Below, one piece after another: positions 1-64,000 of a DNA stretch of 64,000 nucleotides (positions within the stretch are counted from its first letter, which is position 1; each line of letters opens with the position of its first letter). Source of the DNA: Faecalibacterium taiwanense (GTDB lineage: Bacteria; Bacillota; Clostridia; Oscillospirales; Ruminococcaceae). The stretch lies in the NCBI RefSeq assembly GCF_036632915.2, contig NZ_CP155552.1, positions 620,001-684,000 on the forward strand, read 5' to 3'. The notes under the pieces are model-generated. The model made no database searches. It was not told the origin of the DNA and saw nothing but the letters and a program-made list of their open reading frames with translations. The position numbers were made by a program, and so were the translations under genes.

Positions 1-71
1 CTGTTGCTCTATTATAAAAATATTCTTCCGCTGAAGATGCCCAGAGCGCAAGCGGAGGGCATTCTGAATCG

Positions 72-743
72 TTACGACTTCTGTCGTGCGGCGATCTGCG
101 CTGCCGTGGGCGGGGTGTCGCCCTGCGCAGCGTTTTCCAGCGCGCCGAGACGGCGGTCCAGATCGGTCAGGCGCTGGGCTACGATATCCGGCAGATCCTG
201 CTGATCCAGATCGTCCGCCGGGTTCACGGCCTTGTTGTTGATGCGCACCACCTCGGCGGGCACGCCCACAGCGGTGCAGTTGGCGGGCAGATTGCGCAGC
301 ACCACGCTGCCTGCGCCGATGCGGGAGTTGTCCCCGATATACACCGGGCCAAGGACCTTGGTGCCTGCACCGATCAGCACGTTGTTGCCCAGAGTGGGGT
401 GGCGCTTGCCGGTGTCCTTGCCGGTGCCGCCCAGAGTGACACCGTGGTAGATGGTGCAGTTGTCCCCGATCTCACAGGTCTCACCGAACACGATGCCCAT
501 GCCGTGATCAATGAACAGGCATCTGCCGATGGTGGCACCGGGGTGGATCTCGATGCCGGTGCGGCGGCGGCCATGCTGGCTGACCCACCGGGCCAGAAAG
601 AACCGCTTGTGCTGGTATAGCCAGTGCGCAATGCGGTGATACACCAGAATGTGAAAGCCCGGATACAGCAAAATGACCTCCAGCACGTTGCGTGCAGCGG
701 GGTCCTTGCGCTGGATGTTCCGCGCGTCCTCCAACAAACCCAT
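72..743 (-). CDS. cysE: Serine O-acetyltransferase
   Basis: Makes O-acetylserine from serine and acetyl-CoA, the first committed step of cysteine synthesis, in the cytosol. The 223-aa protein has the short N-terminal helical part of the Firmicute CysE form and then a left-handed parallel beta-helix of hexapeptide repeats (about residues 65-165), with the family motifs [28 protein letters not shown] and GAGSVVL. The C-terminal 50 residues after VVRINNK are a loose Gln/Asp/Ala-rich tail. The start has a purine-rich GGAAAGAGAGG upstream. It stands alone, divergent from the pyr operon; I saw no T-box in its leader. Confidence 0.93.
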
Positions 744-993
744 GGGAAAACCCTCTCTTTCCTGATTCCGATGAAGCTGCTCTGAATAAAAATCACGCCT
801 CTGCCATGAAAACAGCCTCTGACTCTTTTGACCATATTATAATAGCACACCCGGACGGGAATGTACAGCAATATGCTAGGAATTGACATGACTAACCCTG
901 AATCTGGCGGGGAAAAACTGCTTTTGGGTAGAGTAGCTAAAATTCCGGGAGGGAAGCGGCAAACCTTTTTGCAACAAAATATATGCGGAAGCA

Positions 994-1023
994 TTGACAC
1001 ATTTCGCGCTTCTATGCTAAAAT
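994..1023 (+). promoter_or_regulatory. Promoter of the pyr operon
   Basis: TTGACA at 994-999 and TAAAAT at 1018-1023 with an 18-base spacer. It sits about 40 bases upstream of the leader peptide start and is the only good sigma-70-type match before pyrC. Confidence 0.8.
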
Positions 1024-1063
1024 ATTATGAAAAGATTCCAGACTTATAAAAGGAGACAGCACC

Positions 1064-1153
1064 ATGCAGAAAAGCGCGATGTGCACCAAACTGAACAAGC
1101 AGTTCGCATCCGGTTTTGCCGTGGGTTCGTTGTTTCCTTTTTTTGTGGAATGA
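1064..1153 (+). CDS. pyr operon leader peptide (29 aa)
   Basis: A short reading frame with a strong ribosome binding site (AAAGGAGA, 1049-1056) and an ATG at 1064, ending in TGA at 1151-1153. The last codons are read through a T-rich stretch (1126-1144, including seven T in a row coding Pro-Phe-Phe). The stop codon touches the base of the terminator hairpin that starts at 1155. This is the geometry of the E. coli pyrBI leader: at low UTP, RNA polymerase pauses in the U-rich stretch, the ribosome catches up and blocks the hairpin, and the genes are read. The role is inferred from this layout; the peptide sequence itself is not recognised. Confidence 0.72.
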   Translation: MQKSAMCTKLNKQFASGFAVGSLFPFFVE

Positions 1154-1154
1154 G

Positions 1155-1185
1155 CTTTTCCCTTTGCGGGGAAAAGTTTTTTTTT
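1155..1185 (+). terminator. Attenuator terminator before pyrC
   Basis: CTTTTCCC (1155-1162) pairs with GGGAAAAG (1169-1176) around a six-base loop and is followed by nine T (1177-1185). It lies inside the leader of the operon, between promoter and pyrC, so it must be read through for expression: an attenuator and not an end-of-operon terminator. Confidence 0.85.
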
Positions 1186-1238
1186 GCCCGTAAGCCGGAA
1201 AGCCGAACCAGACAAACGCAAATCAGGAGGGAACTGCG

Positions 1239-2429
1239 ATGCTGCTTGTAAATGCTGTGAACACCGAAGGAAGACCGCTTGAGATTTTTGTAAAGGACGG
1301 CAGGATCGCTGCTGTAGGTCAGGAGCTGGAGGCACTGGCCGGGGAGAACGAAACGGTCATTGATGCCGGAGGGCTGACCGTGCTGCCCGCTTTTGTGGAC
1401 CTGCACTGCCACTGGCGCACCCCGGGCTTTGAGTACAAGGAGAACATCGAGACCGGCAGCCGCGCCGCAGCCGCCGGCGGTTACACCTTCGTGAACCTGA
1501 TGCCCAACACAAAGCCGGTCTGCTCTTCTGCGGCACAGGCCATGATGGTGGAGCAGAAAGCCGCCGAGGTGGGCCTGTGCGATGTGAACCAGACCGTCTC
1601 CATCACCGAGAACTTTGACGGTGTGAGCATCGACCACCTCAAGACCCTGCCTGCCGGTGTGAAGTTCATCACCGAGGATGGCCACGGCGTGCAGGACAAT
1701 GCCACCATGGCAAAGGCTTTCGCCATCTGCACCCAGAAGGATATCACCGTGATGAGCCATGCCGAGGATATGGAGATCAGCCCGTGGGACTACCGTCTGG
1801 CTGAGGACATCGAGACGGTGCGCAACTGCTGGCTGAGCGAATACTACCAGACCAAGCTGCACATGTGCCACGTGTCCACCCGCGGTGCGCTGGATGCCAT
1901 CCAGATGGCAAAGCTGCGGGGGGCACCCGTCACCTGCGAGGTGACCCCGCACCACCTGTGGTTCACCAATGATACCTGCGATTACCGTGTGAACCCGCCC
2001 ATCCGCACCGCCGACGATGTGCAGGCGCTGGTGGACGGCATCCGCACCGGCATTGTGGATGCCATTGCAACCGACCACGCGCCCCACTCCGAAGAGGACA
2101 AGCTCAAGGGCATGGCCGGTATGGTGGGCAGCGAGACCGCTTTCGGTGTCTGCTACACCAAGCTCTGCAAGCAGGAAGGCCTGCCGCTGGAAGTGCTGGT
2201 GCACCTGATGAGCACCCGCCCGGCAGAAATTCTGGGCCTTGCCAAGGGCCAGCTGGAGCCGGGCTACGATGCCGACATGGTGCTGGTGGATCTGGATACC
2301 CCCTACACCGTGGACAAGGACAAGTTGCACTCCAAATCTCACAACACCCCGTTCGACGGCGCTGAGTTGTACGGCAAGGTGTGCGCCACCATCAAGGGCG
2401 GCAAGCTGACCTATCAGGCAGAGGATTGA
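1239..2429 (+). CDS. pyrC: Dihydroorotase
   Basis: Third step of UMP synthesis: reversible cyclisation of carbamoyl aspartate to dihydroorotate, a zinc amidohydrolase. The 396-aa length fits the type I class. Seen motifs: DLHCHWRTPG (metal ligands, residues about 52-61), the substrate-binding NLMPNTKP, a histidine in MSHAED, HVSTRGAL, and the late metal site ATDHAPHSEEDK. The start ATG has AGGAGGGAACTGCG upstream. First structural gene after the attenuator; no pyrB is seen in this window. Confidence 0.96.
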   Translation: MLLVNAVNTEGRPLEIFVKDGRIAAVGQELEALAGENETVIDAGGLTVLPAFVDLHCHWRTPGFEYKENIETGSRAAAAGGYTFVNLMPNTKPVCSSAAQAMMVEQKAAEVGLCDVNQTVSITENFDGVSIDHLKTLPAGVKFITEDGHGVQDNATMAKAFAICTQKDITVMSHAEDMEISPWDYRLAEDIETVRNCWLSEYYQTKLHMCHVSTRGALDAIQMAKLRGAPVTCEVTPHHLWFTNDTCDYRVNPPIRTADDVQALVDGIRTGIVDAIATDHAPHSEEDKLKGMAGMVGSETAFGVCYTKLCKQEGLPLEVLVHLMSTRPAEILGLAKGQLEPGYDADMVLVDLDTPYTVDKDKLHSKSHNTPFDGAELYGKVCATIKGGKLTYQAED

Positions 2430-2486
2430 AAAAACAATACTATATAAGATAAGAATCAATAAGAGAGCAAACAGGAGGAACCCACA

Positions 2487-3353
2487 ATGACCAACATGGA
2501 TAAGCTTTACGAAGCAGTGGAAGCCCGCGGCCCGGTGTGCGTAGGTCTGGATACCGATTTCAGCTACCTGCCCGAGGACTTCGTGGACAGCACCCTGACG
2601 AAGGGCGAGAACATCGTGCGCTTCAACAGGAAGCTCATCGACGCCACCAAGGCCGTGGCAGGCTGCTACAAGGTGCAGATCGCTTACTACGAGTCTCTGG
2701 GCCTTGAGGGCATGAAGGCCTACGCCGACACCCTGAAGGCTGTGCGTGAGGTCGGTGTGCCGGTGATCGCCGACATCAAGCGCGGCGACATTGCCAAGAC
2801 CGCCGAGATGTACGCCATGGGCCACTTTACCGGCGATTTCGAGAGCGATTTCGTCACGCTGGCACCCTATATGGGTCTGGACTCCATCAGCCCCTACCTG
2901 CCCTACGCCGAAAAGCAGGGCAAGGGCATGTTCGTGCTCTGCCGCACCTCCAACGGCGGTGCCAAGGACTTTGAGTATGAGAAGCTGGCCGACGGCCGCC
3001 ACGTCTACGATCTGGTGGGCGACAAGCTGAACGCTCTGGGCAAGGACTACATGGGCGAGCACGGCTACTCCTCCATCGGTCTGGTCATCGGCGGCACCCA
3101 CATCGAGGAGGCCACCGAGATCCGTGCAAAGTATCAGGACAGCTTCTTCCTGATCCCCGGCTACGGCGCACAGGGCGGCAAGGCCGAGGACATTGCCCAG
3201 TATCTTACCAAGGGCAACGGCGGCGTGGTCAACTCCAGTCGCGGCATCCTGCTGGCCTATAAGAAGCAGCCGGGCACTGCCTTTGACGAAGCCGCTTACA
3301 ACGAATGTGTGAATATGAAGGAGGCCATTGCTCATGCGTGCAGCCTGCTGTGA
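2487..3353 (+). CDS. pyrF: Orotidine 5'-phosphate decarboxylase
   Basis: Last step of UMP synthesis, decarboxylation of OMP. At 288 aa it belongs to the longer type 2 PyrF group found in Clostridia. The catalytic Asp/Lys signature is in ADIKRGDIAKTA (about residues 94-105), with VGLDTDF near the N-terminus and FLIPGYGAQGG near the C-terminus for phosphate binding. AGGAGG precedes the ATG. The last codons carry the ribosome binding site of pyrK, so the two are translationally coupled. Confidence 0.96.
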   Translation: MTNMDKLYEAVEARGPVCVGLDTDFSYLPEDFVDSTLTKGENIVRFNRKLIDATKAVAGCYKVQIAYYESLGLEGMKAYADTLKAVREVGVPVIADIKRGDIAKTAEMYAMGHFTGDFESDFVTLAPYMGLDSISPYLPYAEKQGKGMFVLCRTSNGGAKDFEYEKLADGRHVYDLVGDKLNALGKDYMGEHGYSSIGLVIGGTHIEEATEIRAKYQDSFFLIPGYGAQGGKAEDIAQYLTKGNGGVVNSSRGILLAYKKQPGTAFDEAAYNECVNMKEAIAHACSLL

Positions 3354-4107
3354 AGCCACTGTTCTGCGCAATGAGGTCATTGCCCCGGACATCCGCCTGC
3401 TGACGGTGGTCTGGCCGGACCGCGATCACGCACCCCACGCAGGCCAGTTCTTTACCCTGCGTGCATGGGGCGCAGACGAAGCCCCCTTCCTGTCCCGGCC
3501 CATCAGCGTGCACCGCTGGAACCCGGACAGCAGCACCATCGAGTTTCTGTATCAGGTGGTGGGCGAGGGCACTGAAAAGATCGCGCAGCTCAAAATGAAG
3601 GATACCTTCCAGCTCACCGGCCCTATGGGCAACGGCTTTGATGTGCCGGACATCCTGAGCAAGTACAAAAAGATCGCTGTGGTGGGCGGCGGCATCGGCA
3701 CCGCGCCCATGTTCCAGCTCACCCGCGAGCTGGCAGCGGCAGGCGTGAAGCCGGATGTGTTCTTCGGCTTCCGGGATGCCCCCTACTGCATGGAGGAGTA
3801 CCGCGAGATCGCAAACCTCGTCAAGGTGTCCACCGACACCGGCGCAGTGGGCTTCCACGGCTTTGTCACCCAGCTGTACGACCCCGCCGACTACGATGTG
3901 GTGCTGGTGTGCGGCCCCACGGTCATGATGAAGAACGCTGCCCGCCTGTGTGCCGAGAAGGGCACCCCCTGCTTTGTGAGCATGGAAAAGAAGATGGCCT
4001 GCGGCATTGGTGCCTGCCTTGGCTGCACCTGCGAGACCAGGGGCGGCGAGGGCAAGAGCGTGTGCAAGAACGGCCCGGTATTTGATGCAACGGAGGTGTT
4101 CTTCTGA
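3334..4107 (+). CDS. pyrK: Dihydroorotate dehydrogenase B, electron transfer subunit
   Basis: FAD and [2Fe-2S] subunit that passes electrons from PyrD to NAD+. The N-terminal half is a ferredoxin-reductase FAD barrel (RPISVHRW), the middle the NAD domain (VVGGGIGTAPMF), and the C-terminus the iron-sulfur loop ACGIGACLGCTC with a later CKNG. I prefer the ATG at 3334 over the TTG at 3328 because AAGGAGG at 3318-3324 is correctly spaced for it. It overlaps the end of pyrF by 20 bases and ends in TGATG with the pyrD start. Confidence 0.95.
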   Translation: MRAACCEATVLRNEVIAPDIRLLTVVWPDRDHAPHAGQFFTLRAWGADEAPFLSRPISVHRWNPDSSTIEFLYQVVGEGTEKIAQLKMKDTFQLTGPMGNGFDVPDILSKYKKIAVVGGGIGTAPMFQLTRELAAAGVKPDVFFGFRDAPYCMEEYREIANLVKVSTDTGAVGFHGFVTQLYDPADYDVVLVCGPTVMMKNAARLCAEKGTPCFVSMEKKMACGIGACLGCTCETRGGEGKSVCKNGPVFDATEVFF

Positions 4108-5033
4108 TGGCTGACCTGAAAACCAACCTGCTGGGCTTTGTGATGAACAGCCCGGTCATCGGCGCATCCGGCACTGTGGGCTACGGTGTGGAGTACGAAG
4201 AGCTGGCAGACTTTGCCAAGATCGGCGGCATCTCCGGCAAGGGCCTGACCCTGCACGGCCAGTACGGCAACAAGGGCGAGCGCCTGTGGGAGACCCCCTC
4301 CGGCCTCATCAACAGCATCGGTCTGCAGAACCCCGGCGTGCAGCACTTCATTGACGTGGAGCTGCCCGAGATGCTGGAACTGAAGCAGAAGTACGGCACG
4401 GTGGCCATTGCCAACCTTGGCGGCCACAGCGAGGAAGAGTATGTGGAAGGTGCCGCGATGCTGAGCGACAGCGCAGTGGACATCGTGGAGCTGAACATCT
4501 CCTGCCCAAACGTCAAGGTGGGCGGCATGGCCTACGGCGTGAAAGCCGAAGCTGCCGGTGAGGTGGTGCGCATGGTGCGCGCTGCCTGCAAAAAGCCCCT
4601 GATGGTCAAGCTGAGCCCGCAGGCCGAGAACATCCCTGAGATGTGCAAGGCCGTGGAAGCCGCCGGCGCGGACGCCATCAGCCTGACCAACACCTTCCAG
4701 GCCTGCGCCATCGATCTGGAAAAGCGCCGCCCGGTGTTCAACAACATCTTTGCGGGCCTGTCCGGCCCGGCGGTGCGGCCCATTGCCCTGCGCATGGTGT
4801 GGCAGGCCGTGGGCGCTGTGAACATCCCGGTGGTGGGTCTGGGCGGCATCGCCACGGGCCGCGATGCACTGGAGTTCATCATGGCCGGTGCTGCGGCGGT
4901 GCAGGTGGGTGCCGCAAACTTTGCCAACCCCCGCGCCATGGAGACCATTGCCGACGAGATGGCCGCATGGATGGACAAGAACGGCGTGAAAACGCTGGAC
5001 GAGATCCGCGGATGTGCCCGGAATGCTGAATAA
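4107..5033 (+). CDS. pyrD: Dihydroorotate dehydrogenase B, catalytic subunit
   Basis: FMN subunit of the class 1B enzyme that oxidises dihydroorotate to orotate. 308 aa, the usual length. Seen: GASGTVGYG at the FMN site, the catalytic cysteine region ELNISCPNVK, LTNTFQ, and GLGGIATGRDALEFIMAGA for the FMN phosphate. The pairing with an overlapping pyrK fits class 1B. The operon's first part ends here; a new promoter starts in the next 130 bases. Confidence 0.96.
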   Translation: MADLKTNLLGFVMNSPVIGASGTVGYGVEYEELADFAKIGGISGKGLTLHGQYGNKGERLWETPSGLINSIGLQNPGVQHFIDVELPEMLELKQKYGTVAIANLGGHSEEEYVEGAAMLSDSAVDIVELNISCPNVKVGGMAYGVKAEAAGEVVRMVRAACKKPLMVKLSPQAENIPEMCKAVEAAGADAISLTNTFQACAIDLEKRRPVFNNIFAGLSGPAVRPIALRMVWQAVGAVNIPVVGLGGIATGRDALEFIMAGAAAVQVGAANFANPRAMETIADEMAAWMDKNGVKTLDEIRGCARNAE

Positions 5034-5095
5034 TCCAATTGATATACCAGCAAAATGCTGATTTATACGCATAAAAACAAAACCACTGCATAAAT

Positions 5096-5124
5096 TTGCA
5101 AATCACGCAAAAGCGTGGTACAAT
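5096..5124 (+). promoter_or_regulatory. Promoter of pyrE-carAB with an inverted repeat in the spacer
   Basis: TTGCAA (5096-5101), 17-base spacer, TACAAT (5119-5124). The spacer contains CACGC-AAAA-GCGTG (5104-5117), a five-base inverted repeat lying exactly between the two boxes, a likely operator for an unidentified repressor. The promoter lets pyrE-carAB be expressed apart from pyrCFKD. Confidence 0.65.
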
Positions 5125-5166
5125 ACCGTTCAAAAGACATTTTTATAAAAGAGAGGGAGAAGTACA

Positions 5167-5760
5167 ATGAGTGAAGCACTTGAGATCCTGAAGAGCTGTG
5201 ACGCGTTCCTGGAAGGCCACTTCCTGCTGTCCTCCGGCCGCCATTCCAGCGCATACTGCCAGATGGCTTATCTGCAGCAGTACCCCGACCGCTGCGCCGA
5301 GGTGATGAAGACCGTGGCAGATAAGGTCAAGGAAATGGACGTGGATGTGATCGTCGGCCCGGCCATGGGCGGCATCGTGTACGCCTACGAGCTGGCCCGC
5401 CAGACCGGCAAGCGCGCCATCTTCACCGAGCGCGTGGACAATGTGATGACCCTGAAGCGCTTCGCCATCCACCCGGGTGAGAAGTGCCTCATCGCTGAGG
5501 ACGTGGTCACCACCGGTATCTCCTCTCTGGAGACCAAGCGCGTGATCGAAGAGAACGGCGGCATCTGCGTGGGCATCACCTGCGTGGTGGACCGCACCAA
5601 GCCCGAGGCTCCGTCTCCCATTCCCATCGTGGCAAGCGCCCTCAAGCTGGACCTGCCCAACTACGCACCGGAAGAGTGCCCCATCTGCAAGGAAGGCAAG
5701 CTGCCGCTGGTGCATCTGGGCAGCCGCAAGATGAAGCAGGAAGCAAAGCAGACCCTGTAA
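5167..5760 (+). CDS. pyrE: Orotate phosphoribosyltransferase
   Basis: Joins orotate and PRPP to make OMP. 197 aa; the PRPP loop is EDVVTTGISSLE (about residues 114-125) and GPAMGGIVYAYELAR and FTERVD are the type I OPRT substrate loops. The C-terminal 25 residues carry a CPICKEGK segment, as in the longer OPRTs of Clostridia. AGAGAGGGAGAAG lies before the ATG. 21 bases separate it from carA. Confidence 0.95.
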   Translation: MSEALEILKSCDAFLEGHFLLSSGRHSSAYCQMAYLQQYPDRCAEVMKTVADKVKEMDVDVIVGPAMGGIVYAYELARQTGKRAIFTERVDNVMTLKRFAIHPGEKCLIAEDVVTTGISSLETKRVIEENGGICVGITCVVDRTKPEAPSPIPIVASALKLDLPNYAPEECPICKEGKLPLVHLGSRKMKQEAKQTL

Positions 5761-5781
5761 TGTGTTGAAACGAGGAAAACT

Positions 5782-6891
5782 ATGAACGCATATCTTCTTT
5801 TGGCAAATGGCATGGTCTTTGCCGGCCAGTCGGTGGGTGCCGAGGGTGTCACCGTGGGCGAGGTGGTCTTTGCCACCGGCATGGTGGGCTTTCAGGAGAC
5901 CCTGACCGACCCCAGCTACTATGGCCAGATCATCACCCAGACCTACCCCCTTATCGGCAACTACGGCATGAATAAGGACGACATGGAGTCCGACCGCATC
6001 TGGGCAAAGGGCTACATCGTGCGCGAGGCCTGCACCACCCCCTCCAACTGGCGCTGCGAGGAAACGCTGGACAGCTTTTTGAAAAAGAACAACACCATCG
6101 GCATTGAGGGCATCGACACCCGCCACCTGACCCGCATCATCCGCGAGAGCGGTGTGATGAACGGTGCCATCCTGACCACCTTCGACCCCGCCGACCCGGC
6201 CAACAAGGCCGAGACCGAGGCTCTGCTGGCTCAGATCCGCGCCTACGCCGTCACCGATGCGGTGAAGAATGTTACCTGTGAAAAGCCCGAGGTGTTCAAC
6301 CCGCAGGGCGAGACCCATATCGTGCTGATGCACTACGGTTGCAAACGCAACATCGTGCGCTGCCTTGTCAAGCGCGGCTGCAAGGTGACGGTCATGCCCG
6401 CCTTTGCAACGGCAGAGGAAATCAAGGCCCCTGCTCCGGACGGCATCATGCTGTCCAATGGTCCCGGCGACCCGGCGGAACCCGTGGAGGTCATCGAGAA
6501 CCTCAAGCACATCTTTGAGCTGAACATCCCCACCTTCGGCATCTGTCTGGGCCACCAGCTGAGTGCTCTGGCAGCCGGTGCCAAGACCATGAAGCTCAAA
6601 TACGGCCACCGCGGTGCCAACCAGCCTGTGACCGACTTTGAGTCCGGCCGCACCTTCATCACCAGCCAGAACCACGGCTACGCTGTGGTGGGCGACGAGC
6701 TGCCCGCCGAGATGGGCGAGGTGGCACAGGTGAACGCCAACGACGGCACCTGTGAGGGCATCAAGTACAAGAAGTGGAACTGCTTTACCGTGCAGTTCCA
6801 CCCGGAAGCAAACGGCGGCCCCAAGGATACCGAGTTTCTGTTCGACCGCTTCCTGAACAACGTCAAAGCAGCAAAAAAGGAGGCACGCTGA
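5782..6891 (+). CDS. carA: Carbamoyl-phosphate synthase small subunit
   Basis: Glutaminase subunit that feeds ammonia to CarB. 369 aa: N-terminal CPSase small-chain domain (to about residue 140; note GIDTRHLTR) and a class I amidotransferase domain with the nucleophile in TFGICLGHQL, ANQPV and the catalytic His-Glu in FHPEANGGP. Ends one base before carB. Confidence 0.96.
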   Translation: MNAYLLLANGMVFAGQSVGAEGVTVGEVVFATGMVGFQETLTDPSYYGQIITQTYPLIGNYGMNKDDMESDRIWAKGYIVREACTTPSNWRCEETLDSFLKKNNTIGIEGIDTRHLTRIIRESGVMNGAILTTFDPADPANKAETEALLAQIRAYAVTDAVKNVTCEKPEVFNPQGETHIVLMHYGCKRNIVRCLVKRGCKVTVMPAFATAEEIKAPAPDGIMLSNGPGDPAEPVEVIENLKHIFELNIPTFGICLGHQLSALAAGAKTMKLKYGHRGANQPVTDFESGRTFITSQNHGYAVVGDELPAEMGEVAQVNANDGTCEGIKYKKWNCFTVQFHPEANGGPKDTEFLFDRFLNNVKAAKKEAR

Positions 6892-6892
6892 A

Positions 6893-9800
6893 ATGCCGAA
6901 GGACCCTAGAATCAAGAAGGTGCTGGTCATTGGCTCCGGCCCCATCATCATTGGTCAGGCTGCGGAGTTCGACTACTCCGGCACGCAGGCCTGCCGCGCC
7001 CTGAAGGCAGAGGGCATCGAGACCGTTCTGCTGAACTCCAACCCTGCAACCATCATGACCGACCCGGATGTGGCCGACCATGTTTACATCGAGCCCATGA
7101 CGCTGGAAGTCGTGGAGCGCATTCTGGACATCGAAAAGCCGGACTCCGTGCTGCCGAACCTCGGCGGCCAGATGGGCCTGAACCTGTCCATGGAGCTGGC
7201 CCGCTCCGGCTATCTGGACCGCACCGGCATCCGCCTGCTGGCCTGCAAGCCCGAGACCATCGACCGGGCCGAGGACCGCGAACTGTTCAAGGAGACCATG
7301 GAAAAGCTGCACCAGCCCATCATCCCCTCTGAGGTGGTGGAAACGCTGCAGGACGCTCTGGCCTGCGCAGACCGCATTGGCTACCCGGTCATCGTGCGCC
7401 CGGCCTTTACTATGGGCGGCACCGGCGGCGGCATCTGCGAGACCCGCGAAAAGCTCATCGAGATCGGCACCAACGGCCTGCGCCTTTCCCCCATCCATCA
7501 GATTCTTGTGGAAAAGTGCATCGCCGGCTGGAAAGAGATCGAGTATGAGGTCATGCGCGACCACAAGGGTAACGTGATCACCGTGTGTAACATGGAAAAC
7601 CTGGACCCTGTGGGCATCCACACCGGCGACTCGGTGGTCGTGGCTCCCTCCCAAACCCTGACTGACCACGAATACCAGATGCTGCGCACCGCTGCTCTGG
7701 ATATCATCACCGAGCTGGGCATCGAGGGCGGTTGCAACTGCCAGTTCGCCCTGAAACCGGACAGCTACGATTACGCGGTCATCGAGGTCAACCCCCGTGT
7801 GTCTCGCTCTTCCGCACTGGCTTCCAAGGCCACCGGTTATCCCATTGCCAAGGTGGCTACCAAGATCGCCATTGGCTACACGCTGGACGAGATCACCAAC
7901 GATGTCACCGGCAAGACCTGCGCCTGCTTTGAGCCTGCGCTGGACTACATCGTGGTCAAATACCCGAAGTGGCCCTTTGATAAGTTCGTCTACGCCGACA
8001 AGTCTCTGGGCACCCAGATGATGGCCACCGGCGAGGTGATGAGCATTGGCAACAGCTTCGAGGCTGCCATGATGAAGGCAGTCTCCTCCATTGAGCTGGG
8101 TATGGACACCCTGACCCACAAGCCCTTTGAGGAGCTGACCGATGACGAGATCGTGGCCCACATGCATGTTCAGGATGCCGAACGCGTGTTCTGCGTGTAC
8201 GAGGCCCTCAAGCGCGGCATCGACCACCAGACCATCTACCGCATCACCAAGATCGACTGGTGGTTCCTGGACAAGATGCAGCATCTGGCAGATTTGGAAA
8301 AGGGTCTTGCCAAGTGCAACGGCGTGCTGACCGAAGAACAGTACAAGACTGCCAAGAAGTACGGCTTCCAGGATAAGACCATCAAGCGTCTGGCACAGGT
8401 AGACACCCTGCCTGTGGAGAACTACCGCGCCGGCTTCAAGATGGTGGATACCTGTGCTGCCGAGTTCTCGGCCAACACCCCCTATTTCTACTCCACCTAC
8501 GACGGCGACAACGAAGCTGCTGAGTTCATTGCCGAGAAGGAAGCCGAAGCATCCGCCAAGGGCGAGCCTAGGAAAAAGAAGGTTCTGGTCTTTGGCTCCG
8601 GCCCCATCCGCATCGGTCAGGGCATCGAGTTCGACTACTGCTCGGTGCACTGTGTGTGGACCCTGAAGAAGCACGGCTGCGAAGCCATCCTGGTCAACAA
8701 CAACCCCGAGACCGTCTCCACCGACTTTGACACCGGCGACCGTCTGTACTTTGACCCGCTGAACCCGGAGAGTGTGGACAACATCATTGCCACCGAGAAG
8801 CCGGATGCCTGCGTGGTGCAGTTCGGCGGCCAGACCGCCATCAAGCTGGCAAAGCACATGGACGAGATCGGCCTGCCCATTCTGGGCACCCCGGCAGATG
8901 CCATCGATGAAGCCGAGGATCGTGAGCGCTTCGACGAGCTGCTGGAGCGCTGCAGGATCCCCCGCGCACCGGGCCGCACTGTCTTTAATCTGGACGAGGC
9001 TCTGGCTGCCGCCGACGAGATCGGCCTGCCGGTGCTGATGCGTCCCTCCTACGTGCTGGGCGGTCAGAACATGATCGTGGCCTACACCAAGGCGGACGTG
9101 ATCGAGTACATGGGCGTTATCACCGAGCATGTGGACATGGATCACCCTGTGCTGCTGGATAAGTATATTCTGGGCACCGAGTGCGAAGTGGATGCCATCT
9201 GTGACGGCGAAAACTTCCTGATCCCCGGCATCATGGAGCAGGTGGAGCGCACCGGTGTGCACTCCGGCGACTCCATCTGCGTCTACCCGGCACAGCACCT
9301 GACTCAGGCCGAAATCGACACCATGGTGGATTACACCGGCCGCTTTGCCCGCGAGCTGCATGTCAACGGTCTGGTGAACGTGCAGTACGCAGTTTCCAAC
9401 GGCAAGGTGTACGTCATTGAGGTGAACCCCCGTTCCTCCCGTACCGTGCCGTATATCTCCAAGGTCACCGGCGTGCCCATGGTGGATCTGGCGGTGCGCT
9501 GCTGTCTGGGCGAAAAGCTGGCAGATATGGGCTACGGCACCGGCCTGCACCCCAACGCACCTTATGTGGCCGTCAAGGTGCCTGTGTTCAGCTTTGAAAA
9601 GCTGCACGGTGTGGATACCCAGTTCGGCCCCGAGATGAAGTCCACCGGCGAAGTGCTGGGCATTGCCCCCAACTACCACGATGCCCTGCTCAAGGGCCTC
9701 ATCGGCGCGGGCTACACCTTCAAGACCCCCGGCCCTGCAAGCTGCTGCATCTTCACCGTGAAGGACAGCGACAAGCCGGAGTTCGTGGATATCGCATGGA

Positions 9801-10144
9801 AGCTCAAGAGCATGGGCTACAAGCTGTACGGTACCTCCGGCACCTGCGCATGGCTCAACAAGCACATGGTGCCCTGCAACGAGGTGCGCAATATGTCCGG
9901 CGAGTCGCCCAACATCGTGGACCTGCTGCAGAGCGGTCTGGTGGATTATGTGTTCTCTACCAGCGCTAAGGGCCGTGACCCCAAGCGCGACTCCGTCCGC
10001 CTGCGCCGCAAGGCTGTGGAGCTGAGCATCCCCTGCATCACCGCAGTGGATACCGCCAACGCTCTGGTGGACTGCCTGCGCAGTGATCACAGTCTGGAAA
10101 ATATCCCGCTGGTGGATATTGCCACCCTGTATCACCGCAAATAA
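6893..10144 (+). CDS. carB: Carbamoyl-phosphate synthase large subunit
   Basis: Makes carbamoyl phosphate from ammonia, bicarbonate and two ATP. 1083 aa with the expected internal duplication: two ATP-grasp halves, each opening with a conserved GSGPIxIGQ motif ([20 protein letters not shown] near residue 11, [17 protein letters not shown] near 564). [10 protein letters not shown] and [10 protein letters not shown] are the paired metal sites. The C-terminal allosteric MGS-like domain follows residue about 945 ([10 protein letters not shown]). Last gene of the operon. Confidence 0.97.
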   Translation: [1083 protein letters not shown]

Positions 10145-10177
10145 TTACCTCACGAATTACCCGTAAAATGCTTTTTT

Positions 10178-10203
10178 GCAGCGCCCGCCAAAACAGCGGG
10201 CGC
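10178..10203 (+). terminator. Hairpin after carB
   Basis: GCGCCCGC and GCGGGCGC pair around a CAAAACA loop. The T tract that follows is weak (TATTTG), so termination may be partial. Confidence 0.5.
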
Positions 10204-10240
10204 CGTATTTGTGAAGGACGGAGAGAGATTACATAAGTTC

Positions 10241-10303
10241 GTGCGCAATAAATGACGTTTTGTGCGCAATCTGTCGCAAACAGTGTGTGAATTATGTTAT
10301 ACT
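10241..10303 (+). promoter_or_regulatory. HU gene promoter with two direct repeats
   Basis: TATACT at 10298-10303 is a good -10 box; the -35 at about 10275 is weak. The nonamer GTGCGCAAT occurs at 10241-10249 and 10262-10270, 21 bases apart, that is on the same face of the helix. A weak -35 with upstream paired sites suggests a binding protein acts here; which one is unknown. Confidence 0.45.
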
Positions 10304-10363
10304 CAACAACGCAAAATTTGCCAAAAGACGTTACTTTTGGACACTCCAGGAGGATATAGATAC

Positions 10364-10669
10364 ATGACCCGTTCCCAGATGATCGAGACTGTGGCACGCA
10401 AGACCGGCTTCACCGAAGCACAGGTCGAGACCACGATGGATGCAATGTTTGACCAGATCGCCGACTGCCTGCGCGCAGACGAGAAGGTGACCATCGCAGG
10501 CTTTGGCCGTTTTGAGATGCGTCCCCGCAAGCCCAAGGCCTACACCAACCCCAAGACCAAGGTTTCCAGCCGTCTGGAGTCCACCTCCATCCCCGGCTTC
10601 AAGGCCAGCGGCCGCTTCAAGCAGAAGCTGGAAGCAGGCAAGGCTGCCAAGACTGAGGAAGCTGTCTGA
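10364..10669 (+). CDS. hup: HU family DNA-binding protein
   Basis: Nucleoid protein that bends DNA as a dimer. 101 aa; the arm motif is degenerate (RPRKPKAYTNPKTK where E. coli HU has RxGRNPxTG), but GFGRFEMR and IPGFKASGRFKQKL fit the HU/IHF fold. A Lys/Ala-rich tail extends beyond the usual 90 aa. ATG at 10364 chosen because AGGAGG lies at 10349-10354; an upstream ATG-less extension is not needed. Confidence 0.9.
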   Translation: MTRSQMIETVARKTGFTEAQVETTMDAMFDQIADCLRADEKVTIAGFGRFEMRPRKPKAYTNPKTKVSSRLESTSIPGFKASGRFKQKLEAGKAAKTEEAV

Positions 10670-10687
10670 TCCTCAAATCAAATGCAA

Positions 10688-10724
10688 AGAGCTGTGCCCT
10701 CCACTCGGGGCGCAGCTCTTTTTG
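10688..10724 (+). terminator. Terminator after HU gene
   Basis: AGAGCTGTGCCC pairs with GGGGCGCAGCTCT (one G-T and a small loop) and is followed by five T. Confidence 0.85.
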
Positions 10725-10728
10725 TTTG

Positions 10729-10845
10729 GAGCTCCCTCCGTTTCGCATTTGCTCAACAGCTCCCTCGGAGAGGGAGCCTCGCCGTGCGGAAAAGTCTCCC
10801 TCTGGGAGGAAGGTGGCATCGCATTAGCGATGACGGAAGGAGTTC
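10729..10845. repeat. Palindromic intergenic repeat, copy A
   Basis: A 117-base element. Its ends are imperfect inverted repeats (start GAGCTCCCTCCGT against end ACGGAAGGAGTTC), with an inner hairpin AGCTCCCTCGGAGAGGGAGC. The same block order, including CTCGCATT-GCTC and GTGCGG, recurs at 12123-12251. No coding potential. It looks like a small non-autonomous palindromic element of this lineage. Confidence 0.65.
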
Positions 10846-10857
10846 GTTAAGAACCTG

Positions 10858-10886
10858 CTGACAAGTGTGGCATTTCATGCTATACT
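10858..10886 (+). promoter_or_regulatory. Promoter of DEAD-box helicase gene
   Basis: CTGACA (10858-10863), 17-base spacer, TATACT (10881-10886), 40 bases before the ATG, just outside the palindromic repeat. Confidence 0.7.
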
Positions 10887-10925
10887 GGGTTCAGAATATA
10901 AAGTGACAAAGGAACGGAGAATCAG

Positions 10926-12113
10926 ATGCTTTACAGTGAGTTGCAGTGCAGCGATGCCATCCACAAGGCCGTGGAGCGCATGGGCTTTGCCGAAATGACC
11001 GAAATTCAGGAAAAGACCATCCCCGTCATGATGGCGGGCTATGACGTGATCGCAAAAGCCCCCACCGGCACCGGCAAGACCTGTGCCTTCGGCATCCCGG
11101 TGGCGGAGCATATCTTACCGGAAAACAAGTACCCGCAGGCCGTGATCATGGCCCCCACCCGGGAGCTGGCCCAGCAGATCGCGCAGGAGCTGGAAGAGCT
11201 GACCTATTTCATGCCCGAAGTGCAGGTGGCCTGCGTGTACGGCGGTGCCAACATGGAAAAGCAGGCAAAGCGCCTTGCCGAGGGCTGCCAGATCGTGGTG
11301 GCAACGCCGGGCCGTCTGATGGACCACTACAAGCACCATTCCATTGATATCTCCCATGTGACCCAGATCGTGCTGGACGAGGCCGACGAAATGCTGAACA
11401 TGGGCTTCTATAAGGATGTGCGGCATATCATTGAAATGATGAAGGCCCGCAAGTCCCTTTCCATGTTCTCGGCCACCATCAGCCGCGAGGTAATGGACAT
11501 CGGCTGGCTGTACCAGCACAACGCTGAGGAGATCACTGTCCAGCCCCGTGAGGAGAGCCAGCCCAAGATCACCCAGTACATGCTGGAGACCTCCGGCCGC
11601 AACAAGCTTTCCGACCTTGCACAGATCATCATTGGTGAGAACTACAAGCGTGTGATGGTGTTCTGCGATACCAAGTTCAACACTGCCACTCTGGCCAATC
11701 AGCTGGCACGGCTGGGCTTCTCGGTGGACTGCCTGCACGGCGACCTCTCCCAGAAGGAGCGCAACCAGATCATGCAGAACTTCCGGGACGGCAAGCTGGC
11801 CATTCTGGTAGCCACCGACGTTGCCGCCCGCGGCATCGATGTTTCGGATGTGGATGCCGTGATCAACTACGATGTGCCCAGTGAGAACGAACATTACACC
11901 CACCGCATCGGCCGCACCGGCCGTGCCAAAAAGGAGGGCGTGAGCTACCTGTTCTATGTGCCGGAGGAGAAAAAGCGGGTGCAGGAACTGCTGCGCCTGA
12001 CCCGCAATACCGACCTGTGCACCCCGGTGCACTTCGACTTCAACCATGAGCACATTGTGGTGGAGAAAAAGCAGGACAGCGCCGACCGGTTCCAGATCAA
12101 GTGCTACTTCTGA
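10926..12113 (+). CDS. DEAD-box ATP-dependent RNA helicase
   Basis: RNA-unwinding enzyme for ribosome assembly, cold adaptation or mRNA decay; which one cannot be told. 395 aa, only the two RecA-like core domains and no long C-terminal RNA-binding tail. Motifs in order: Q motif (MTEIQEKTIP), I (APTGTGKT), Ia (PTRELAQQ), Ib (TPGRLMDH), II (VLDEADEM), III (SAT), IV (VMVFCDTK), V (ATDVAARGID), VI (HRIGRTGRA). GGAACGGAGA precedes the ATG. Monocistronic, flanked by palindromic repeats. Confidence 0.93.
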   Translation: MLYSELQCSDAIHKAVERMGFAEMTEIQEKTIPVMMAGYDVIAKAPTGTGKTCAFGIPVAEHILPENKYPQAVIMAPTRELAQQIAQELEELTYFMPEVQVACVYGGANMEKQAKRLAEGCQIVVATPGRLMDHYKHHSIDISHVTQIVLDEADEMLNMGFYKDVRHIIEMMKARKSLSMFSATISREVMDIGWLYQHNAEEITVQPREESQPKITQYMLETSGRNKLSDLAQIIIGENYKRVMVFCDTKFNTATLANQLARLGFSVDCLHGDLSQKERNQIMQNFRDGKLAILVATDVAARGIDVSDVDAVINYDVPSENEHYTHRIGRTGRAKKEGVSYLFYVPEEKKRVQELLRLTRNTDLCTPVHFDFNHEHIVVEKKQDSADRFQIKCYF

Positions 12114-12122
12114 TAAAATAAG

Positions 12123-12251
12123 AACTCCTTCAGTCTCGCATTCGCTCGCCAGCTCCCTCAAGGAGGGAGCCTTTGGCAGTGCGGCAAAGTTTTATGTTTT
12201 GCCAAAGGCCCCATCTCCGAGGGGGCTGTCTGCGAAGCAGACTGGGGGAGT
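12123..12251. repeat. Palindromic intergenic repeat, copy B
   Basis: Shares the block order of copy A: CTCCTTCAGTCTCGC, AGCTCCCTCAAGGAGGGAGC, GCAGTGCGGCAAAG. The ends are again inverted (ACTCCTTCAGTC against GACTGGGGGAGT) and there is an extra inner stem CTTTGGCA...TGCCAAAG. Sits in the helicase-MerR spacer. Confidence 0.65.
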
Positions 12252-12329
12252 CTCACTTTTCTATTAAAATCTATTGACCTTCCCCTTTCTGGAAGGTGTA
12301 ACATAGGCACGTAAGGAGGCACCGGAACC

Positions 12330-12982
12330 ATGAAGATCAACGAAGTGGAAGCCGCTGTGGGCGTGACCAAAAAGAATATCCGCTTTTACGAGGAGGAGGG
12401 GCTCATTACCCCCAGCCGCGAGCCGGGCAACGGCTACCGCAGCTACTCGCAGGCGGACGTGGAACGCCTGCGCCGCATCAAGCTGCTGCGCAAGCTGGAT
12501 GTGCCGCTGGCCGAGATCCGGGAAATGCTGGAAGGGCAGAAGACGCTGGCCGAGGGAATGGCCCAGCAGCTGGAACGTCTGAGCACCCGCCGCAAGGATC
12601 TGGATGAAGCCATCGGCTTCTGTACCGTATTGGAAAAGGCTTCCGGAAACCTTGAAGAACTGGATGTGGAGCAGACGCTTGCGCGCCTTGCTGCACGGGA
12701 GGAACAGGGAGTGACCTTTGTGAACATTGAACGCACAGACCGAAAAGGCGAGCGCATCCGCGGTGCCTGCATCGGCGCTGCCCTTTTGTGGCGCTGATGG
12801 CTTTTGTGATCGCAACGATGGCGTGGGCCTTTTACAGCGACCCGCAGGAAGCGCCGCCGCTGCCGCTGCTCATCGTATTGTTCGGCATCCCGGTGGGGTG
12901 CATCGTGGGCACGCTGAAGGTGTTGCTGGAACGCATTGAAGAGATCGGAAAGGGAGAAGAAGATGCTTATCGTAACTATTAA
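12330..12982 (+). CDS. MerR family regulator with membrane segments (frameshifted as sequenced)
   Basis: N-terminal winged helix-turn-helix of the MerR type (MKINEVEAAVGVTKKNIRFYE, with the YEEEGLITPSR wing) followed by a dimerisation helix to about residue 120. The frame breaks after GAALL at a TTTT run (12784-12787); with one more T it continues into VALMAFVIATMAW and a second hydrophobic segment, PLPLLIVLFGIPVGCIVGTL, and stops at 12982. The full protein would be 217 aa: a cytosolic MerR head on two membrane helices. Its end overlaps the next gene by 20 bases. The break is probably a sequence error. The ligand is unknown. Confidence 0.75.
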
Positions 12983-13274
12983 CGAAGTGCCCGGCAAAAA
13001 GCTGGAAGCGCTGGGCGTGGTGCGCGGCAGCACGGTGCAGAGCCGCAATCTGGGCCACGATCTGATGGCGGGGTTCCGCACGCTGGTGGGCGGTGAAGTG
13101 ACCGACTATGCGGATATGCTCACCGAAGCCCGGCAGATCGCCACAGGACGCATGGTCAAGGATGCAGAGGCCCTTGGTGCGGATGCAGTTGTAGGGATGC
13201 GCTACGCTTCCGCCAGCGTCATGCAGGGCGCAGCAGAGGTTATTGCTTATGGAACGGCGGTGAAGTTCGTATGA
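12963..13274 (+). CDS. YbjQ-like (heavy-metal-binding fold) protein
   Basis: 103 aa, cytosolic. The pattern VVRGSTVQSRNLGHD, then GGEVTDYADMLTEAR and LGADAVVGMRYASA is that of the UPF0145/YbjQ family, which forms ring oligomers and whose function is not settled. ATG at 12963 is preceded by AAAGGGAGAAG. It overlaps the MerR gene and shares an ATGA with the protease gene, so the three form one unit. Confidence 0.8.
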   Translation: MLIVTINEVPGKKLEALGVVRGSTVQSRNLGHDLMAGFRTLVGGEVTDYADMLTEARQIATGRMVKDAEALGADAVVGMRYASASVMQGAAEVIAYGTAVKFV

Positions 13275-14161
13275 CCACAAAAGAAAAGCAGGGCTTCGGC
13301 CTTTATTTCCTGTTAGCATTTGGTCTGGCATGGCTGTGTCAGGTCGGCGGCTGCATGGTGCTGCTGCAAAAGCAGAATGCCGTGCTGTATCAGTTGGCGC
13401 TGGTCGCCACCATGCTCTGCCCGCTGCTGGCGGTGCTGCTGGTGCAAAAGGTCTTTCTGCGCCAGCCCACCGGCATCGGCTGGAAGGTGCAGGGCAAGCG
13501 CCGCTACTGGCTGGCGGCGTGGTTCGGCCCGGCGGTATTTACGGTGCTGGCCGCAGTGCTCTATTTTGCGGTGTTCCCGCATCGACTGGACCTCTCCGGC
13601 AGCTGGCTGGCAGCGGCCTACGGCGGCGAGATGGACGCTCAGACCCTGCGCAGGGAGCTGGGCGTATCCAACCTCAGCTACATGCTGGAAACAGGTCTGT
13701 TCGCGGTCACGCTGGCTCCGGTCATCAATATGTTCGCAGCTTTGGGTGAGGAAGCCGGCTGGCGCGGGTATATGATGCCTCACCTGAAGGCGCAGCTCGG
13801 CCTGCTCAACGGCCGCCTGCTGGGCGGCGTGATCTGGGGTGTCTGGCACTGGCCGCTGATGCTGCTGGTGGGCTACGAATACGGCACCAACTATTTGGGT
13901 GCGCCGGTGCTGGGCCTTTTCGTGTGGTGCATAGTCTGCTTTGCGCTCAATACCCTGTTGGACTGGCTCTATGAAAAGACCGGGTGCATCTGGGTTCCGT
14001 CCATTGCGCACGGCGCGTTCAATGCGGTGGCAGCGCTGTTTGTGGTTCTGACGAACCCGGCAGACAGCTATTACAATGTATTGGGCCCGGCACCCATTGG
14101 CCTGATCGGAATGCTGCCCATGCTGGCTGCTGCAGTCTGGCTGACCCTGCGAAGATCCTGA
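13271..14161 (+). CDS. CPBP family intramembrane metalloprotease
   Basis: 296-aa membrane protein with about seven to eight hydrophobic segments. The three CPBP/Abi motifs are present: EEAGWRGYMMP (paired Glu and Arg), WGVWHWPLML, and a later HGAFNAVAA. Members cleave CAAX proteins in eukaryotes and serve in bacteriocin immunity or regulation in bacteria; the substrate here is unknown. Coupled to the MerR and YbjQ-like genes, which suggests a stress or envelope-sensing unit. Confidence 0.88.
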   Translation: MTTKEKQGFGLYFLLAFGLAWLCQVGGCMVLLQKQNAVLYQLALVATMLCPLLAVLLVQKVFLRQPTGIGWKVQGKRRYWLAAWFGPAVFTVLAAVLYFAVFPHRLDLSGSWLAAAYGGEMDAQTLRRELGVSNLSYMLETGLFAVTLAPVINMFAALGEEAGWRGYMMPHLKAQLGLLNGRLLGGVIWGVWHWPLMLLVGYEYGTNYLGAPVLGLFVWCIVCFALNTLLDWLYEKTGCIWVPSIAHGAFNAVAALFVVLTNPADSYYNVLGPAPIGLIGMLPMLAAAVWLTLRRS

Positions 14162-14201
14162 AAACCTGAATAGTTCCGGGAGAGGACTCTTCCGCTTTTG
14201 C

Positions 14202-14236
14202 CGCCGCAGCTGCATTGCAGCTGCGGCGTAGTTTTT
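14202..14236 (+). terminator. Terminator after CPBP gene
   Basis: CGCCGCAGCTG and CAGCTGCGGCG form an 11-base stem, followed by TAGTTTTT. Confidence 0.88.
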
Positions 14237-14299
14237 CCTGCGGCCTGCTGCTGTTTTGGGGTGCACGCAAAAAGAATGGAAAAAATCTGTCAAAAAGTG

Positions 14300-14328
14300 T
14301 TGACAAGGAGGCAGGGGTGTGGTATTAT
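14300..14328 (+). promoter_or_regulatory. rRNA promoter P1
   Basis: TTGACA (14300-14305), 17-base spacer, TATTAT (14323-14328). First of two tandem promoters, as usual for rRNA operons. Confidence 0.8.
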
Positions 14329-14485
14329 ACTTGAGCGCCAAGCGCTGAGGCAAAAGAATGACTTCCAAAGCCACAGCAGGAAGCCCTTGAAAAGAACCAA
14401 TAGACGCAGAAAAGTTCCAGTTTGTTCTGAGAAACTTCTTGGATGTCCAAGTTCAGAAAGTTCAAAAGCTTCTAAAAAATAAGGC

Positions 14486-14514
14486 TTGACAAAAAACCAC
14501 TTCGGTGGTAAAAT
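14486..14514 (+). promoter_or_regulatory. rRNA promoter P2
   Basis: TTGACA (14486-14491), 17-base spacer, TAAAAT (14509-14514). The spacer holds CCAC-TTCG-GTGG, a small hairpin. The rest of the 540-base leader carries a CTTGAAAATTGAACAAT segment that is common in Firmicute rRNA leaders; no protein gene is seen in it. Confidence 0.82.
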
Positions 14515-14703
14515 GAACAGGTCGTCAGCCGCAAGGCTGAGGCGCTACAGGACCTTGAAAATTGAACAATATCGAAAAACTTGTAAGGAACCTTTTAAGT
14601 GTTTGGAAAAACACTAAAAACAATTCCAAAAGTAATTCACACAGGACGCAAGCGATTGCGTGCTGAGCGAACAAGATTTAACACTTTAAAAGTGATAAAT
14701 ATC

Positions 14704-19312
<4,609 letters not shown>

Positions 19313-19443
19313 CACAATTCGCTTGAGACTCTGAGAGTCAACGAAAAAATGTAAGCAGTGATTATTCAGTTTTGAAGGCACGTCCTTCTAAGAAATACTG
19401 GACAAAGTACAACAAACATGTTATACTGGTTCAGTCAGATCGG

Positions 19444-19558
<115 letters not shown>

Positions 19559-19567
19559 TTGAACAGA

Positions 19568-19598
19568 AAGCTCTGAGAGAAATCTCAGGGCTTTTTTG
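19568..19598 (+). terminator. rRNA operon terminator
   Basis: AAGCTCTGAGA and TCTCAGGGCTT pair around a short loop, followed by six T. Confidence 0.9.
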
Positions 19599-19649
19599 TT
19601 GCACAAAAATATGGAGCGGATTTTGGTCGAAATGATAACAGGACAGGAC

Positions 19650-19704
19650 TTGACAAAAATACTACTATGCAATACAATATAGATAAGCTACTATGTATTG
19701 CATA
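19650..19704 (+). promoter_or_regulatory. padR promoter and palindromic operator
   Basis: TTGACA (19650-19655), 17-base spacer, TACAAT (19673-19678). An 11-base inverted repeat covers the -10 box and the start region: TATGCAATACA (19666-19676) and TGTATTGCATA (19694-19704). The arms fit the ATGyAnTrCAT-type sites bound by PadR dimers, so the next gene probably represses itself. Confidence 0.75.
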
Positions 19705-19725
19705 ATAGGTAAAAGGAGGTATCCA

Positions 19726-20058
19726 GTGGAAAACAACACACAATTGCTCAAGGGCGTTTTGGAATTCTGTGTTCTGAAGCTCATCAGCAGAGAGCCGACC
19801 TATGGCTATGAGATCGTGATGCATCTAAAACAGGTCGGGTTTTCTGACTTGAGTGAAAGTACACTCTATCCGCTGCTACTGCGGCTGGAACAGCAGGGAA
19901 AGGTCACGGTGGAACGCAGACCCTCCCCCAAGGGACCGAGCCGGAAATACTACGTTGTAACGGAAGAAGGGCGGCAGGCGCTTCTTGAATTCCGACAAGA
20001 TTGGAGCCAGCTATGCCAGCTGGTGGAAAAAATTTTTAAGGAGGAGCCATATGAATAA
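19726..20058 (+). CDS. PadR family transcriptional regulator
   Basis: 110 aa. Winged helix of the PadR type: LLKGVLEFCVLKLIS, PTYGYEIVMHLK, ESTLYPLLLRLEQQGKV and the wing RKYYVVTEEGR, then a short C-terminal dimer helix (PadR-s2 class). GTG start with AGGAGG at 19714-19719. Overlaps the next gene by eight bases, and its own promoter carries a matching operator, so it very likely controls itself and its membrane partner. Confidence 0.9.
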   Translation: MENNTQLLKGVLEFCVLKLISREPTYGYEIVMHLKQVGFSDLSESTLYPLLLRLEQQGKVTVERRPSPKGPSRKYYVVTEEGRQALLEFRQDWSQLCQLVEKIFKEEPYE

Positions 20059-20719
20059 GTATTTTGCGTTGCGAAAGGCAAATCGGATGCGTACAAAGCT
20101 GCTGAACGAAAAAAGCCAGGAGCAGCTGAAAGAAGTGATCCGGTATCTTCGCCGGGTCAGCTGGGATTTCTGCGGAATCGAGCTTGTACGCAGCGATCTA
20201 CTTGATATTGCCATCCAGGCAAATGCGGAGAACCGGGAACTGTTTCATTCAATTCCGGACGCAAAGACCTTTGTGGAGGAAGTCAAACCCAGCTTGAAAA
20301 CACTGGGGGCTGGGGATTACTTCTGGTTTGTTGCACCGCTGTATTTCTTTTTGGAGTGGGGCGTGGAAGGGCTGCTGCTTTACCCGGTAATTGGTGATTG
20401 GGTTTTTGAACTTTCTGTAGGCTATCTGATGCAGCTTGTTGTTGCAGTGACGGTTTTTTGCGCACTGTTCCGCCGGATGATGGAGCAGGTAGGCTTTCCG
20501 CCACGAGAGCATTGGCTGAAATATGCTACATGGCTGGTGCTTTATATCGTGACTCTGTATGGAACGGGCTGGTTCTTTACCCAGATCGCGGGTAAGATCG
20601 TACTGCTGCGGCTTCCGATCCTTAGCTATTCGATTTTTTGCCTGCTTCTGGGTGCAGGACTGTATGCAATACATTTTTGGAGATATGGAAAAGACCCGCG
20701 TCTGAGTGCTCGCATATAA
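20051..20719 (+). CDS. Membrane protein paired with PadR regulator
   Basis: 222 aa, not recognised by name. The first 80 residues are soluble and helical, then about four membrane segments (around residues 98-115, 125-150, 168-188, 198-215). Small PadR-coupled membrane proteins of this build (soluble head, DUF1129-like four-helix tail) are common in Firmicutes, with unknown function. ATG at 20051 with AAGGAGGAG upstream, translationally coupled to padR. Confidence 0.75.
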   Translation: MNKYFALRKANRMRTKLLNEKSQEQLKEVIRYLRRVSWDFCGIELVRSDLLDIAIQANAENRELFHSIPDAKTFVEEVKPSLKTLGAGDYFWFVAPLYFFLEWGVEGLLLYPVIGDWVFELSVGYLMQLVVAVTVFCALFRRMMEQVGFPPREHWLKYATWLVLYIVTLYGTGWFFTQIAGKIVLLRLPILSYSIFCLLLGAGLYAIHFWRYGKDPRLSARI

Positions 20720-20727
20720 AGTAAAAA

Positions 20728-20768
20728 GCGCCCCCGCTGCACTGTGCATAACGGTGCAGCGGGGGCGC
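20728..20768. terminator. Bidirectional terminator between the membrane gene and fba
   Basis: GCGCCCCCGCTGCAC pairs with GTGCAGCGGGGGCGC, a 15-base stem with A-rich 5' and T-rich 3' flanks, so it can end transcripts from both sides. Confidence 0.9.
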
Positions 20769-20811
20769 ATACTTTATTGGGTGGTGTACCGGTTACGATA
20801 CGAGCTTCTGC

Positions 20812-21675
20812 TTAGCCCTTGCCTGCGCAGCCGAACAGCTCGATCTTCTCCTTGCACTTGGCCTCGATGGCCTTTGCGCCGGGAGCCAGCAGCTTGCGGG
20901 GGTCGAAGCCCTTGCCCTGCTGATCCTTGCCCTCTTCGATGTACTTGCGGGTGGCCTCAGCAAACACCAGCTGGCACTCGGTGTTGATGTTGATCTTGGA
21001 AACGCCCAGGCTGATGGCCTTAGCGATCATCTCGTCGGGGATGCCGGTGCCGCCGTGCAGAACCAGAGGAATGTTATTGGTGGCCTTGTGGATGCGGTCC
21101 AGAGCCTCGAAGTCCAGACCCTTCCAGTTTGCCGGGTAGACACCATGGATGTTGCCGATGCCGGCAGCCAGGAAGTCAATGCCCAGAGCGGTGATCTTTG
21201 CGCACTCCTCGGGGTCTGCGATCTCGCCGGCACCCACAACGCCGTCCTCGACACCGCCGATGGAACCGACCTCGGCCTCGATGCTCAGGCCCTTAGCGTG
21301 TGCCAGAGCAACCAGCTCCTTGGTCTTTTCCACATTCTCCTCGATGGAGTAGTGGCTGCCATCGAACATGATGGAAGAGAAGCCGGCCTCGATGCAGGCC
21401 TTGCAGCCCTCATAGGTGCCGTGATCCAGATGCAGGGCAACGGGAACGGTGATGCCCATGGAATCGACCATTGCGCTGACCATGGCAGCGACGGTCTTGA
21501 AACCGGTCATGTACTTGCCGGCACCCTCGGAAACACCCAGAATCACAGGGCTCTTCATTTCCTCGCAGGCGGTCAGAACGGACTTGGTCCACTCCAGATT
21601 GTTGATGTTGAACTGAGGCACACCGTAGTGGCCATCACGTGCTTTGATCAGCATTTCGGTTGCATTTACCAACAT
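20812..21675 (-). CDS. fba: Class II fructose-bisphosphate aldolase
   Basis: Zinc aldolase of glycolysis, cleaving fructose 1,6-bisphosphate to DHAP and glyceraldehyde 3-phosphate. 287 aa. Zinc and substrate residues sit in ALHLDHGTYE, EAEVGSIGG, GNIHGVYP and LHGGTGIPDE, with KININTECQ for phosphate. The shorter class II length and sequence are closer to the FbaA/GatY-type of Firmicutes; a tagatose-type substrate cannot be ruled out but glycolysis is most likely. GGAGGTAATG precedes the start. Confidence 0.93.
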   Translation of the reverse strand: MLVNATEMLIKARDGHYGVPQFNINNLEWTKSVLTACEEMKSPVILGVSEGAGKYMTGFKTVAAMVSAMVDSMGITVPVALHLDHGTYEGCKACIEAGFSSIMFDGSHYSIEENVEKTKELVALAHAKGLSIEAEVGSIGGVEDGVVGAGEIADPEECAKITALGIDFLAAGIGNIHGVYPANWKGLDFEALDRIHKATNNIPLVLHGGTGIPDEMIAKAISLGVSKININTECQLVFAEATRKYIEEGKDQQGKGFDPRKLLAPGAKAIEAKCKEKIELFGCAGKG

Positions 21676-21756
21676 TATTCATTACCTCCACAAAATCATT
21701 GGGGTCTTGCTCGTTTCATATCCGCTTTGTGCACGGTTTAACGAACCTACAGAATT

Positions 21757-21785
21757 AGTATACCCCAAACAGCGGCCAAAATCAA
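21757..21785 (-). promoter_or_regulatory. Promoter of fba
   Basis: On the minus strand, TTGATT (21780-21785), 17-base spacer, TATACT (21757-21762), 80 bases before the start codon. Confidence 0.7.
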
Positions 21786-22410
21786 TCCAAACCGGTGTTT
21801 TTCCTGTAACAATGCGGGGATTCTGTTTCTGGCAGGGTGCAGGGGGTTACTGCCAGAAGCGCGTATATTCGATAGAATGCAACAAATTTCCATATAATGT
21901 GCAATAAGCGGCCGAAAGACAGAACGCTTGATGAAGGACGGATTTTCAACACAGATCCACATTCGTCAAAATGATATTGGGCAATTTGGCAAAAGCGGAC
22001 AGGATGCAGTTCAAAAAATTGTCATATTTCCGACTTGTATTCTACAAATTGTACGCAGGAAATCAAAAAAGGTCGAACCAAAAAGTGGAAAACCTTGTGG
22101 AAAGTGTGGAATTCCACAGGCAAAACAGGCTTTAAAGCTGGACTTTTGAACTTTCTCCACAGGGTTTTCAACATGTGGAAAAATAATCGCTCTTCTACGG
22201 ATTGTATACCGCGTTTTTGTGGAAAACTTTTTTCTCCGGCAAAACAGAGGGATATCTACCCAGCAGCCGGGTAAAGCTGATGCAGGGCGGCAGAACATTT
22301 CTGCAAAAAAGCGGAAACGGTCTCCGGCACCACGAACAGAAAAACTTTTGCAGGACGCGGATAAAAAAGCCGTTTGTCAAGAGTAAATGCACAAAAAAGC
22401 AAAAATAATT
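21786..22410. other. AT-rich non-coding stretch with DnaA-box-like cluster
   Basis: About 625 bases with no convincing gene on either strand. Between 22084 and 22225 there are at least six copies of TGTGGA or TCCACA in the contexts CTTGTGGAAAG, AGTGTGGAATT, ATTCCACAGG, TCTCCACAGG, CATGTGGAAAA and TTTGTGGAAAAC. These resemble the TTTTCCACA variant of the DnaA box. The AT-rich DNA ends at about 22400, where the GC-rich prophage begins. Confidence 0.6.
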
Positions 22411-23457
22411 TTACGAGGCCAGAATGAGGGCCATTTCCTCGCGGAAAAGCTGCTCGGAGCACAGATAACCGAACATTTTCCGCGGGTAGTTGTTGAGCCA
22501 CGCCTCGATCCGCTTGGTTTCCTCGTCTGAGATTGTGCTGAGGTCGGTGCCCTTCGGAACGTGCCGCCGGATTAGGCCGTTTTGGTTTTCGTTGGATCCG
22601 CGCTCACTCGGCCGGTAGGGGTGGCAGTAGTAGACCTCGGTGCGGGCGCCCTTGCCGCTTGCGCTTCGCTCAATCCCGGCAGCGTCGGCAAACTCGCAGC
22701 CGTTGTCGCAGGTGATGGATCTGAATACCTTCGGGAACAGGTCGCCGTACTTGGCCTCGAGCCCGTCGATCGCAGCGACGACGCTGGCGGCCGTCTTGTC
22801 CGGCGACGGTATAATGAGCTCCCAGCGCGTTTTCCGCTCGGTCATCACGATGTAGGTGTTGCTGACGCCTTGGCAGCTTTCGACGCTGTCCATCTCCCAG
22901 TGTCCGAAGGTGCTGCGGTTGTTGATGTGCTCGGGCCGCTCCTCGATGCTCCGGCCCGCAGGCTTGCGCGGCATAGATCCGGCCGGGCGTTCCGGCTGGT
23001 GGCGCTTGCCGTGCTGCGGCAGCATGGAGACGGTCAGCTCGTCGCCGAAGATCTCGCCGCGGATGTAGTTGTAGGCGGTGCTCGCGCAGATGTGCGTCTT
23101 GAAGGGCCAGCCCTTCACCTCGGCCTCACCGATCGCAGCCTCCGGGCTGTACTTCTCGTCGCGGATCTTGACGATCAGGTAGTCGGCCAGCTCGTGATCG
23201 TTGCCGATTTTCAGCTCCGGGCCCTTTGCGCGGAGGTTGGCCTCATAGCGGGCCTGTGCTCCGTCCGGGTTGTATCTGGTCTCGGTGGTGTAGTCGCTGT
23301 TCAGGTGCTCATAGGTGCATCGCTTCAGCTCCCGGTAGATGGTCGTATGATGTACGCCGAGCTCTTTGGCGATGTCGGTCGGCTTCATTCCTGCGCGGAT
23401 GAAGGCGTCGAGCTGGATCCGCTTGGTCGGTGTCAGATGGCTCCAGTGCTGTCCCAT
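22411..23457 (-). CDS. IS30 family transposase at the prophage edge
   Basis: 348-aa DDE transposase. The N-terminus has the IS30 helix-turn-helix (GMKPTDIAKELGVHHTTIYRE). The catalytic core shows FGHWEMDSVE (first D), ITCDNGCEF (second D) and HPYRPSERGSNENQNGLIRR (E), complete. GGAGGGGAACACA precedes the ATG. It is the last gene of the XRE operon and the outermost phage gene. No partner inverted repeat is visible next to its 5' side, so it may not be a separate insertion sequence but the phage's own integration enzyme; a genuine IS hop into the phage edge is the alternative. Confidence 0.88.
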   Translation of the reverse strand: MGQHWSHLTPTKRIQLDAFIRAGMKPTDIAKELGVHHTTIYRELKRCTYEHLNSDYTTETRYNPDGAQARYEANLRAKGPELKIGNDHELADYLIVKIRDEKYSPEAAIGEAEVKGWPFKTHICASTAYNYIRGEIFGDELTVSMLPQHGKRHQPERPAGSMPRKPAGRSIEERPEHINNRSTFGHWEMDSVESCQGVSNTYIVMTERKTRWELIIPSPDKTAASVVAAIDGLEAKYGDLFPKVFRSITCDNGCEFADAAGIERSASGKGARTEVYYCHPYRPSERGSNENQNGLIRRHVPKGTDLSTISDEETKRIEAWLNNYPRKMFGYLCSEQLFREEMALILAS

Positions 23458-23484
23458 TGTGTTCCCCTCCGTGATAAAAGAAAA

Positions 23485-23512
23485 AGGGCGGCCCGCCGGC
23501 CGCCCCTTCTGT
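23485..23512 (-). terminator. Terminator between XRE gene and transposase
   Basis: On the minus strand GGGCGGCC-GGC-GGGCCGCCC is followed by TTTTTCTTTT. It lies between the small XRE gene and the transposase and would keep transposase expression low. Confidence 0.85.
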
Positions 23513-23515
23513 GTG

Positions 23516-23779
23516 TCAGTGTTCCTCGTACTTTTTCAGGAGCTCGAGCGTCTCCTCGTCCGTGATGATGTCGGCCAGCCTGCACTCCAGCGCGTTGCAG
23601 ATCTTCAGCAGCGTCGGCAGCTTCGCGCCGTTGATGTCCCGGGCGCCTCGCTCGTACTGCTGGAGCACTTGCACGTTGATCCCGGCCAGTGCGGCGAGCT
23701 GAGACTGAGACAGGCCGGCCGCCTTGCGGAGCTTTTGCAGCCCCTCGTTTTTATAGGTCACTTTGATCGAGATGTCCAT
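23516..23779 (-). CDS. XRE family regulator
   Basis: 87 aa, one helix-turn-helix of the Cro/C1 type (LQKLRKAAGLSQSQLAALAGINVQVLQQYERGARD, given here in its parts about residues 14-48) and a short helical tail. Sits in the same transcript as the 37-aa gene, under the consensus promoter with the 24-base palindrome at 24051-24074. A candidate lysogeny regulator or Cro. Confidence 0.85.
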   Translation of the reverse strand: MDISIKVTYKNEGLQKLRKAAGLSQSQLAALAGINVQVLQQYERGARDINGAKLPTLLKICNALECRLADIITDEETLELLKKYEEH

Positions 23780-23831
23780 GTTGTTCCTCCCGCTTGACTT
23801 CGCCGTGGTTTCGTGGTTATAATAAAGAGGA

Positions 23832-23857
23832 ACGGCGGGCGGGATTTTTCCCGCCGT
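23832..23857 (-). terminator. Hairpin after the 37-aa gene
   Basis: ACGGCGGG and CCCGCCGT-type arms around an AT loop, 10 bases after the small gene. Only a weak T tract follows (CCTCTTTATT), so it may attenuate and not end transcription. Confidence 0.45.
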
Positions 23858-23866
23858 CCTTCGACC

Positions 23867-23980
23867 TTACTGCTTGGGCTTTTGGTTCGGCTTTATCGTG
23901 ATAGTGATGGTGGCAACCTGTTCACACTTTAGAGCCTGTTCCAGCAGCTCGAGCAGTTTTTTCATCTGCTCAGCATCCAC
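23867..23980 (-). CDS. Small phage protein (37 aa)
   Basis: Starts with GTG after AAAGGAGGCAAAGCC. The helical head MKKLLELLEQALKCEQ is followed by a threonine/isoleucine strand and a Lys/Pro-rich end. Not recognised; first gene after the palindrome promoter. Confidence 0.6.
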   Translation of the reverse strand: MDAEQMKKLLELLEQALKCEQVATITITIKPNQKPKQ

Positions 23981-24050
23981 GGCTTTGCCTCCTTTCCGCG
24001 GTTTTGTTCTCCTTTCTTTCTGTACTCGGCTATCCCTTGCCTGTGATTAT

Positions 24051-24079
24051 ATTATAGAGCATTTGCTCTATAATGTCAA
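24051..24079 (-). promoter_or_regulatory. Consensus promoter with a 24-base palindromic operator
   Basis: On the minus strand TTGACA (24074-24079), 17-base spacer, TATAAT (24051-24056): a perfect sigma-70-type promoter. The same bases form a perfect inverted repeat, arms ATTATAGAGCA and TGCTCTATAAT separated by TT (24051-24074), which fills the spacer and the -10 box. A dimeric repressor, probably one of the two XRE proteins, should bind here and shut off the 37-aa, XRE and transposase genes. Confidence 0.85.
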
Positions 24080-24123
24080 GCATAATTCGGCAGATTTTCA
24101 ACATTTTCCCGCGTTTTTTCACA

Positions 24124-24160
24124 TAAAAAAAGCCGCACGGCGTCGCTGCCGTGCGGTTTT
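24124..24160. terminator. Bidirectional terminator
   Basis: CCGCACGGC (24133-24141) pairs with GCCGTGCGG (24148-24156). T runs flank both sides in the proper sense (minus strand: CTTTTTTT; plus strand: TTTTC). It separates the second XRE gene from the palindrome promoter. Confidence 0.88.
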
Positions 24161-24161
24161 C

Positions 24162-24401
24162 TCATTCTTTCCCGAGCAGGTGGTTGATCGTGGTGCCGAG
24201 AGCGGTCGCCAGATAGTCCAGCTCGTAGTCAGCAACGACTCTGCTGCCGTTCTCGATGCGGCTGATGACCTTCTGCGTGACGTCCAGTCCGATGATCTGG
24301 AGCTTGTAGGCGAGCTGTTCCTGTGATAGACCAGCCCGCAGCCGTTCCTCTTTGACTCGCTCCCCGGAGATGTTGCACCTGCCGTCTGGTTTGTAGATTT
24401 T
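24162..24401 (-). CDS. XRE family regulator (start codon unclear)
   Basis: About 79 codons ending in TGA at 24162-24164. The helix-turn-helix is clear: GLSQEQLAYKLQ, then VTQKVISRIENGSR, followed by LDYLATALGTTINHLLGK. The N-terminal part KIYKPDGRCNISGERVKEER resembles other small phage XRE proteins. AAAGGAGG lies at 24413-24420, but no ATG, GTG or TTG is at the right distance in this frame; either a rare start is used or one base is wrong. Its promoter region also serves the TM2 gene on the other strand. Confidence 0.7.
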   Translation of the reverse strand, partial: KIYKPDGRCNISGERVKEERLRAGLSQEQLAYKLQIIGLDVTQKVISRIENGSRVVADYELDYLATALGTTINHLLGKE

Positions 24402-24426
24402 CGACGCCCTCGCCTCCTTTTATCCT

Positions 24427-24491
24427 AAAGATGACTATGCAATATTGACTTTACCAGTTCTGGCATGGTAATATTATGCCAAAGATGACTA
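24427..24491. promoter_or_regulatory. Divergent control region of XRE and TM2 genes
   Basis: Plus-strand promoter TTGACT (24445-24450), 18-base spacer, TAATAT (24469-24474), for the TM2 gene. Two direct copies of AAAGATGACTA (24427-24437 and 24481-24491) flank it, and TGGCAT-ATGCCA (24461-24481) forms an inverted repeat across the -10 box. Likely operators of the divergent XRE regulator. Confidence 0.6.
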
Positions 24492-24523
24492 AACGCTAAA
24501 AAACGCAAACAGGAGGTAACGGC

Positions 24524-25027
24524 ATGGGTACACGGTTCAGACGTAGTTTCAAAATTGCCCCGGGTGTCCGGGTAAACCTTAACAAGAAAAGCGCGAGCGT
24601 CAGCTTCGGCCCGAAGGGCCTGAAGCACACGATTAGCACGACGGGAAAAAGCCACACGACCGTCGGGATCCCCGGGACGGGCTTGTCTTATACGACGAGC
24701 TCCGGCGGGAAGTCCGGCGCGCAGCAGGGCGCGGTCAGCATCCCCGCAGCGCAGCGGCCGACGTCGCCGAAAAGCAAGACGGTGGCGCTGCTGCTGTGCA
24801 TCTTCCTCGGCTTCTTCGGTGTCCATCGGTTCTATGTTGGGAAAACCGGCACAGGCGTCATTTGGCTGCTGACGGCCGGGGCCTGCGGGATCGGCTGGTT
24901 GGTCGATATTTTCACCATCCTGCTCGGCGGTTTCTATGACTCCGAGGGCCGTGTGCTGCGGTTCCAGCCCACAGAGGCCGAGCTCGCCGCTGCCGGTGAA
25001 GCGCCGGATCCTGACGCCGAGGAGTAA
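24524..25027 (+). CDS. DUF4236 and TM2 domain membrane protein
   Basis: 167 aa, the only clear phage-block gene on the plus strand. Residues 1-55 match the DUF4236 pattern ([37 protein letters not shown]). Residues about 85-140 are a TM2 domain: [23 protein letters not shown] and the second helix [13 protein letters not shown]. Expressed away from the late genes and next to a repressor, so it is probably active in the lysogen (a cargo gene altering the host membrane). Function is not known for either domain. Confidence 0.85.
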
Positions 25028-25047
25028 AGCCCCACATAACAGAAAAA

Positions 25048-25075
25048 GCCCGCCCGGGATCTCCGGGCGGGTTTC
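25048..25075. terminator. Terminator between TM2 gene and amidase
   Basis: GCCCGCCCGG and CCGGGCGGG pair around GATCT, with A-rich and TTTC flanks. Serves the converging TM2 and lysis genes. Confidence 0.8.
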
Positions 25076-25092
25076 TGCTTTTCTATGCGGTT

Positions 25093-26097
25093 TTAGAGTT
25101 TCGTGACGTAGTCCAGAGAGATCCAGCCCGCGCCGCTCTTGAGCTTGCCCCACTTGGTCGCGCCGGGGCCTGCGGCTTCGGCGACGATGGTGTAGATGCC
25201 CTTGCCCTTGATCTGGCCGGCGACGCCGTAGTTGGTGCCGGGGCCCTTGCGGATGTTCAGCACGTCGGCCGTCGTCCGCACGCGGTAGCTCGTTGCTGTG
25301 CCGGTGCTGCCGATCGAGATGTCCGCAGCGTTTACCCAGCCGTAAACGGTGGAGCCGCCGCCGCTGATTGCCTTCAGGTGGTACGGGTGCGCCTTGCCGG
25401 CCGCGACGGCCGTGATGGTGGCCTTGCCGGGCTTGCAGATCTTGGCGTCCTTGGCCGCCGCGCTGGTGTAGTGCTGCGTGCCCTTGAAGTCGACCACGTC
25501 GCCGACCTTCAGGCCGGTCTCGGTGCTGCCGGAGGTCTGGCCGCCGGTGCTGCCGCCTGCGTCCGTGATGCCGAGGCGCTTGTTGACCTCGGCCGCGATC
25601 TGGCCGTGGCGGTTGTAGAGGTAGTCGCCCGGGCAGCTCTTATTCGCGTAGTCCCTGTGCACGGTCATGTTGCAGCCGTTCAGGTGGTTCACGCGGTCGT
25701 TTTTGCTGGTCGACCAGACGAGGCGCTTGATGCCGTTGCGCTTGCAGATGTCGGTCACGAGATCCAGCAGCGCGGCGTATGCCTTCGCGGAGACGGGCCA
25801 GTCAGGCGCGCCGCCGTTGTTGGCGACTTCGATGGTGACGGCCCGCTGGTCGTTGGCGTTGGACGAGGTGCACCACGAGCGGTTTGCCTCGTCGACGTAC
25901 AGGGCGATCCGGCCGTCGGTGCCGATGCCGTAGTTGCTGGACGCCTGCCGCGCAGAGTTGGTGAACAGGTTGCCGCAGGTTTCGACGGAGCAGTTGCCGG
26001 CCATACAGTGGATCGTGATGGTGTCGATCTTCTTGGTGCGCTTGCCCGAGTGGTTCGGGCTGAGCTTGGTGTAGACCACCAGAGGGCTGTTACTCAT
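25093..26097 (-). CDS. Phage endolysin, N-acetylmuramoyl-L-alanine amidase
   Basis: 334 aa. Residues about 20-165 are an amidase_2 (PGRP-fold) catalytic domain: first zinc His in DTITIHCMAG, later His and Cys ligands in MTVHRDYANKSCPGDYL. After a Gly/Ser/Thr linker (about 175-195) come an SH3-like module (GDVVDFKGTQHY) and a C-terminal SH3_3 module (VLNIRKGPGTNYGVAGQI) for wall binding. No signal peptide, so release needs a holin. Overlaps the preceding 34-aa gene (ATGAGTAA). Confidence 0.93.
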   Translation of the reverse strand: MSNSPLVVYTKLSPNHSGKRTKKIDTITIHCMAGNCSVETCGNLFTNSARQASSNYGIGTDGRIALYVDEANRSWCTSSNANDQRAVTIEVANNGGAPDWPVSAKAYAALLDLVTDICKRNGIKRLVWSTSKNDRVNHLNGCNMTVHRDYANKSCPGDYLYNRHGQIAAEVNKRLGITDAGGSTGGQTSGSTETGLKVGDVVDFKGTQHYTSAAAKDAKICKPGKATITAVAAGKAHPYHLKAISGGGSTVYGWVNAADISIGSTGTATSYRVRTTADVLNIRKGPGTNYGVAGQIKGKGIYTIVAEAAGPGATKWGKLKSGAGWISLDYVTKL

Positions 26098-26194
26098 TGT
26101 CGTCTCCTTTCCCGCCGGTCAGCTCGTCGAGAGTCTCGTCTGTGATGGTCTCGCCGGGCTTCAGCTTGATGTCGTCGGTGTTCTGGTTTTTCAT
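26090..26194 (-). CDS. Small acidic phage protein (34 aa)
   Basis: Starts at an ATG with GGAGGTAAACCC upstream, rich in Asp/Glu/Thr (LKPGETITDETLDELTGG). Its stop overlaps the amidase start. Conserved-looking small gene of lysis cassettes in Clostridia phages; no function known to me. Confidence 0.65.
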   Translation of the reverse strand: MKNQNTDDIKLKPGETITDETLDELTGGKGDDNE

Positions 26195-26218
26195 GGGTTT
26201 ACCTCCTTTACAAGCAAG

Positions 26219-26244
26219 AAAAGGGCGGGCCGGAGCCCGCCCTC
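26219..26244 (-). terminator. Terminator after the LLH holin gene
   Basis: Minus-strand stem AGGGCGGGC-TCCG-GCCCGCCCT followed by TTTCTTG. Confidence 0.8.
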
Positions 26245-26248
26245 TCCG

Positions 26249-26563
26249 TTATTCGATGGTCAGGCCCTCAGTGTTGAGCTGCTTGACGATTGCCTCGATC
26301 GCGTTGACGACGCTTTTCTCGTCGACCTTGAAGCCCTTCTGCTTCAGGAAGTCGAGGACGTACTGCTTCTTCTCCTCGCCGCGGCCCTGTCCGACGTAGA
26401 GCTGCTCAGCGGCAGCGACGCCGATCTTTACCCACGCGGTCAGCTCCTTGCGCTGTGCCTCGGTGGTCTGCTTCTTCAGCCACGGGATCAGGAAAACGCT
26501 GACGCCGGCGCCGATCAGGGCGAGGGCTGCGTTGACGATGGGGGTGATGTCGATGGTGTTCAT
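26249..26563 (-). CDS. Phage holin, LLH family
   Basis: 104 aa. One N-terminal membrane helix (IVNAALALIGAGVSVFLIPWL) followed by a charged helix and the family pattern WVKIGVAAAEQLY, KKQYVLDFLKQKGF. Members form the hole that lets the endolysin reach the wall. Shares four bases (ATGA) with the previous gene. Confidence 0.85.
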   Translation of the reverse strand: MNTIDITPIVNAALALIGAGVSVFLIPWLKKQTTEAQRKELTAWVKIGVAAAEQLYVGQGRGEEKKQYVLDFLKQKGFKVDEKSVVNAIEAIVKQLNTEGLTIE

Positions 26564-26867
26564 CCTTTTGCCTCCTCATTGTTGAGAGTGTCCCCGGACG
26601 GATCCGGGAGCGGGTTGCCGTCGGCGTCGAGCCCGTGGCGGTTTCGGCTGATTTTCTCGCCGAGGCTCTTGCCGGCGTATGTGATTAGATAGCCGACGCA
26701 GGCGGTGAAGATGGTGCCGGTCAGCTCACCGACCGGGTCGCGCCCGAAGGCAGAGAGCAGCAGAGAGCTGGCTGCGCTGAGCGTTGCCACGCTGGCCGCC
26801 CAGTATGCGAGCTTTTTGCTCGCCTCGATTTTCTTTTACGCTTGCGCCGGCGCTTCTTTGCGGCCAT
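26560..26867 (-). CDS. Second holin-like membrane protein (frameshifted as sequenced)
   Basis: Starts MAAKKRRRKRKRK and, after one added A in the AAAA runs at 26829-26837 (T on the plus strand), continues as IEASKKLAYWAASVATLSAASSLL with two membrane helices (about residues 22-42 and 50-68) and an Asp/Pro-rich tail. 102 aa when corrected. Next to the LLH holin; a holin or antiholin role is an inference. Confidence 0.65.
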
Positions 26868-26881
26868 GCTGCTCCACCTCC

Positions 26882-27247
26882 TCAGTCGATGATCGCGTGG
26901 ATCCCCTGACTGGTGAGGAAGTCCTTCTGCGCGTGTTTGATTTTGGCAGCGTAGTCGAGGGCTGCGTGCATATCCCCGTTACAATGTGCGTCAGGGATGC
27001 GCTGCACGGCCCGGGCCGTCGCCTCGCCGAGGGCGATGGCTGCCGACGTGCCCTGAATGGTGATGATCTGGAGATCTTCACGGGCACGTTCTCGGGCCGC
27101 TGCCTCTTTCTGTCGTTTGGCCTCCTCGGCCTCCTTTTGCTTCTCGCGCTTCTGGATCCTGTGCTCGAGCATCCAGAAGCAGAAGCCGGTCGCGGCCGTC
27201 GGGATCCCCATAAGGACGACGAGCGCGCCGATGTTGATTTCGATCAT
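26882..27247 (-). CDS. Membrane-anchored coiled-coil phage protein
   Basis: 121 aa. Residues 6-27 form one membrane helix, then a strongly charged coiled coil (KREKQKEAEEAKRQKEAAAR) and a mixed C-terminus. GAGGTGACACC precedes the ATG. In the lysis cassette between holin-like genes and small late genes; could be a lysis accessory. Not recognised. Confidence 0.7.
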   Translation of the reverse strand: MIEINIGALVVLMGIPTAATGFCFWMLEHRIQKREKQKEAEEAKRQKEAAARERAREDLQIITIQGTSAAIALGEATARAVQRIPDAHCNGDMHAALDYAAKIKHAQKDFLTSQGIHAIID

Positions 27248-27266
27248 GGTGTCACCTCATAAAGTC

Positions 27267-27291
27267 GGAGGGCCGCAGCTCGCGGCCCTCC
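27267..27291 (-). terminator. Hairpin terminator in the lysis cassette
   Basis: GGAGGGCCGC-GAGCT-GCGGCCCTCC, a 10-base stem. The T tract after it is weak. Confidence 0.65.
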
Positions 27292-27303
27292 TTGTTGTTT
27301 GGC

Positions 27304-27435
27304 TTACTCCTCGACGTCGTCGAAGTAGCCCATGTCGACGAGATACTTGTGCACGCGGGCCTTCAGCTTCGCGGGGACGTTGTCCTCGGTGATGCGGCCC
27401 ATGATGATCTCGCCTGCATACAGACGTACCAGCAT
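27304..27435 (-). CDS. Small phage protein, CD1375-like (43 aa)
   Basis: I choose the ATG at 27435 because GAAAGGAGGAGCG lies just before it; an ATG 60 bases upstream lacks a site. The pattern MLVRLYAGEIIMGRI, P-AKLKARVHKYL, MG resembles the small CD1375 family found after tail fibre genes of Clostridia phages. Function unknown. Confidence 0.7.
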   Translation of the reverse strand: MLVRLYAGEIIMGRITEDNVPAKLKARVHKYLVDMGYFDDVEE

Positions 27436-27491
27436 TTCACGCTCCTCCTTTCCTGCAATTTTTAATAATAGCCACGCGAGGGCCCGGGCGA

Positions 27492-27656
27492 TCATTCGGT
27501 CGCCCTTTCCTTCGCGGTGCCAGCGTTTGCGGCTGCCTCGATGGCAGCGATGGCGTCCTCGACCTGCTTGCGCAGTTTCTTCGGGACGTCGTTGATGGTC
27601 ATGGTGGAGCCTTCGCGTGTCAGCTCCCTGACGTACAGCTCGACGATCTTGCTCAT
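27492..27656 (-). CDS. Small phage protein (54 aa)
   Basis: ATG preceded by GGGAGGTAACAGC. MSKIVELYVRELTREG followed by NDVPKKLRKQVEDAI repeats the layout of its neighbour at 27304 (mobile first strand, then 'P-KL-K-V' helix), so the two are probably diverged copies. Confidence 0.65.
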   Translation of the reverse strand: MSKIVELYVRELTREGSTMTINDVPKKLRKQVEDAIAAIEAAANAGTAKERATE

Positions 27657-27660
27657 GCTG

Positions 27661-27822
27661 TTACCTCCCTCCGTCGCCGTAGACCACGTCGGCCAGCTCC
27701 ATGATGCAGCCCTTCAGCAGCTCGATGGTGTCAGCCTGCTCGGCGATGGTTTTGTCCTTCTTGGCCTCTGCGGCCTGTTCGTCGTTCAGCTTTTGGATGC
27801 TGTCGGCTCTGTGTTTAATCAT
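27661..27822 (-). CDS. Small coiled-coil phage protein (53 aa)
   Basis: Starts with ATG (GGAGGTAACTTTGC upstream), sharing ATGA with the end of the DGR target gene. Helical throughout (SIQKLNDEQAAEAKKDKTI...). Not recognised; possible chaperone or oligomer linker for the fibre, by position only. Confidence 0.6.
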   Translation of the reverse strand: MIKHRADSIQKLNDEQAAEAKKDKTIAEQADTIELLKGCIMELADVVYGDGGR

Positions 27823-29526
27823 GCAAAGTTACCTCCGATCGACTGGATGTAGCAGGTCTCCGTAGCGGATCCGCGGAGCAGCTTGGCCTTGACCTTGACG
27901 CCCCACGCTGCGGCCGTCTTGGTCTGGTTGGTGAAATAGTGCTTCTGGCCGGTGCGGGCCTTCTGTGTGATGTCCTCCCACGTCGGGCTCGCGTCGTTGC
28001 CGTTGTTGCAGATCCAGACCTGAAGCGTGCAGCCGGCCGGGAAATTGCCCTGAATGTTGACGAGGGCCTTGGTCGGCATGGCGTCGGCCTCCATAGCGAG
28101 GGTCTGCTCAAACTCGACGGACGTGACGGCCTTGGTGAAGGTCAGCGTGCGGGTGACGCTGGCGTCCTTGGCGTCGGTCGCCACGATCTTCAGGGTGTGG
28201 CTGCCGTTCACGACCTTCAGCCACGCCTCGGAGCCGATCGTCAGCGTGTTGGTCTGGCCGAGGGTCACGGTGTAGCTGCGCAGCGTGACGCCGTCCAGCA
28301 TCTCCACGACGTCGACCTGATGTCCGTCGGCGTCGGTGACGGTGTACTCGTAGGACGGGGCCGCCGTGCTGAAGCTGCCGAGGGCGCCGTCCGTGCCGCT
28401 GATGACGGGCGGTCGGTTATTGGTGACGGTGCGGGTGGCGCTGGTGGTGTACGCACTCTCCGCGCCGGCGGCGTCGTATGCCTTGACGCGGTACTGCACG
28501 CTCGTCCATCCGTAGGTGATGGCGTCGGTGTAGCTGCGCGAGGATCCCTTGTAGATCTGTGCCCATGTGCCGCTCCCGACCTTGCGCTCCAGAACGTAGC
28601 CGGAGAGGTTGCCGTCGGGGTCGGTGGAGGCCGCCCACGAGATGCTCAGGTTCTCGCCGCCGAGCACTTCGCTCGGGACAGTGATGGACGACGGCGCTGT
28701 GGGCGCCTGATTGTAGATCACTGTATAGCATCCATCCGAGTCGACGGAGTCGGAGATCAGGAGATCAGAGGACAGATTACAAGCGGGGCGCAGGCCGTAG
28801 TGGCCGTAGCAGGCGAGGTTCCAGCTCAGAGCGCCACCGGCGCTGACGTAGCGGGCGTCGAGGGCCGAGCCGGCATAGGCGTCCCGCAGCCAGTAGTACC
28901 ACGCGGCACCAGAGCCCGGGTTGCTGGAATAGTTGGAATTGGCGACGCAGGAGGCCGTCACGGTGGCGATGCGGCTGTTGTTGTCGCTAAAGATCGCCAG
29001 CTTGCTGCCGCAGACGTGGTCGCCGCTCAGGCCGACCTCAGTGCAGGACAGGGGAAGATCTTGTCCGTGCAGGTCTCCGTCCCGCCGCCGTCTGTGGAGC
29101 TCTTGCCGACCGTGATGGTGGTGTTCAGCAGAGCTGCCCGCTCGTTGGCGGTGAAGGCGTTCAGAAAACCGGCGAGGCCACTGTACGGGTTGACGCCGTT
29201 CCAGACGTGGGAGGAGTCCGGCGTCTGGTCTGCGGAGTGCTGTGCGGTGTACCACTGGCCGGCAGCCGCGGGGCTGTTGAGCCACTGGCGCAGGTTCGAG
29301 TAGATGTAGCGGTTGTTGCCGTAGCCGCGGCGGTCGCTGTTGCCGTTACTCGGTTCTGTTGCGTCGAAGCACAGCATCTTGATGATCTGGTTGGTCACGA
29401 GCGTGACGCTGTTGGAGGGTAGCCTGCGTGGTTCTTATCGGCCACGATCCAGACGATCGGGCTGCCGTACAGGCTGCCGAACTTGACCTTCGACTTGTTT
29501 GCGAGGTTGCTCAGTTTTTGGGCCAT
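27819..29526 (-). CDS. DGR target: DUF6273/lectin-like and fibronectin-like phage surface protein (two frameshifts as sequenced)
   Basis: 569 aa when two breaks are mended (one base each at GGG 29417-29419 and GGGG 29051-29054 of the plus strand). Residues 1-255 form a DUF6273 domain, related to the lectin-like folds used by DGRs: VKFGSLYGSPIVW, LRQWLNS, GFLNAFTANERAALL, SCTEVGL, WLRDAY and GLRPACNLS. The variable repeat encodes about residues 218-249. A fibronectin type III-like module (VPSEVLGGENLSISWAAS...) and two further beta-rich modules follow. ATG at 29526 has GGAGACACAACTC upstream. Lies after the fibres and just before lysis, so it is likely a displayed adhesin on the virion. Confidence 0.88.
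28781..28875 (-). repeat. DGR variable repeat (VR)
   Basis: 95 bases aligned without gaps to the template repeat at 30853-30947. 79 are identical, 16 differ, and all 16 are adenines in the coding-sense template: 7 became G, 6 became T, 3 became C. The 3' end in coding sense (18 bases, ACGGCCTGCGCCCCGCTT) is invariant and GC-rich, as expected of the initiation-of-mutagenic-homology site. Identity stops sharply at both ends. Confidence 0.97.
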
Positions 29527-30658
29527 GAGTTGTGTCTCCTTTCGGTGATGGTTTGAGCTCCGGGAAATAGCTGAAGAAATAGGCGTCCATGTTCTGCCGC
29601 AGGTGGTAGGTGTTGCCGTGTGAGATGTGGCCCGTCCAGCTCGCGTAGGATTGCACGACGCTGTCGAGTGTCATCTTGCCAGAGTCCACCAGTCCGCGGA
29701 ACTTGCGGATCTTGCGCTTCATGTTGTCGATGCTCTTGGCTCGCACTTTCCTCACGACCTTGCCGGTCTGCGTGAGGTAGGTGTGAAAACCGAGGAAGTC
29801 GATGCCGTTCTTCAGCGGGAGGATCTGCGTCTTGCCGTTCAGCCGAAGGCCGAGCGGCTTGATGTATGCCTCGATCTCCTTGAGTATCTGCCGGAGCAGC
29901 AGCTTGTCGCTGTGTATGATGTAGAAGTCGTCCATGTACCTGCCATATACGAGGCCGCGGTCATCCCTCAGCCAGTGGTCGAAGGCGTCCAGATAGAGCA
30001 GCGCGAGCAGTTGGCTCGACTGGTTGCCGATCGGGATGCCGGGGTCTGGCGTGCTGTCGATTATGAGCCACAGCAGCCACTCAGCGAAGTCGATCAGCTC
30101 GGGATCCTTCAGCCACTTCAGGGCCCGGCGGGCCGTTTCGTAACAGTAGGAATGGAGCAGGGTGTAAAAGAACTTTGAAAAATCGCCCTTCAGTACCCAG
30201 CCGTCGGCGTAGTCCCACTCGTTCATCGGCCGGGGCGGCAGGCCGGCAGCCTTGCGGGCTGCTTCGTCTGCTGCCTTTCGGCTGAAGAAATAGTGGCGCA
30301 TAGCCGCAGCCAGACGGTCGAGGCCGTCGTGGGTGCCTTTGCCGATCTGGCCGGCGTAGTTGTCCCGGATGAAGCGCCGGGAGAACGCCGGCTCGAGGAC
30401 GTTGTCACAGAGCGAGTGCTGGACGACTTTGCCCTCGAAGTCGATGGCGAGGACGAGCCGCTCCTTGGGCTCGTACACCTTGAAGGGGTAGTAGGGCCCG
30501 AAGGAATAGTCGCGCCGCTGGAGCCTCTCAGAGAGGGCGACGGTGCGCTCGATGGCCTCCATGCGGTAGCGCATGGCGGTCGGGTTGTCGCGCTTTCCGC
30601 AGCGGGTTTTGCGGTATGCTTTGTAGAGCGCGATGGTGCTGTTTACGATATTCTCCAT
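29435..30658 (-). CDS. DGR reverse transcriptase
   Basis: 407 aa. Copies the template RNA into mutated cDNA. RT fingers/palm motifs in order: RLVLAIDFEGKVVQH, LKGDFSKFF (first Asp, about 159), PIGNQSSQLLA (about 209-219; the IGNQxSQ form marks DGR enzymes where other RTs have QG-xSP), the catalytic YMDD (241-244), LNGKTQILPL and IDFLGFHTY. No maturase or endonuclease domain follows. I choose ATG at 30658 because of GGGGAGACTTTTCA before it. The last 92 bases overlap the target gene start in another frame, with the target's ribosome binding site inside. Confidence 0.96.
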   Translation of the reverse strand: MENIVNSTIALYKAYRKTRCGKRDNPTAMRYRMEAIERTVALSERLQRRDYSFGPYYPFKVYEPKERLVLAIDFEGKVVQHSLCDNVLEPAFSRRFIRDNYAGQIGKGTHDGLDRLAAAMRHYFFSRKAADEAARKAAGLPPRPMNEWDYADGWVLKGDFSKFFYTLLHSYCYETARRALKWLKDPELIDFAEWLLWLIIDSTPDPGIPIGNQSSQLLALLYLDAFDHWLRDDRGLVYGRYMDDFYIIHSDKLLLRQILKEIEAYIKPLGLRLNGKTQILPLKNGIDFLGFHTYLTQTGKVVRKVRAKSIDNMKRKIRKFRGLVDSGKMTLDSVVQSYASWTGHISHGNTYHLRQNMDAYFFSYFPELKPSPKGDTTHGPKTEQPRKQVEGQVRQPVRQPDRLDRGR

Positions 30659-30852
30659 TGAAAAGTCTCCCCGCCGTGTATAGCTCCGGCCACGCTTTGC
30701 GTGCGCCGCCGGGGGCATCGGCGGTCTTGTGTTTACCCATGACCGGGCCGGTCAGACGGCCGCGGCTGCGGGAGGGATATGCCTTCCTTGGATGATGGGG
30801 CACAGTGTTCGCCGTCCGTCTCCGGGCGGTTAATAAGTCGGGCGATCCATCG

Positions 30853-30947
30853 AAGCGGGGCGCAGGCCGTTGTTGCCGTTGTAGGCGTTGTTCCTGTTCA
30901 GAGTGCCATCGGTGTTGACGTTGCGGGCGTTGTTGGCCGAGCCGGCA
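30853..30947 (-). repeat. DGR template repeat (TR)
   Basis: 95 bases between avd and the RT gene, same strand. In coding sense it is rich in AAC codons (ANNARNVNTDGTLNRNN if read in the VR frame), the typical adenine-dense template. It has 25 adenines, of which 16 are altered in the VR. It is not in any gene, as expected of a non-coding template RNA; the 195 bases from it to the RT start carry several GC-rich stems. Confidence 0.97.
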
Positions 30948-30978
30948 CGAAAAAACAAGGCATACCCCGAGGGCCGCC

Positions 30979-31377
30979 TCACTGGTGACGCTTCTGTGCG
31001 TCCAGCTTGGCGGCCCTCTCTTTATCCGTTTTGTACCATTTGGCGGTCTGGTTCTTCACGCCGGCCGCCATCTTCGCCCAGTATGCAAAGGCGTCATCGC
31101 CGAAGCCGCTGAGGATCTCATGCGCGAGCTCGATGTGGTGGATCAGCTTTCGGCAGTTGCGAAGCGCCGACCGCTGCGCGCGATACCTGAGCTCACGCTC
31201 CTCGGGATCCGTCAGGAGCAGATCGTTGGCCTCCATCAGATCTGCGACGAGGTCGCTGGCCTCGTTCATCATCCTCTGTGCCAGACCGAGCCGCTCCTTC
31301 TTCGGGAAAACGGCCGGGTTTCTGGTCTTGATGTAGGTGTGTTTCTCGAGCTCCTTGGCGTCCGTGATGACCTGCAT
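30979..31377 (-). CDS. avd: DGR accessory variability protein Avd
   Basis: 132 aa, basic, all-helical (four-helix-bundle pattern: RLGLAQRMMNEASDLVADLMEAN, RYRAQRSALRNCRKLIHHIE, HEILSGFGDDAFAYWAKMAAG), like the pentameric Avd that binds the RT and template RNA. Position directly before TR and RT is canonical. The listed ATG is the first in frame, but a conserved-looking stretch (RPYERANVGRPPFGRDKLPE) precedes it in the same frame back to a TGA at about 31470, with no start codon, so the true N-terminus may be longer. Confidence 0.88.
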   Translation of the reverse strand: MQVITDAKELEKHTYIKTRNPAVFPKKERLGLAQRMMNEASDLVADLMEANDLLLTDPEERELRYRAQRSALRNCRKLIHHIELAHEILSGFGDDAFAYWAKMAAGVKNQTAKWYKTDKERAAKLDAQKRHQ

Positions 31378-31390
31378 CTCGGGCAGTTTG

Positions 31391-31648
31391 TCACGGCCGA
31401 AGGGCGGGCGGCCTACATTGGCCCGCTCGTATGGCCGCGAGTGTCCGTTGCTTGCCGTAGTATCTCACCTCCTCGCCTTTGATTGTGACGCGGGCGCTGC
31501 TGCCGTCGTAGGTCTTGCCCTGAATGACGATGACGCCGTCCTCCCGCTTGCAGCAGGAGCAGGGCAGGGCCAGCTCGACGAACAGGTGCGCGATGATGCA
31601 GGAGGCTTCGGCTGGTGGGATCGGGGTGTAGTTGTAGCAGTTTCCCAT
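31391..31648 (-). CDS. Cysteine-containing small phage protein (85 aa)
   Basis: Shares ATGA with the fibre-like gene before it. Has five cysteines near the N-terminus (MGNCYNY, EASC, LPCSCCKR) and a beta-like middle. The C-terminal 15 residues overlap the upstream frame of avd. Not recognised; a role in the DGR or fibre assembly is possible only by position. Confidence 0.55.
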   Translation of the reverse strand: MGNCYNYTPIPPAEASCIIAHLFVELALPCSCCKREDGVIVIQGKTYDGSSARVTIKGEEVRYYGKQRTLAAIRAGQCRPPALRP

Positions 31649-31866
31649 CAGCACTCGAGCCTCCGCTGCCCTGTGTTCCAGATGCCGGATCTCACGGTCA
31701 GCCCCTCCAGATCGTCGAATGTGATCTGGAAGGGGTTGCTCGTGATGTCCGTGCAAACGAAGTCCCACAGGGCGTCGACCTTCACCTTCAGAGCGTTGTC
31801 AGCCGCGTCGACATACTCCTTCGTCGTGATGTCCTTCGGGTCGTCGACTGCTCCGTAGTGTTTCAT
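31648..31866 (-). CDS. Short tail-fibre-like protein (72 aa)
   Basis: MKHYGAVDDPKDITTKEYVD, a common lead-in of phage fibre chains, then a coiled segment and the C-terminal module TSNPFQITFDDL...GIWN-G-RRLEC. That module is also the end of the collar-fibre protein at 33898-34647. Rather a short trimerising piece than a full fibre. Confidence 0.65.
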   Translation of the reverse strand: MKHYGAVDDPKDITTKEYVDAADNALKVKVDALWDFVCTDITSNPFQITFDDLEGLTVRSGIWNTGQRRLEC

Positions 31867-31878
31867 AGGCCGGCCTCC

Positions 31879-33105
31879 TTACAGTGCGATGCTTGTGATG
31901 ATGACGAGGATCGGGTTGGAGGGCGCGGCCGCGAGCGTGACCGTGACTTTGCCGTTGGCCGAGGCCGTAGCGTTATCGAAAGAGATGTCGCCGATGACCT
32001 GCTCCTTGGTGGCGCTGTCGATCAGGATCACGCTGAGGATGTAGCCGGTGACGGCGAAGCTCTTGCTCGCCGCGTCGCTGAGGGTCTGGACGGTCTTGGT
32101 GACGGCCTTCGGGATCGCGGGCTTGTTCTTGATGAAGGCGTCACTATTGCCGTCCGTCTCGTTCCAGTCGCTCTGGACGTTCTTCTCGGCGTCGGCGGGA
32201 GCGTGGGCGCTCTGGCTGTGGTCGTATGCCGTCTTGCCGCGGTCGCCGCGGTAGGCGGTGCTCGCAGTCTCGCCGATGGCGAGGTCGTTGCCGATGACGG
32301 CGTAGGTCGTCCCGCTCCAGCGGTACGTCTTGTTCTGGTACTCGCCTTTGCTCAGGATGACGTAGATCTTGTCGGACTCAGGTGTCAGGGCGGCGCCGCC
32401 GGAGGTCTTACTCAGCCAGTCGGCACCGAGGGCCGTGGCGCCGGTGCGGATGTAGGCGTCGACGACGTCGTCCACATAGCTCGGGAGCTGGTTGGCCGGC
32501 ACCTTGCCGCCGCTGTCCAGCTCGGCCACGCCGCCGGCTGCGCCCTTTTCCGTTGCGGGGATCGCGCCGACGTCAGCGGCAGCGGACGGGATCGTCGGCT
32601 TGTCGCTCAGATCCTTATAGCTGCCGGAGAAGGCCACGGTCTTGAGGTCGCTGAAGAACTTCAGCACCTTGCCGAGCAGGACGCTCAGCTTCTCGCCAGA
32701 GGTGGGCGCCTCACGCTTGGCCGATGCCTCGAAGGCGACGGTCGCGTTGGAGCCGTCGCCGTCCGTGTTCAGCTTGCTGGTGTCCTTGGGGTGGACGTGG
32801 TCGCCGCGTGCGAACGCCATCTCAGTGCCGACGGCGGCGGTGCCGTTCATCTTCGGCGTAGTCGTGGACGCTGCTGCGCCCTCGGGGATGTCGCCGGAGG
32901 TGATAAAGCCGCTGTCGTTCTCGAGCTGCGAGGTCTTGGTCGGCACAGGGATCCATTTCTCACCTGTCCACAGGTACAGCGTCAGGTCGATGCTGTTGAA
33001 ATAGATCTGGCCGATCTTCGGGTTGGCCGGAGGTGCAGCGAGCGGCTGCATGATGGCGTTTTGGATCTCGTTCTGTGAGAGATCAATGCTTGTCAGGAAT
33101 TTCAC
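31879..33105 (-). CDS. Tail fibre protein
   Basis: 408 aa, GTG start with GGAGGTAAACCC. Begins MKFLTSIDLSQNEIQNAIMQPL and KIGQIYFNSIDLTLYLWTGEKW (fibre-tip/adaptor motif), then low-complexity linkers with DHVHPKDTS (the metal-binding HxH of fibre shafts), DLSDKPTIP and FIKNKPAIP repeats, and a beta-rich end. Distal receptor-binding candidate beside the DGR target. Confidence 0.8.
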   Translation of the reverse strand: MKFLTSIDLSQNEIQNAIMQPLAAPPANPKIGQIYFNSIDLTLYLWTGEKWIPVPTKTSQLENDSGFITSGDIPEGAAASTTTPKMNGTAAVGTEMAFARGDHVHPKDTSKLNTDGDGSNATVAFEASAKREAPTSGEKLSVLLGKVLKFFSDLKTVAFSGSYKDLSDKPTIPSAAADVGAIPATEKGAAGGVAELDSGGKVPANQLPSYVDDVVDAYIRTGATALGADWLSKTSGGAALTPESDKIYVILSKGEYQNKTYRWSGTTYAVIGNDLAIGETASTAYRGDRGKTAYDHSQSAHAPADAEKNVQSDWNETDGNSDAFIKNKPAIPKAVTKTVQTLSDAASKSFAVTGYILSVILIDSATKEQVIGDISFDNATASANGKVTVTLAAAPSNPILVIITSIAL

Positions 33106-33117
33106 GGGTTTACCTCC

Positions 33118-33519
33118 TTAGTTGAAGTATGCAGTCCCGGAAAAGGCTGCGCAGAAGGTCAGGCGCACGGTGTTGTCGTCGAGGTAGTCGACCTCCCCGA
33201 TGACCACAGTGCCGGCGCTGTCGACGACCGTGACGGCGGGCCGCTTTCCGAGGTTGTGGGCGACTGTCCACACCTTCGCTGCCTGCGCCTGCTTGTGGGT
33301 GTGGTGCCTGTCGTCCGTGATGCCGAGCTGCGCCGGCGTCATGTCGCCGATCAGCTCGTGCCCGTTGATCTTGGGCTTGTTGCGCAGGGCTTCGTAGTTT
33401 GAGGCGCTGCCGCCGCCCGTCTCCTTCATGGAGGCGGTCATGGAGGCAGGCGTCTCGGTCATCTTCGCCCCGAAGGTCTCTGCGCTGCCAGAGAACGAGG
33501 CATTGAAGTCGACGCTCAC
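33118..33519 (-). CDS. Tail fibre accessory protein (133 aa)
   Basis: GTG start touching the previous stop. Contains ALRNKPKINGHELIGDMTPAQLG, a phage fibre joint motif, and a C-terminal beta domain (WTVAHNLGKRPAVTVVD). Between the upstream 114-aa protein and the fibre. Confidence 0.7.
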   Translation of the reverse strand: MSVDFNASFSGSAETFGAKMTETPASMTASMKETGGGSASNYEALRNKPKINGHELIGDMTPAQLGITDDRHHTHKQAQAAKVWTVAHNLGKRPAVTVVDSAGTVVIGEVDYLDDNTVRLTFCAAFSGTAYFN

Positions 33520-33864
33520 TTAGATGACGCCGTCCTTCAGGATCCGGCTGAGCGGGGCGGTCATAATGTTGCTCGCAAACGCGCGCCCGTCCTCCGTCCT
33601 GCCGCGGATCTGCACCTCCACCTGTTGATCCTCGTCTGGAGACAGAGAGCCGAGCAGCAGCGTGTCGGCTTGCGTCAGGCTGACGGTGACGACCTTGTCG
33701 GTCGCGTCGACGCCCTCGTCCCCGAGGTGCTTGGTGACTTCCACCTGCTTCGGCGGGGCATAGGTGGCGAGCTGCTGCGTGCGGAATGTTACCCACATGG
33801 TCACGAACTCGCTGACGTCGATGTCACAGTTGATGGTGATGGTTGGTGTGGTGCCTCTATACAT
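33520..33864 (-). CDS. Phage baseplate/fibre-associated protein (114 aa)
   Basis: Beta-rich, MYRGTTPTITINCDID... the opening 'RGTTPT' is frequent in small upper-fibre proteins of Clostridia phages. No known function. GGAGGCCGCCC upstream. Confidence 0.65.
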   Translation of the reverse strand: MYRGTTPTITINCDIDVSEFVTMWVTFRTQQLATYAPPKQVEVTKHLGDEGVDATDKVVTVSLTQADTLLLGSLSPDEDQQVEVQIRGRTEDGRAFASNIMTAPLSRILKDGVI

Positions 33865-33897
33865 GGGCGGCCTCCTTTCTGGCCTTTGGCCGGTAGT

Positions 33898-34647
33898 TTA
33901 GCACTCGAGGCGCTGGAGTCCGCTGTTCCAGATGCCGGCCGTCAGGGTGATGCCCGTCAGGTCTGCAAACGTGATCTGGAAGGGGTTGGTCGTGATCTCG
34001 CTGAAAACGGCGTCCCACAGTGTTGCGATCTTGCTGGTGTTCTGGCCGACCGCGTTGCTCAGGTCATTCACCGACGCCTCGGCGGCCTGTGCGATTGCGA
34101 TGGCCTGCCGGGCGAGCGCCAGAGCCTCCTCTGCCGTAGCCTGCGCGCCGAGGGCGATGGCTTTGTAGGTCTCGTAGTCCTCTTTGGTGGCGTAGGCGTC
34201 GGCGGGGATGTAGGCGGTCACGTTGGTGGCCGTGCCGATCGCGGTGACGATGTCGATGGTTTTCTCGACGATGGTGGCGCCGCCGGATGGCGGGATCCAC
34301 TCGGCCAGATCGCCGCAGTTGCCGTAGCAGTACAGCACCTCGCCGACCTCGGGATCGGGATCTTCGGCATAAAGGCCGAGCTCGCGGTAGTAGAAGCCCT
34401 CGGTCTCGTCGCCGTTGGTGAAGATGCCGCCGACGGCCACGGTGCCGTCACCGTTGATCTTCAGCTTCGTGATGTCGACGGTCGCCTTCGGGCTGACCAC
34501 GCCGGTGAGGGTGCGGGGCGTCTGGCCCTCCTCGAGGTAGCCATCGCCGAGGACGATCTTGGTGTAGTTGATCTTCTGGCCGGCCACGCCCTTCGCCAGA
34601 ACGATCAGGCCGGCGGTGGTGATGTCGTTGTTGATAAATGCAGCCAT
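33898..34647 (-). CDS. Tail collar fibre protein
   Basis: 249 aa. N-terminal P2 gpH/DUF3751-type collar domain (MAAFINNDITTAGLIVLAKGVAG, ITKIVLGDG, YYRELGLYAEDP), then an Ala-rich coiled coil (about residues 165-210) and the C-terminal module NPFQITFADL...GIWNSGLQRLEC shared with the gene at 31648. Attaches the fibres to the baseplate after gene I. Confidence 0.85.
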   Translation of the reverse strand: MAAFINNDITTAGLIVLAKGVAGQKINYTKIVLGDGYLEEGQTPRTLTGVVSPKATVDITKLKINGDGTVAVGGIFTNGDETEGFYYRELGLYAEDPDPEVGEVLYCYGNCGDLAEWIPPSGGATIVEKTIDIVTAIGTATNVTAYIPADAYATKEDYETYKAIALGAQATAEEALALARQAIAIAQAAEASVNDLSNAVGQNTSKIATLWDAVFSEITTNPFQITFADLTGITLTAGIWNSGLQRLEC

Positions 34648-34662
34648 GTCTATCTCCTTTCC

Positions 34663-35312
34663 TTAGTCTGAGATGACCGCCGCGTCGGTGCCGATGCTGA
34701 CGGTCTCGCGGTTGTTGTCGTGGACGACGGCCGCGTGGTAGATGTGGATCTCGTCGCTGCCCATGACGTGCACCTCTTGGGTGTGATCCCTGACGGCCAT
34801 GCCGGAATAGAGGAACATTTCGCCGGTCAGGCAGATCAGGATCGCGTCGAGCCACGAGCTGCGGCGCTTGACCGTCCGCAGCAGCTTCAGGAACAGGTCG
34901 AGGTTGCTGTTGACGAGGCTCGGGTTGTCGCTCAGCACCTTGAAGTGATGCGGCTGCCCGCCGTACTGATACCACTCCCTGACCTCGCCGGTGCCGAAGT
35001 AGTCGGCCACGATCTGCTCCACGGCGTAGGGGTGCCGAGTTTCGCGTAGACGCGGTCGCTGTTGCGGATGACGGCCTGCTTGGCTGCGATGGGCGCGGTG
35101 CTGTCATACCACTGGATGTTCAGCTCCCACGCCATTTCGTCGAGCTCTGCGTCGCTGAGCTGGTCGATCTTGTCCCACCTGCTCAGGAGCTTCAGGCGTG
35201 CATAGGCGTCGCGGCTGATAATGTCGCAGCCGGTGGCGATGCCCTTGTCGCTGCCGTCCTCCTGCATCCACGCAGGCAGCAGTTTGACCATCTCGGTCTC
35301 ATTGAGCCGCAT
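34663..35312 (-). CDS. Tail protein I, baseplate (frameshifted as sequenced)
   Basis: P2 gpI-like. 216 aa after adding one C to the run at 35029-35032 (GGGG on the plus strand): the first frame runs MRLNETEMVKLLPAWMQEDG to VYAKLGTP, the second YAVEQIVADYFG to AAVISD. RDAYARLKLLSRWDKIDQL and ELNIQWYD are gpI hallmarks. Located directly after gene J. Confidence 0.85.
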
Positions 35313-36721
35313 TTACACCACCTCGCTCTCGACCTTGTGGCTGACAGTCAGGTGGCCGCTGAATTTGGCGACTTGCGTGTCGTCGAGGGCCTTGTAGGTC
35401 GGCTTGACGACGTCCACGCGGAAGGCGCCGGTCAGGTTCTCGCCCCACGAAGGCGAGAGGATCCGCTTGCGGAGCTGGTCGGGGTTGATGTCCCGGCCGA
35501 GGGCTGCGACTTGCCACTCGTTGTAGCGGTCGATCGCGCCGCCGGTGCCTTCGACGTTGGCGATCACCTCGGCCTCGCTCTCCGGCGTGGTGTAGTACAC
35601 GATCTCGATGTCGTAGGTCTCGACCTCCGGGGCACGGCGCTCACCTTGTCAGTGAGCGGCCGGATGTCCTTGGCGTTGACCACGTCCAGCACCTTCGCCA
35701 GCATGGCAGCGTCGGGGATCCCGCCGCCTTCCAGCAGGGGCACGATCTTGACGCAGCCCTCCAGCGTGCGGGTGATGATGATGTCGATGCTCTCGGCGGC
35801 CGAGAGGCTGCCCTTGAGCGTGATGGTCAGCAGGTCGTCGGTGTAGTCGACGGTGTAGTCCGTGTCCTTGGCCGCCGCCGTGCTCTGCCCGTGGGCCTTC
35901 ACGACGAGGCTGTCGGCCAGAAGTGTGCCGCCGCCCTTGAAGGCTTTGCCGTCGCAGACCGTGAGGGTCTCGCTGACGGTTTCCTTCTCGCTGACAGCCT
36001 TTGCGTCCACGATGGAGCTGTCGGCCGTCATTACCCAGTAGATGTAAGCCTGTTCAGGGCCCGCGGTGGATCTCTTGGCGGGTGCCAGACGGATCCGCTC
36101 GCGGAGGCGGTTGTCGCCCTCGGTAGTGTAGGGCTCGCCGTCATCGCCTCCGGCCGTTTCGGTCAGATTGGTGACGGACTCGATGTAGGGGATCAGGTCG
36201 ACGAGGGTGGCGATCGTGCCGGCTGCGTAGCCGTTGAACTTCGTGCCGTTGCTCACGGCCGAGGTAGGCACCTCCACAGAGTAGGCGCCAGCTTGCAGCA
36301 CAGCGATCTCGTCGGTCGCAAAATAGTTTTCGCTGTCCGGCGTCACCTTCGTCCACTTCGGAATGATGATGTTTCTCTCCTGCGGCGTGGAGACAGAGAA
36401 GCGCATGGTCGTCTTGGCCGGTGTGCCTTCCAGTCGTTTCACGTCCTGCCGCTCGCCGATGGCGTCCAGCACCTCGCCCCTCGCATAGCGGAGGAGCGTC
36501 TGCCGGCCGACGTCGTTGAGGCTGTTGTAGAGGGCAACGAACACGGGCACGAGAGCCTCGCCGAAGATCCGGCGCTCGTCGCCCGGGTAGAGCGGCTCGC
36601 CGGCGCCCTTTTCGAGCTCGGTGATGATGGTCTTGTATAGGGTGCTCGCGTCTGTCGTGGTGAGTTTGATGTCCTCGCCGTAGGTGTTTGTCGCGTCGCT
36701 CACGCTGTTCACCTCCTTCAT
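35313..36721 (-). CDS. Baseplate protein J (frameshifted as sequenced)
   Basis: P2 gpJ-like (Mu gp47/PBSX XkdT family), 469 aa after one base is added at 35629-35632. Motifs: LYPGDERRIFGEALV, YARGEVLDAIGERQDVKR (the family signature), AGTIATLVDLIPYI, TTEGDNRLRERI. Makes the outer wedge of the contractile baseplate. Starts within four bases of the gp25-like gene's stop. Confidence 0.88.
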
Positions 36722-36990
36722 GTGATGTTGTCGATGCTGGCCCGCAGCTCGAAGTCGCCGGCCTGAGCGGTCAGAGCCTTCAGGTCGGAGTCACTGAGCT
36801 GCACGCGGGGCTCGTAGGTTTCCACGAGGAACTCCACGTCGGCGGCCAGATCGGTCGCAGCAGTTTCGCTCGGCTTGTCGATCAGCGTGCGGTCGATCCC
36901 TTTGATGCGCTCATAGGGCACCTCCCCGCGGATGGTCTTGAGGAGGTTCTGCACACAGATCTCGGGCGCTCCGTTGCCGGATGCTTTCAT
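36718..36990 (-). CDS. Baseplate wedge protein, gpW/gp25-like
   Basis: 90 aa, lysozyme-like baseplate wedge family: LLKTIRGEVPYERIKGID, a conserved pattern, and VEFLVETYEPRVQL. The gene order V-W-J-I fits. Confidence 0.8.
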   Translation of the reverse strand: MKASGNGAPEICVQNLLKTIRGEVPYERIKGIDRTLIDKPSETAATDLAADVEFLVETYEPRVQLSDSDLKALTAQAGDFELRASIDNIT

Positions 36991-37004
36991 GGGATCACCT
37001 CGCT

Positions 37005-37558
37005 TTACTTGAGCTGTGCGTTGTTGGGTTTCTTCGCAGCCTTGTCGCTGCTGGATGCTCCGACGGTGACGGCGCTCAGACGCCGACCGACGCCGCCAGA
37101 GGACGAGACGCCGGCCGCGGACGAACTCTTGCTCGAGCCGCCTGCGCTGGCCTTCTTGCTGCTGGCCTCCTCGGCGTATTCCGTCAGATTGATCGTGATC
37201 TTGCCCTTCAGGATCCGGCCGAGGTTGTCGAGTGTGGTGTCTGAGAGGCTGACGCCGGTGAGCTGAAGATTGGCCGGGCCGAAGCGCCGGCCGGCCAGAT
37301 AGAAGGGGCGTACTGCCCGACCAGCGACGTCCACGACTCGAACTCTCCCCGGGCGTCGCCGCCCACGGCAGACGCCAGATTGAAGTCGAAGCTCATGCTT
37401 TGCAGCTTGAGCGCCTTGGTCTTGGTGGCCGGGGATCCAGCCTTGTCGTCGCTGTTTTCTGTGTCGAGCTCGACGCTGGAGGAGACGCCATTCAGGGCGG
37501 CGATCCTCTGGCTGGAGACGCCCCACGTCTTGCCGTTCCATGATGCCATGACGGCCAT
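37005..37558 (-). CDS. Baseplate-region protein (frameshifted as sequenced)
   Basis: 184 aa after one base is added at 37305-37308. MAVMASWNGKTWGVSSQRIAAL opening, a beta domain with EFESWTSLVGQYAPF and GPANLQLTGVSLSD, then a Ser/Ala/Lys low-complexity tail. A similar small gene lies between the spike and W in other Clostridia myophages, with no assigned role. Confidence 0.65.
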
Positions 37559-37570
37559 GTCTATCCCTCC

Positions 37571-37980
37571 TTACTGCGGGCCAGAAGTGCCGCCTCCCAT
37601 GCTGTCGGTGTGGGTGTGGCCGGTCAGGCTGATGCCCGTGGCGGTCACGTCTGCCGACGGGACGCTGATGCCCTTGTCCTGCATCGTGAGCGCGCCCTTC
37701 TTGACGGTGATGTCGCCCGGGACGATGCCGTCCCACTCTCCGTCCATGCGGGAGAGGATGATGCCGGTGCCGTCCTCGAACATAGCATAGGCGACTTCTG
37801 TGCCGGGGTCAGGTTTCCCATCTCTCCGCGCAGATACCACGGGATCGTCAGCGGCCGTGTGACCATGCTGTCGGCGGTGCTTGGGAGCACTCTGGCCGTA
37901 GTTTTGTCGCCGTTCCTGTCGATCTTTCCCTCCACGCTGGAGATCTTGCCCTTCTGGATCATTTGGTTGTTGCTGTTCAT
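37571..37980 (-). CDS. Baseplate assembly protein V, spike (frameshifted as sequenced)
   Basis: P2 gpV-like, 136 aa after adding one base at 37805-37808. KGKISSVEGKIDRNGD in the OB-like N-terminus and the C-terminal spike end GHTHTDSMGGGTSGPQ, with the HxH metal site typical of the spike tip. The start overlaps the gpD stop (TGATG). Confidence 0.85.
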
Positions 37981-38900
37981 CAATATCCCTCCAGTGGCTT
38001 GCGGAGGTATAGCTTGCTCCGCGTCTTGACGTAGTCGTGCCGGATCCGGCTGATGAAGGCCGTGCCGTCCCACGACTTAACGCCTTCGGTCGCCAGCGTG
38101 ACCACAGAGCCCGCCGCATAGTCTCGCAGCAGCGAGCCCGTCCAGAGGGTGCCGACGGTCGCGTTTTTGTTGGCGTCCCGGAGGAGGCCCTTGGCGAAGC
38201 GGTCGGCCTCGCTCTGGTCAGTCATGCGGAAGGGTAGGATCCGGCGCAGCACCTTGTCGCCGCCGTTCGGGGCTGCGAAGGTGCCGGTCAGACCGCCGTT
38301 GACGGCTTCGGCCGAGCCGTAGGCGTTGGCGCCCTCGTCGCGGTACTCGAAGTCATTGGCCGGGGTGATGGTGATGGTGTCGACGGGCTGCTGGCTTTCC
38401 ATGTACGCCTCGTCGTAGACGACCAGCTTGCCGTCATACACCAGAAACGCCGCGCCCTCGAGGGTGCAACGGTTTTGAAAAAATGCGAAGTCTGCGAGGT
38501 TGTTCTGCTCAACGTAGTCGTAGGTCTGGTCGGTGATCCCGTAGGTCTCGAGCGTCAGGCCGTGGCGGCCGGCGATCTCCTGAGCCAGTTGCAGGAACTT
38601 GACCTTTTCCCACGATTTGCTCCGCTTATCCTTCGCAGACTGCGGGACGGAATAGGCCCGCAGGGTGATGATGCCGGACTCGGGGACGACGCTCTCGACG
38701 AACATTTTGCCCGTCTTGGCAGCGCCGTCCTCGATGGCGATGGTGTCGCCCTTCTTGGGGTTCCACGAGTCCCACAGCTCGCGGGTGTCGTTGAGCTTGA
38801 GCAGCAGCTCGTCGCTCTGCTTTTCGGCGTACATATCGTGATAGCAGCGGTGGACGCTGACGTCCGGGTAGATGTCGACGCCTTCGTATAGGATCTTCAC
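37980..38900 (-). CDS. Phage late control protein D, tail hub
   Basis: P2 gpD-like (baseplate hub), 306 aa: MKILYEGVDIYPDVSVHRC, DTIAIEDGAAKTG, LAQEIAGRHGLTLETYG, FFQNRCTLEGAAFLVYDG, and the gpD-typical end ILPFRMTDQSEADRFAKG, LRKPLEGY. In tails the hub joins the tube and spike. Confidence 0.88.
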   Translation of the reverse strand: MKILYEGVDIYPDVSVHRCYHDMYAEKQSDELLLKLNDTRELWDSWNPKKGDTIAIEDGAAKTGKMFVESVVPESGIITLRAYSVPQSAKDKRSKSWEKVKFLQLAQEIAGRHGLTLETYGITDQTYDYVEQNNLADFAFFQNRCTLEGAAFLVYDGKLVVYDEAYMESQQPVDTITITPANDFEYRDEGANAYGSAEAVNGGLTGTFAAPNGGDKVLRRILPFRMTDQSEADRFAKGLLRDANKNATVGTLWTGSLLRDYAAGSVVTLATEGVKSWDGTAFISRIRHDYVKTRSKLYLRKPLEGY

Positions 38901-38904
38901 GGCG

Positions 38905-39129
38905 TCACCTCCTCCACGGCGGCAGGGTCTCCGGCGTCTCCACGGTCTCGACGATCGGGATCCGCACAGCCTCGCCGCCCTCGAAGATCAGCACGTCGCT
39001 GAGGTCGGGGTTGGCCTCGATGATGGTGCTCGCCATGCGCTCCTCGTTATAGGCGACGAGCGCGATGCTGTCGAAGGTGTCGCCGCCCTGCGCCACATAA
39101 TCAATAAAGCCGACTGTCTGCTGTGACAT
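38905..39129 (-). CDS. Tail protein X (LysM-like)
   Basis: P2 gpX-like, 74 aa, with the LysM pattern GGDTFDSIALVAYNEERMASTIIEANP. Overlaps the tape measure gene by 29 bases. Confidence 0.85.
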   Translation of the reverse strand: MSQQTVGFIDYVAQGGDTFDSIALVAYNEERMASTIIEANPDLSDVLIFEGGEAVRIPIVETVETPETLPPWRR

Positions 39130-41476
39130 AGGCGCCGCCCTCCCTTCTGCTGAGTGCCTCGAGGATGAAGTCGATGAACTCCGGCTCGAGGTCGCGGAGC
39201 TTTCGGATCAGGGCGTCCTCGTCGGTGTCGCCCTCGACCTTGATCTGAGGTGAGAAGGACAGGCCGCTCAGGTCATAGACCACAGCCGTGCCCGATCCGC
39301 TGCTGATGGGCTCGTAGTCGGCCTCGCTGGATGCGCCCAGCATCCGGCCAGCCTCGGCCCAGTAGGACAGGTTTTGCGAGCGGTACGCAGGGTTGAAGCT
39401 GATGACCGCCTCGGTCGGATAGCGCGGATCCTCGCCCGCGATGGACGGGCCACTCGTGAAGCCGCCGGTCGCATAGCCGGAGACGTTGGCGCTGCCGCCG
39501 CCTCCACCTCCAAACAGGCCCGCGATCTTGCTGATGACGCCGGAGCCGAAGCTGACAATCTTCGATACCCAGCCGACGATCGTGCCGAGCACGCTTGCGA
39601 TGGGCTCCAGAATAGCCAGCAGGGGCGAGAGGAGCGGCATGATCGCATTGAGCAGGCTCACGACCGGGGGCAGCAGGGCCTCGATCAGTTGCATCAGCGG
39701 AGGCAGCAGCGGCATGATGACGCTGTTGACGATTTGCAGGGCAACCTCCAGCAGCGGGGTGATGACCGGCAGCAGCGCGGCGATCAGGTTCGCCAGCACA
39801 GGCAGCACAGTCGAGATGATCTGCGTCAGCATCGGGAGCACGGTGGCAAGGATGCTGGCGATCGGCGGTAGAATAGCCTGAACGATCTGCATGAGCGGCG
39901 GGAGTAGCTGCTGTGCGAGGTCGAGCAGAGGCGGCAGGAACGAGCCCACGAGCTGAGCCAGTAGTGGCAGGATGACGCTGTTGACGATTTGCAGGGCAAC
40001 CTCCAGCAGCGGGGTGATGACCGGCAGCAGCGCGGCGATCAGGTTCGCCAGCACAGGCAGCACAGTCGAGATGATCTGCGTCAGCATCGGGAGCACGGTG
40101 GCAAGGATGCTGGCGATCGGCGGTAGAATAGCCTGAACGATCTGCATGAGCGGCGGGAGTAGCTGCTGTGCGAGGTCGAGCAGAGGCGGCAGGAACGAGC
40201 CCACGAGCTGAGCCAGTAGTGGCAGGATGCCCGCAGCCAGCTCCGTGACCATCGGCATGACCTTCTTCAGGGTGTCGCCCATGCCGACGAGGAAGTCCTG
40301 CACAAACGGCATACAAGCGTTGAGCGTGTCGGTGATGACCGGGCTGATTTCCTCGAAGGTGTCGGTCAGGATTGGGGCCAGCGATGTCAGCGTGTTGGCG
40401 ATCATCGACGCCATAGGCAGTAGGGCCACTTCGGCCGACCTCTTGACCGCCTCGAAGGCAGAGCCGAGGTCGTTGTACTTGACGTCGTTGATCTGCTGGA
40501 GTGCGGCGGCGCCGTCATAGGCTGCGGTCTCGATGTCTCCGAGCACGGGCAGGATGCCCGCCTCCAGATCCTCGAACTGTGAGCCAAACAGTGCGACGCC
40601 GATCTCGTTGCGCTTGAGAGGATCCTCGAGCTTGTTCAGAGCCTCGACGGTGTCGAAAAATGCAGCCTGCGCGGTCTCGCCGCCGGCTGCAAAGGCCGCG
40701 AACATTTTGTCGGAGTTGAGGCCGAGGCCCTTGAAGGCTTCGGCGCTGCTGTCGCTGCCGTCTTTCGCTCTGATGTTGAACTCCTTGACGGCGTCGGCCA
40801 CTTTGTCGATGCTGAACAGGCCGGCGTCAGCGCCTTCCACGAGGGAGCCCATGAACTGGTCGGCGCTCAGGCCGAGGGCCGCAAACTGCGCCGAGTATTC
40901 GTTCAGGGTGTCGAGCAGGTCGCCGTTTTTGTCTGCGCCGTTCTGTGCGCCGGTGGCGATTAGGCCGTAGGCTTCTTCGGCGCTGATGTTGAAGTTTTTC
41001 ATCAGAGCCGAGGCGGCTCTGGCGCTTTCACTGATGTCGTAGTCGAAGGTGTCACGCAGCACGAAGCCGGCCGCGGTGGCCTGCTCCAGTGCTTCGCCGG
41101 CCAGATCGCTCGCTTTCTGCGTAGCGGCCAGCCCTTCGGCCACGTCGTTGAAGTCCTCACCGAGGTTCTGCGCGTAGATGTTTTTTACACTCTCGCCCAG
41201 CGCGTCCAGCTCGTCGCCGGTGGCGCCGGTAGATGCGGAGAGCTGGTTCATGGCTTTGTTGTAGTCGTCGCCCAGCTCTGCCAGATACTTCCCGGCCTCG
41301 ACGACCGCCTTGCCCGTCGCCACAGCGATGCCGCCCACGGCAGCACCGACGGCAACGGCCTTCCAGTTTACTTTGTCGAGGTGTCCCGCGACGTTGTCCA
41401 TCGCCTTCCCGAGGGATGGGTCGATGGTGCCGGCGAAGCTGACGACGGCCTGCATGATCTTGTTTTTGCCTGCCAT
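39101..41476 (-). CDS. Tail tape measure protein
   Basis: 791 aa, sets tail length and guides DNA exit. N-terminal TP901-type core (GLAATQKASDLAGEALEQAT, NFNISAEEAYGLIATGAQNG, DSSAEAFKGLGLN), then long Leu/Pro/Ile hydrophobic repeats and a C-terminal GGFTSGPSIAGEDPRYPTEA domain. An 85-residue segment (starting at LLAQLVGSFLPPLLDLAQQLL) is present twice in tandem. I choose ATG at 41476 with AGGAGGTGACACTG before it; the GTG nine bases upstream is inside that site. Confidence 0.92.
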   Translation of the reverse strand: MAGKNKIMQAVVSFAGTIDPSLGKAMDNVAGHLDKVNWKAVAVGAAVGGIAVATGKAVVEAGKYLAELGDDYNKAMNQLSASTGATGDELDALGESVKNIYAQNLGEDFNDVAEGLAATQKASDLAGEALEQATAAGFVLRDTFDYDISESARAASALMKNFNISAEEAYGLIATGAQNGADKNGDLLDTLNEYSAQFAALGLSADQFMGSLVEGADAGLFSIDKVADAVKEFNIRAKDGSDSSAEAFKGLGLNSDKMFAAFAAGGETAQAAFFDTVEALNKLEDPLKRNEIGVALFGSQFEDLEAGILPVLGDIETAAYDGAAALQQINDVKYNDLGSAFEAVKRSAEVALLPMASMIANTLTSLAPILTDTFEEISPVITDTLNACMPFVQDFLVGMGDTLKKVMPMVTELAAGILPLLAQLVGSFLPPLLDLAQQLLPPLMQIVQAILPPIASILATVLPMLTQIISTVLPVLANLIAALLPVITPLLEVALQIVNSVILPLLAQLVGSFLPPLLDLAQQLLPPLMQIVQAILPPIASILATVLPMLTQIISTVLPVLANLIAALLPVITPLLEVALQIVNSVIMPLLPPLMQLIEALLPPVVSLLNAIMPLLSPLLAILEPIASVLGTIVGWVSKIVSFGSGVISKIAGLFGGGGGGSANVSGYATGGFTSGPSIAGEDPRYPTEAVISFNPAYRSQNLSYWAEAGRMLGASSEADYEPISSGSGTAVVYDLSGLSFSPQIKVEGDTDEDALIRKLRDLEPEFIDFILEALSRREGGAYVTADSRLY

Positions 41477-41481
41477 CAGTG

Positions 41482-41996
41482 TCACCTCCTTCTGTATTTC
41501 CTGAAGTTATTCCGGGGCATTGAGGCGGCCTTGTCGCGTTGCCGCTTGGCCTCCTCGGCTGCCTCGTAGTATTCCATCAGGAAGTCGGTCAGGCGTTCCC
41601 GTCTGAGCTCGCCGACTGAGGTGTGGAAGGCTCGAGAGTAGTCTCGGACGAGCTCTCCGAGCCGCTTTCCTCGGATTGTGCCGCCGACCTCGCCGTAGTA
41701 AAATTTCGGCCGATCCTCATAAGCTCCATGACGTCGGGGCCGCTGATGCGCTCGAGGTCGCTGACGTCGATGTCGCTGTTGACGGCGACGATCGCCATCA
41801 TGGCGAGATAGGCGTGCAGGGAGTAGTCGAGCTCGCAGGCGCCGGCGCTGCCGCCGCCCTTGTTGGAGGTCGCGCGGAGCTTGCGGGCCTCAGCATCGGC
41901 AAACATTCCCACGGTGATCGCGTCGGTGTCATAGGTCAGAGTCTTGACCTTTTTGCCGTTGATGGTGATGGGGTTCTGGAGTGTCAGCTTTTCCAT
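41482..41996 (-). CDS. Tail assembly chaperone fusion made by -1 frameshift (E+E')
   Basis: 171 aa. The first 96 codons are the zero-frame gene; at AAATTTT (41700-41706) ribosomes slip back one base and read YYGEVGGTIRGKRLGELVRDY to MPRNNFRKYRRR, ending six bases before the tape measure start. P2 E/E' and lambda G/GT use the same device. The slippery heptamer is in the right frame (A AAT TTT), and the -1 extension is open for 75 codons, with a conserved tail-chaperone look. Frequency of slipping cannot be read from sequence. Confidence 0.82.
41589..41996 (-). CDS. Tail assembly chaperone, short form (E)
   Basis: 135 aa from the unshifted frame. MEKLTLQNPITINGKKVKTLTYD opening is that of the P2 gpE-like (Phage_TAC) family; after the slippery site it ends in a Ser/Glu-rich tail (SGSESSSETT). 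Precedes the tape measure, coats it before tail assembly in homologues. Confidence 0.87.
   Translation of the reverse strand: MEKLTLQNPITINGKKVKTLTYDTDAITVGMFADAEARKLRATSNKGGGSAGACELDYSLHAYLAMMAIVAVNSDIDVSDLERISGPDVMELMRIGRNFTTARSAAQSEESGSESSSETTLEPSTPQSASSDGNA
41700..41706 (-). promoter_or_regulatory. -1 ribosomal frameshift site AAATTTT
   Basis: Coding sense A-AAT-TTT fits the X-XXY-YYZ rule exactly and lies where the two chaperone frames overlap. No pseudoknot was modelled; GC-rich stems follow. Confidence 0.82.
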
Positions 41997-42018
41997 GTGT
42001 GTCTCCTTTCGATAAATA

Positions 42019-42046
42019 GAGGGCGCCGCCCGGAGGCGACGCCCTT
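42019..42046 (-). terminator. Hairpin after the tail tube gene
   Basis: AAGGGCG-TCG and CGCCCT-type arms around a GC-rich loop, with a short T-rich flank in the minus sense. May adjust the tube-to-chaperone ratio. Confidence 0.45.
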
Positions 42047-42050
42047 CTTG

Positions 42051-42563
42051 TTACAGGACGCTGCGGATGTCCTTGGCGTAGTCGACGCCGCCGACGCGCA
42101 TGATGGTGTTGAGCTGGTCGATCAGCCAGTATTCGTTGCCAGCGACGAAAAGCTGGTAGCGGCTGACGGCCAGCGCGATCTCGTTCTCGCTGGCGTTGCC
42201 GGGATCCACGCTCAGGCCGGGGATGCCCTTGGAGACGCAGCGGAGGAACGCCTTGCAGCCTTCGGTCTTGGTGGAGCCGTCGGAGAGCTTGACGTCCTGC
42301 GCCCAGCGGATCTCGATGGTCTTGCTCGTCAGCTTGACGAGGCTGCGCAGGCCGAGGTCAATGCCGATCTTAGTGATGGATGCCTCCATCGCCTCGATCT
42401 GGCCGGGCAGCGGCGCCGTGTAGGTTCCCATCGCCTTGAAGTCAGCCGTCACAAGGTTGACGGGAGGCAGGGCGATGGTCACGTCCTTGGCGGCGAGAAC
42501 GCCGTCCACATAGACGGTATCGGCGAGGATGGGGCCCTTCAGGTCGAGCCACAGATTTGCCAT
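42051..42563 (-). CDS. Major tail tube protein (FII-like)
   Basis: 170 aa, P2 gpFII-like: VTADFKAMGTYTAPLPGQIEAMEASI, KTIEIRWAQDVKLSDGST, CVSKGIPGLSV. Forms the inner tail tube. Shares ATGA with the sheath stop. Confidence 0.9.
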   Translation of the reverse strand: MANLWLDLKGPILADTVYVDGVLAAKDVTIALPPVNLVTADFKAMGTYTAPLPGQIEAMEASITKIGIDLGLRSLVKLTSKTIEIRWAQDVKLSDGSTKTEGCKAFLRCVSKGIPGLSVDPGNASENEIALAVSRYQLFVAGNEYWLIDQLNTIMRVGGVDYAKDIRSVL

Positions 42564-44073
42564 TACTCGTCACCTCCTTCGTAGTAGACGGAGAAGCCCG
42601 CGTCGGTGTAGGCGACGTAGACGCTCGCAGACTTGAGGGGCGGGGTCGGGGTGACGGCGATGTCCCAGCGGAAGTCGCCATTCATCACGTCGGTGGTGCT
42701 GTTCTCGCTCTCGAGGAACAGGATCACAGGGGATCCGAGCAGCGCGCCCATGCTGACATAGCCGTCGAGCTTCTCCTGCTCGCGGTTGATGATGCGATCC
42801 TTCAGTGCGCGGGTCATGGGCTCGTCGATCTCCGGGCTCCACTCGCGCTGGAAGTCGTTGGTGATGTGCATGAGCATCCGCATGGAGACGTCGAAGATCG
42901 CGCGAGGATCCACGTCTGCGCCGTAGGTGTAGGCAGCCGTATGGTCGCCCCACAGTACCCATTCGCCGCCCCATGCCACGGCGGTGCTGATGCCGTTCTG
43001 CGTCAGCTCCTTGCCGCTCTGCTGGTCGAAGCCGCGGTTTTTCGCGTTGGCGCCGAAATACTGCTTGATGACGGGGATCGCCTTGTTGCCGCAGGTCTCC
43101 ATCGGGACGCTGTTGTGGCTGAAGTCGGCACGCATGAGCTCGACCACGGCCAGCGTGCTCAGGTGGAACACGTTGCCGAGGTTGTCCACAGCCTGCGGCC
43201 AGTAGACCTTAGAGCGCTCGCCGGTGAAGGCGTTGGCCTTCTTCCATGCGATCGCCTTGGTGATCGTGTCGACCGCCTGCGCGGTGCTGTCCACGAGGGC
43301 AGGTCGGCCACGACGAAGGCGTCCCAGTGGCCGTTGATCTTCTTGCAGGTCGTCAGCATGGCGTTGTAGACGGCAGGGCTGTGACTCCAGCCGGGGGCCG
43401 CGATCAGATTGCAGACCGCGAACTGCTCGGGATAGAGCAGCGCGATCGCGCTCAGGCCGCTGTACTCGCCGGAGGAGGTGACGCCGCCGATGATGTCGCT
43501 GTCTGCGATCTCAGAGTCGTCCACCTCACTGAAGCTGGCCGTCAGGCTGCCGGCGAGCTGCGCGTCGTCCTTCAGGCTGGTGATGATGACCGTGCCCTTG
43601 GTGAAGTTATAGTCCACAGCGTAGTCGGTGCCCTCGACGTAGTTGCCGCTGTCATTCTTTGCGATGGTCAGGGTGTCGAGGATGATCTTGTCGCTGGCGA
43701 ACTCGGCGCGGCCGCCGGTGAAGGTGAGGGTCTTGGTAGTGGCCGTCTCCTTGCGGTGCTTGCCCGCGGAGGGGTCGATCACATTGATGACGTAGATCGG
43801 GCCGATGTTCCCGAGGGTGTTGTTGAAATGCGCGTACACGGCCTCGCACAGGGTAAAGGTGCCCCAGTCGGACGAGTAGCCGATCTTCTTCTGCGCGTCG
43901 ACCAGACTGGTGATCTTGATCGGCGCGTTGATGATGCCGGCCTTGCCGAAGTCGCGCACGAGGTTGACGGGTGCCGTGCCGATATAGACCGGCGTGGTGC
44001 CCGCCTGCACGGCGCTCTGTGCCACAGTCTCGCCGATGTGGCCGTAGGCGCCGTAGAGGTATTCGTTTGCCAT
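42563..44073 (-). CDS. Tail sheath protein (frameshifted as sequenced)
   Basis: P2 gpFI-like, 503 aa after one base is added to a run at 43297-43299. First frame MANEYLYGAYGHIGETVAQSAVQAGTTPVYIGTAPVN to HWDAFVVADLP; second frame LVDSTAQAV to the C-terminal sheath domain with RADFSHNSVPMETCGNKAI, WGGEWVLWGDHTAAYTYG, FDVSMRMLMHITNDF and LDGYVSMGALLG. Contracts to drive the tube into the cell. Confidence 0.92.
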
Positions 44074-44120
44074 CTGCTTATCCTCCTTTGCATGAAATTA
44101 GAGCAGCCGAGTGGCTGCCC

Positions 44121-44738
44121 TTAAAGCAGGTGTTGGTAGCTTTTCGGGTTGCGGGTCAGTGTCTCCTCGATGGAGAACTCAGCCCATGCAAACCAGTACG
44201 GGTAGAAGTCGGGGACGGCGTCTTGCTCCGTGACAGGGCCGAAGGTGATGCCCTTCTCCTTGATGACGCGGAGGTCGCCGAGGTACTCGGCGTTTTCAAT
44301 CAGCCGGAGAGCTGTGTCCACAAAATTCCATGCGTCACGCCAGCCCTCTCCGTTCTTCACGAAGTAGGAGGCCGCCGCCTCGTTGTATTGCTGGATGTAG
44401 GTGCCGCTGCCGTCGCCCTTCGGCTTGAAGATGTCGGGCCCGTGGTAGCCGGGATCCCACGCTGAGAAGCAGAGCCGGATCTTGATGTCTCGGGCACTCT
44501 GGAGCAGGTCGTCGTCGCCCTGAACGATCTGCACGCAGACCGACGGGATCGGCGCGGCGATGTTCGGGGGCGTCCTGTCCTTCGATGGTACGAAAAGCGA
44601 GAACGCGGCCGGGTTTACCAGCTTGTATGGGTAGGAGGCGTCCGTTGCGTTGTCGTCGGGGAGCTTCAGCTTGACCAGAGGGCAGACCTCGGCGGTCAGC
44701 CAGTCCCGGACGGTTTCGATGCTGTTGACGATGGACAT
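44121..44738 (-). CDS. Tail completion or terminator-like protein
   Basis: 205 aa, MSIVNSIETVRDWLTAEVC, RTPPNIAAPIPSVCVQIVQGD, DPGYHGPDIFKPKGDG. Sits between head-completion genes and the sheath, the place of tail terminators. AGGAGGTGCCCC precedes the ATG. Assigned by position and general build. Confidence 0.65.
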   Translation of the reverse strand: MSIVNSIETVRDWLTAEVCPLVKLKLPDDNATDASYPYKLVNPAAFSLFVPSKDRTPPNIAAPIPSVCVQIVQGDDDLLQSARDIKIRLCFSAWDPGYHGPDIFKPKGDGSGTYIQQYNEAAASYFVKNGEGWRDAWNFVDTALRLIENAEYLGDLRVIKEKGITFGPVTEQDAVPDFYPYWFAWAEFSIEETLTRNPKSYQHLL

Positions 44739-44748
44739 GGGGCACCTC

Positions 44749-45071
44749 CTACATGGTGACAGTCTGGCCGAGGGCCACGGTGGCGATCCCCATGTCCTCG
44801 CTCCAGTCGTTGACGATGTACTCGCGGCCGTCGACGTTGAGCCCTTCGCCCGCCGGGCGCCGAGCGGGCAGATCCTCGACCGCCGCATAAAGCAGCAGAG
44901 AGGACTCCGCGACGCTCAGCTCTTGCCCCCTTGGCGTTCCTTCAGGGCGTTGTCGTCCAGCACGGCGGCGATGGCTCTGCCTTCGACGGTGTGCTTCTCA
45001 CCGAACTCGTCGAGATTGAGAAACGTGTGCCGACGGTCAGCCTCGACCATCGCCTTGAAGCTGAAGGCCAT
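44749..45071 (-). CDS. Head-tail joining protein candidate (frameshifted as sequenced)
   Basis: 107 aa after one base is added to the GGGGG run (plus-strand CCCCC at 44926-44930). MAFSFKAMVEADRRHTFLNLDEFGEKHTVEG opens in one frame and ELSVAESSLLLYAAVEDLPAR, GREYIVNDWSEDMGIATVAL follows in the next. 'Y-V-D-W-ED-G' with a small beta barrel suggests a head-completion/stopper protein like gpFII of lambda. Starts on the stop of the next upstream gene (TGATG). Confidence 0.6.
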
Positions 45072-45489
45072 CAGACGGGATCGGCGGCGCCGATCTGAGG
45101 GGCTCCTCGTCGTCGGCGCCGTCATCAGGCTGCTCGGCCTTGGCGGCCTCGATGGCAGCGATGACGTCGGCCTTCTTGCGCATAGCAGAGGCGTCCACGC
45201 CATAGCGCGTGGCCACTTCCTTCAGCTCGTCGAGCTTCATGTCCTCGTTGTACTCAGGGGCCTCGTCGGCCGCGGTGTTGGTGCTGGCAGGCTCGTCGGC
45301 GTCGTCACTGGGAGCGGGTGCGGGCTGCTCGGCAGTCTCGCCCAGCTCGCCGATGTACTTGGCGACGCCTTCCTTCACCAGACGGGCCTCCAGCTCGTCG
45401 TCGAACTTCTGAGGGCCGTCTGCTTCAGTGATGGGGATCACCTTGCGGCCGTTATAGTAGCCGAAGGTGCCCTTGATGATCTGGATCAT
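45071..45489 (-). CDS. Head-region protein with SAP-like domain (frameshifted as sequenced)
   Basis: 139 aa when one base is added at 45099-45102; without it the end is a nonsense tail. N-terminal beta part (MIQIIKGTFGYYNGRKVIPI, KFDDELEARLVKEGVAKYI), an Asp/Glu/Pro linker, and a C-terminal Rho N/SAP-like helix pair (MKLDELKEVATRYGVDASAMRKKADVIAAIEA, in two parts). The mended stop overlaps the next ATG, which supports the repair. Confidence 0.65.
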
Positions 45490-45511
45490 GCTCTGCTCCT
45501 TTCTGCTGCGC

Positions 45512-46581
45512 TCAGTCCGTCAGGACGTCCGCAACGATGAACGGGTTCTTGTTGTTGGGGATCATCAGCGGGCGGCTGGAGATGGTCAGCGTGCGGCTGT
45601 TGCCTTCGGCGCTGCTCACATACTTCGGCACGCGGCGGCCGGCGTAGGTGTGGAACTCGCCGTCGCTCTGCTCGACCTGAGAGACGGCGCCGTAGGCGGT
45701 GCGGCCAGCGCCGGGAGCGGTAAGGACGCACTTGCCGGACGGGATGTAGAGCTTGTCGTTGCCCTCGTCGTCGGTGTAGGTCAGGTCGTAGGAGATGACG
45801 CTGATGATGCGGCCGAGGACGTTCAGGCGGGCCACGATGGCAGCGCCGTCAGGCAGCAGCTCAGGCTCCACGTTGCCGATCTCGATGCGGCGGTTGTCGA
45901 GGAGCTTCTGCACGGCTGCGTCGTTGATGATGGTGTCAGCCACGTCCGGGGAGCAGACCAGATCAGAAGCGCGGAGGCCGCGCTTGGTCAGCATACGGAT
46001 CATGGCCTCCAGATCCTTCAGGATCTTGCCGCCGGTGGCGTCCCACTTGGCCGTCGGGGTGTAGGTCGCGGGGTTGCTGGCCTCGGAGTAGAAACGGATC
46101 TCCATCTCGTCGGCCTTGTCGACGTCGTCGGCGATGTGCTTCATCACGCAGCCATTGGTCAGCATGGTCTCGGCGGCCATCGCTTCTTCGCGGTTGGTGA
46201 TGAGCTCACCCAGCTCGTCAGCGTCGCGCAGGATGAGGGTCTGCTGGCGCTGCTCAGGGGTGAGCTGAGAGTAGAGAGCCTCGCCGAAGCCGCGCTTGCG
46301 CAGCTCGTCGAGGGTCAGGACGCGACGGGGAGCCACGAAGGGCGGGGTGTAGCGTTCCATATTGTAGCCGGCGCGCAGGACGGTGACGCCGCCCTTGCGA
46401 GGGCCACGAAGGGCGCCAGCTTCTTGCTGCCGTCACGGAACTCGACGAGCACGTCGTCGGTGGCGAAGATGTCGCTCGCGTCGTTGGTGGGGAAGTAGCG
46501 GTCACGCAGGAAGGTCGCAGCAGGGGTGAGCTGCTGCACGGCCATGAGCAGCGTGTGGGTGTCGTAGAAGTTAAAAGGCAT
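45512..46581 (-). CDS. Major capsid protein, E family (frameshifted as sequenced)
   Basis: Lambda gpE-type capsid protein, 356 aa after one base is added at 46401-46403. LTPAATFLRDRYFP, LVEFRDGSKKLAPFVAP, YTPPFVAPRRVLTLDELRKRGFGE, AKWDATGGKILKDLEAMI are typical; C-terminus SKPLMIP-type end (SSRPLMIPNNKNPFIVADVL). Directly behind decoration protein and protease genes. Confidence 0.9.
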
Positions 46582-46599
46582 TTTGTTGTCCTCCTTCTC

Positions 46600-47007
46600 T
46601 TAGTATTCGATGGCGTCGGAGAGCAGGATGCCGGCCTTGCGCAGCTCCTCCTCGTCGGTCGCCTTCAGGGTGTAGCCGCTTGCGACAGCCAGCTTGTTGC
46701 GGGCGAAGTGGCCGGTGCGGTAGGCCAGCACGGTCACGTCCGCGGTGGTGCCGACTTCCACGTCCTCGGCGAGGATGCAGTTGGCGGTCAGGGTTTCGTT
46801 GGTGGTCGCGGTGGAGCCGAGGATCACCAGCTTGCCGTCGCCGGCGGTGCCGGCAGACAGGGCCAGCACGGTGCCGCGCTTATAGGTGGCTGCGGCGGTG
46901 GCCTCCTTGCGGATGGTCACGGTGAACACGTCAGCGACGGGCTCGTTGGCAACGATCAGGCCATCATAGCCGACGCTGCCGAGGTTTTCGTCCAGTCTCT
47001 TGCTCAT
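46600..47007 (-). CDS. Head decoration protein D-like
   Basis: 135 aa, lambda gpD/Shp-like: ANEPVADVFTVTIRKEATAAATYKRGTVLALS, DVTVLAYRTGHFARNKL and GYTLKATDEEELRKAGILLSD. Stabilises the capsid. Start overlaps the protease-scaffold stop (TAATG). Confidence 0.87.
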   Translation of the reverse strand: MSKRLDENLGSVGYDGLIVANEPVADVFTVTIRKEATAAATYKRGTVLALSAGTAGDGKLVILGSTATTNETLTANCILAEDVEVGTTADVTVLAYRTGHFARNKLAVASGYTLKATDEEELRKAGILLSDAIEY

Positions 47008-48226
47008 TACTTCTTACCTCCGTTCTGAGACTTGGTGGAGTTGTAGAGGCCGACGATGGCGTCCACCTTTGCCTTGTCGTCGCTTTCGCTGCCTTCCTCG
47101 CCGCCGTTAGGGGCAGCGCCGACGCCGGCAGCGCCGGACTCGTCGTTGTCAGCCTTGGCGTCCTTCAGGTGCTTGGCACCGAGGGCCGCCTGCTTCTGCA
47201 TAGCCTTGAGCGCGAGCTGCTCAGCGGTGCAGGGGTCTCGCCGTACTTGGCGTCCCTGACGAGCTGCGCGTCGCCCACACTTGCGGCGATGCTGTCGATG
47301 GCCTCGATGCGGGCGCGCTCCTGCGTTCTGGCAGTTTCGGCCGCCTGCTGCTCGATCTGAGCCACGACGTCGGGGTGCTGTGCTCTCATTTCTTCGAGGG
47401 TCATGGTCTTGTTGTCCTCCTTCTTGGGGCCGTCGTTCTTGGCGGCCGCGTGTTTATTTCCAGCCGCAGGGGCGGCGTGGATGCTGTTGTCGATGGGGAT
47501 CGTCCCCGGGATGTGTCTGAAGCCCTTGACGTCGTGCCGGATGCCGGCGACGAGGAGCACCTTCTTGTCGGCGCTCAGGGCGACGTCGGGGCCTTCGTCT
47601 GTGAGCAGGGTGTCGGCAAAGCCGTTGTCAATGGCCTCCTGCCCGACCATCCACGTCTCGCGGGTCATCATGCTGCGGAGCTGGTCGACCTCGAGGCCGG
47701 TCTTGGCGTGGTAGATCTCCGCGATGGCCCGCTCGCTCGCGTCGAAGTCCTTCTGGAGCTTCTTCAGGTCTGCGAGGGTGTAGTAGTCGTAGAGCAGCCC
47801 GGCGACGCCGTGGATCATCACCATGCTGCCGGGATAGACCTGTACCTCGTCGCCCGCGCAGGCGATGACGCTGGCCGCGCTGGCCGCGATGCCTTCCACG
47901 ACGACGACCTTGTGGCCGGTCAGGCCCTTGATGGCGTTGTGGATGGCGATGCCGGTGTAGAGGTCGCCGCCGCAGCTATTGATCTTGATGGTGATGTTGC
48001 TCTTGCCCTTGACTGCCGTGAGATCCTCCATGAAGCTCTCGGGCGCGATGTAGAGGCCGGGCTCGGGCTCGCCCGTCCACCAGTCCACAGGCTGACGGCT
48101 CACGACGTCGCCGTAGAGGGTGATCTCGCCCTCGTCGTCGCCGATGCTGGCGACGTTCCAGAACTTGATCGGCGTGCCCGCAGTCTGAGGCCCGGCGCAG
48201 AGCCGGGGAGTGTTATGCGTTCTCAT
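47007..48226 (-). CDS. Head maturation protease with scaffold tail (frameshifted as sequenced)
   Basis: 406 aa after one base is added at 47232-47235. Residues about 25-215 are a ClpP-like serine protease: INSCGGDLYTGIAIHNAI, GIAASAASVIACAGD (nucleophile Ser), GSMVMIHGVAG (His), TGLEVDQLRSMMTRETWMVGQEA. A coiled C-terminal scaffold part (MTLEEMRAQHPDVVAQIEQQAAE, ALKAMQKQAALG) follows, as in lambda C/Nu3. Confidence 0.88.
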
Positions 48227-49864
48227 GCTTGTCTCCTTCCTTGATGCTTTTGATGGCCTCGGCGACGATCGCCTCCCGCAGAGCTGCGGAGATCGTGCCG
48301 CTGGCCGCTGTGCTCTGGTCGACCTGCCCCTGCGCTGCGCGCAGCTTCTCGTTTTCCCGAGTGAGCTGGTCGACGTTGGCGTCCCACTGACCGCCGTTGA
48401 GTCGGATGGTCGCCTGTTCTCTGGTCGTGATGCCTTCGCCGATGGCGAGGATCTCGGCCGTGATCTCCTTCGTCGGGTCGAGCTGTCCCTGAGAGGGGCC
48501 GATCCACTCGGCGCCGAGGTATGCGGCGCGGATCGCCGGATCTGCGAAGAAGCCCGGGGCGCTGATGCGGCCGCGGGCGACGGCTTCAGAGAGCCAGATC
48601 TCATATACCGGCGTGCAGAAGTCATCGACAAACCACTTGCGCCTCATGCGGAACGCCTTCCACGCCTCCATCAGGGCGGCGCGGCTGGCGCTGTACGAAC
48701 TGTTGAAGCTCTTGAGCAGAAGGTCGGCCGGGATCTCGAGTGCGGCGCCCACCTGTTCACAGATGGCGCGCAGGAAGGTGTTGAAGCCACTGGCCGGCCG
48801 CTTGGGGTCTGCAAAGGTCACGTCCTCGCCGGGCTTCATGATGTTGATCTGGCCGGGGCCCATCTCGTACTCGTTAGGATCTCGGCTCACCTCCGGCAGG
48901 CTGCTCCCGACCTCGTTGAACGGGTTGTCGCCGGCGCCTGCCTCGGTCTTGATGAAGGCCGTGAAAAACGACTCGACGACCGCCGCAGTCAGCTCGCTCT
49001 CGGTGTAGCGGCGAAGCTGGAGCAGGGGCTCGATGACCTGCGCGAGATAGCTGACGCCGCGGTATTGATCCGGGCGCTCGCTCTCCATGACGTGCAGGAT
49101 GTTCGGCAGGCCAGTCCGCTCGCCGTATGCCTGAACACGGGCCCACGTCGTCGTCGTGCTGCCGAGCTCGAAGGGGTAGGTGCTGCGGATGTGGTACGCC
49201 TCGATCTGGCCGTCGTCGTTCACCTCGACGCCGTCGTAGATGGTGTTGCCGTTGGACGCCTTTCCAGTGGTCAGCAGCATCGGGGTGATGATGCCGGAGG
49301 TCGTCGGTGTGGCGACTCGGTCGGCCTCGATCAGGTGAAGGCGCAGCGAGTAGGGCGTGAGCAGCGTCGGCTCGTACTGCTTCACGACGGCGAACACGTC
49401 GCCGCTGACCAGCCACGAGGATAGAGCGAGCTGCTGCATGGCTGCGAAGTTGTTGACGCCGGTGGCGTCGCACGCCCTTTGTTCTCAGACCAGAGGGCGA
49501 ACTCCCGCTCGGCCTGAGCCTGCCATGCGTCTGCGGCCTCCTGCGTCATGCCGAGCGCCTCGCGGTCGATCCGGCTCTTGAGCTGGAGGCCGATGCCGAC
49601 GACGTTGGTGCGGTTGGTGCGGATGGCAGAGGTGGCGATCGGGGCCGCCATGTAAAGCATCCGGGCACGCTGCCGCAGGGTGTAGTTGTTGGCGTCGATG
49701 TCCTCCTTCGGGCTGCCGCTCATAGCTCTGAAGCCCTTGGTCGCCTTCTTGTGCCAGCTCGCGCCGGCGTCGCCGTAGCCCTTATTCACAGGGCGCGGCT
49801 GCTGCCGCCTGTTCTGTGGGCGGCTTCTGCTTTTTCTTTTGCTGATGGTGCTCACCTCCTTCAT
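48213..49864 (-). CDS. Portal protein, lambda B family (frameshifted as sequenced)
   Basis: 550 aa after one base is added in the AAAGGG run (plus strand 49475-49480). RARMLYMAAPIATSAIRTNRTNVVG, LQLKSRIDREALG, SWLVSGDVFAVV, QIEAYHIRSTYPFE, RPDQYRGVSYLAQVI, GEDVTFADPKRPASGF. The 12-mer through which DNA enters the head. Overlaps the protease start. Confidence 0.92.
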
Positions 49865-49920
49865 GGTGAAGATGGCCGAGTCGGGAGAAAAGGAGCGAAA
49901 ACTCCCGGCGTCGGCCTATG

Positions 49921-49943
49921 AAAAAGCCCCTTTCGGGGCTTCT
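49921..49943 (-). terminator. Terminator before the portal gene
   Basis: Minus strand: AAGCCCC-GAAA-GGGGCTTTTT directly after the small coiled-coil gene. A second hairpin, CGGGAG/CTCCCG, lies at 49882-49907. Unusual inside a morphogenesis operon; may set the terminase/portal ratio. Confidence 0.7.
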
Positions 49944-49944
49944 T

Positions 49945-50211
49945 TCACCAGTCTCGGGGCACTACTCCCACAGCTTTTCGCGGCTTCTCGCCGTTCAGTG
50001 CGGCCTCGAGGGCTTCGATGTCTGCCTCGAGCTGTTTGATGGCGGCCCGGATGGATCCGAGGTCGGTGTTGTAGCGGGCCAGATTGCGCGAGCCGATGCC
50101 GTAGCTCTGGACGCCTCCGTCCAGCATCTCGGCCTCTCGTTTCAGGTAGAGCTCCAGCCGGTTCCTCTTGATGGAGAGCTGGTACTCGATTTGTTCGCGG
50201 GTCTTTCTCAT
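49945..50211 (-). CDS. Small coiled-coil head protein (gpW-like position)
   Basis: 88 aa, MRKTREQIEYQLSIKRNRLELYLKREAEML with SYGIGSRNLARYNTDLGSIRAAI, a DUF6148-like head-joining pattern found between terminase and portal. Helical. Function by position. Confidence 0.7.
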   Translation of the reverse strand: MRKTREQIEYQLSIKRNRLELYLKREAEMLDGGVQSYGIGSRNLARYNTDLGSIRAAIKQLEADIEALEAALNGEKPRKAVGVVPRDW

Positions 50212-50226
50212 TGTGGTGTGTCCTCC

Positions 50227-52146
50227 TTACCAGTCGTCGAAGGCGTCGGCCCGGTTGTGCCGTTGCCGCTGCCGTCGCTGCTGCGGGGCCTTCGGTTTTT
50301 CCTCCAGCCCTTGCAGGCGGCGCTCGATGGCGTCCATGTCGGGGTTGATGATCTTGAGGCCGGCGTTGGCGTAGTCGCGGCAGTCGAGGGCCTCGTTGCG
50401 GTTGTGCCCGGGCAGCTTCTCCCACGCCCAGCGGTCGCCGCGGCGCGTGTGCGTGAGCACCAGCTTCTCGGAGAGGAGCCCGTTGAAGAAATTGAGGTCA
50501 TAACCGGCGTCGGGGTGCCGGTTGAAATGGCAGTATTTTGGCCCGGGCTCCTGCACCTTCAGATTAGCCATGATCGTCGCCTTGCCGGCGTCGACGCCGA
50601 TGGTGTAGAGCCAGCAGGTGATCCGCTTGTTGTCGCGGATCGGCACCTTGCTCGGGGGCGAGACGAAGGGGATGCCGTCGCCGCCCTTGCCCTTGATGGC
50701 AAAGACGCGCTTGCCGACGCGGGCCCGGCACGCCTCATAGACCTCTTGGGTGAAGTGGCCGCCGGAGTCGACGCAGGTGATGGAGATCTTCAGGCCGCGG
50801 CCGTTTTTGAACTTGTAGACGTGGTCGACCACGTCGTCGAGTCGCTGCCAGACCTCCGGGGTGTCTGGCCGGCCCATGATGTAGCCCTTGACGACGCCCC
50901 ACGTCTCGCCGTACTTCCCGTGGCCGACTACCTCGTATTCGAGGCGGTTGTCCTGAGTGTCGACGCCGCAGGTCAGCACGAGCACGCCGTCAGGCAGCTC
51001 CACAGGGGTGCCGTCCGGGCGGGTGCCGTAGTCCTCACGGCGGGCGAGCATGGTGTCCTCGTCCTCGAGGTCGCCGCGATCTTCCCACAGTTGGCCGAGC
51101 AGGGTGTTGTAGACGACCTTGAGGCGCTGCGGGTCATCCTTGGCGTCGAGGAACTTGAGGACGATCTTCTCCCACGGAGTCCACGGGCTCGAGAAGGCAT
51201 TGAGCCAAAAGAACGGACGCCCTTCTTGTAGGCGTCCGGGTTGTCGGCGATCCACTTGGCCGGCTGCTTTCGCATGACGTCCTCGGGGATCAGGCAGCCG
51301 CAGGCCGGGCAGCTCCACGAGACGCCGCTCTTGAGGCTCCACGACTTTTCCCGCGGATCCTCTTGGCCTCCGGGTCGAAGTGGATATTGTCGAACACGAT
51401 CTCGCTGTACTCCCCACACTCGGGGCAGCGGTGGCACCAGCGTTCCTGCGTGCCTTGGTAAAAACTTGTCTCGATGTTGCTGTTGCCCTTGATGGTCGGA
51501 GTGGAGACTTCGACCGCCTTGGCGTTGTAGAATGTGGCCTGACGTGCTTCAGCCAGCGCCCACGGGTCGCCCTCGGTGCCGGCGCTGGTCGCCCAGCGGT
51601 CGCGCTCGTCGCCGATGATATAGCGGGCAGGCGTGGAGGCCAGAGCCGAGGCGCTGTTGGAGCCGGTCAGGGTGAGCATCCCGCCCGGGAACGACTTCTG
51701 GAGGATTGTGTTGCCGCTGTCCTTGGCCTTGACGTCGTGCACCTTCGCCTTCAGGGGCTTGCTGTCGCGGATCATAGGTGCCACGCGGAGGCGGCTGAAC
51801 TTCCGGGCGTCGTCGATGGTCGGGTGGACGTAGAGGATGCTGCCGGGGTCTTGGTCGATGATGTAGCCGATGATGTTGAGCTCGAGCTCAGACTTGCCGA
51901 CCTGCGAGGCGGCCACCATGACTATTTTGTGCACCTTCGGATCCGTAAAGGCCCGCATGGGCTCCTCGAGGTACGGGGTGCGCTTGGTACGCCACGGGCC
52001 GGCCTCGGCCGAGCTTTCAGGGAGAGTCGGCGATGCTTGTCAGCCCACTCGTCCACGGTCAGGCTCTCGGGCGGTGCGAAGCGTTTGACCGCTCCGGCGA
52101 TGGCGGTATTGAGCTTCGCGGCTGCCTTCTTAGTCGTCAGAGTCAT
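50227..52146 (-). CDS. Terminase large subunit, GpA family (three frameshifts as sequenced)
   Basis: 640 aa after three single-base repairs (TTT at 52015-52017, about 51359, AAAA at 51207-51210). N-terminal ATPase: MVAASQVGKSELELNIIGY (Walker A-like) and YIIGDERDRW (Walker B). A zinc-like C-x-x-C pair (CHRCPECGEY, CPACGCLIPEDV), then the nuclease domain with LVLTCGVDTQDNRLEYEVVG, CVDSGGHFTQEVYE and FNGLLSEKLVL. Cuts and pumps DNA into heads. Confidence 0.92.
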
Positions 52147-52705
52147 CGGCGAGCTGCTCGCTCCAGCCTTCCCGATCCCTCACGCGCCGGGCGTACACCT
52201 CGGGATCGTATTTATAACCGGCCAGCTCCGTCAGGATCTTGTAGACCTCTGTGCGGATGATTTCGGACGCCTCGGCGGGTGTAGCTGCGCCGGTGACGTC
52301 GACGGCCAGACGGCCCGGCAGGGCCACGAGCATCGACCTGATGTTGTAGACGAGGTCGGTCATCACAGCCTCGACGTCCTCGCTGCGGTGCATGGTGCCC
52401 TCGAGCTCGCTGAGCTGGAGGGCGGCGATGTCTGCCTTGCTGCGCTTGAGGTCTGCCTCGGCCTCCAGACGGCGGCCCTCGATCTCGCTGTCCTTCTTTG
52501 ACGGCTCCCGGCCGTTGGCCTTGGCTGTCAGGTATCGGATGTACCTCTGGATCGTCGGCAGCAGGTCATAGCGGTTGGCGTTGCCTTCCTTGACTGCGGT
52601 GATGACGCCCTCCTTGGTGAGCTGCTGAACTCGGCGGGGCGTCATGTCGAACAGGGCCGCGATGGTCTTGCTGTCGACGAGTTTGGTGTTGGGTTGGTTC
52701 GGCAC
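52130..52705 (-). CDS. Terminase small subunit
   Basis: 191 aa, Nu1-like winged helix: KLVDSKTIAALFDMTPRRVQQLTKEGVI, IRYLTAKANG, EIEGRRLEAEADLKRSKADIAALQLSELEG (coiled coil), DLVYNIRSMLVALPGRLA. Overlaps the large subunit start by 17 bases. Confidence 0.85.
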   Translation of the reverse strand: MPNQPNTKLVDSKTIAALFDMTPRRVQQLTKEGVITAVKEGNANRYDLLPTIQRYIRYLTAKANGREPSKKDSEIEGRRLEAEADLKRSKADIAALQLSELEGTMHRSEDVEAVMTDLVYNIRSMLVALPGRLAVDVTGAATPAEASEIIRTEVYKILTELAGYKYDPEVYARRVRDREGWSEQLADDSDD

Positions 52706-52997
52706 GGCGTTCCCTCCTTTCTGCCGCGTCCATCATTTTCGTGACCTCACGAAAAAGGTCAGCGGCCGCTCGGACGAAACGAAACGGCCTGAAAAAATTT
52801 TCCCGGCTGCGCGTTTTTGGGCTCGCCAGCACCGCAGGCCAGAGGGGCCCGTCACAGTACCTTGCGGCGCTGTGCGTGGCCGTGGAGGCGTCTGCGCGGC
52901 GCTGTGGCGCGCTCTGTGCGCGTCTGGTGGTGTGGGGCCGGGCTCGGTGTCGGGTGCGGCTGTGGACGCGCTGTGCGGCGTTCTGGTGGGCTCTGGC
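52706..52997. other. Gap with no clear gene
   Basis: 292 bases, GC-rich on the left-hand (53 kb) side with biased GTGCG-type repeats. Open frames here have no start signal or family look. A promoter-like AT patch is not evident. Confidence 0.5.
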
Positions 52998-53651
52998 TTA
53001 GAGGCCGAGGGCTCGCTTCATGTGGTGCTCGAGGCGCTTGCTTGTCTCGGTGTTGAGCCGGAGCATGATGGCCTCGTTGGTGCGGTCGCTGGTTATCATC
53101 TGCGGCACCGAGATGGTGGTCAGCTTCTTGATGTCGGTGCGGGTCTTGCTCATTCGCTGGAATGGGATCCAGCTCGTGCCGTCTCCCTTGGTGTTGCCTG
53201 TCCCCATGAGGATATTGTGCGAGCGCTGCGAGAACGGGCCGCCCGGGGTACGGGTGTTCAGATAGCGGCCGATTACCTTCTTCTGTCCCTTGAGCACCGA
53301 CGCCTTCAGCGTGTAGCTCTTACCGCGGGGCGGGGCCTTCGGTGTCATGCCGAAGTGCACAGGGGTCAGGAGCCTGCCCTTGTAGGTGATGGTGAGCTCC
53401 TCGATGGTCTCGCCGGTGATCTGGATGCTGCCTGCCATCTTCTTCGGCTTTCCGCTGCCCGAGGGCGTGATCTCTGACTTCTTGATGTTGTAGACGGCCG
53501 TGACCTCCTGAGCGATCCAGCCCGGGGCTCTGGCCTTGACGTCCTTGATGGTGTTGCTGATGGCCTTCTTGCCGCCGTTCTCGATTGCCTCGAGGTCAGC
53601 GACGAGCTGTTGCAGGTTGCTGAGCTGCGCCGAGATGCTGTTCTGCGGCAT
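52998..53651 (-). CDS. Minor tail protein Z-like / virion morphogenesis protein
   Basis: 217 aa. MPQNSISAQLSNLQQLVADLEAIENGGKKAISNTIKDVKARAPGWI in the helical N-terminus, basic beta part with IKKSEITPSG, VHFGMTPKAPPRGKSYTLKASVLKGQKKVI, PFSQRSHN. Pattern is that of prophage minor tail protein Z. Odd place, upstream of the terminase. Confidence 0.65.
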   Translation of the reverse strand: MPQNSISAQLSNLQQLVADLEAIENGGKKAISNTIKDVKARAPGWIAQEVTAVYNIKKSEITPSGSGKPKKMAGSIQITGETIEELTITYKGRLLTPVHFGMTPKAPPRGKSYTLKASVLKGQKKVIGRYLNTRTPGGPFSQRSHNILMGTGNTKGDGTSWIPFQRMSKTRTDIKKLTTISVPQMITSDRTNEAIMLRLNTETSKRLEHHMKRALGL

Positions 53652-53675
53652 GGCCGTCGCCTCCTTCCTATACGC

Positions 53676-53716
53676 AAAAAGAGACCGGCGGGCGTTGGTT
53701 CGCCCGTCGGCCTCTT
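53676..53716 (-). terminator. Terminator before the tail Z-like gene
   Basis: GAGGCCGACGGGCG-AACCAA-CGCCCGCCGGTCTC, 13-base stem with one bulge, followed by TTTTTG on the minus strand. Confidence 0.85.
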
Positions 53717-53871
53717 GCCGTCGGTTGTTATTTGGTTTTCCTCTGGTCAGCCGCTCGGAATTGTCACGGCGTTGCCCGTGTGTCCGGCGGTCTTTTGCAG
53801 GATATAGAATAGCACGGGTCGCTACTGCTTTTCAATTCCTTTTACTTCCCTTTTGTTCCTTTTACTGCGTT

Positions 53872-54369
53872 TTACTGCCGCAGCTCAGGCAGGGGCTCCA
53901 GCTCCTCCAGCACGGCGGCGAGGTTGAGCAGGGCGCGGCCGTGGATCTTGTATGTCCTGTTCTGGTAGGCGTCCACTCTGTCGACGTAGTCCCGCCGATC
54001 ACCGAACAGGACGCCGCAGGTGCTCTCCCAGTCAGCCCGGTCGAAGTAGCGCAGCCGGATGACGGCGCGCTCGTCGGGGTCGGAGAGCTGGAGGATCAGG
54101 CCCTCGATGGCGTTGCGCTCCTGCTTCTCCTCAGCCTTGAGCCGGTCGATCTGTTCCTCGAGCTCCATTTTCCGCTCCACCATCATGCCGGTGCGGTCGG
54201 ATGGTGTGCCGGATCCGCGTGGCATACCTGTCAGATCAGGGCCGGGCGGTGATGCCATCGTCATCTCCATGCGGTCGAGGCGTTCGAGCTGGTTGTCGAT
54301 GTCCCTCAGCATGGCGGTGTAGGCCGCGAGCCTGTCCTTGATCCGTTGTGTGATCGGCTTCTCGCTCAT
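53872..54369 (-). CDS. DUF1492 / sigma-like late regulator
   Basis: 165 aa. Coiled N-terminal part (DRLAAYTAMLRDIDNQLERLDRME, then KMELEEQIDRLKAEEKQER) and a C-terminal sigma-70 region 4-like helix-turn-helix (LSDPDERAVIRLRYFDRADW, VDRVDAYQNRTYKIHGRALLNLA). In related phages ArpU/DUF1492 proteins turn on late genes from just before the terminase, as here. Confidence 0.8.
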   Translation of the reverse strand: MSEKPITQRIKDRLAAYTAMLRDIDNQLERLDRMEMTMASPPGPDLTGMPRGSGTPSDRTGMMVERKMELEEQIDRLKAEEKQERNAIEGLILQLSDPDERAVIRLRYFDRADWESTCGVLFGDRRDYVDRVDAYQNRTYKIHGRALLNLAAVLEELEPLPELRQ

Positions 54370-54381
54370 TATGTCAGGGCG

Positions 54382-55764
54382 TCACTCCTGCTCACCTCCT
54401 TCCTCGTCAGGCTCGAAGATCGCGGCGATCTCCTCGCGCGGTAGCTCTCGGCCTTGACGGACGCAGCGCACGGTTGTCTTTCCTGTTATTCTGATGTACC
54501 TCTTGACGATCACGTCCGTGAAGGCGGGCGTCAGCTCCATGATGTAGGAGGGCTGCCCGTATGCCTCGCAGGCGGCCAGCGTCGTGCCGGAGCCGCCGAA
54601 GGGATCATAGACGCCCGTGGCGAAGTCCGTGTTGTCGACCAGCTTCTCCAGCAGCTCGACGGGCTTCTGTGTTGGGTGCAGCTCATTCCCGGAGCGGGAG
54701 ATGCTCAGGACGTTGCCGTAGCCCTTGTGGCCGTCGAAGTGGGTGGCAGCCTTGGCGCCGAACAGAATGAGCTCATGCTGTGAGCGCCAGCCGACGCCCA
54801 TGCCCGGCGTGCCCTTGTCCCATACGATCTCAGACTTGACGCCGAAGCCGGCCGCCTCGACGAGGTCGAACAGATATACCCACATACGCCAGTCGGTGAA
54901 GATGTAGGCGTAGAGGCAGGGGATGTCGGTGAGCGCGCCGCGGATCAGGTTTTGGTAGCCGCGCGTGCTGAGGATGTCGTTGGCGATCTTCGGGGCCTTG
55001 CCGTTCTTTCTCTCGGTGCCGATGCTGCCGGTCGACTTCTGCGACTCCTTGCTGCCGCCCGAGCAGTAGGGCGGGTCGGTCAGCAGGATCTCGGGCTTGT
55101 TGCCGTCGAGCAGCAGGGCGCGATCCTCCGGCCGGGTGCAGTCTCCGCAGAGGACGCGGTGCCGGCCGAGGATCCAGAGGTCGCCGTACTGTGTGACCGG
55201 CGCGGCCGGGGCCGGGATCTCGGCGTCGGGGTCGCTGCTCGGCTCCTTGGTGTGCAGCGCCTCAGAGAGAGCCGTCACGATGTTGCCGTAGTCGTCCTCG
55301 GTGTAGCCGCTGAGCATGAACGGGATCTCGCCGGTGTCGATGTCGGCGAAAACCTCGGCGAGCATCTTGTTGTCAGTGGTGGCGAGCTCCGCGATGCGGT
55401 TGTCTGCCGTCAGATCGGCCAGCTCCTCGGCCTCGCTTGCGTAGTCCTGATAGTCGACCGGGGCGTCGGTCAGGTCGTCGAGCTGCGCGGCCATGAGACG
55501 GCCGTGGCCCTTGGTGACGAGCCCGCTGCGCTTGCTGACGGTGATCGGAGCACGCCAGCCGGTCGCCCGGATGATAGAGGCGAGGAGCTTGATCTGCTCC
55601 GGCGGGTGCTGGTTGGGGTTCTTGGGGTTAGGCCGCAGATCCTTCAGCGGGACGATGGCGTCGTGTGCACAGAACACAGGGACGCTGCCGGCGTATGCCT
55701 TCGGCGTGGCCGTGGTGCTGTACTCCTCGATCTCGGGGCCGGTCTGCGGCTGCGGTTTATTCAT
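54382..55764 (-). CDS. ParB-nuclease domain and DNA methyltransferase fusion
   Basis: 460 aa. Residues about 35-130 are ParB/Srx-like (PLKDLRPNPKNPNQHP, GWRAPITVSKRSGLVTKGHGRLMAAQ). After a linker comes a beta-class amino-methyltransferase: LLTDPPYCSGG (catalytic DPPY), HPTQKPVELLEKLV, VYDPFGGSGTTLAACEAYGQPSY (SAM-binding). Probably marks phage DNA at adenine or cytosine-N4. I start at ATG 55764 (CAGGAGGTGACGGCC upstream). Confidence 0.9.
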   Translation of the reverse strand: MNKPQPQTGPEIEEYSTTATPKAYAGSVPVFCAHDAIVPLKDLRPNPKNPNQHPPEQIKLLASIIRATGWRAPITVSKRSGLVTKGHGRLMAAQLDDLTDAPVDYQDYASEAEELADLTADNRIAELATTDNKMLAEVFADIDTGEIPFMLSGYTEDDYGNIVTALSEALHTKEPSSDPDAEIPAPAAPVTQYGDLWILGRHRVLCGDCTRPEDRALLLDGNKPEILLTDPPYCSGGSKESQKSTGSIGTERKNGKAPKIANDILSTRGYQNLIRGALTDIPCLYAYIFTDWRMWVYLFDLVEAAGFGVKSEIVWDKGTPGMGVGWRSQHELILFGAKAATHFDGHKGYGNVLSISRSGNELHPTQKPVELLEKLVDNTDFATGVYDPFGGSGTTLAACEAYGQPSYIMELTPAFTDVIVKRYIRITGKTTVRCVRQGRELPREEIAAIFEPDEEGGEQE

Positions 55765-56122
55765 GGCCGTCACCTCCTGTGGAGAATTGTTTCTCGATCC
55801 ACTTGTGGAGGCTGGAGCCCTGCCAGTTGTTTCGGCCGTCAAGACGGTTTTTCAGCCGTTCCAGTTTCGCCTCCTCGACCTCCTCGGTGGATCGGTGGAA
55901 GATGATGCGGAGCTGGTCGAGCATGATCTGGACGTCTGCCATCTCCTCGATCACGTTGCCGATCGCTGCGGTCACTTCGCAGCCAGCCTGTGCCCGTTTG
56001 ATTTTGCAGAGGGCTTTGGTCAGCTCGGCCATCTCCTCGACGGCCATGTCCATTTGTGCCGGCGCGCCGTAGGTCGTGATTGCACGATCCAGCAGGGCCC
56101 GGCGCTCCTCCGCGGTTATCAC
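55757..56122 (-). CDS. MazG-like nucleotide pyrophosphohydrolase
   Basis: 121 aa, GTG start sharing GTGATAA with the preceding gene's stop. YGAPAQMDMAVEEMAELTKAL (EExxE-type), NVIEEMADVQIMLDQL (ExxD) are the all-alpha NTP-PPase signature. Alters nucleotide or alarmone pools early in infection in homologues. The end overlaps the methyltransferase start. Confidence 0.82.
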   Translation of the reverse strand: MITAEERRALLDRAITTYGAPAQMDMAVEEMAELTKALCKIKRAQAGCEVTAAIGNVIEEMADVQIMLDQLRIIFHRSTEEVEEAKLERLKNRLDGRNNWQGSSLHKWIEKQFSTGGDGHE

Positions 56123-56337
56123 GGGCGGCCTCCCTTCGTCAGCTCTCTGACCAGTATGGCCACGAGCACGATCACGATGATGGCGAGGGTGATGGCGGTC
56201 GGGATCCAGATCGGGGCCAGTACCCACAGCCAGCTCCAATTGATGACGCCGGTGAGCTTCAGGACGATGAAGGCGACGGCGAGAAGGCCGCAGAAGCCGA
56301 TCCCGCCGGCCGTCGTGTTGTTTCTTTCGTTGTTCAT
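56119..56337 (-). CDS. Small membrane protein (72 aa)
   Basis: Two hydrophobic segments (GGIGFCGLLAVAFIVLKL and LWVLAPIWIPTAITLAIIVIV) and a basic end. GGAGGTAATAC before the ATG. Not recognised; possible superinfection-exclusion or immunity role. Confidence 0.7.
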   Translation of the reverse strand: MNNERNNTTAGGIGFCGLLAVAFIVLKLTGVINWSWLWVLAPIWIPTAITLAIIVIVLVAILVRELTKGGRP

Positions 56338-56352
56338 GTATTACCTCCAGTA

Positions 56353-57129
56353 TTATTTTCCGAGCCCCTTCAGCGCGCAGGCTGTGCAGGCGGTTCGGAC
56401 GTCGGGCTCCAGTGCGAGGATCCGGCGGGCCGTGTCTGTCTGCCAGCACTCAGCGCCACAGACGGGGCAGGTGGTGAGCTGCCAGTCGTCCGTCGGAGGC
56501 TCCGGGACGTTATCGCGCAGCGGCATGGTGAGGATCCCGCCGTCTCCGGGCTGGTGGGGTGAGAGGATGGGCTCAGGCTCGTCGGGGATCATAGTGCCGA
56601 GGAGCTCGTTGTACTTCTTGAATATGGCCTCCGACGCTGCGCTCCAGCTCTCGCCGTGCTCTGTGTCCTCCGGGGTGGCGACGTGGGCCAGCTCGTGCGC
56701 CAGCAGCTCATGGGCGGCGCTGATGGGCGCCTCGGCCGAGATGCAGACGATCGGCGTGCTGCCGTCGTCGGGAAAGATGGTCAGGCCATAGGCGGTGCCG
56801 TTGGTCTCGTCCCGCAGGTCGGGGACGTACTGCGCGACGTACTCGACGCCGGGGTAGAGCTCAGAGAAGGCCCGGGCCACGATGGCCGTCGGGTCGTTGA
56901 TGAAGGGCGAGGCCATCGGGCCGATCTTCTCGTACTGCTTCAGGGCCGTGTAGGTCTCGCGCAGCATGGCCCGCACTTCGTCCTTTTTGATGCCGTTGAT
57001 GGTTGGCCCGTTCAGGATCAGGTCGAGCATCCTGTCGCTCCAGTCCTGCATCAGGTGGGTCTCCGGCATACCGCAGCCGAAGGGCACGACGTCGACCTTC
57101 TCACGGGTGAGGGTTTCGTATTCTTTCAC
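56353..57129 (-). CDS. SprT-like zinc metallopeptidase
   Basis: 258 aa, GTG start with AAAGGAGCAGCACC. The metal site HELAHVAT with a downstream HGESW (third His) is the SprT/WSS1 layout, and AAHELLAHELAH around it. A zinc-ribbon-like CPVCGAE...CTACALKG ends the protein. In cells SprT proteins cut DNA-crosslinked proteins; a phage role is inferred. Confidence 0.78.
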   Translation of the reverse strand: MKEYETLTREKVDVVPFGCGMPETHLMQDWSDRMLDLILNGPTINGIKKDEVRAMLRETYTALKQYEKIGPMASPFINDPTAIVARAFSELYPGVEYVAQYVPDLRDETNGTAYGLTIFPDDGSTPIVCISAEAPISAAHELLAHELAHVATPEDTEHGESWSAASEAIFKKYNELLGTMIPDEPEPILSPHQPGDGGILTMPLRDNVPEPPTDDWQLTTCPVCGAECWQTDTARRILALEPDVRTACTACALKGLGK

Positions 57130-57146
57130 GGTGCTGCTCCTTTCAG

Positions 57147-57180
57147 AAAAGCCGAGCGGGCCGGAGCCCGCCCGGCGCTC
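57147..57180 (-). terminator. Terminator between 57.1 kb genes
   Basis: Minus strand GGGCGGGC-TCCG-GCCCGCTC stem followed by GGCTTTTCTG. Confidence 0.65.
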
Positions 57181-57183
57181 CAT

Positions 57184-57897
57184 TTACTGCATGACGACGA
57201 CCTTGCCGGCGTCGATCAGATCGCCCATGTTCTTCAGGAAGTAGTCGGCGATGTTCTTCTTGGCCTCGAGCTTCCAGATGCCTCCGTCAGCCTCGAAGAA
57301 GCCGATCCCCTCGTCGGGATCCACGCGCAGCAGGAACTCGCTCTCGGGCTGCTCCACCTCGAGGAAGGTGCGGAACGGCCGCAGCATGACGCGAGGCTTG
57401 ATCTCGACGACCGCGTTGAGGGCGACGCCCTGACGTGCCTCGACGGTCTGCGTGACGCCGTTGTCGTTGGTGCTGACGCTGTTCTCGTTGGTCATGCGAC
57501 TCAGCAGGTCGAGCAGGTAGGCCGTGCCCTCGTTGGGGATGCAGAGGCTCCGCAGCTCGATCAGAGCTACCTCGCGTCCTCTGAAGCCGGTGCGCAGGCC
57601 CGGGGCGTCAGCCTTGGCGCGGTAGAGCGTGTTGCGGGAGAAGTCGCTCAGGTAGGTGGTCATCACCTCGACGGTGTCGTTGCTCTTGACCTGCACCATG
57701 ATGGTCGTGCCGACCTTCTCGAGCTCGGTGCGGATCAGCTTGCAGATGCTATCGAGTCCGCTGACGCTGATGCAGTCAGGGCGGTCGACGTGCGGCGGGA
57801 TGCGGGTGAGTGATGCGTCGGCGTAGGTCTGGCCGTCAATCTCGAAGATCTTGGTCTCCTTCAGGCTGACGATTTTGTCGATCATTTTTGCGAGCAT
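57184..57897 (-). CDS. DUF2303-like phage protein
   Basis: 237 aa, cytosolic. MLAKMIDKIVSLKETKIFEIDGQTYADASL and a beta-rich middle; FLLRVDPDEGIGFFEADGG near the C-terminus. Resembles the DUF2303 proteins of early phage regions, whose role is not known. GGAGGACAACACA precedes the ATG. Confidence 0.6.
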   Translation of the reverse strand: MLAKMIDKIVSLKETKIFEIDGQTYADASLTRIPPHVDRPDCISVSGLDSICKLIRTELEKVGTTIMVQVKSNDTVEVMTTYLSDFSRNTLYRAKADAPGLRTGFRGREVALIELRSLCIPNEGTAYLLDLLSRMTNENSVSTNDNGVTQTVEARQGVALNAVVEIKPRVMLRPFRTFLEVEQPESEFLLRVDPDEGIGFFEADGGIWKLEAKKNIADYFLKNMGDLIDAGKVVVMQ

Positions 57898-57930
57898 TGT
57901 GTTGTCCTCCTTGTTCTGTGTTGTGGGTGT

Positions 57931-58302
57931 TTATCCGTGCTGGACGAGCTTCAGGAGCTTCGGGGCCTCCTGCTGCGTGCCGTCCATGTTCATTTGGCCG
58001 GGCACCTGCGGCACCATCTCGGCGACGACGAGCTCGCCGTTGCCGTCAGAGGTGACATAGAGAGCCGTGGCGACGGGGTTGGTGGCTGCGAGCGTAGACT
58101 TGGCCGTCACGGAGACGCCGATGGTGCGGCGCTCGTCGTCCGGGGTCAGCTCGATGGTGAGGGTGATTTTGCGCTTGGCCGTGGCCTTCGTGTTGGGGTC
58201 GAGGATGTTCTGGATCACCTTGTCCATCTCATAGTCGACGCGCTCCTCGAAGGCGCCGCGGGCCATCGACATGATGCTGTCGCGCTGGTTCTGTTCGTTC
58301 AT
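57931..58302 (-). CDS. Early phage protein (123 aa)
   Basis: MNEQNQRDSIMSMARGAFEERVDYEMDKVIQNILDPNTKATAKRKI opening and a beta pair ITLTIELTPDDERRTIGVSV are often seen next to DUF2303 genes in Clostridia phages, no known function. Shares ATGA with its neighbour. Confidence 0.65.
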   Translation of the reverse strand: MNEQNQRDSIMSMARGAFEERVDYEMDKVIQNILDPNTKATAKRKITLTIELTPDDERRTIGVSVTAKSTLAATNPVATALYVTSDGNGELVVAEMVPQVPGQMNMDGTQQEAPKLLKLVQHG

Positions 58303-58565
58303 GGGGTTTCTCCTTTCTTTCCGCTGCCGGCCGTGCCATACTTCTCGAGCGTGTCCTTCATCGCTCCGGCGATGCACTCGGCCATGATGGTCGCGGTCTT
58401 GGTTTCGCTGTTCTTGGCAGCCTGTTCAATGGCTGCGCGGATCTCGTCGGGCTCGTAGCCCGTGTTCTCGTAGGCGGCGAGCTTCTGGACGAGCACCTCC
58501 TTGGTGGCTGCGCTCCAGTAGCCCGTCTTGATGCCGTTGACTCTCTCGTGGGTCAGACGTTCCAT
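58299..58565 (-). CDS. Early phage protein (88 aa)
   Basis: MERLTHERVNGIKTGYWSAATKEVLVQKLAAYENTGYEPDEI is a recurring pattern of small phage proteins ('LxxYEDTGLxPEEI'). No function assigned. Confidence 0.65.
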   Translation of the reverse strand: MERLTHERVNGIKTGYWSAATKEVLVQKLAAYENTGYEPDEIRAAIEQAAKNSETKTATIMAECIAGAMKDTLEKYGTAGSGKKGETP

Positions 58566-58578
58566 GCTGGCCCTCCTC

Positions 58579-58947
58579 TCAGGTGGCCGATCCGAGCGTC
58601 ATCTGCTCGGCCTCGGTCGGGTTGTCTGCGTAGGCTGCGGCCGTCTGGCCCGTGGGGCCTGAAGGCTCCGCTCTGGCCCACACGGCCTCGGTGGCGTCCG
58701 AGCGGGTGGCCTTGCGGCGGCCGACCGTCGTGAGGATCCCGATCTCCTTCAGCTCTGTGAGCCGTGGGGCGACGTAGTTGCGGTTGAAGTACGGGATCCG
58801 GCCGGCTGCGACGAGCTCCTCAGTGATCTCGCTGGCCGTGAGCTCACGGTTGCCGAGGGTCTCGAGGATCAGGCGGCAGCGGGCAGCCCGCTTGGGGAGT
58901 ACGGCGTCATAGCTGCGGCGCCGGGTCTCTTTGGTTGTCTGGTTCAT
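58579..58947 (-). CDS. Winged-helix phage protein
   Basis: 122 aa from ATG 58947 (AAAGGAGGAAACAC upstream). RCRLILETLGNRELTASEITEELVAAGRIPYFNRNYVAPRLTELKEIGILTTVGRRK is a winged-helix DNA-binding domain (described by parts), similar to those of phage replication regulators. Target unknown. Confidence 0.7.
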   Translation of the reverse strand: MNQTTKETRRRSYDAVLPKRAARCRLILETLGNRELTASEITEELVAAGRIPYFNRNYVAPRLTELKEIGILTTVGRRKATRSDATEAVWARAEPSGPTGQTAAAYADNPTEAEQMTLGSAT

Positions 58948-59549
58948 GTGTTTCCTCCTTTCCGGCCAGCTCGACGCTGTCGGCTGGCGCGTCCTTGACT
59001 TCAGGCGTCGGTGCTTCGTTGCCCCACACGTCCCATCCCGGGGCGGCTTCTCGGGCAAAAAGCTCGATGCGGGGTAGGTCTCCCATCAGCTCGACGATCT
59101 TGTCGCGCACTTCGGCAGGCTTTTGACTATGCCTGCGCAGCGGCGAGAACACGAGCTGACCGACGCCGGCGCTGATGCGCTTCGGCTTGCCTTTGATAGC
59201 GATCAGGCAAGGTTCGGTATTACCTCGAGTCCAGCGGCCGAGGCCGAAAAAGTAGCCGTTTCCGCTGCGGTTCTGCTTGATCCACTGGAAGGCGATCGAC
59301 TTGTATTTGAAGCCCCACGCCTCGATCAGGTCGAGGGCCTCCTGCATCTTCGGGTATGTGGCCCACATAAAGAGCACACAGTCGTCAGCAGCTATACCCC
59401 CCCGCAGGGTTGACGGGGAGCTGCTTCAGCTCGTTGATGCTCATGGTCGCGTACTGCGCGGCAGCCGCGCCCGAGCATCCGCTGTCGCTGTAACTCCACG
59501 GCGGGTCGGCGTAAATGATGCTGTATTTCTTATCCGGGAACGGGATCAC
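58907..59549 (-). CDS. MT-A70 family adenine methyltransferase (frameshifted as sequenced)
   Basis: 213 aa once one base is removed from the C run at 59397-59403 (the only extra-base case). GTG start with GGAGGCAACAAC. YSIIYADPPWSYSDSGCSG carries the DPPW catalytic motif; LFMWATYPKMQEALDLIEAWGFKYKSIAFQWIK and LVFSPLRRHSQKPAEVRDKIVEL (KP-E), then RIELFAREAAPGWDVWGNE, are complete. Makes N6-methyladenine in phage DNA. Confidence 0.87.
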
Positions 59550-60151
59550 GTTGTTGCCTCCTTTCCGAGCACTTCCGACTCGATGCCGTGCAGGAACTTG
59601 ATGAAGCCGGCCGTCGCCGGTACTTCGTAGCGGGAGAGCTCTGCGTGCGTCATGTACTTGCGGCCGTAAATCTCGGCCATATCACGCCAGACGGGCCACG
59701 GCACGCGGTAGAAGTCCGTCAGGCTCACGGAGACGAGCACGAAGGCGATGGCGCCGAGCTTGTGATGGGCCTCGAGGTCGTCCTGCTGCTCTTGAGTGAG
59801 CCGGCGCTGCTCGATGCGCTCGTCGTCGGTGTGCTTGGCCTCGAAGTAGATGCTCCGGCCGCCCTTCAGGGTGCCGCCATAGTCCGGCTGGGCCTGCTTG
59901 GTATAGCAGGCGAGGAACTGGCCCTTGCGGTTCTTGGCGCCGAGGGGCTTCATGGGCTCCGGCGTCTTTTCGATCTTTGCGAGGCCGCGGCTGAGGTAGT
60001 AGTCGCACGAGGCCGAGATGATATTCTCGAAGTAGCCGCCGGCGACTCTGGCCTGCTTGCCGCGGATCTGCGCCATCATGTGTTTTTCGGCTGCGTAGGG
60101 CGTCGGGTCGTTGTAGCCCTCCGCGTTCTTTCTCGGGTCGTACTTCGTCAC
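59546..60151 (-). CDS. RecU-like Holliday junction resolvase
   Basis: 201 aa. GGYFENIISASCDYYLSRGLAKIEKTPEP, PDYGGTLKGGRSIYFEAKHTD (nuclease D and E-x-K), QQDDLEAHHKLGAIAFVLVSV, the pattern of RecU/'penicillin-binding protein-related factor A'. Cuts recombination joints before packaging. GTGA overlap with the MT-A70 start. Confidence 0.85.
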   Translation of the reverse strand: MTKYDPRKNAEGYNDPTPYAAEKHMMAQIRGKQARVAGGYFENIISASCDYYLSRGLAKIEKTPEPMKPLGAKNRKGQFLACYTKQAQPDYGGTLKGGRSIYFEAKHTDDERIEQRRLTQEQQDDLEAHHKLGAIAFVLVSVSLTDFYRVPWPVWRDMAEIYGRKYMTHAELSRYEVPATAGFIKFLHGIESEVLGKEATT

Positions 60152-60156
60152 GGCGT

Positions 60157-60654
60157 TCAGCCTCCGATCTCGATGTGGACGCCCGGATCGGAGATCAGGC
60201 GGTCGGCGAGCGTGAGGATGGTGGCACCGTCGAGGTGGACGTGGATGGAGCCGCCGCGGGCAGGCAGGTGGATCGTCACGCTGCCGATGTCGGGATCGTC
60301 CTCCTCGCCGCTTTCAGGCTCCTCGTCAGGCTTCAGCTCGCTGATGGCCTTGAAGCCGTTGCGGACGGGGATGCCGTGCGCCTTGGCGAGCTCGATCTCC
60401 GCGGCCATACCGGCCGAAGGGTGGTCAATACCGAAGGCCCACAGCTCGGAGCAGCCGAGCACCAGCTCGCTGCCGATCTTCAGGGCCAGCTCACGCTCCT
60501 CGGGGACGTTGTCGTCCATGAACTGCGTGAGATAGATGTGCGGGGTGACGGGGATGACGCCCTTCTCCACAGCCGCGCGGCTGTACTCCTTGGCGCGCTG
60601 GATGTTGTTCTCGTAGTCCCCGCGGCACGGGGAGCAGATGTAAACCTTTTTCAT
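60157..60654 (-). CDS. DUF4406 protein (nucleoside deoxyribosyltransferase-like)
   Basis: 165 aa. MKKVYICSPCRGDYENNIQRAKEY, FGIDHPSAGMAAEIELAKAHGIPVR: the Rossmann-like DUF4406 fold. The C-terminal 50 residues are an acidic spacer and a beta segment (VTIHLPARGGSIHVHLDG). Possibly nucleotide salvage or a DNA-glycosylase-like role; unproven. Confidence 0.75.
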   Translation of the reverse strand: MKKVYICSPCRGDYENNIQRAKEYSRAAVEKGVIPVTPHIYLTQFMDDNVPEERELALKIGSELVLGCSELWAFGIDHPSAGMAAEIELAKAHGIPVRNGFKAISELKPDEEPESGEEDDPDIGSVTIHLPARGGSIHVHLDGATILTLADRLISDPGVHIEIGG

Positions 60655-61145
60655 GTTGTCGTGTCCTCCTTCTGGTTCAGGGCTTTCGCCCATCGTTGTT
60701 TGTACTCGGCCGGTGGTTGTTTCGACGGGAAAAGAGAGAGCTGCACGGGCTTGGCGGCGTATCGTTCCTTGTTCCATCGTGGCTTTCCGGCTTTTGCGGC
60801 CTCCAGCGTCCAGCCTGCGGCCCTGAGACTTGTCCCGGGCTCGCTCTGGAGGATGAAGGTGATGATTTTGGCGTAGCCTTCCCGCTTTGCGCGTCTGGCG
60901 CAGGCTGCGTAAAGCGCCGAGCAGGCGTTCCGCGTGCCGTCCGTGCAGAGTCGTGTTACTTCGAGGGTGCTGCCGTTGTCGAGGTAGCGGCCGGTCGGCC
61001 TTCCGACGATTGCGACGCCGCAGAGGCGTCCGTCTTTGTAGGCTGCGAGGCTCCACTTGTGGCCGACGACTTTGCCGTGGTGCCTGTGCAGCTCCTCGAC
61101 GTAGGCGTTGGCCTCTCTGAGCGTAGTCTCGCGGATCTCGATCAC
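60651..61145 (-). CDS. XF1762-like N-acetyltransferase
   Basis: 164 aa, GTG start inside the DnaC-like stop (GTGA). HGKVVGHKWSLAAYKDGRLCGVAIVGRPTGRYLDNG, EVTRLCTDGTRNACSALYAACARRAKREGYAKIITF is the phage GNAT-like XF1762 pattern (given in parts). May modify a nucleobase or protein; substrate unknown. Confidence 0.78.
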   Translation of the reverse strand: MIEIRETTLREANAYVEELHRHHGKVVGHKWSLAAYKDGRLCGVAIVGRPTGRYLDNGSTLEVTRLCTDGTRNACSALYAACARRAKREGYAKIITFILQSEPGTSLRAAGWTLEAAKAGKPRWNKERYAAKPVQLSLFPSKQPPAEYKQRWAKALNQKEDTTT

Positions 61146-62107
61146 CTGCTGCGCCAGCTCTGGCCGGTGAGGGTGATGCCCCTGCACATTTCCATGAGCC
61201 GGTCGATGGTGGCCCGGGCCGTCATGCTGTCGTGGCTTTCTCGCGGTGTCATGCGGTCGATCAGGGCCTCGGTGTCGTAGTTGGTGGTCACTATGGTCGG
61301 CAGGTATGCCTCATAGCGGCCGTTGATGATGTTGTAGACCGTGGAGATCGCCCACTCGGTCGGCGGCTCCTTGCCGATGTCGTCGATCACGAGGAGCGGG
61401 ACGGTCTTGTAGATCTTCAGAACGTCGCTCTCGCTGCCGCCGGTCGTGGAGTAGGTGCGCTTGATGCGCTCCAGCAGGTCGATCATCGTCATGCAGATGA
61501 CCGGCTTGCCTTGCGCGATCAGGTGGTTGGCGATGGCAGCGGCGAGGTGGGTCTTGCCGGTGCCCGGCGGGCCCGCGATAAACAGGCCGTTGCGACCGGG
61601 TTCCTGACGACCGGGCTGCGGCAGCATGGCGTCGAAGCCTTCGGCATAGCGCCGGGCGGCTGCCGCTGCTCGCTTGTTGTCGTCGGTGAGCTGGAAGGTG
61701 GAGAAGGTGCGCCGCAGGAAACGGTCGCCCATGCCTGACTCGCCGACGATGCGCTTGATGCGATCCCGCATTTTCTTCTCCTCCTCAGCCTTGGCAGCTG
61801 CGGCCTCAGCAGCTTCGCGCTCTGCCTTCGCCTTCTCATAGGCAGCCACGGCCTCGGGGCAGGTGCATCGCTCGGCTCCGTAGGGAGGCCAGAGGATGCG
61901 GTTGCCGAGCTGGATGCCCTTGTGGTAGCGCAGGGCGCCGCAGAACTCGCAGGGGACGGGCTCAGGGACTCCGGGACGGCCGGCGAGGCGCTCGTCGTTG
62001 CTCCAGATCCAGTTACCGGCGTCACTCGTCGTCGGCCGGCTTGAAGCCCTTGCCCCAGTCTCGGCCGGAGCTGTCGGGCTGTTCAGGATCTCGCTGATTT
62101 TCTGCAC
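61142..62107 (-). CDS. DnaC-like replicative helicase loader
   Basis: 321 aa, AAA+ ATPase: FIAGPPGTGKTHLAAAIANHL (Walker A), VPLLVIDDIGKEP (Walker B), PTIVTTNYD (sensor 1) and the C-terminal arginine DSMTARATIDRLMEMC. N-terminal zinc-like site CEFCGAL...CTCPEA and a coiled Ala/Glu/Lys linker. Loads the host helicase on phage DNA. The GTG start overlaps the initiator gene by 86 bases. Confidence 0.87.
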   Translation of the reverse strand: MQKISEILNSPTAPAETGARASSRPTTSDAGNWIWSNDERLAGRPGVPEPVPCEFCGALRYHKGIQLGNRILWPPYGAERCTCPEAVAAYEKAKAEREAAEAAAAKAEEEKKMRDRIKRIVGESGMGDRFLRRTFSTFQLTDDNKRAAAAARRYAEGFDAMLPQPGRQEPGRNGLFIAGPPGTGKTHLAAAIANHLIAQGKPVICMTMIDLLERIKRTYSTTGGSESDVLKIYKTVPLLVIDDIGKEPPTEWAISTVYNIINGRYEAYLPTIVTTNYDTEALIDRMTPRESHDSMTARATIDRLMEMCRGITLTGQSWRSR

Positions 62108-62882
62108 CTTCGTTCACCTCCTCATTGTCCCAGTAGCCGCCGTTGAGCCATGTGCTCGGGTTCGGTATGTAGCGCCCGTTCTCCCGGCGCCACTGGTCGC
62201 TCCGCTTCTGAGCGTCGACCGCCTGCATGATCCTCTCGTGGAGCTCAGCGGTGGGCTTGATCTTGTTCCACGCCTTCAGAGCGTACTGCTTGCCGGTCTT
62301 TTTCGGGTAGGCTTTCCAGAACTCGAGAAATCTGGCCTCGACGAGCGACTTCGTGCCGCTGTCACTCCCCTCGTCAGAGGGGGAAGGGGGTGTATTACCT
62401 TCTCTTGTCTTATCTTCTCTACTCTGGTCTACTCTGCCTCCGGCTTTCTTGCGGCTGTTTGCCGGTCGTCCGGCGGTCGGCGTTGGGTCGTCCGGCGATG
62501 CGTCGGCAGACGCCGCAGCAGCGGCCCGACGACTGCGGGAGCGCTCTTTCTCGGCTTGCCGCTGGTCGATCAGCTTGCCGGCGTACTCGTACCAGTCGTG
62601 GATCTCGAGCGTCCCATCCTCTTTTTCGTCGATCCAGCCCGCCCGGATCAGCGTTTTCGCCAGCTTTTCGGGGTCTCCGTCCCACTGAGCAGCCCGCGAG
62701 ATCATGCGCGGCGTGATGTCGACGAGGCTGCCGGTCGGGGCGTTGTCGAGGGCCCACAGCCAGAACGAGACGAGCAGCCCCATCATGTGCGGCGGCTCGA
62801 CTTCGAGCTGGTCAGCAGCGTCGAACAGTTTGCGGTGATCCTTGAGTGTCTGATGCACTTGCAGCCATGCCACGGTCGTCAC
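62022..62882 (-). CDS. Replication initiator (replisome organiser)
   Basis: 286 aa. Winged helix N-terminal domain (TVAWLQVHQTLKDHRKLFDAADQL, LVSFWLWALDNAPTGSLVDI, MISRAAQWDGDPEKLAKTLI), basic linker, and a C-terminal DnaD-like/tail part (FLEFWKAYPKKTGKQYALKAW, NPSTWLNGGYWDNEE). Pairs with the DnaC-like gene. Confidence 0.82.
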   Translation of the reverse strand: MTTVAWLQVHQTLKDHRKLFDAADQLEVEPPHMMGLLVSFWLWALDNAPTGSLVDITPRMISRAAQWDGDPEKLAKTLIRAGWIDEKEDGTLEIHDWYEYAGKLIDQRQAEKERSRSRRAAAAASADASPDDPTPTAGRPANSRKKAGGRVDQSREDKTREGNTPPSPSDEGSDSGTKSLVEARFLEFWKAYPKKTGKQYALKAWNKIKPTAELHERIMQAVDAQKRSDQWRRENGRYIPNPSTWLNGGYWDNEEVNEGAENQRDPEQPDSSGRDWGKGFKPADDE

Positions 62883-62947
62883 CTCCTTTCTGTGGTCGTT
62901 TGTTTGTGGCCTGCTTTTGGTCGTCTGCCGGTCGTCCGGCGGTCAGG

Positions 62948-63370
62948 TTAAAATGGAAGGTCGCCATTGTCCTCGATCTCCGTGAAGTCGCCGGAGCCCT
63001 CAGAGTAGCCCGGATCGGCGAAGTCGCTGCCAGAGCTCTGGCCGCCGTCCTTCTTGCTGTCGCAGAAGTGGACGGAGTCGACCGTGATCTCGACGGCTTT
63101 GCGGCGGTTTCCGTCCTTGTCCTCGTAGCTGCGGCTCGTGAGCTCGCCCTCGACGAGGACGAGGCGGCCCTTGCTCAGGTACTTGCAGACAAACTCGGCC
63201 TGTGCGCGCCATGCGACGCACTCGATGAAGTTGGTGATCTTCTTGCCGTCCTTGGTCTTGCGGCCGGTGTCGCTGGCGAGGGTGAAGCTGGTGATCGCCG
63301 TGCCCTGCTGCGTGTATCTGAGCTCGGGGTCGGCGGTGAGACGGCCTTGGAGGCCGGTGTGGTTATACAT
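62948..63370 (-). CDS. ssb: Single-stranded DNA-binding protein
   Basis: 140 aa. OB fold MYNHTGLQGRLTADPELRYTQQGTAITSFTLAS, FIECVAWRAQAEFVCKYLSKGRLVLVEGEL and the C-terminal acid tip DNGDLPF for partner binding. Shares ATGTATAA-type overlap with the ERF gene. Confidence 0.93.
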   Translation of the reverse strand: MYNHTGLQGRLTADPELRYTQQGTAITSFTLASDTGRKTKDGKKITNFIECVAWRAQAEFVCKYLSKGRLVLVEGELTSRSYEDKDGNRRKAVEITVDSVHFCDSKKDGGQSSGSDFADPGYSEGSGDFTEIEDNGDLPF

Positions 63371-64000
63371 TACGCATTTCCTCCTTGCTGGTTATGCTGT
63401 GCGGCCGCATTGTCGAGGGACGTGCAGATCTCGTCGTACTCTTGGCGGGTCAGGGTGGCCGGATCCTGCTTTTTGTACTTCTCCACGATCCGGGCGTTGG
63501 TGCGCTCCTTGGTCATTCCCGCGGCCTCTGCCTTCTTGTAGAGGCGTGCGAGCTGCGCGTCGCTCAGACGGCCGGAGCTCTGCCCCTGACGGCCCTGTGT
63601 GGCCTGCTGGCGGCCTCCAGCGCCGGATCCTTTGCCCTGCGCGCCGAAGTCACTGTTGTCGGGGTCGTCCTCGCCTTGGTCGACGGTGAACTTCTCGAAA
63701 AGGTAGTATTTCAGGGCGTAGGTGTGGGCTGCGCCCTTGGCCTTGGCGGGGTCATCGTTCCAGCCGACGGCGTGGACGGTGGCCTCGATGGTCTCGTCGT
63801 CGTTGTCGAGGTTCAGCCAGCGGATCGTCAGGTCGGCCTCGTAGAGGAACATTAGCTTGTCGCCGTTGCGGGTCTTGGTCTGCATGGTGATCCAGTAGAC
63901 CGGGTCGCCGTTCTCGGCGTGGCGCGTGGCCTGCTCGCTGATGACGTCGAAGTCGACGCCGAGCTCGTTCATTATGGGGGTGATCTTCTCCCACACGTCG
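63370..64000 (-). CDS. ERF family recombinase (5' end outside window)
   Basis: Single-strand annealing protein, C-terminal 209 residues visible. GDKLMFLYEADLTIRWLNLDNDDE, VGWNDDPAKAKGAAHTYALKYYLFEKFTVD is the ERF signature; then a Gly/Gln-rich linker and a C-terminal helical part (LSDAQLARLYKKAEAAGM). The frame is open to the window edge, so the GTG at 63996 is probably internal. Confidence 0.85.
   Translation of the reverse strand, partial: DVWEKITPIMNELGVDFDVISEQATRHAENGDPVYWITMQTKTRNGDKLMFLYEADLTIRWLNLDNDDETIEATVHAVGWNDDPAKAKGAAHTYALKYYLFEKFTVDQGEDDPDNSDFGAQGKGSGAGGRQQATQGRQGQSSGRLSDAQLARLYKKAEAAGMTKERTNARIVEKYKKQDPATLTRQEYDEICTSLDNAAAQHNQQGGNA

What the first reader, a model, noticed from the sequence alone, without database searches (positions are those of the whole stretch)
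27819..31377. Complete diversity-generating retroelement in a Faecalibacterium prophage
Seen in the sequence: a 95-bp template (30853-30947) and a 95-bp variable repeat (28781-28875) on the same strand align without gaps. They differ at 16 positions; all 16 are A in the coding-sense template (25 A in total), and none of the 70 other bases differ. Sixteen of sixteen at A cannot be chance decay. An RT with IGNQSSQ and YMDD and an Avd-like gene complete the cassette in the order avd-TR-RT-target. Fourteen codons of the target are altered, mostly former AAC: to Leu, Asp, Tyr, Ser, His. Known: DGRs use A-specific mutagenic retrohoming, and I recall reports of DGRs in F. prausnitzii prophages, so the class is known; this particular target and layout may not be.
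Basis: partly seen in the sequence, partly recalled or inferred. Interest (0 to 1): 0.95.

Follow-up and report, generated by a model that had tools for sequence, protein, structure and literature searches.

The report
Two-target gene diversifier in gut phage

Summary
In detail: a 95-bp template repeat (TR, 30853-30947) and variable repeat (VR1, 28781-28875) differ at 16 sites, all A in the template. RT and Avd are confirmed. The element lies in a 47.2-kb prophage of a Faecalibacterium chromosome. It is not new: its TR is identical over 121 bp to that of phage nd4, whose two-target DGR was published in 2023 (PMC10743442). Two things were missed. The tail-side target gene carries two frameshifts in this assembly, probably sequencing errors; intact copies exist in relatives. 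And a second variable repeat lies 36 kb away, beyond the window, in a 234-aa lectin-fold (DUF6273) gene of the replication/recombination module. Between near-identical prophages both repeats vary almost only at template adenines, so the DGR has been active in this lineage. In 12 of 16 RT-bearing viral contigs examined, and in phages Toutatis, Lelie, nd12 and Brigit, a DUF6273 gene of this second type shares the tail-side target's template. A 2025 Nature paper noted four such prophages; an intracellular role is my inference.

The parts
30979..31377 (-). avd, accessory variability determinant (132 aa)
   Evidence: phrog_3206 'Avd protein of DGR', E 3e-26, residues 1-131
30853..30947 (-). template repeat (TR), 95 bp, 25 A in the coding sense
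   Evidence: identical over 121 bp with flanks in phage nd4 and Oscillibacter sp. ER4
29435..30718 (-). DGR reverse transcriptase (427-aa frame; nd4 annotates 407 aa), IGNQSSQ and YMDD; its 3' end overlaps the target 1 start by 92 nt
   Evidence: phrog_1423 E 1e-115, RVT_1 E 1.2e-10
27819..29526 (-). target 1: DUF6273 (lectin-type) domain followed by Ig/Fn3-like domains ('tentaclin', 569 aa in intact relatives); frame interrupted by two single-base frameshifts in this assembly
   Evidence: DUF6273 on both pieces; frameshifts absent in 10 of 10 relatives; intact 568-574-aa frames in 9 of 10 relatives listed (the tenth, L064, extends upstream to 751 aa)
28781..28875 (-). variable repeat 1 (VR1), in the middle of target 1, at the end of its DUF6273 domain
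   Evidence: 16 differences from TR, all at template A
22367..64000 (.). part of the prophage inside the window; it runs on to genome C1:689564 (47.2 kb in all). The second target (genome C1:686603-687307, minus, 234 aa) and VR2 (C1:686809-686887) lie in the part beyond the window
   Evidence: synteny with nd4; flanks adjoin in the same-species genome G042; VR2; gene
22354..22368 (.). attachment-site repeat on the left (15 bp, repeated at the right end, L095:6565-6579)

Best explanation
This is a two-target diversity-generating retroelement of an nd4-like Faecalibacterium prophage, in which the reverse transcriptase with Avd would copy the template repeat, misreading its adenines, into two variable repeats: one in a lectin-Ig protein encoded beside the tail genes, and one 36 kb away in a small lectin-fold protein encoded in the replication and recombination module, which likely acts inside the cell. 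Shown by sequence: TR, RT, Avd, both VRs, adenine-limited variation at both VRs among near-identical prophages, the prophage ends, and the position of the second target. Inferred from the established DGR mechanism (mutagenic retrohoming as worked out in Bordetella phage BPP-1, recalled): the reverse transcription, the adenine misreading and the cDNA homing. Inferred and untested: target 1 is a virion protein that binds host or mucus; target 2 is made early and binds a varying partner in the cell. The two frameshifts in target 1 are most likely assembly errors, not an inactivation.
Against: No expression, cDNA or read-level data: current activity in this strain is not shown. Against ER4 contig C98 the indel excess is weaker (67 deletions, 46 insertions, 19 of 67 in runs of 4-6), so real inactivation of target 1 is not excluded. 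Target 2 beside early genes does not prove an intracellular role; one of 10 lineages (L184) has a tail-fibre-like gene two genes away, another (L170) has a lytic-transglycosylase-like neighbour with weak tail and virion matches, and a third (L191) is undetermined. In 4 of 16 RT-bearing contigs no VR with 0-1 non-A differences was found in the DUF6273 gene.
Confidence: 0.92

Rival explanations
1. Both targets are host- or mucus-binding virion proteins; target 2 works like Mtd of phage BPP-1 although its gene lies among early genes. This is the reading that PMC10743442 favours for target 2.
For: Target 2 has the C-type lectin fold that known DGR receptor-binding proteins use, and DGR phages use diversified lectin domains for attachment (PMC8144416 section 9).
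Against: In the window, nd4, Toutatis, nd12 and Brigit it is encoded among replication, recombination, nucleotide or regulator genes, and in 8 of 10 further lineages a nearest supported neighbour is a replication, recombination or helicase-loader gene. In nd12 it is fused to a nucleotide-kinase-like/DUF3310 part. No membrane-like segment by hydropathy (highest 19-residue mean 0.58).
Confidence: 0.35
2. The DGR of this particular genome is a relic: target 1 is truly frameshifted and the element no longer matters here.
For: Two frameshifts in target 1 that none of 10 relatives has.
Against: Excess of single-base deletions in same-base runs across the whole prophage when compared with nd4, as sequencing error would give; RT, avd, TR and target 2 are intact; VR1 and VR2 carry no or one non-A change.
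Confidence: 0.15
3. TR and the VRs are ordinary diverged repeats (old duplications or recombination), not DGR products.
For: None found beyond the fact that repeats can arise by duplication.
Against: Adenine-only differences at two independent copies and in three near-identical prophages, with RT and Avd beside the template.
Confidence: 0.01

Closest known systems
DGR of phage nd4 (OR777945; PMC10743442, 2023)
   Same: TR identical over 121 bp; same RT-target overlap layout, tentaclin as target 1, 234-aa DUF6273 protein as target 2 with the VR at its 3' part; about 98% identity over the aligned prophage (863 substitutions in 43,850 aligned bases). By the usual 95% identity rule the same phage species.
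   Different: nd4 is a metagenomic record; here the phage is integrated in a Faecalibacterium chromosome with defined ends. VR1 and VR2 differ at template-A sites. The window carries a 2.1-kb tail-fibre stretch (31771-33899) that nd4 lacks.
Two-VR DGRs of Faecalibacterium prophages Lelie, CP11 and Lagaffe_CP (PMC11792537, 2024)
   Same: Faecalibacterium prophages with two VRs served by one TR; large and small DUF6273 targets in Lelie and CP11; Lelie re-checked here.
   Different: Lelie is only distantly related (target 2 32% identical). CP11 may be this same phage, but its sequence was not at hand.
Prophages with a second, distal VR near counter-defence genes (PMC12629997, Nature 2025)
   Same: Four gut prophage species with a second VR far from the RT, near genes such as DNA methyltransferase: the same pattern as here.
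   Different: That paper (passages seen) does not name the target family; here it is phrog_9958/DUF6273, with replication and recombination neighbours in most lineages.
DGR of Bordetella phage BPP-1 (avd, TR, RT, mtd; recalled)
   Same: Same components and adenine-specific logic.
   Different: One target; target with VR at its 3' end and upstream of the RT; here VR1 is mid-gene, target 1 lies downstream of and overlaps the RT, and there is a second target.

Membership tests
Diversity-generating retroelement (DGR) | Template and variable repeat that differ at template adenines only | tested here: met
   16 of 16 differences at A for VR1, 15 of 16 for VR2
Diversity-generating retroelement (DGR) | Reverse transcriptase of the DGR type with intact catalytic motif | tested here: met
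   IGNQSSQ and YMDD; phrog_1423. YxDD found in 86 of 86 relatives (lax scan of three frames); xGxxxSQ-type motif before it in 62 of 86 with a simple pattern, other letters in 17, none found in 7
Diversity-generating retroelement (DGR) | Accessory protein Avd | tested here: met
   phrog_3206, 3e-26; no Pfam or NCBIfam hit
Diversity-generating retroelement (DGR) | Variable residues on a lectin-type fold of the target | tested here: met
   Target 2 model, C-type lectin matches. Target 1: DUF6273 by Pfam, but the lectin part of my model of the ER4 protein has pLDDT under 50
Diversity-generating retroelement (DGR) | Homing signal (IMH) downstream of the VR that differs from that of the TR | tested here: inconclusive
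   Downstream flanks of VR1 and VR2 resemble each other and not that of TR, but this may reflect shared protein sequence
Diversity-generating retroelement (DGR) | RT-dependent mutagenic retrohoming | not testable with these tools
   Only indirect: population variation at both VRs
nd4-like two-target DGR (PMC10743442) | TR identical to nd4, target 1 tentaclin, target 2 small DUF6273 protein with VR | tested here: met
   in this assembly the target 1 frame is interrupted
Mtd-like receptor-binding tail protein (for target 2) | Encoded with the tail genes | tested here: not met
   Encoded between a DnaQ-type exonuclease and other early genes
Mtd-like receptor-binding tail protein (for target 2) | Present in the virion | not testable with these tools
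   Needs virion proteomics

The most novel reading that the evidence does not exclude
These gut phages run one DGR for two battles: the same template diversifies a surface-binding virion protein and an early, intracellular lectin-fold protein that lies in the replication/recombination module, so that hypermutation tunes not only attachment but also a takeover or counter-defence step inside the cell. The arrangement recurs in at least five phage groups with named members or close relatives and in most of ten further lineages, and surveys that look only next to the RT miss it.
Probability: 0.45. Interest if true: 0.75.

Novelty: already known. Interest (0 to 1): 0.35.

Why it matters
The element itself adds a host (a Faecalibacterium chromosome, with exact integration site) for a phage so far known mainly from metagenomes. 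The wider point is the second target. PMC8144416 states that its survey of more than 30,000 DGRs would not detect remote targets, so early-module targets are likely under-counted. If target 2 works inside the cell, DGRs would diversify phage takeover or counter-defence proteins, and the long-open question of what the paired targets do becomes testable in cultured phages such as Lelie.

Tried and rejected
Rejected: chance decay of repeats. Rejected: the first frame as the whole target gene. Rejected: Oscillibacter as the host of the window, suggested at first by the 100% identical RT in Oscillibacter sp. ER4, because kinship points to Faecalibacterium.

Led nowhere: Pfam and NCBIfam for Avd and NCBIfam for target 2; the avd-RT gap of Brigit as TR (the TR was then found slightly upstream, inside the annotated avd frame); a model of target 1 whose lectin part stayed unreliable; tRNA scan for the integration site, 0 tRNAs in the window and flanks; searches for papers on early-gene, intracellular or non-structural phage DGR targets found no direct account in their listings, but a passage of PMC12629997 does describe distal second VRs near DNA methyltransferases.

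Of 107 neighbour frames 90 went into A3; the frames of L219 and L170 and two of L207 were left out. Frames were called by a simple longest-first rule, so some are spurious. Of 163 PHROG families only 25 were shown. The ten lineages were grouped by eye.
Full report
What was checked. The 95-bp repeat pair is real and gap-free. Read on the minus strand, TR (30853-30947) and VR1 (28781-28875) differ at 16 positions, all A in TR: 16 of 25 A, 0 of 70 other bases. RT and Avd are confirmed by PHROG families. The layout on the minus strand is avd-TR-RT-target, and the RT frame overlaps the target start (29526) by 92 nt.

Where it lies. The window is 620001-684000 of a one-contig, 2.96-Mb genome. A genome that the tool calls the same species (G042) coincides in position with Faecalibacterium sp. 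I4-3-84, NZ_CP094466. In G042 the sequences left and right of the element adjoin with a 13-bp overlap, and a 15-bp direct repeat marks the two ends. The prophage is thus 47.2 kb, from window 22367 to genome 689564. It carries baseplate, tail-fibre and amidase genes beside the DGR.

A target broken in this assembly. Target 1 is a DUF6273 domain followed by Ig/Fn3-like domains. In the window its frame is interrupted by two single-base frameshifts that none of 10 relatives has; of 10 relatives listed, nine have open frames of 568-574 aa and one (L064) a longer frame of 751 aa. Against nd4 the prophage shows 39 single-base deletions and 10 single-base insertions; 26 of the 39 lie in same-base runs of 4-6, while runs of 4 or more hold 3.5% of the bases. 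This looks like sequencing error. Against ER4 contig C98 the excess is weaker (67 and 46; 19 of 67 in runs of 4-6) and against ER4 contig C89 it is 19 and 3, so a real lesion is not excluded.

Natural variation. TR is identical over 121 bp in the window, phage nd4 and Oscillibacter sp. ER4. Between the window and nd4, VR1 differs at 15 of 25 template-A sites, 1 of 70 other VR sites and 22 of 1127 sites of the part of the gene compared outside the VR; against ER4 18, 0 and 19; against MT835922 17, 1 and 23. VR2 between window and nd4: 16 of 23, 2 of 56, 15 of 626; window and ER4: 17, 1, 11; nd4 and ER4: 10, 1, 8.

Closest published system. PMC10743442 (abstract, passages and the Discussion seen) describes nd4 and nd12: two targets, target 1 called a tentaclin, target 2 a 234-aa (nd4) DUF6273 protein; 54 genomes with the nd4 TR, 39 of them with two targets; one nd4-like prophage, in Flavonifractor plautii, at 85% identity. 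It suggests an Mtd-like host-binding role for target 2. PMC11792537 (abstract, three sections and passages) found two VRs in Faecalibacterium prophages Lelie, Lagaffe_CP and CP11 and leaves the function of the pairs open. The window's prophage is about 98% identical to nd4 (863 substitutions in 43,850 aligned bases). The element is therefore already known; the integrated copy and its exact site are what the window adds.

Is the second target an early protein? In Toutatis the gene (gp24) lies between a prohibitin-family gene and a regulator, upstream of replication initiation and antiterminator Q genes, with DNA methyltransferases before it; in Brigit (gp06) between early regulators and exonuclease and RecT genes; in nd12 it is fused to a nucleotide-kinase-like part and lies beside pyrophosphatase and methyltransferase genes. 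An adenine-tolerant scan showed both VRs in Toutatis (16 differences with 0 non-A; 13 with 0), Lelie (17 with 0; 16 with 1), nd12 (14 with 0; 15 with 0) and Brigit (16 with 0; 9 with 0; 20 shuffles gave at most 14 against 66). The Cornuault paper names one DGR target for Brigit, the Hoc-like protein (passages of PMC5883640). A profile search of viral contigs gave 73 loci, to which four were added for the scan. There 22 of 77 showed a VR with 0-1 non-A differences and the TR on the same locus, mostly local single-target cassettes. Of 36 longer contigs 16 have the RT, and in 12 of these the gene holds a VR for the TR beside the RT with 0-1 non-A differences; L221 gave 9 non-A, and L169, L186 and L192 gave none. 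All 12 also have a VR beside the RT.

Neighbours. Of 90 neighbour frames from ten contigs, the 25 most frequent PHROG families (of 163) include integrase, DNA methyltransferases, replication initiation, DNA invertase, regulator, RecT, RecE, DnaC-type loader and pyrophosphatase; 8 of the 25 are unnamed, at least three of them matched by a lytic-transglycosylase-like gene beside L170's target. Looking at nearest supported neighbours one by one, 8 of 10 lineages have a replication, recombination or helicase-loader gene; L184 has a regulator and then a tail-fibre-like gene, L191 is undetermined. The pattern favours an early, non-virion protein, but does not prove it. [quoted passage not shown] the family and the replication/recombination setting across more lineages are what my calls add. 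PMC8144416 says its survey would not detect remote targets (passages).

Hosts. Nearly the same prophage (about 94-97% over most pieces) sits in Oscillibacter sp. ER4, on two contigs whose other sequence showed no match of 150 bp or more to the window's flanks. Relatives of about 80-85% lie in Butyricicoccus pullicaecorum and Lachnoclostridium sp. An14. This agrees with a broad host range, which DGR phages are reported to have (PMC8144416 section 9), but an assembly contaminant in ER4 is not excluded.

Verdict. A real, recently active (by variation between genomes) two-target DGR of a published type. Ordinary as a DGR; the second, early-module target is the part worth a specialist's time.

Noticed in passing
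window 31771-33899: A stretch of about 2.1 kb with tail-fibre-like frames, just upstream of the DGR, has no counterpart in nd4, MT835922, ER4 or the B. pullicaecorum prophage.
   Followed up: partly
window 22354-22368 and L095:6565-6579: 15-bp direct repeat at the prophage ends; the site is empty in the same-species genome G042; the right end lies just upstream of an rRNA-methyltransferase-like gene (name recalled, not searched).
   Followed up: yes
L144 and L147 (Oscillibacter sp. ER4 contigs C98 and C89): Nearly identical prophage in another bacterial genus, split over two contigs, with different VR1 and VR2.
   Followed up: partly
L164:3948-4559 (Faecalibacterium phage FP_Brigit gp06): Early gene after the HTH regulators carries a remote VR for the Brigit TR (9 differences, all at A); the passages of PMC5883640 that I saw name only the Hoc-like target.
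   Followed up: partly
L099:588-1481 (phage nd12): Second target fused to a nucleotide-kinase-like N-terminal part (phrog_236 and others).
   Followed up: partly
L191:9122-9904 and 9995-10645: Two adjacent phrog_9958-type genes; only the second shows a VR for the TR.
   Followed up: partly
window 22367-64000: Excess of single-base deletions in same-base runs against nd4, which suggests residual errors in this assembly.
   Followed up: partly
L097:8724-10412 (phage nd4): About 1.7 kb, mostly one 558-aa frame (WRQ08028), lies in nd4 between the genes flanking window-plus-flank position 65907-65915 and is absent from the window's prophage.
   Followed up: no
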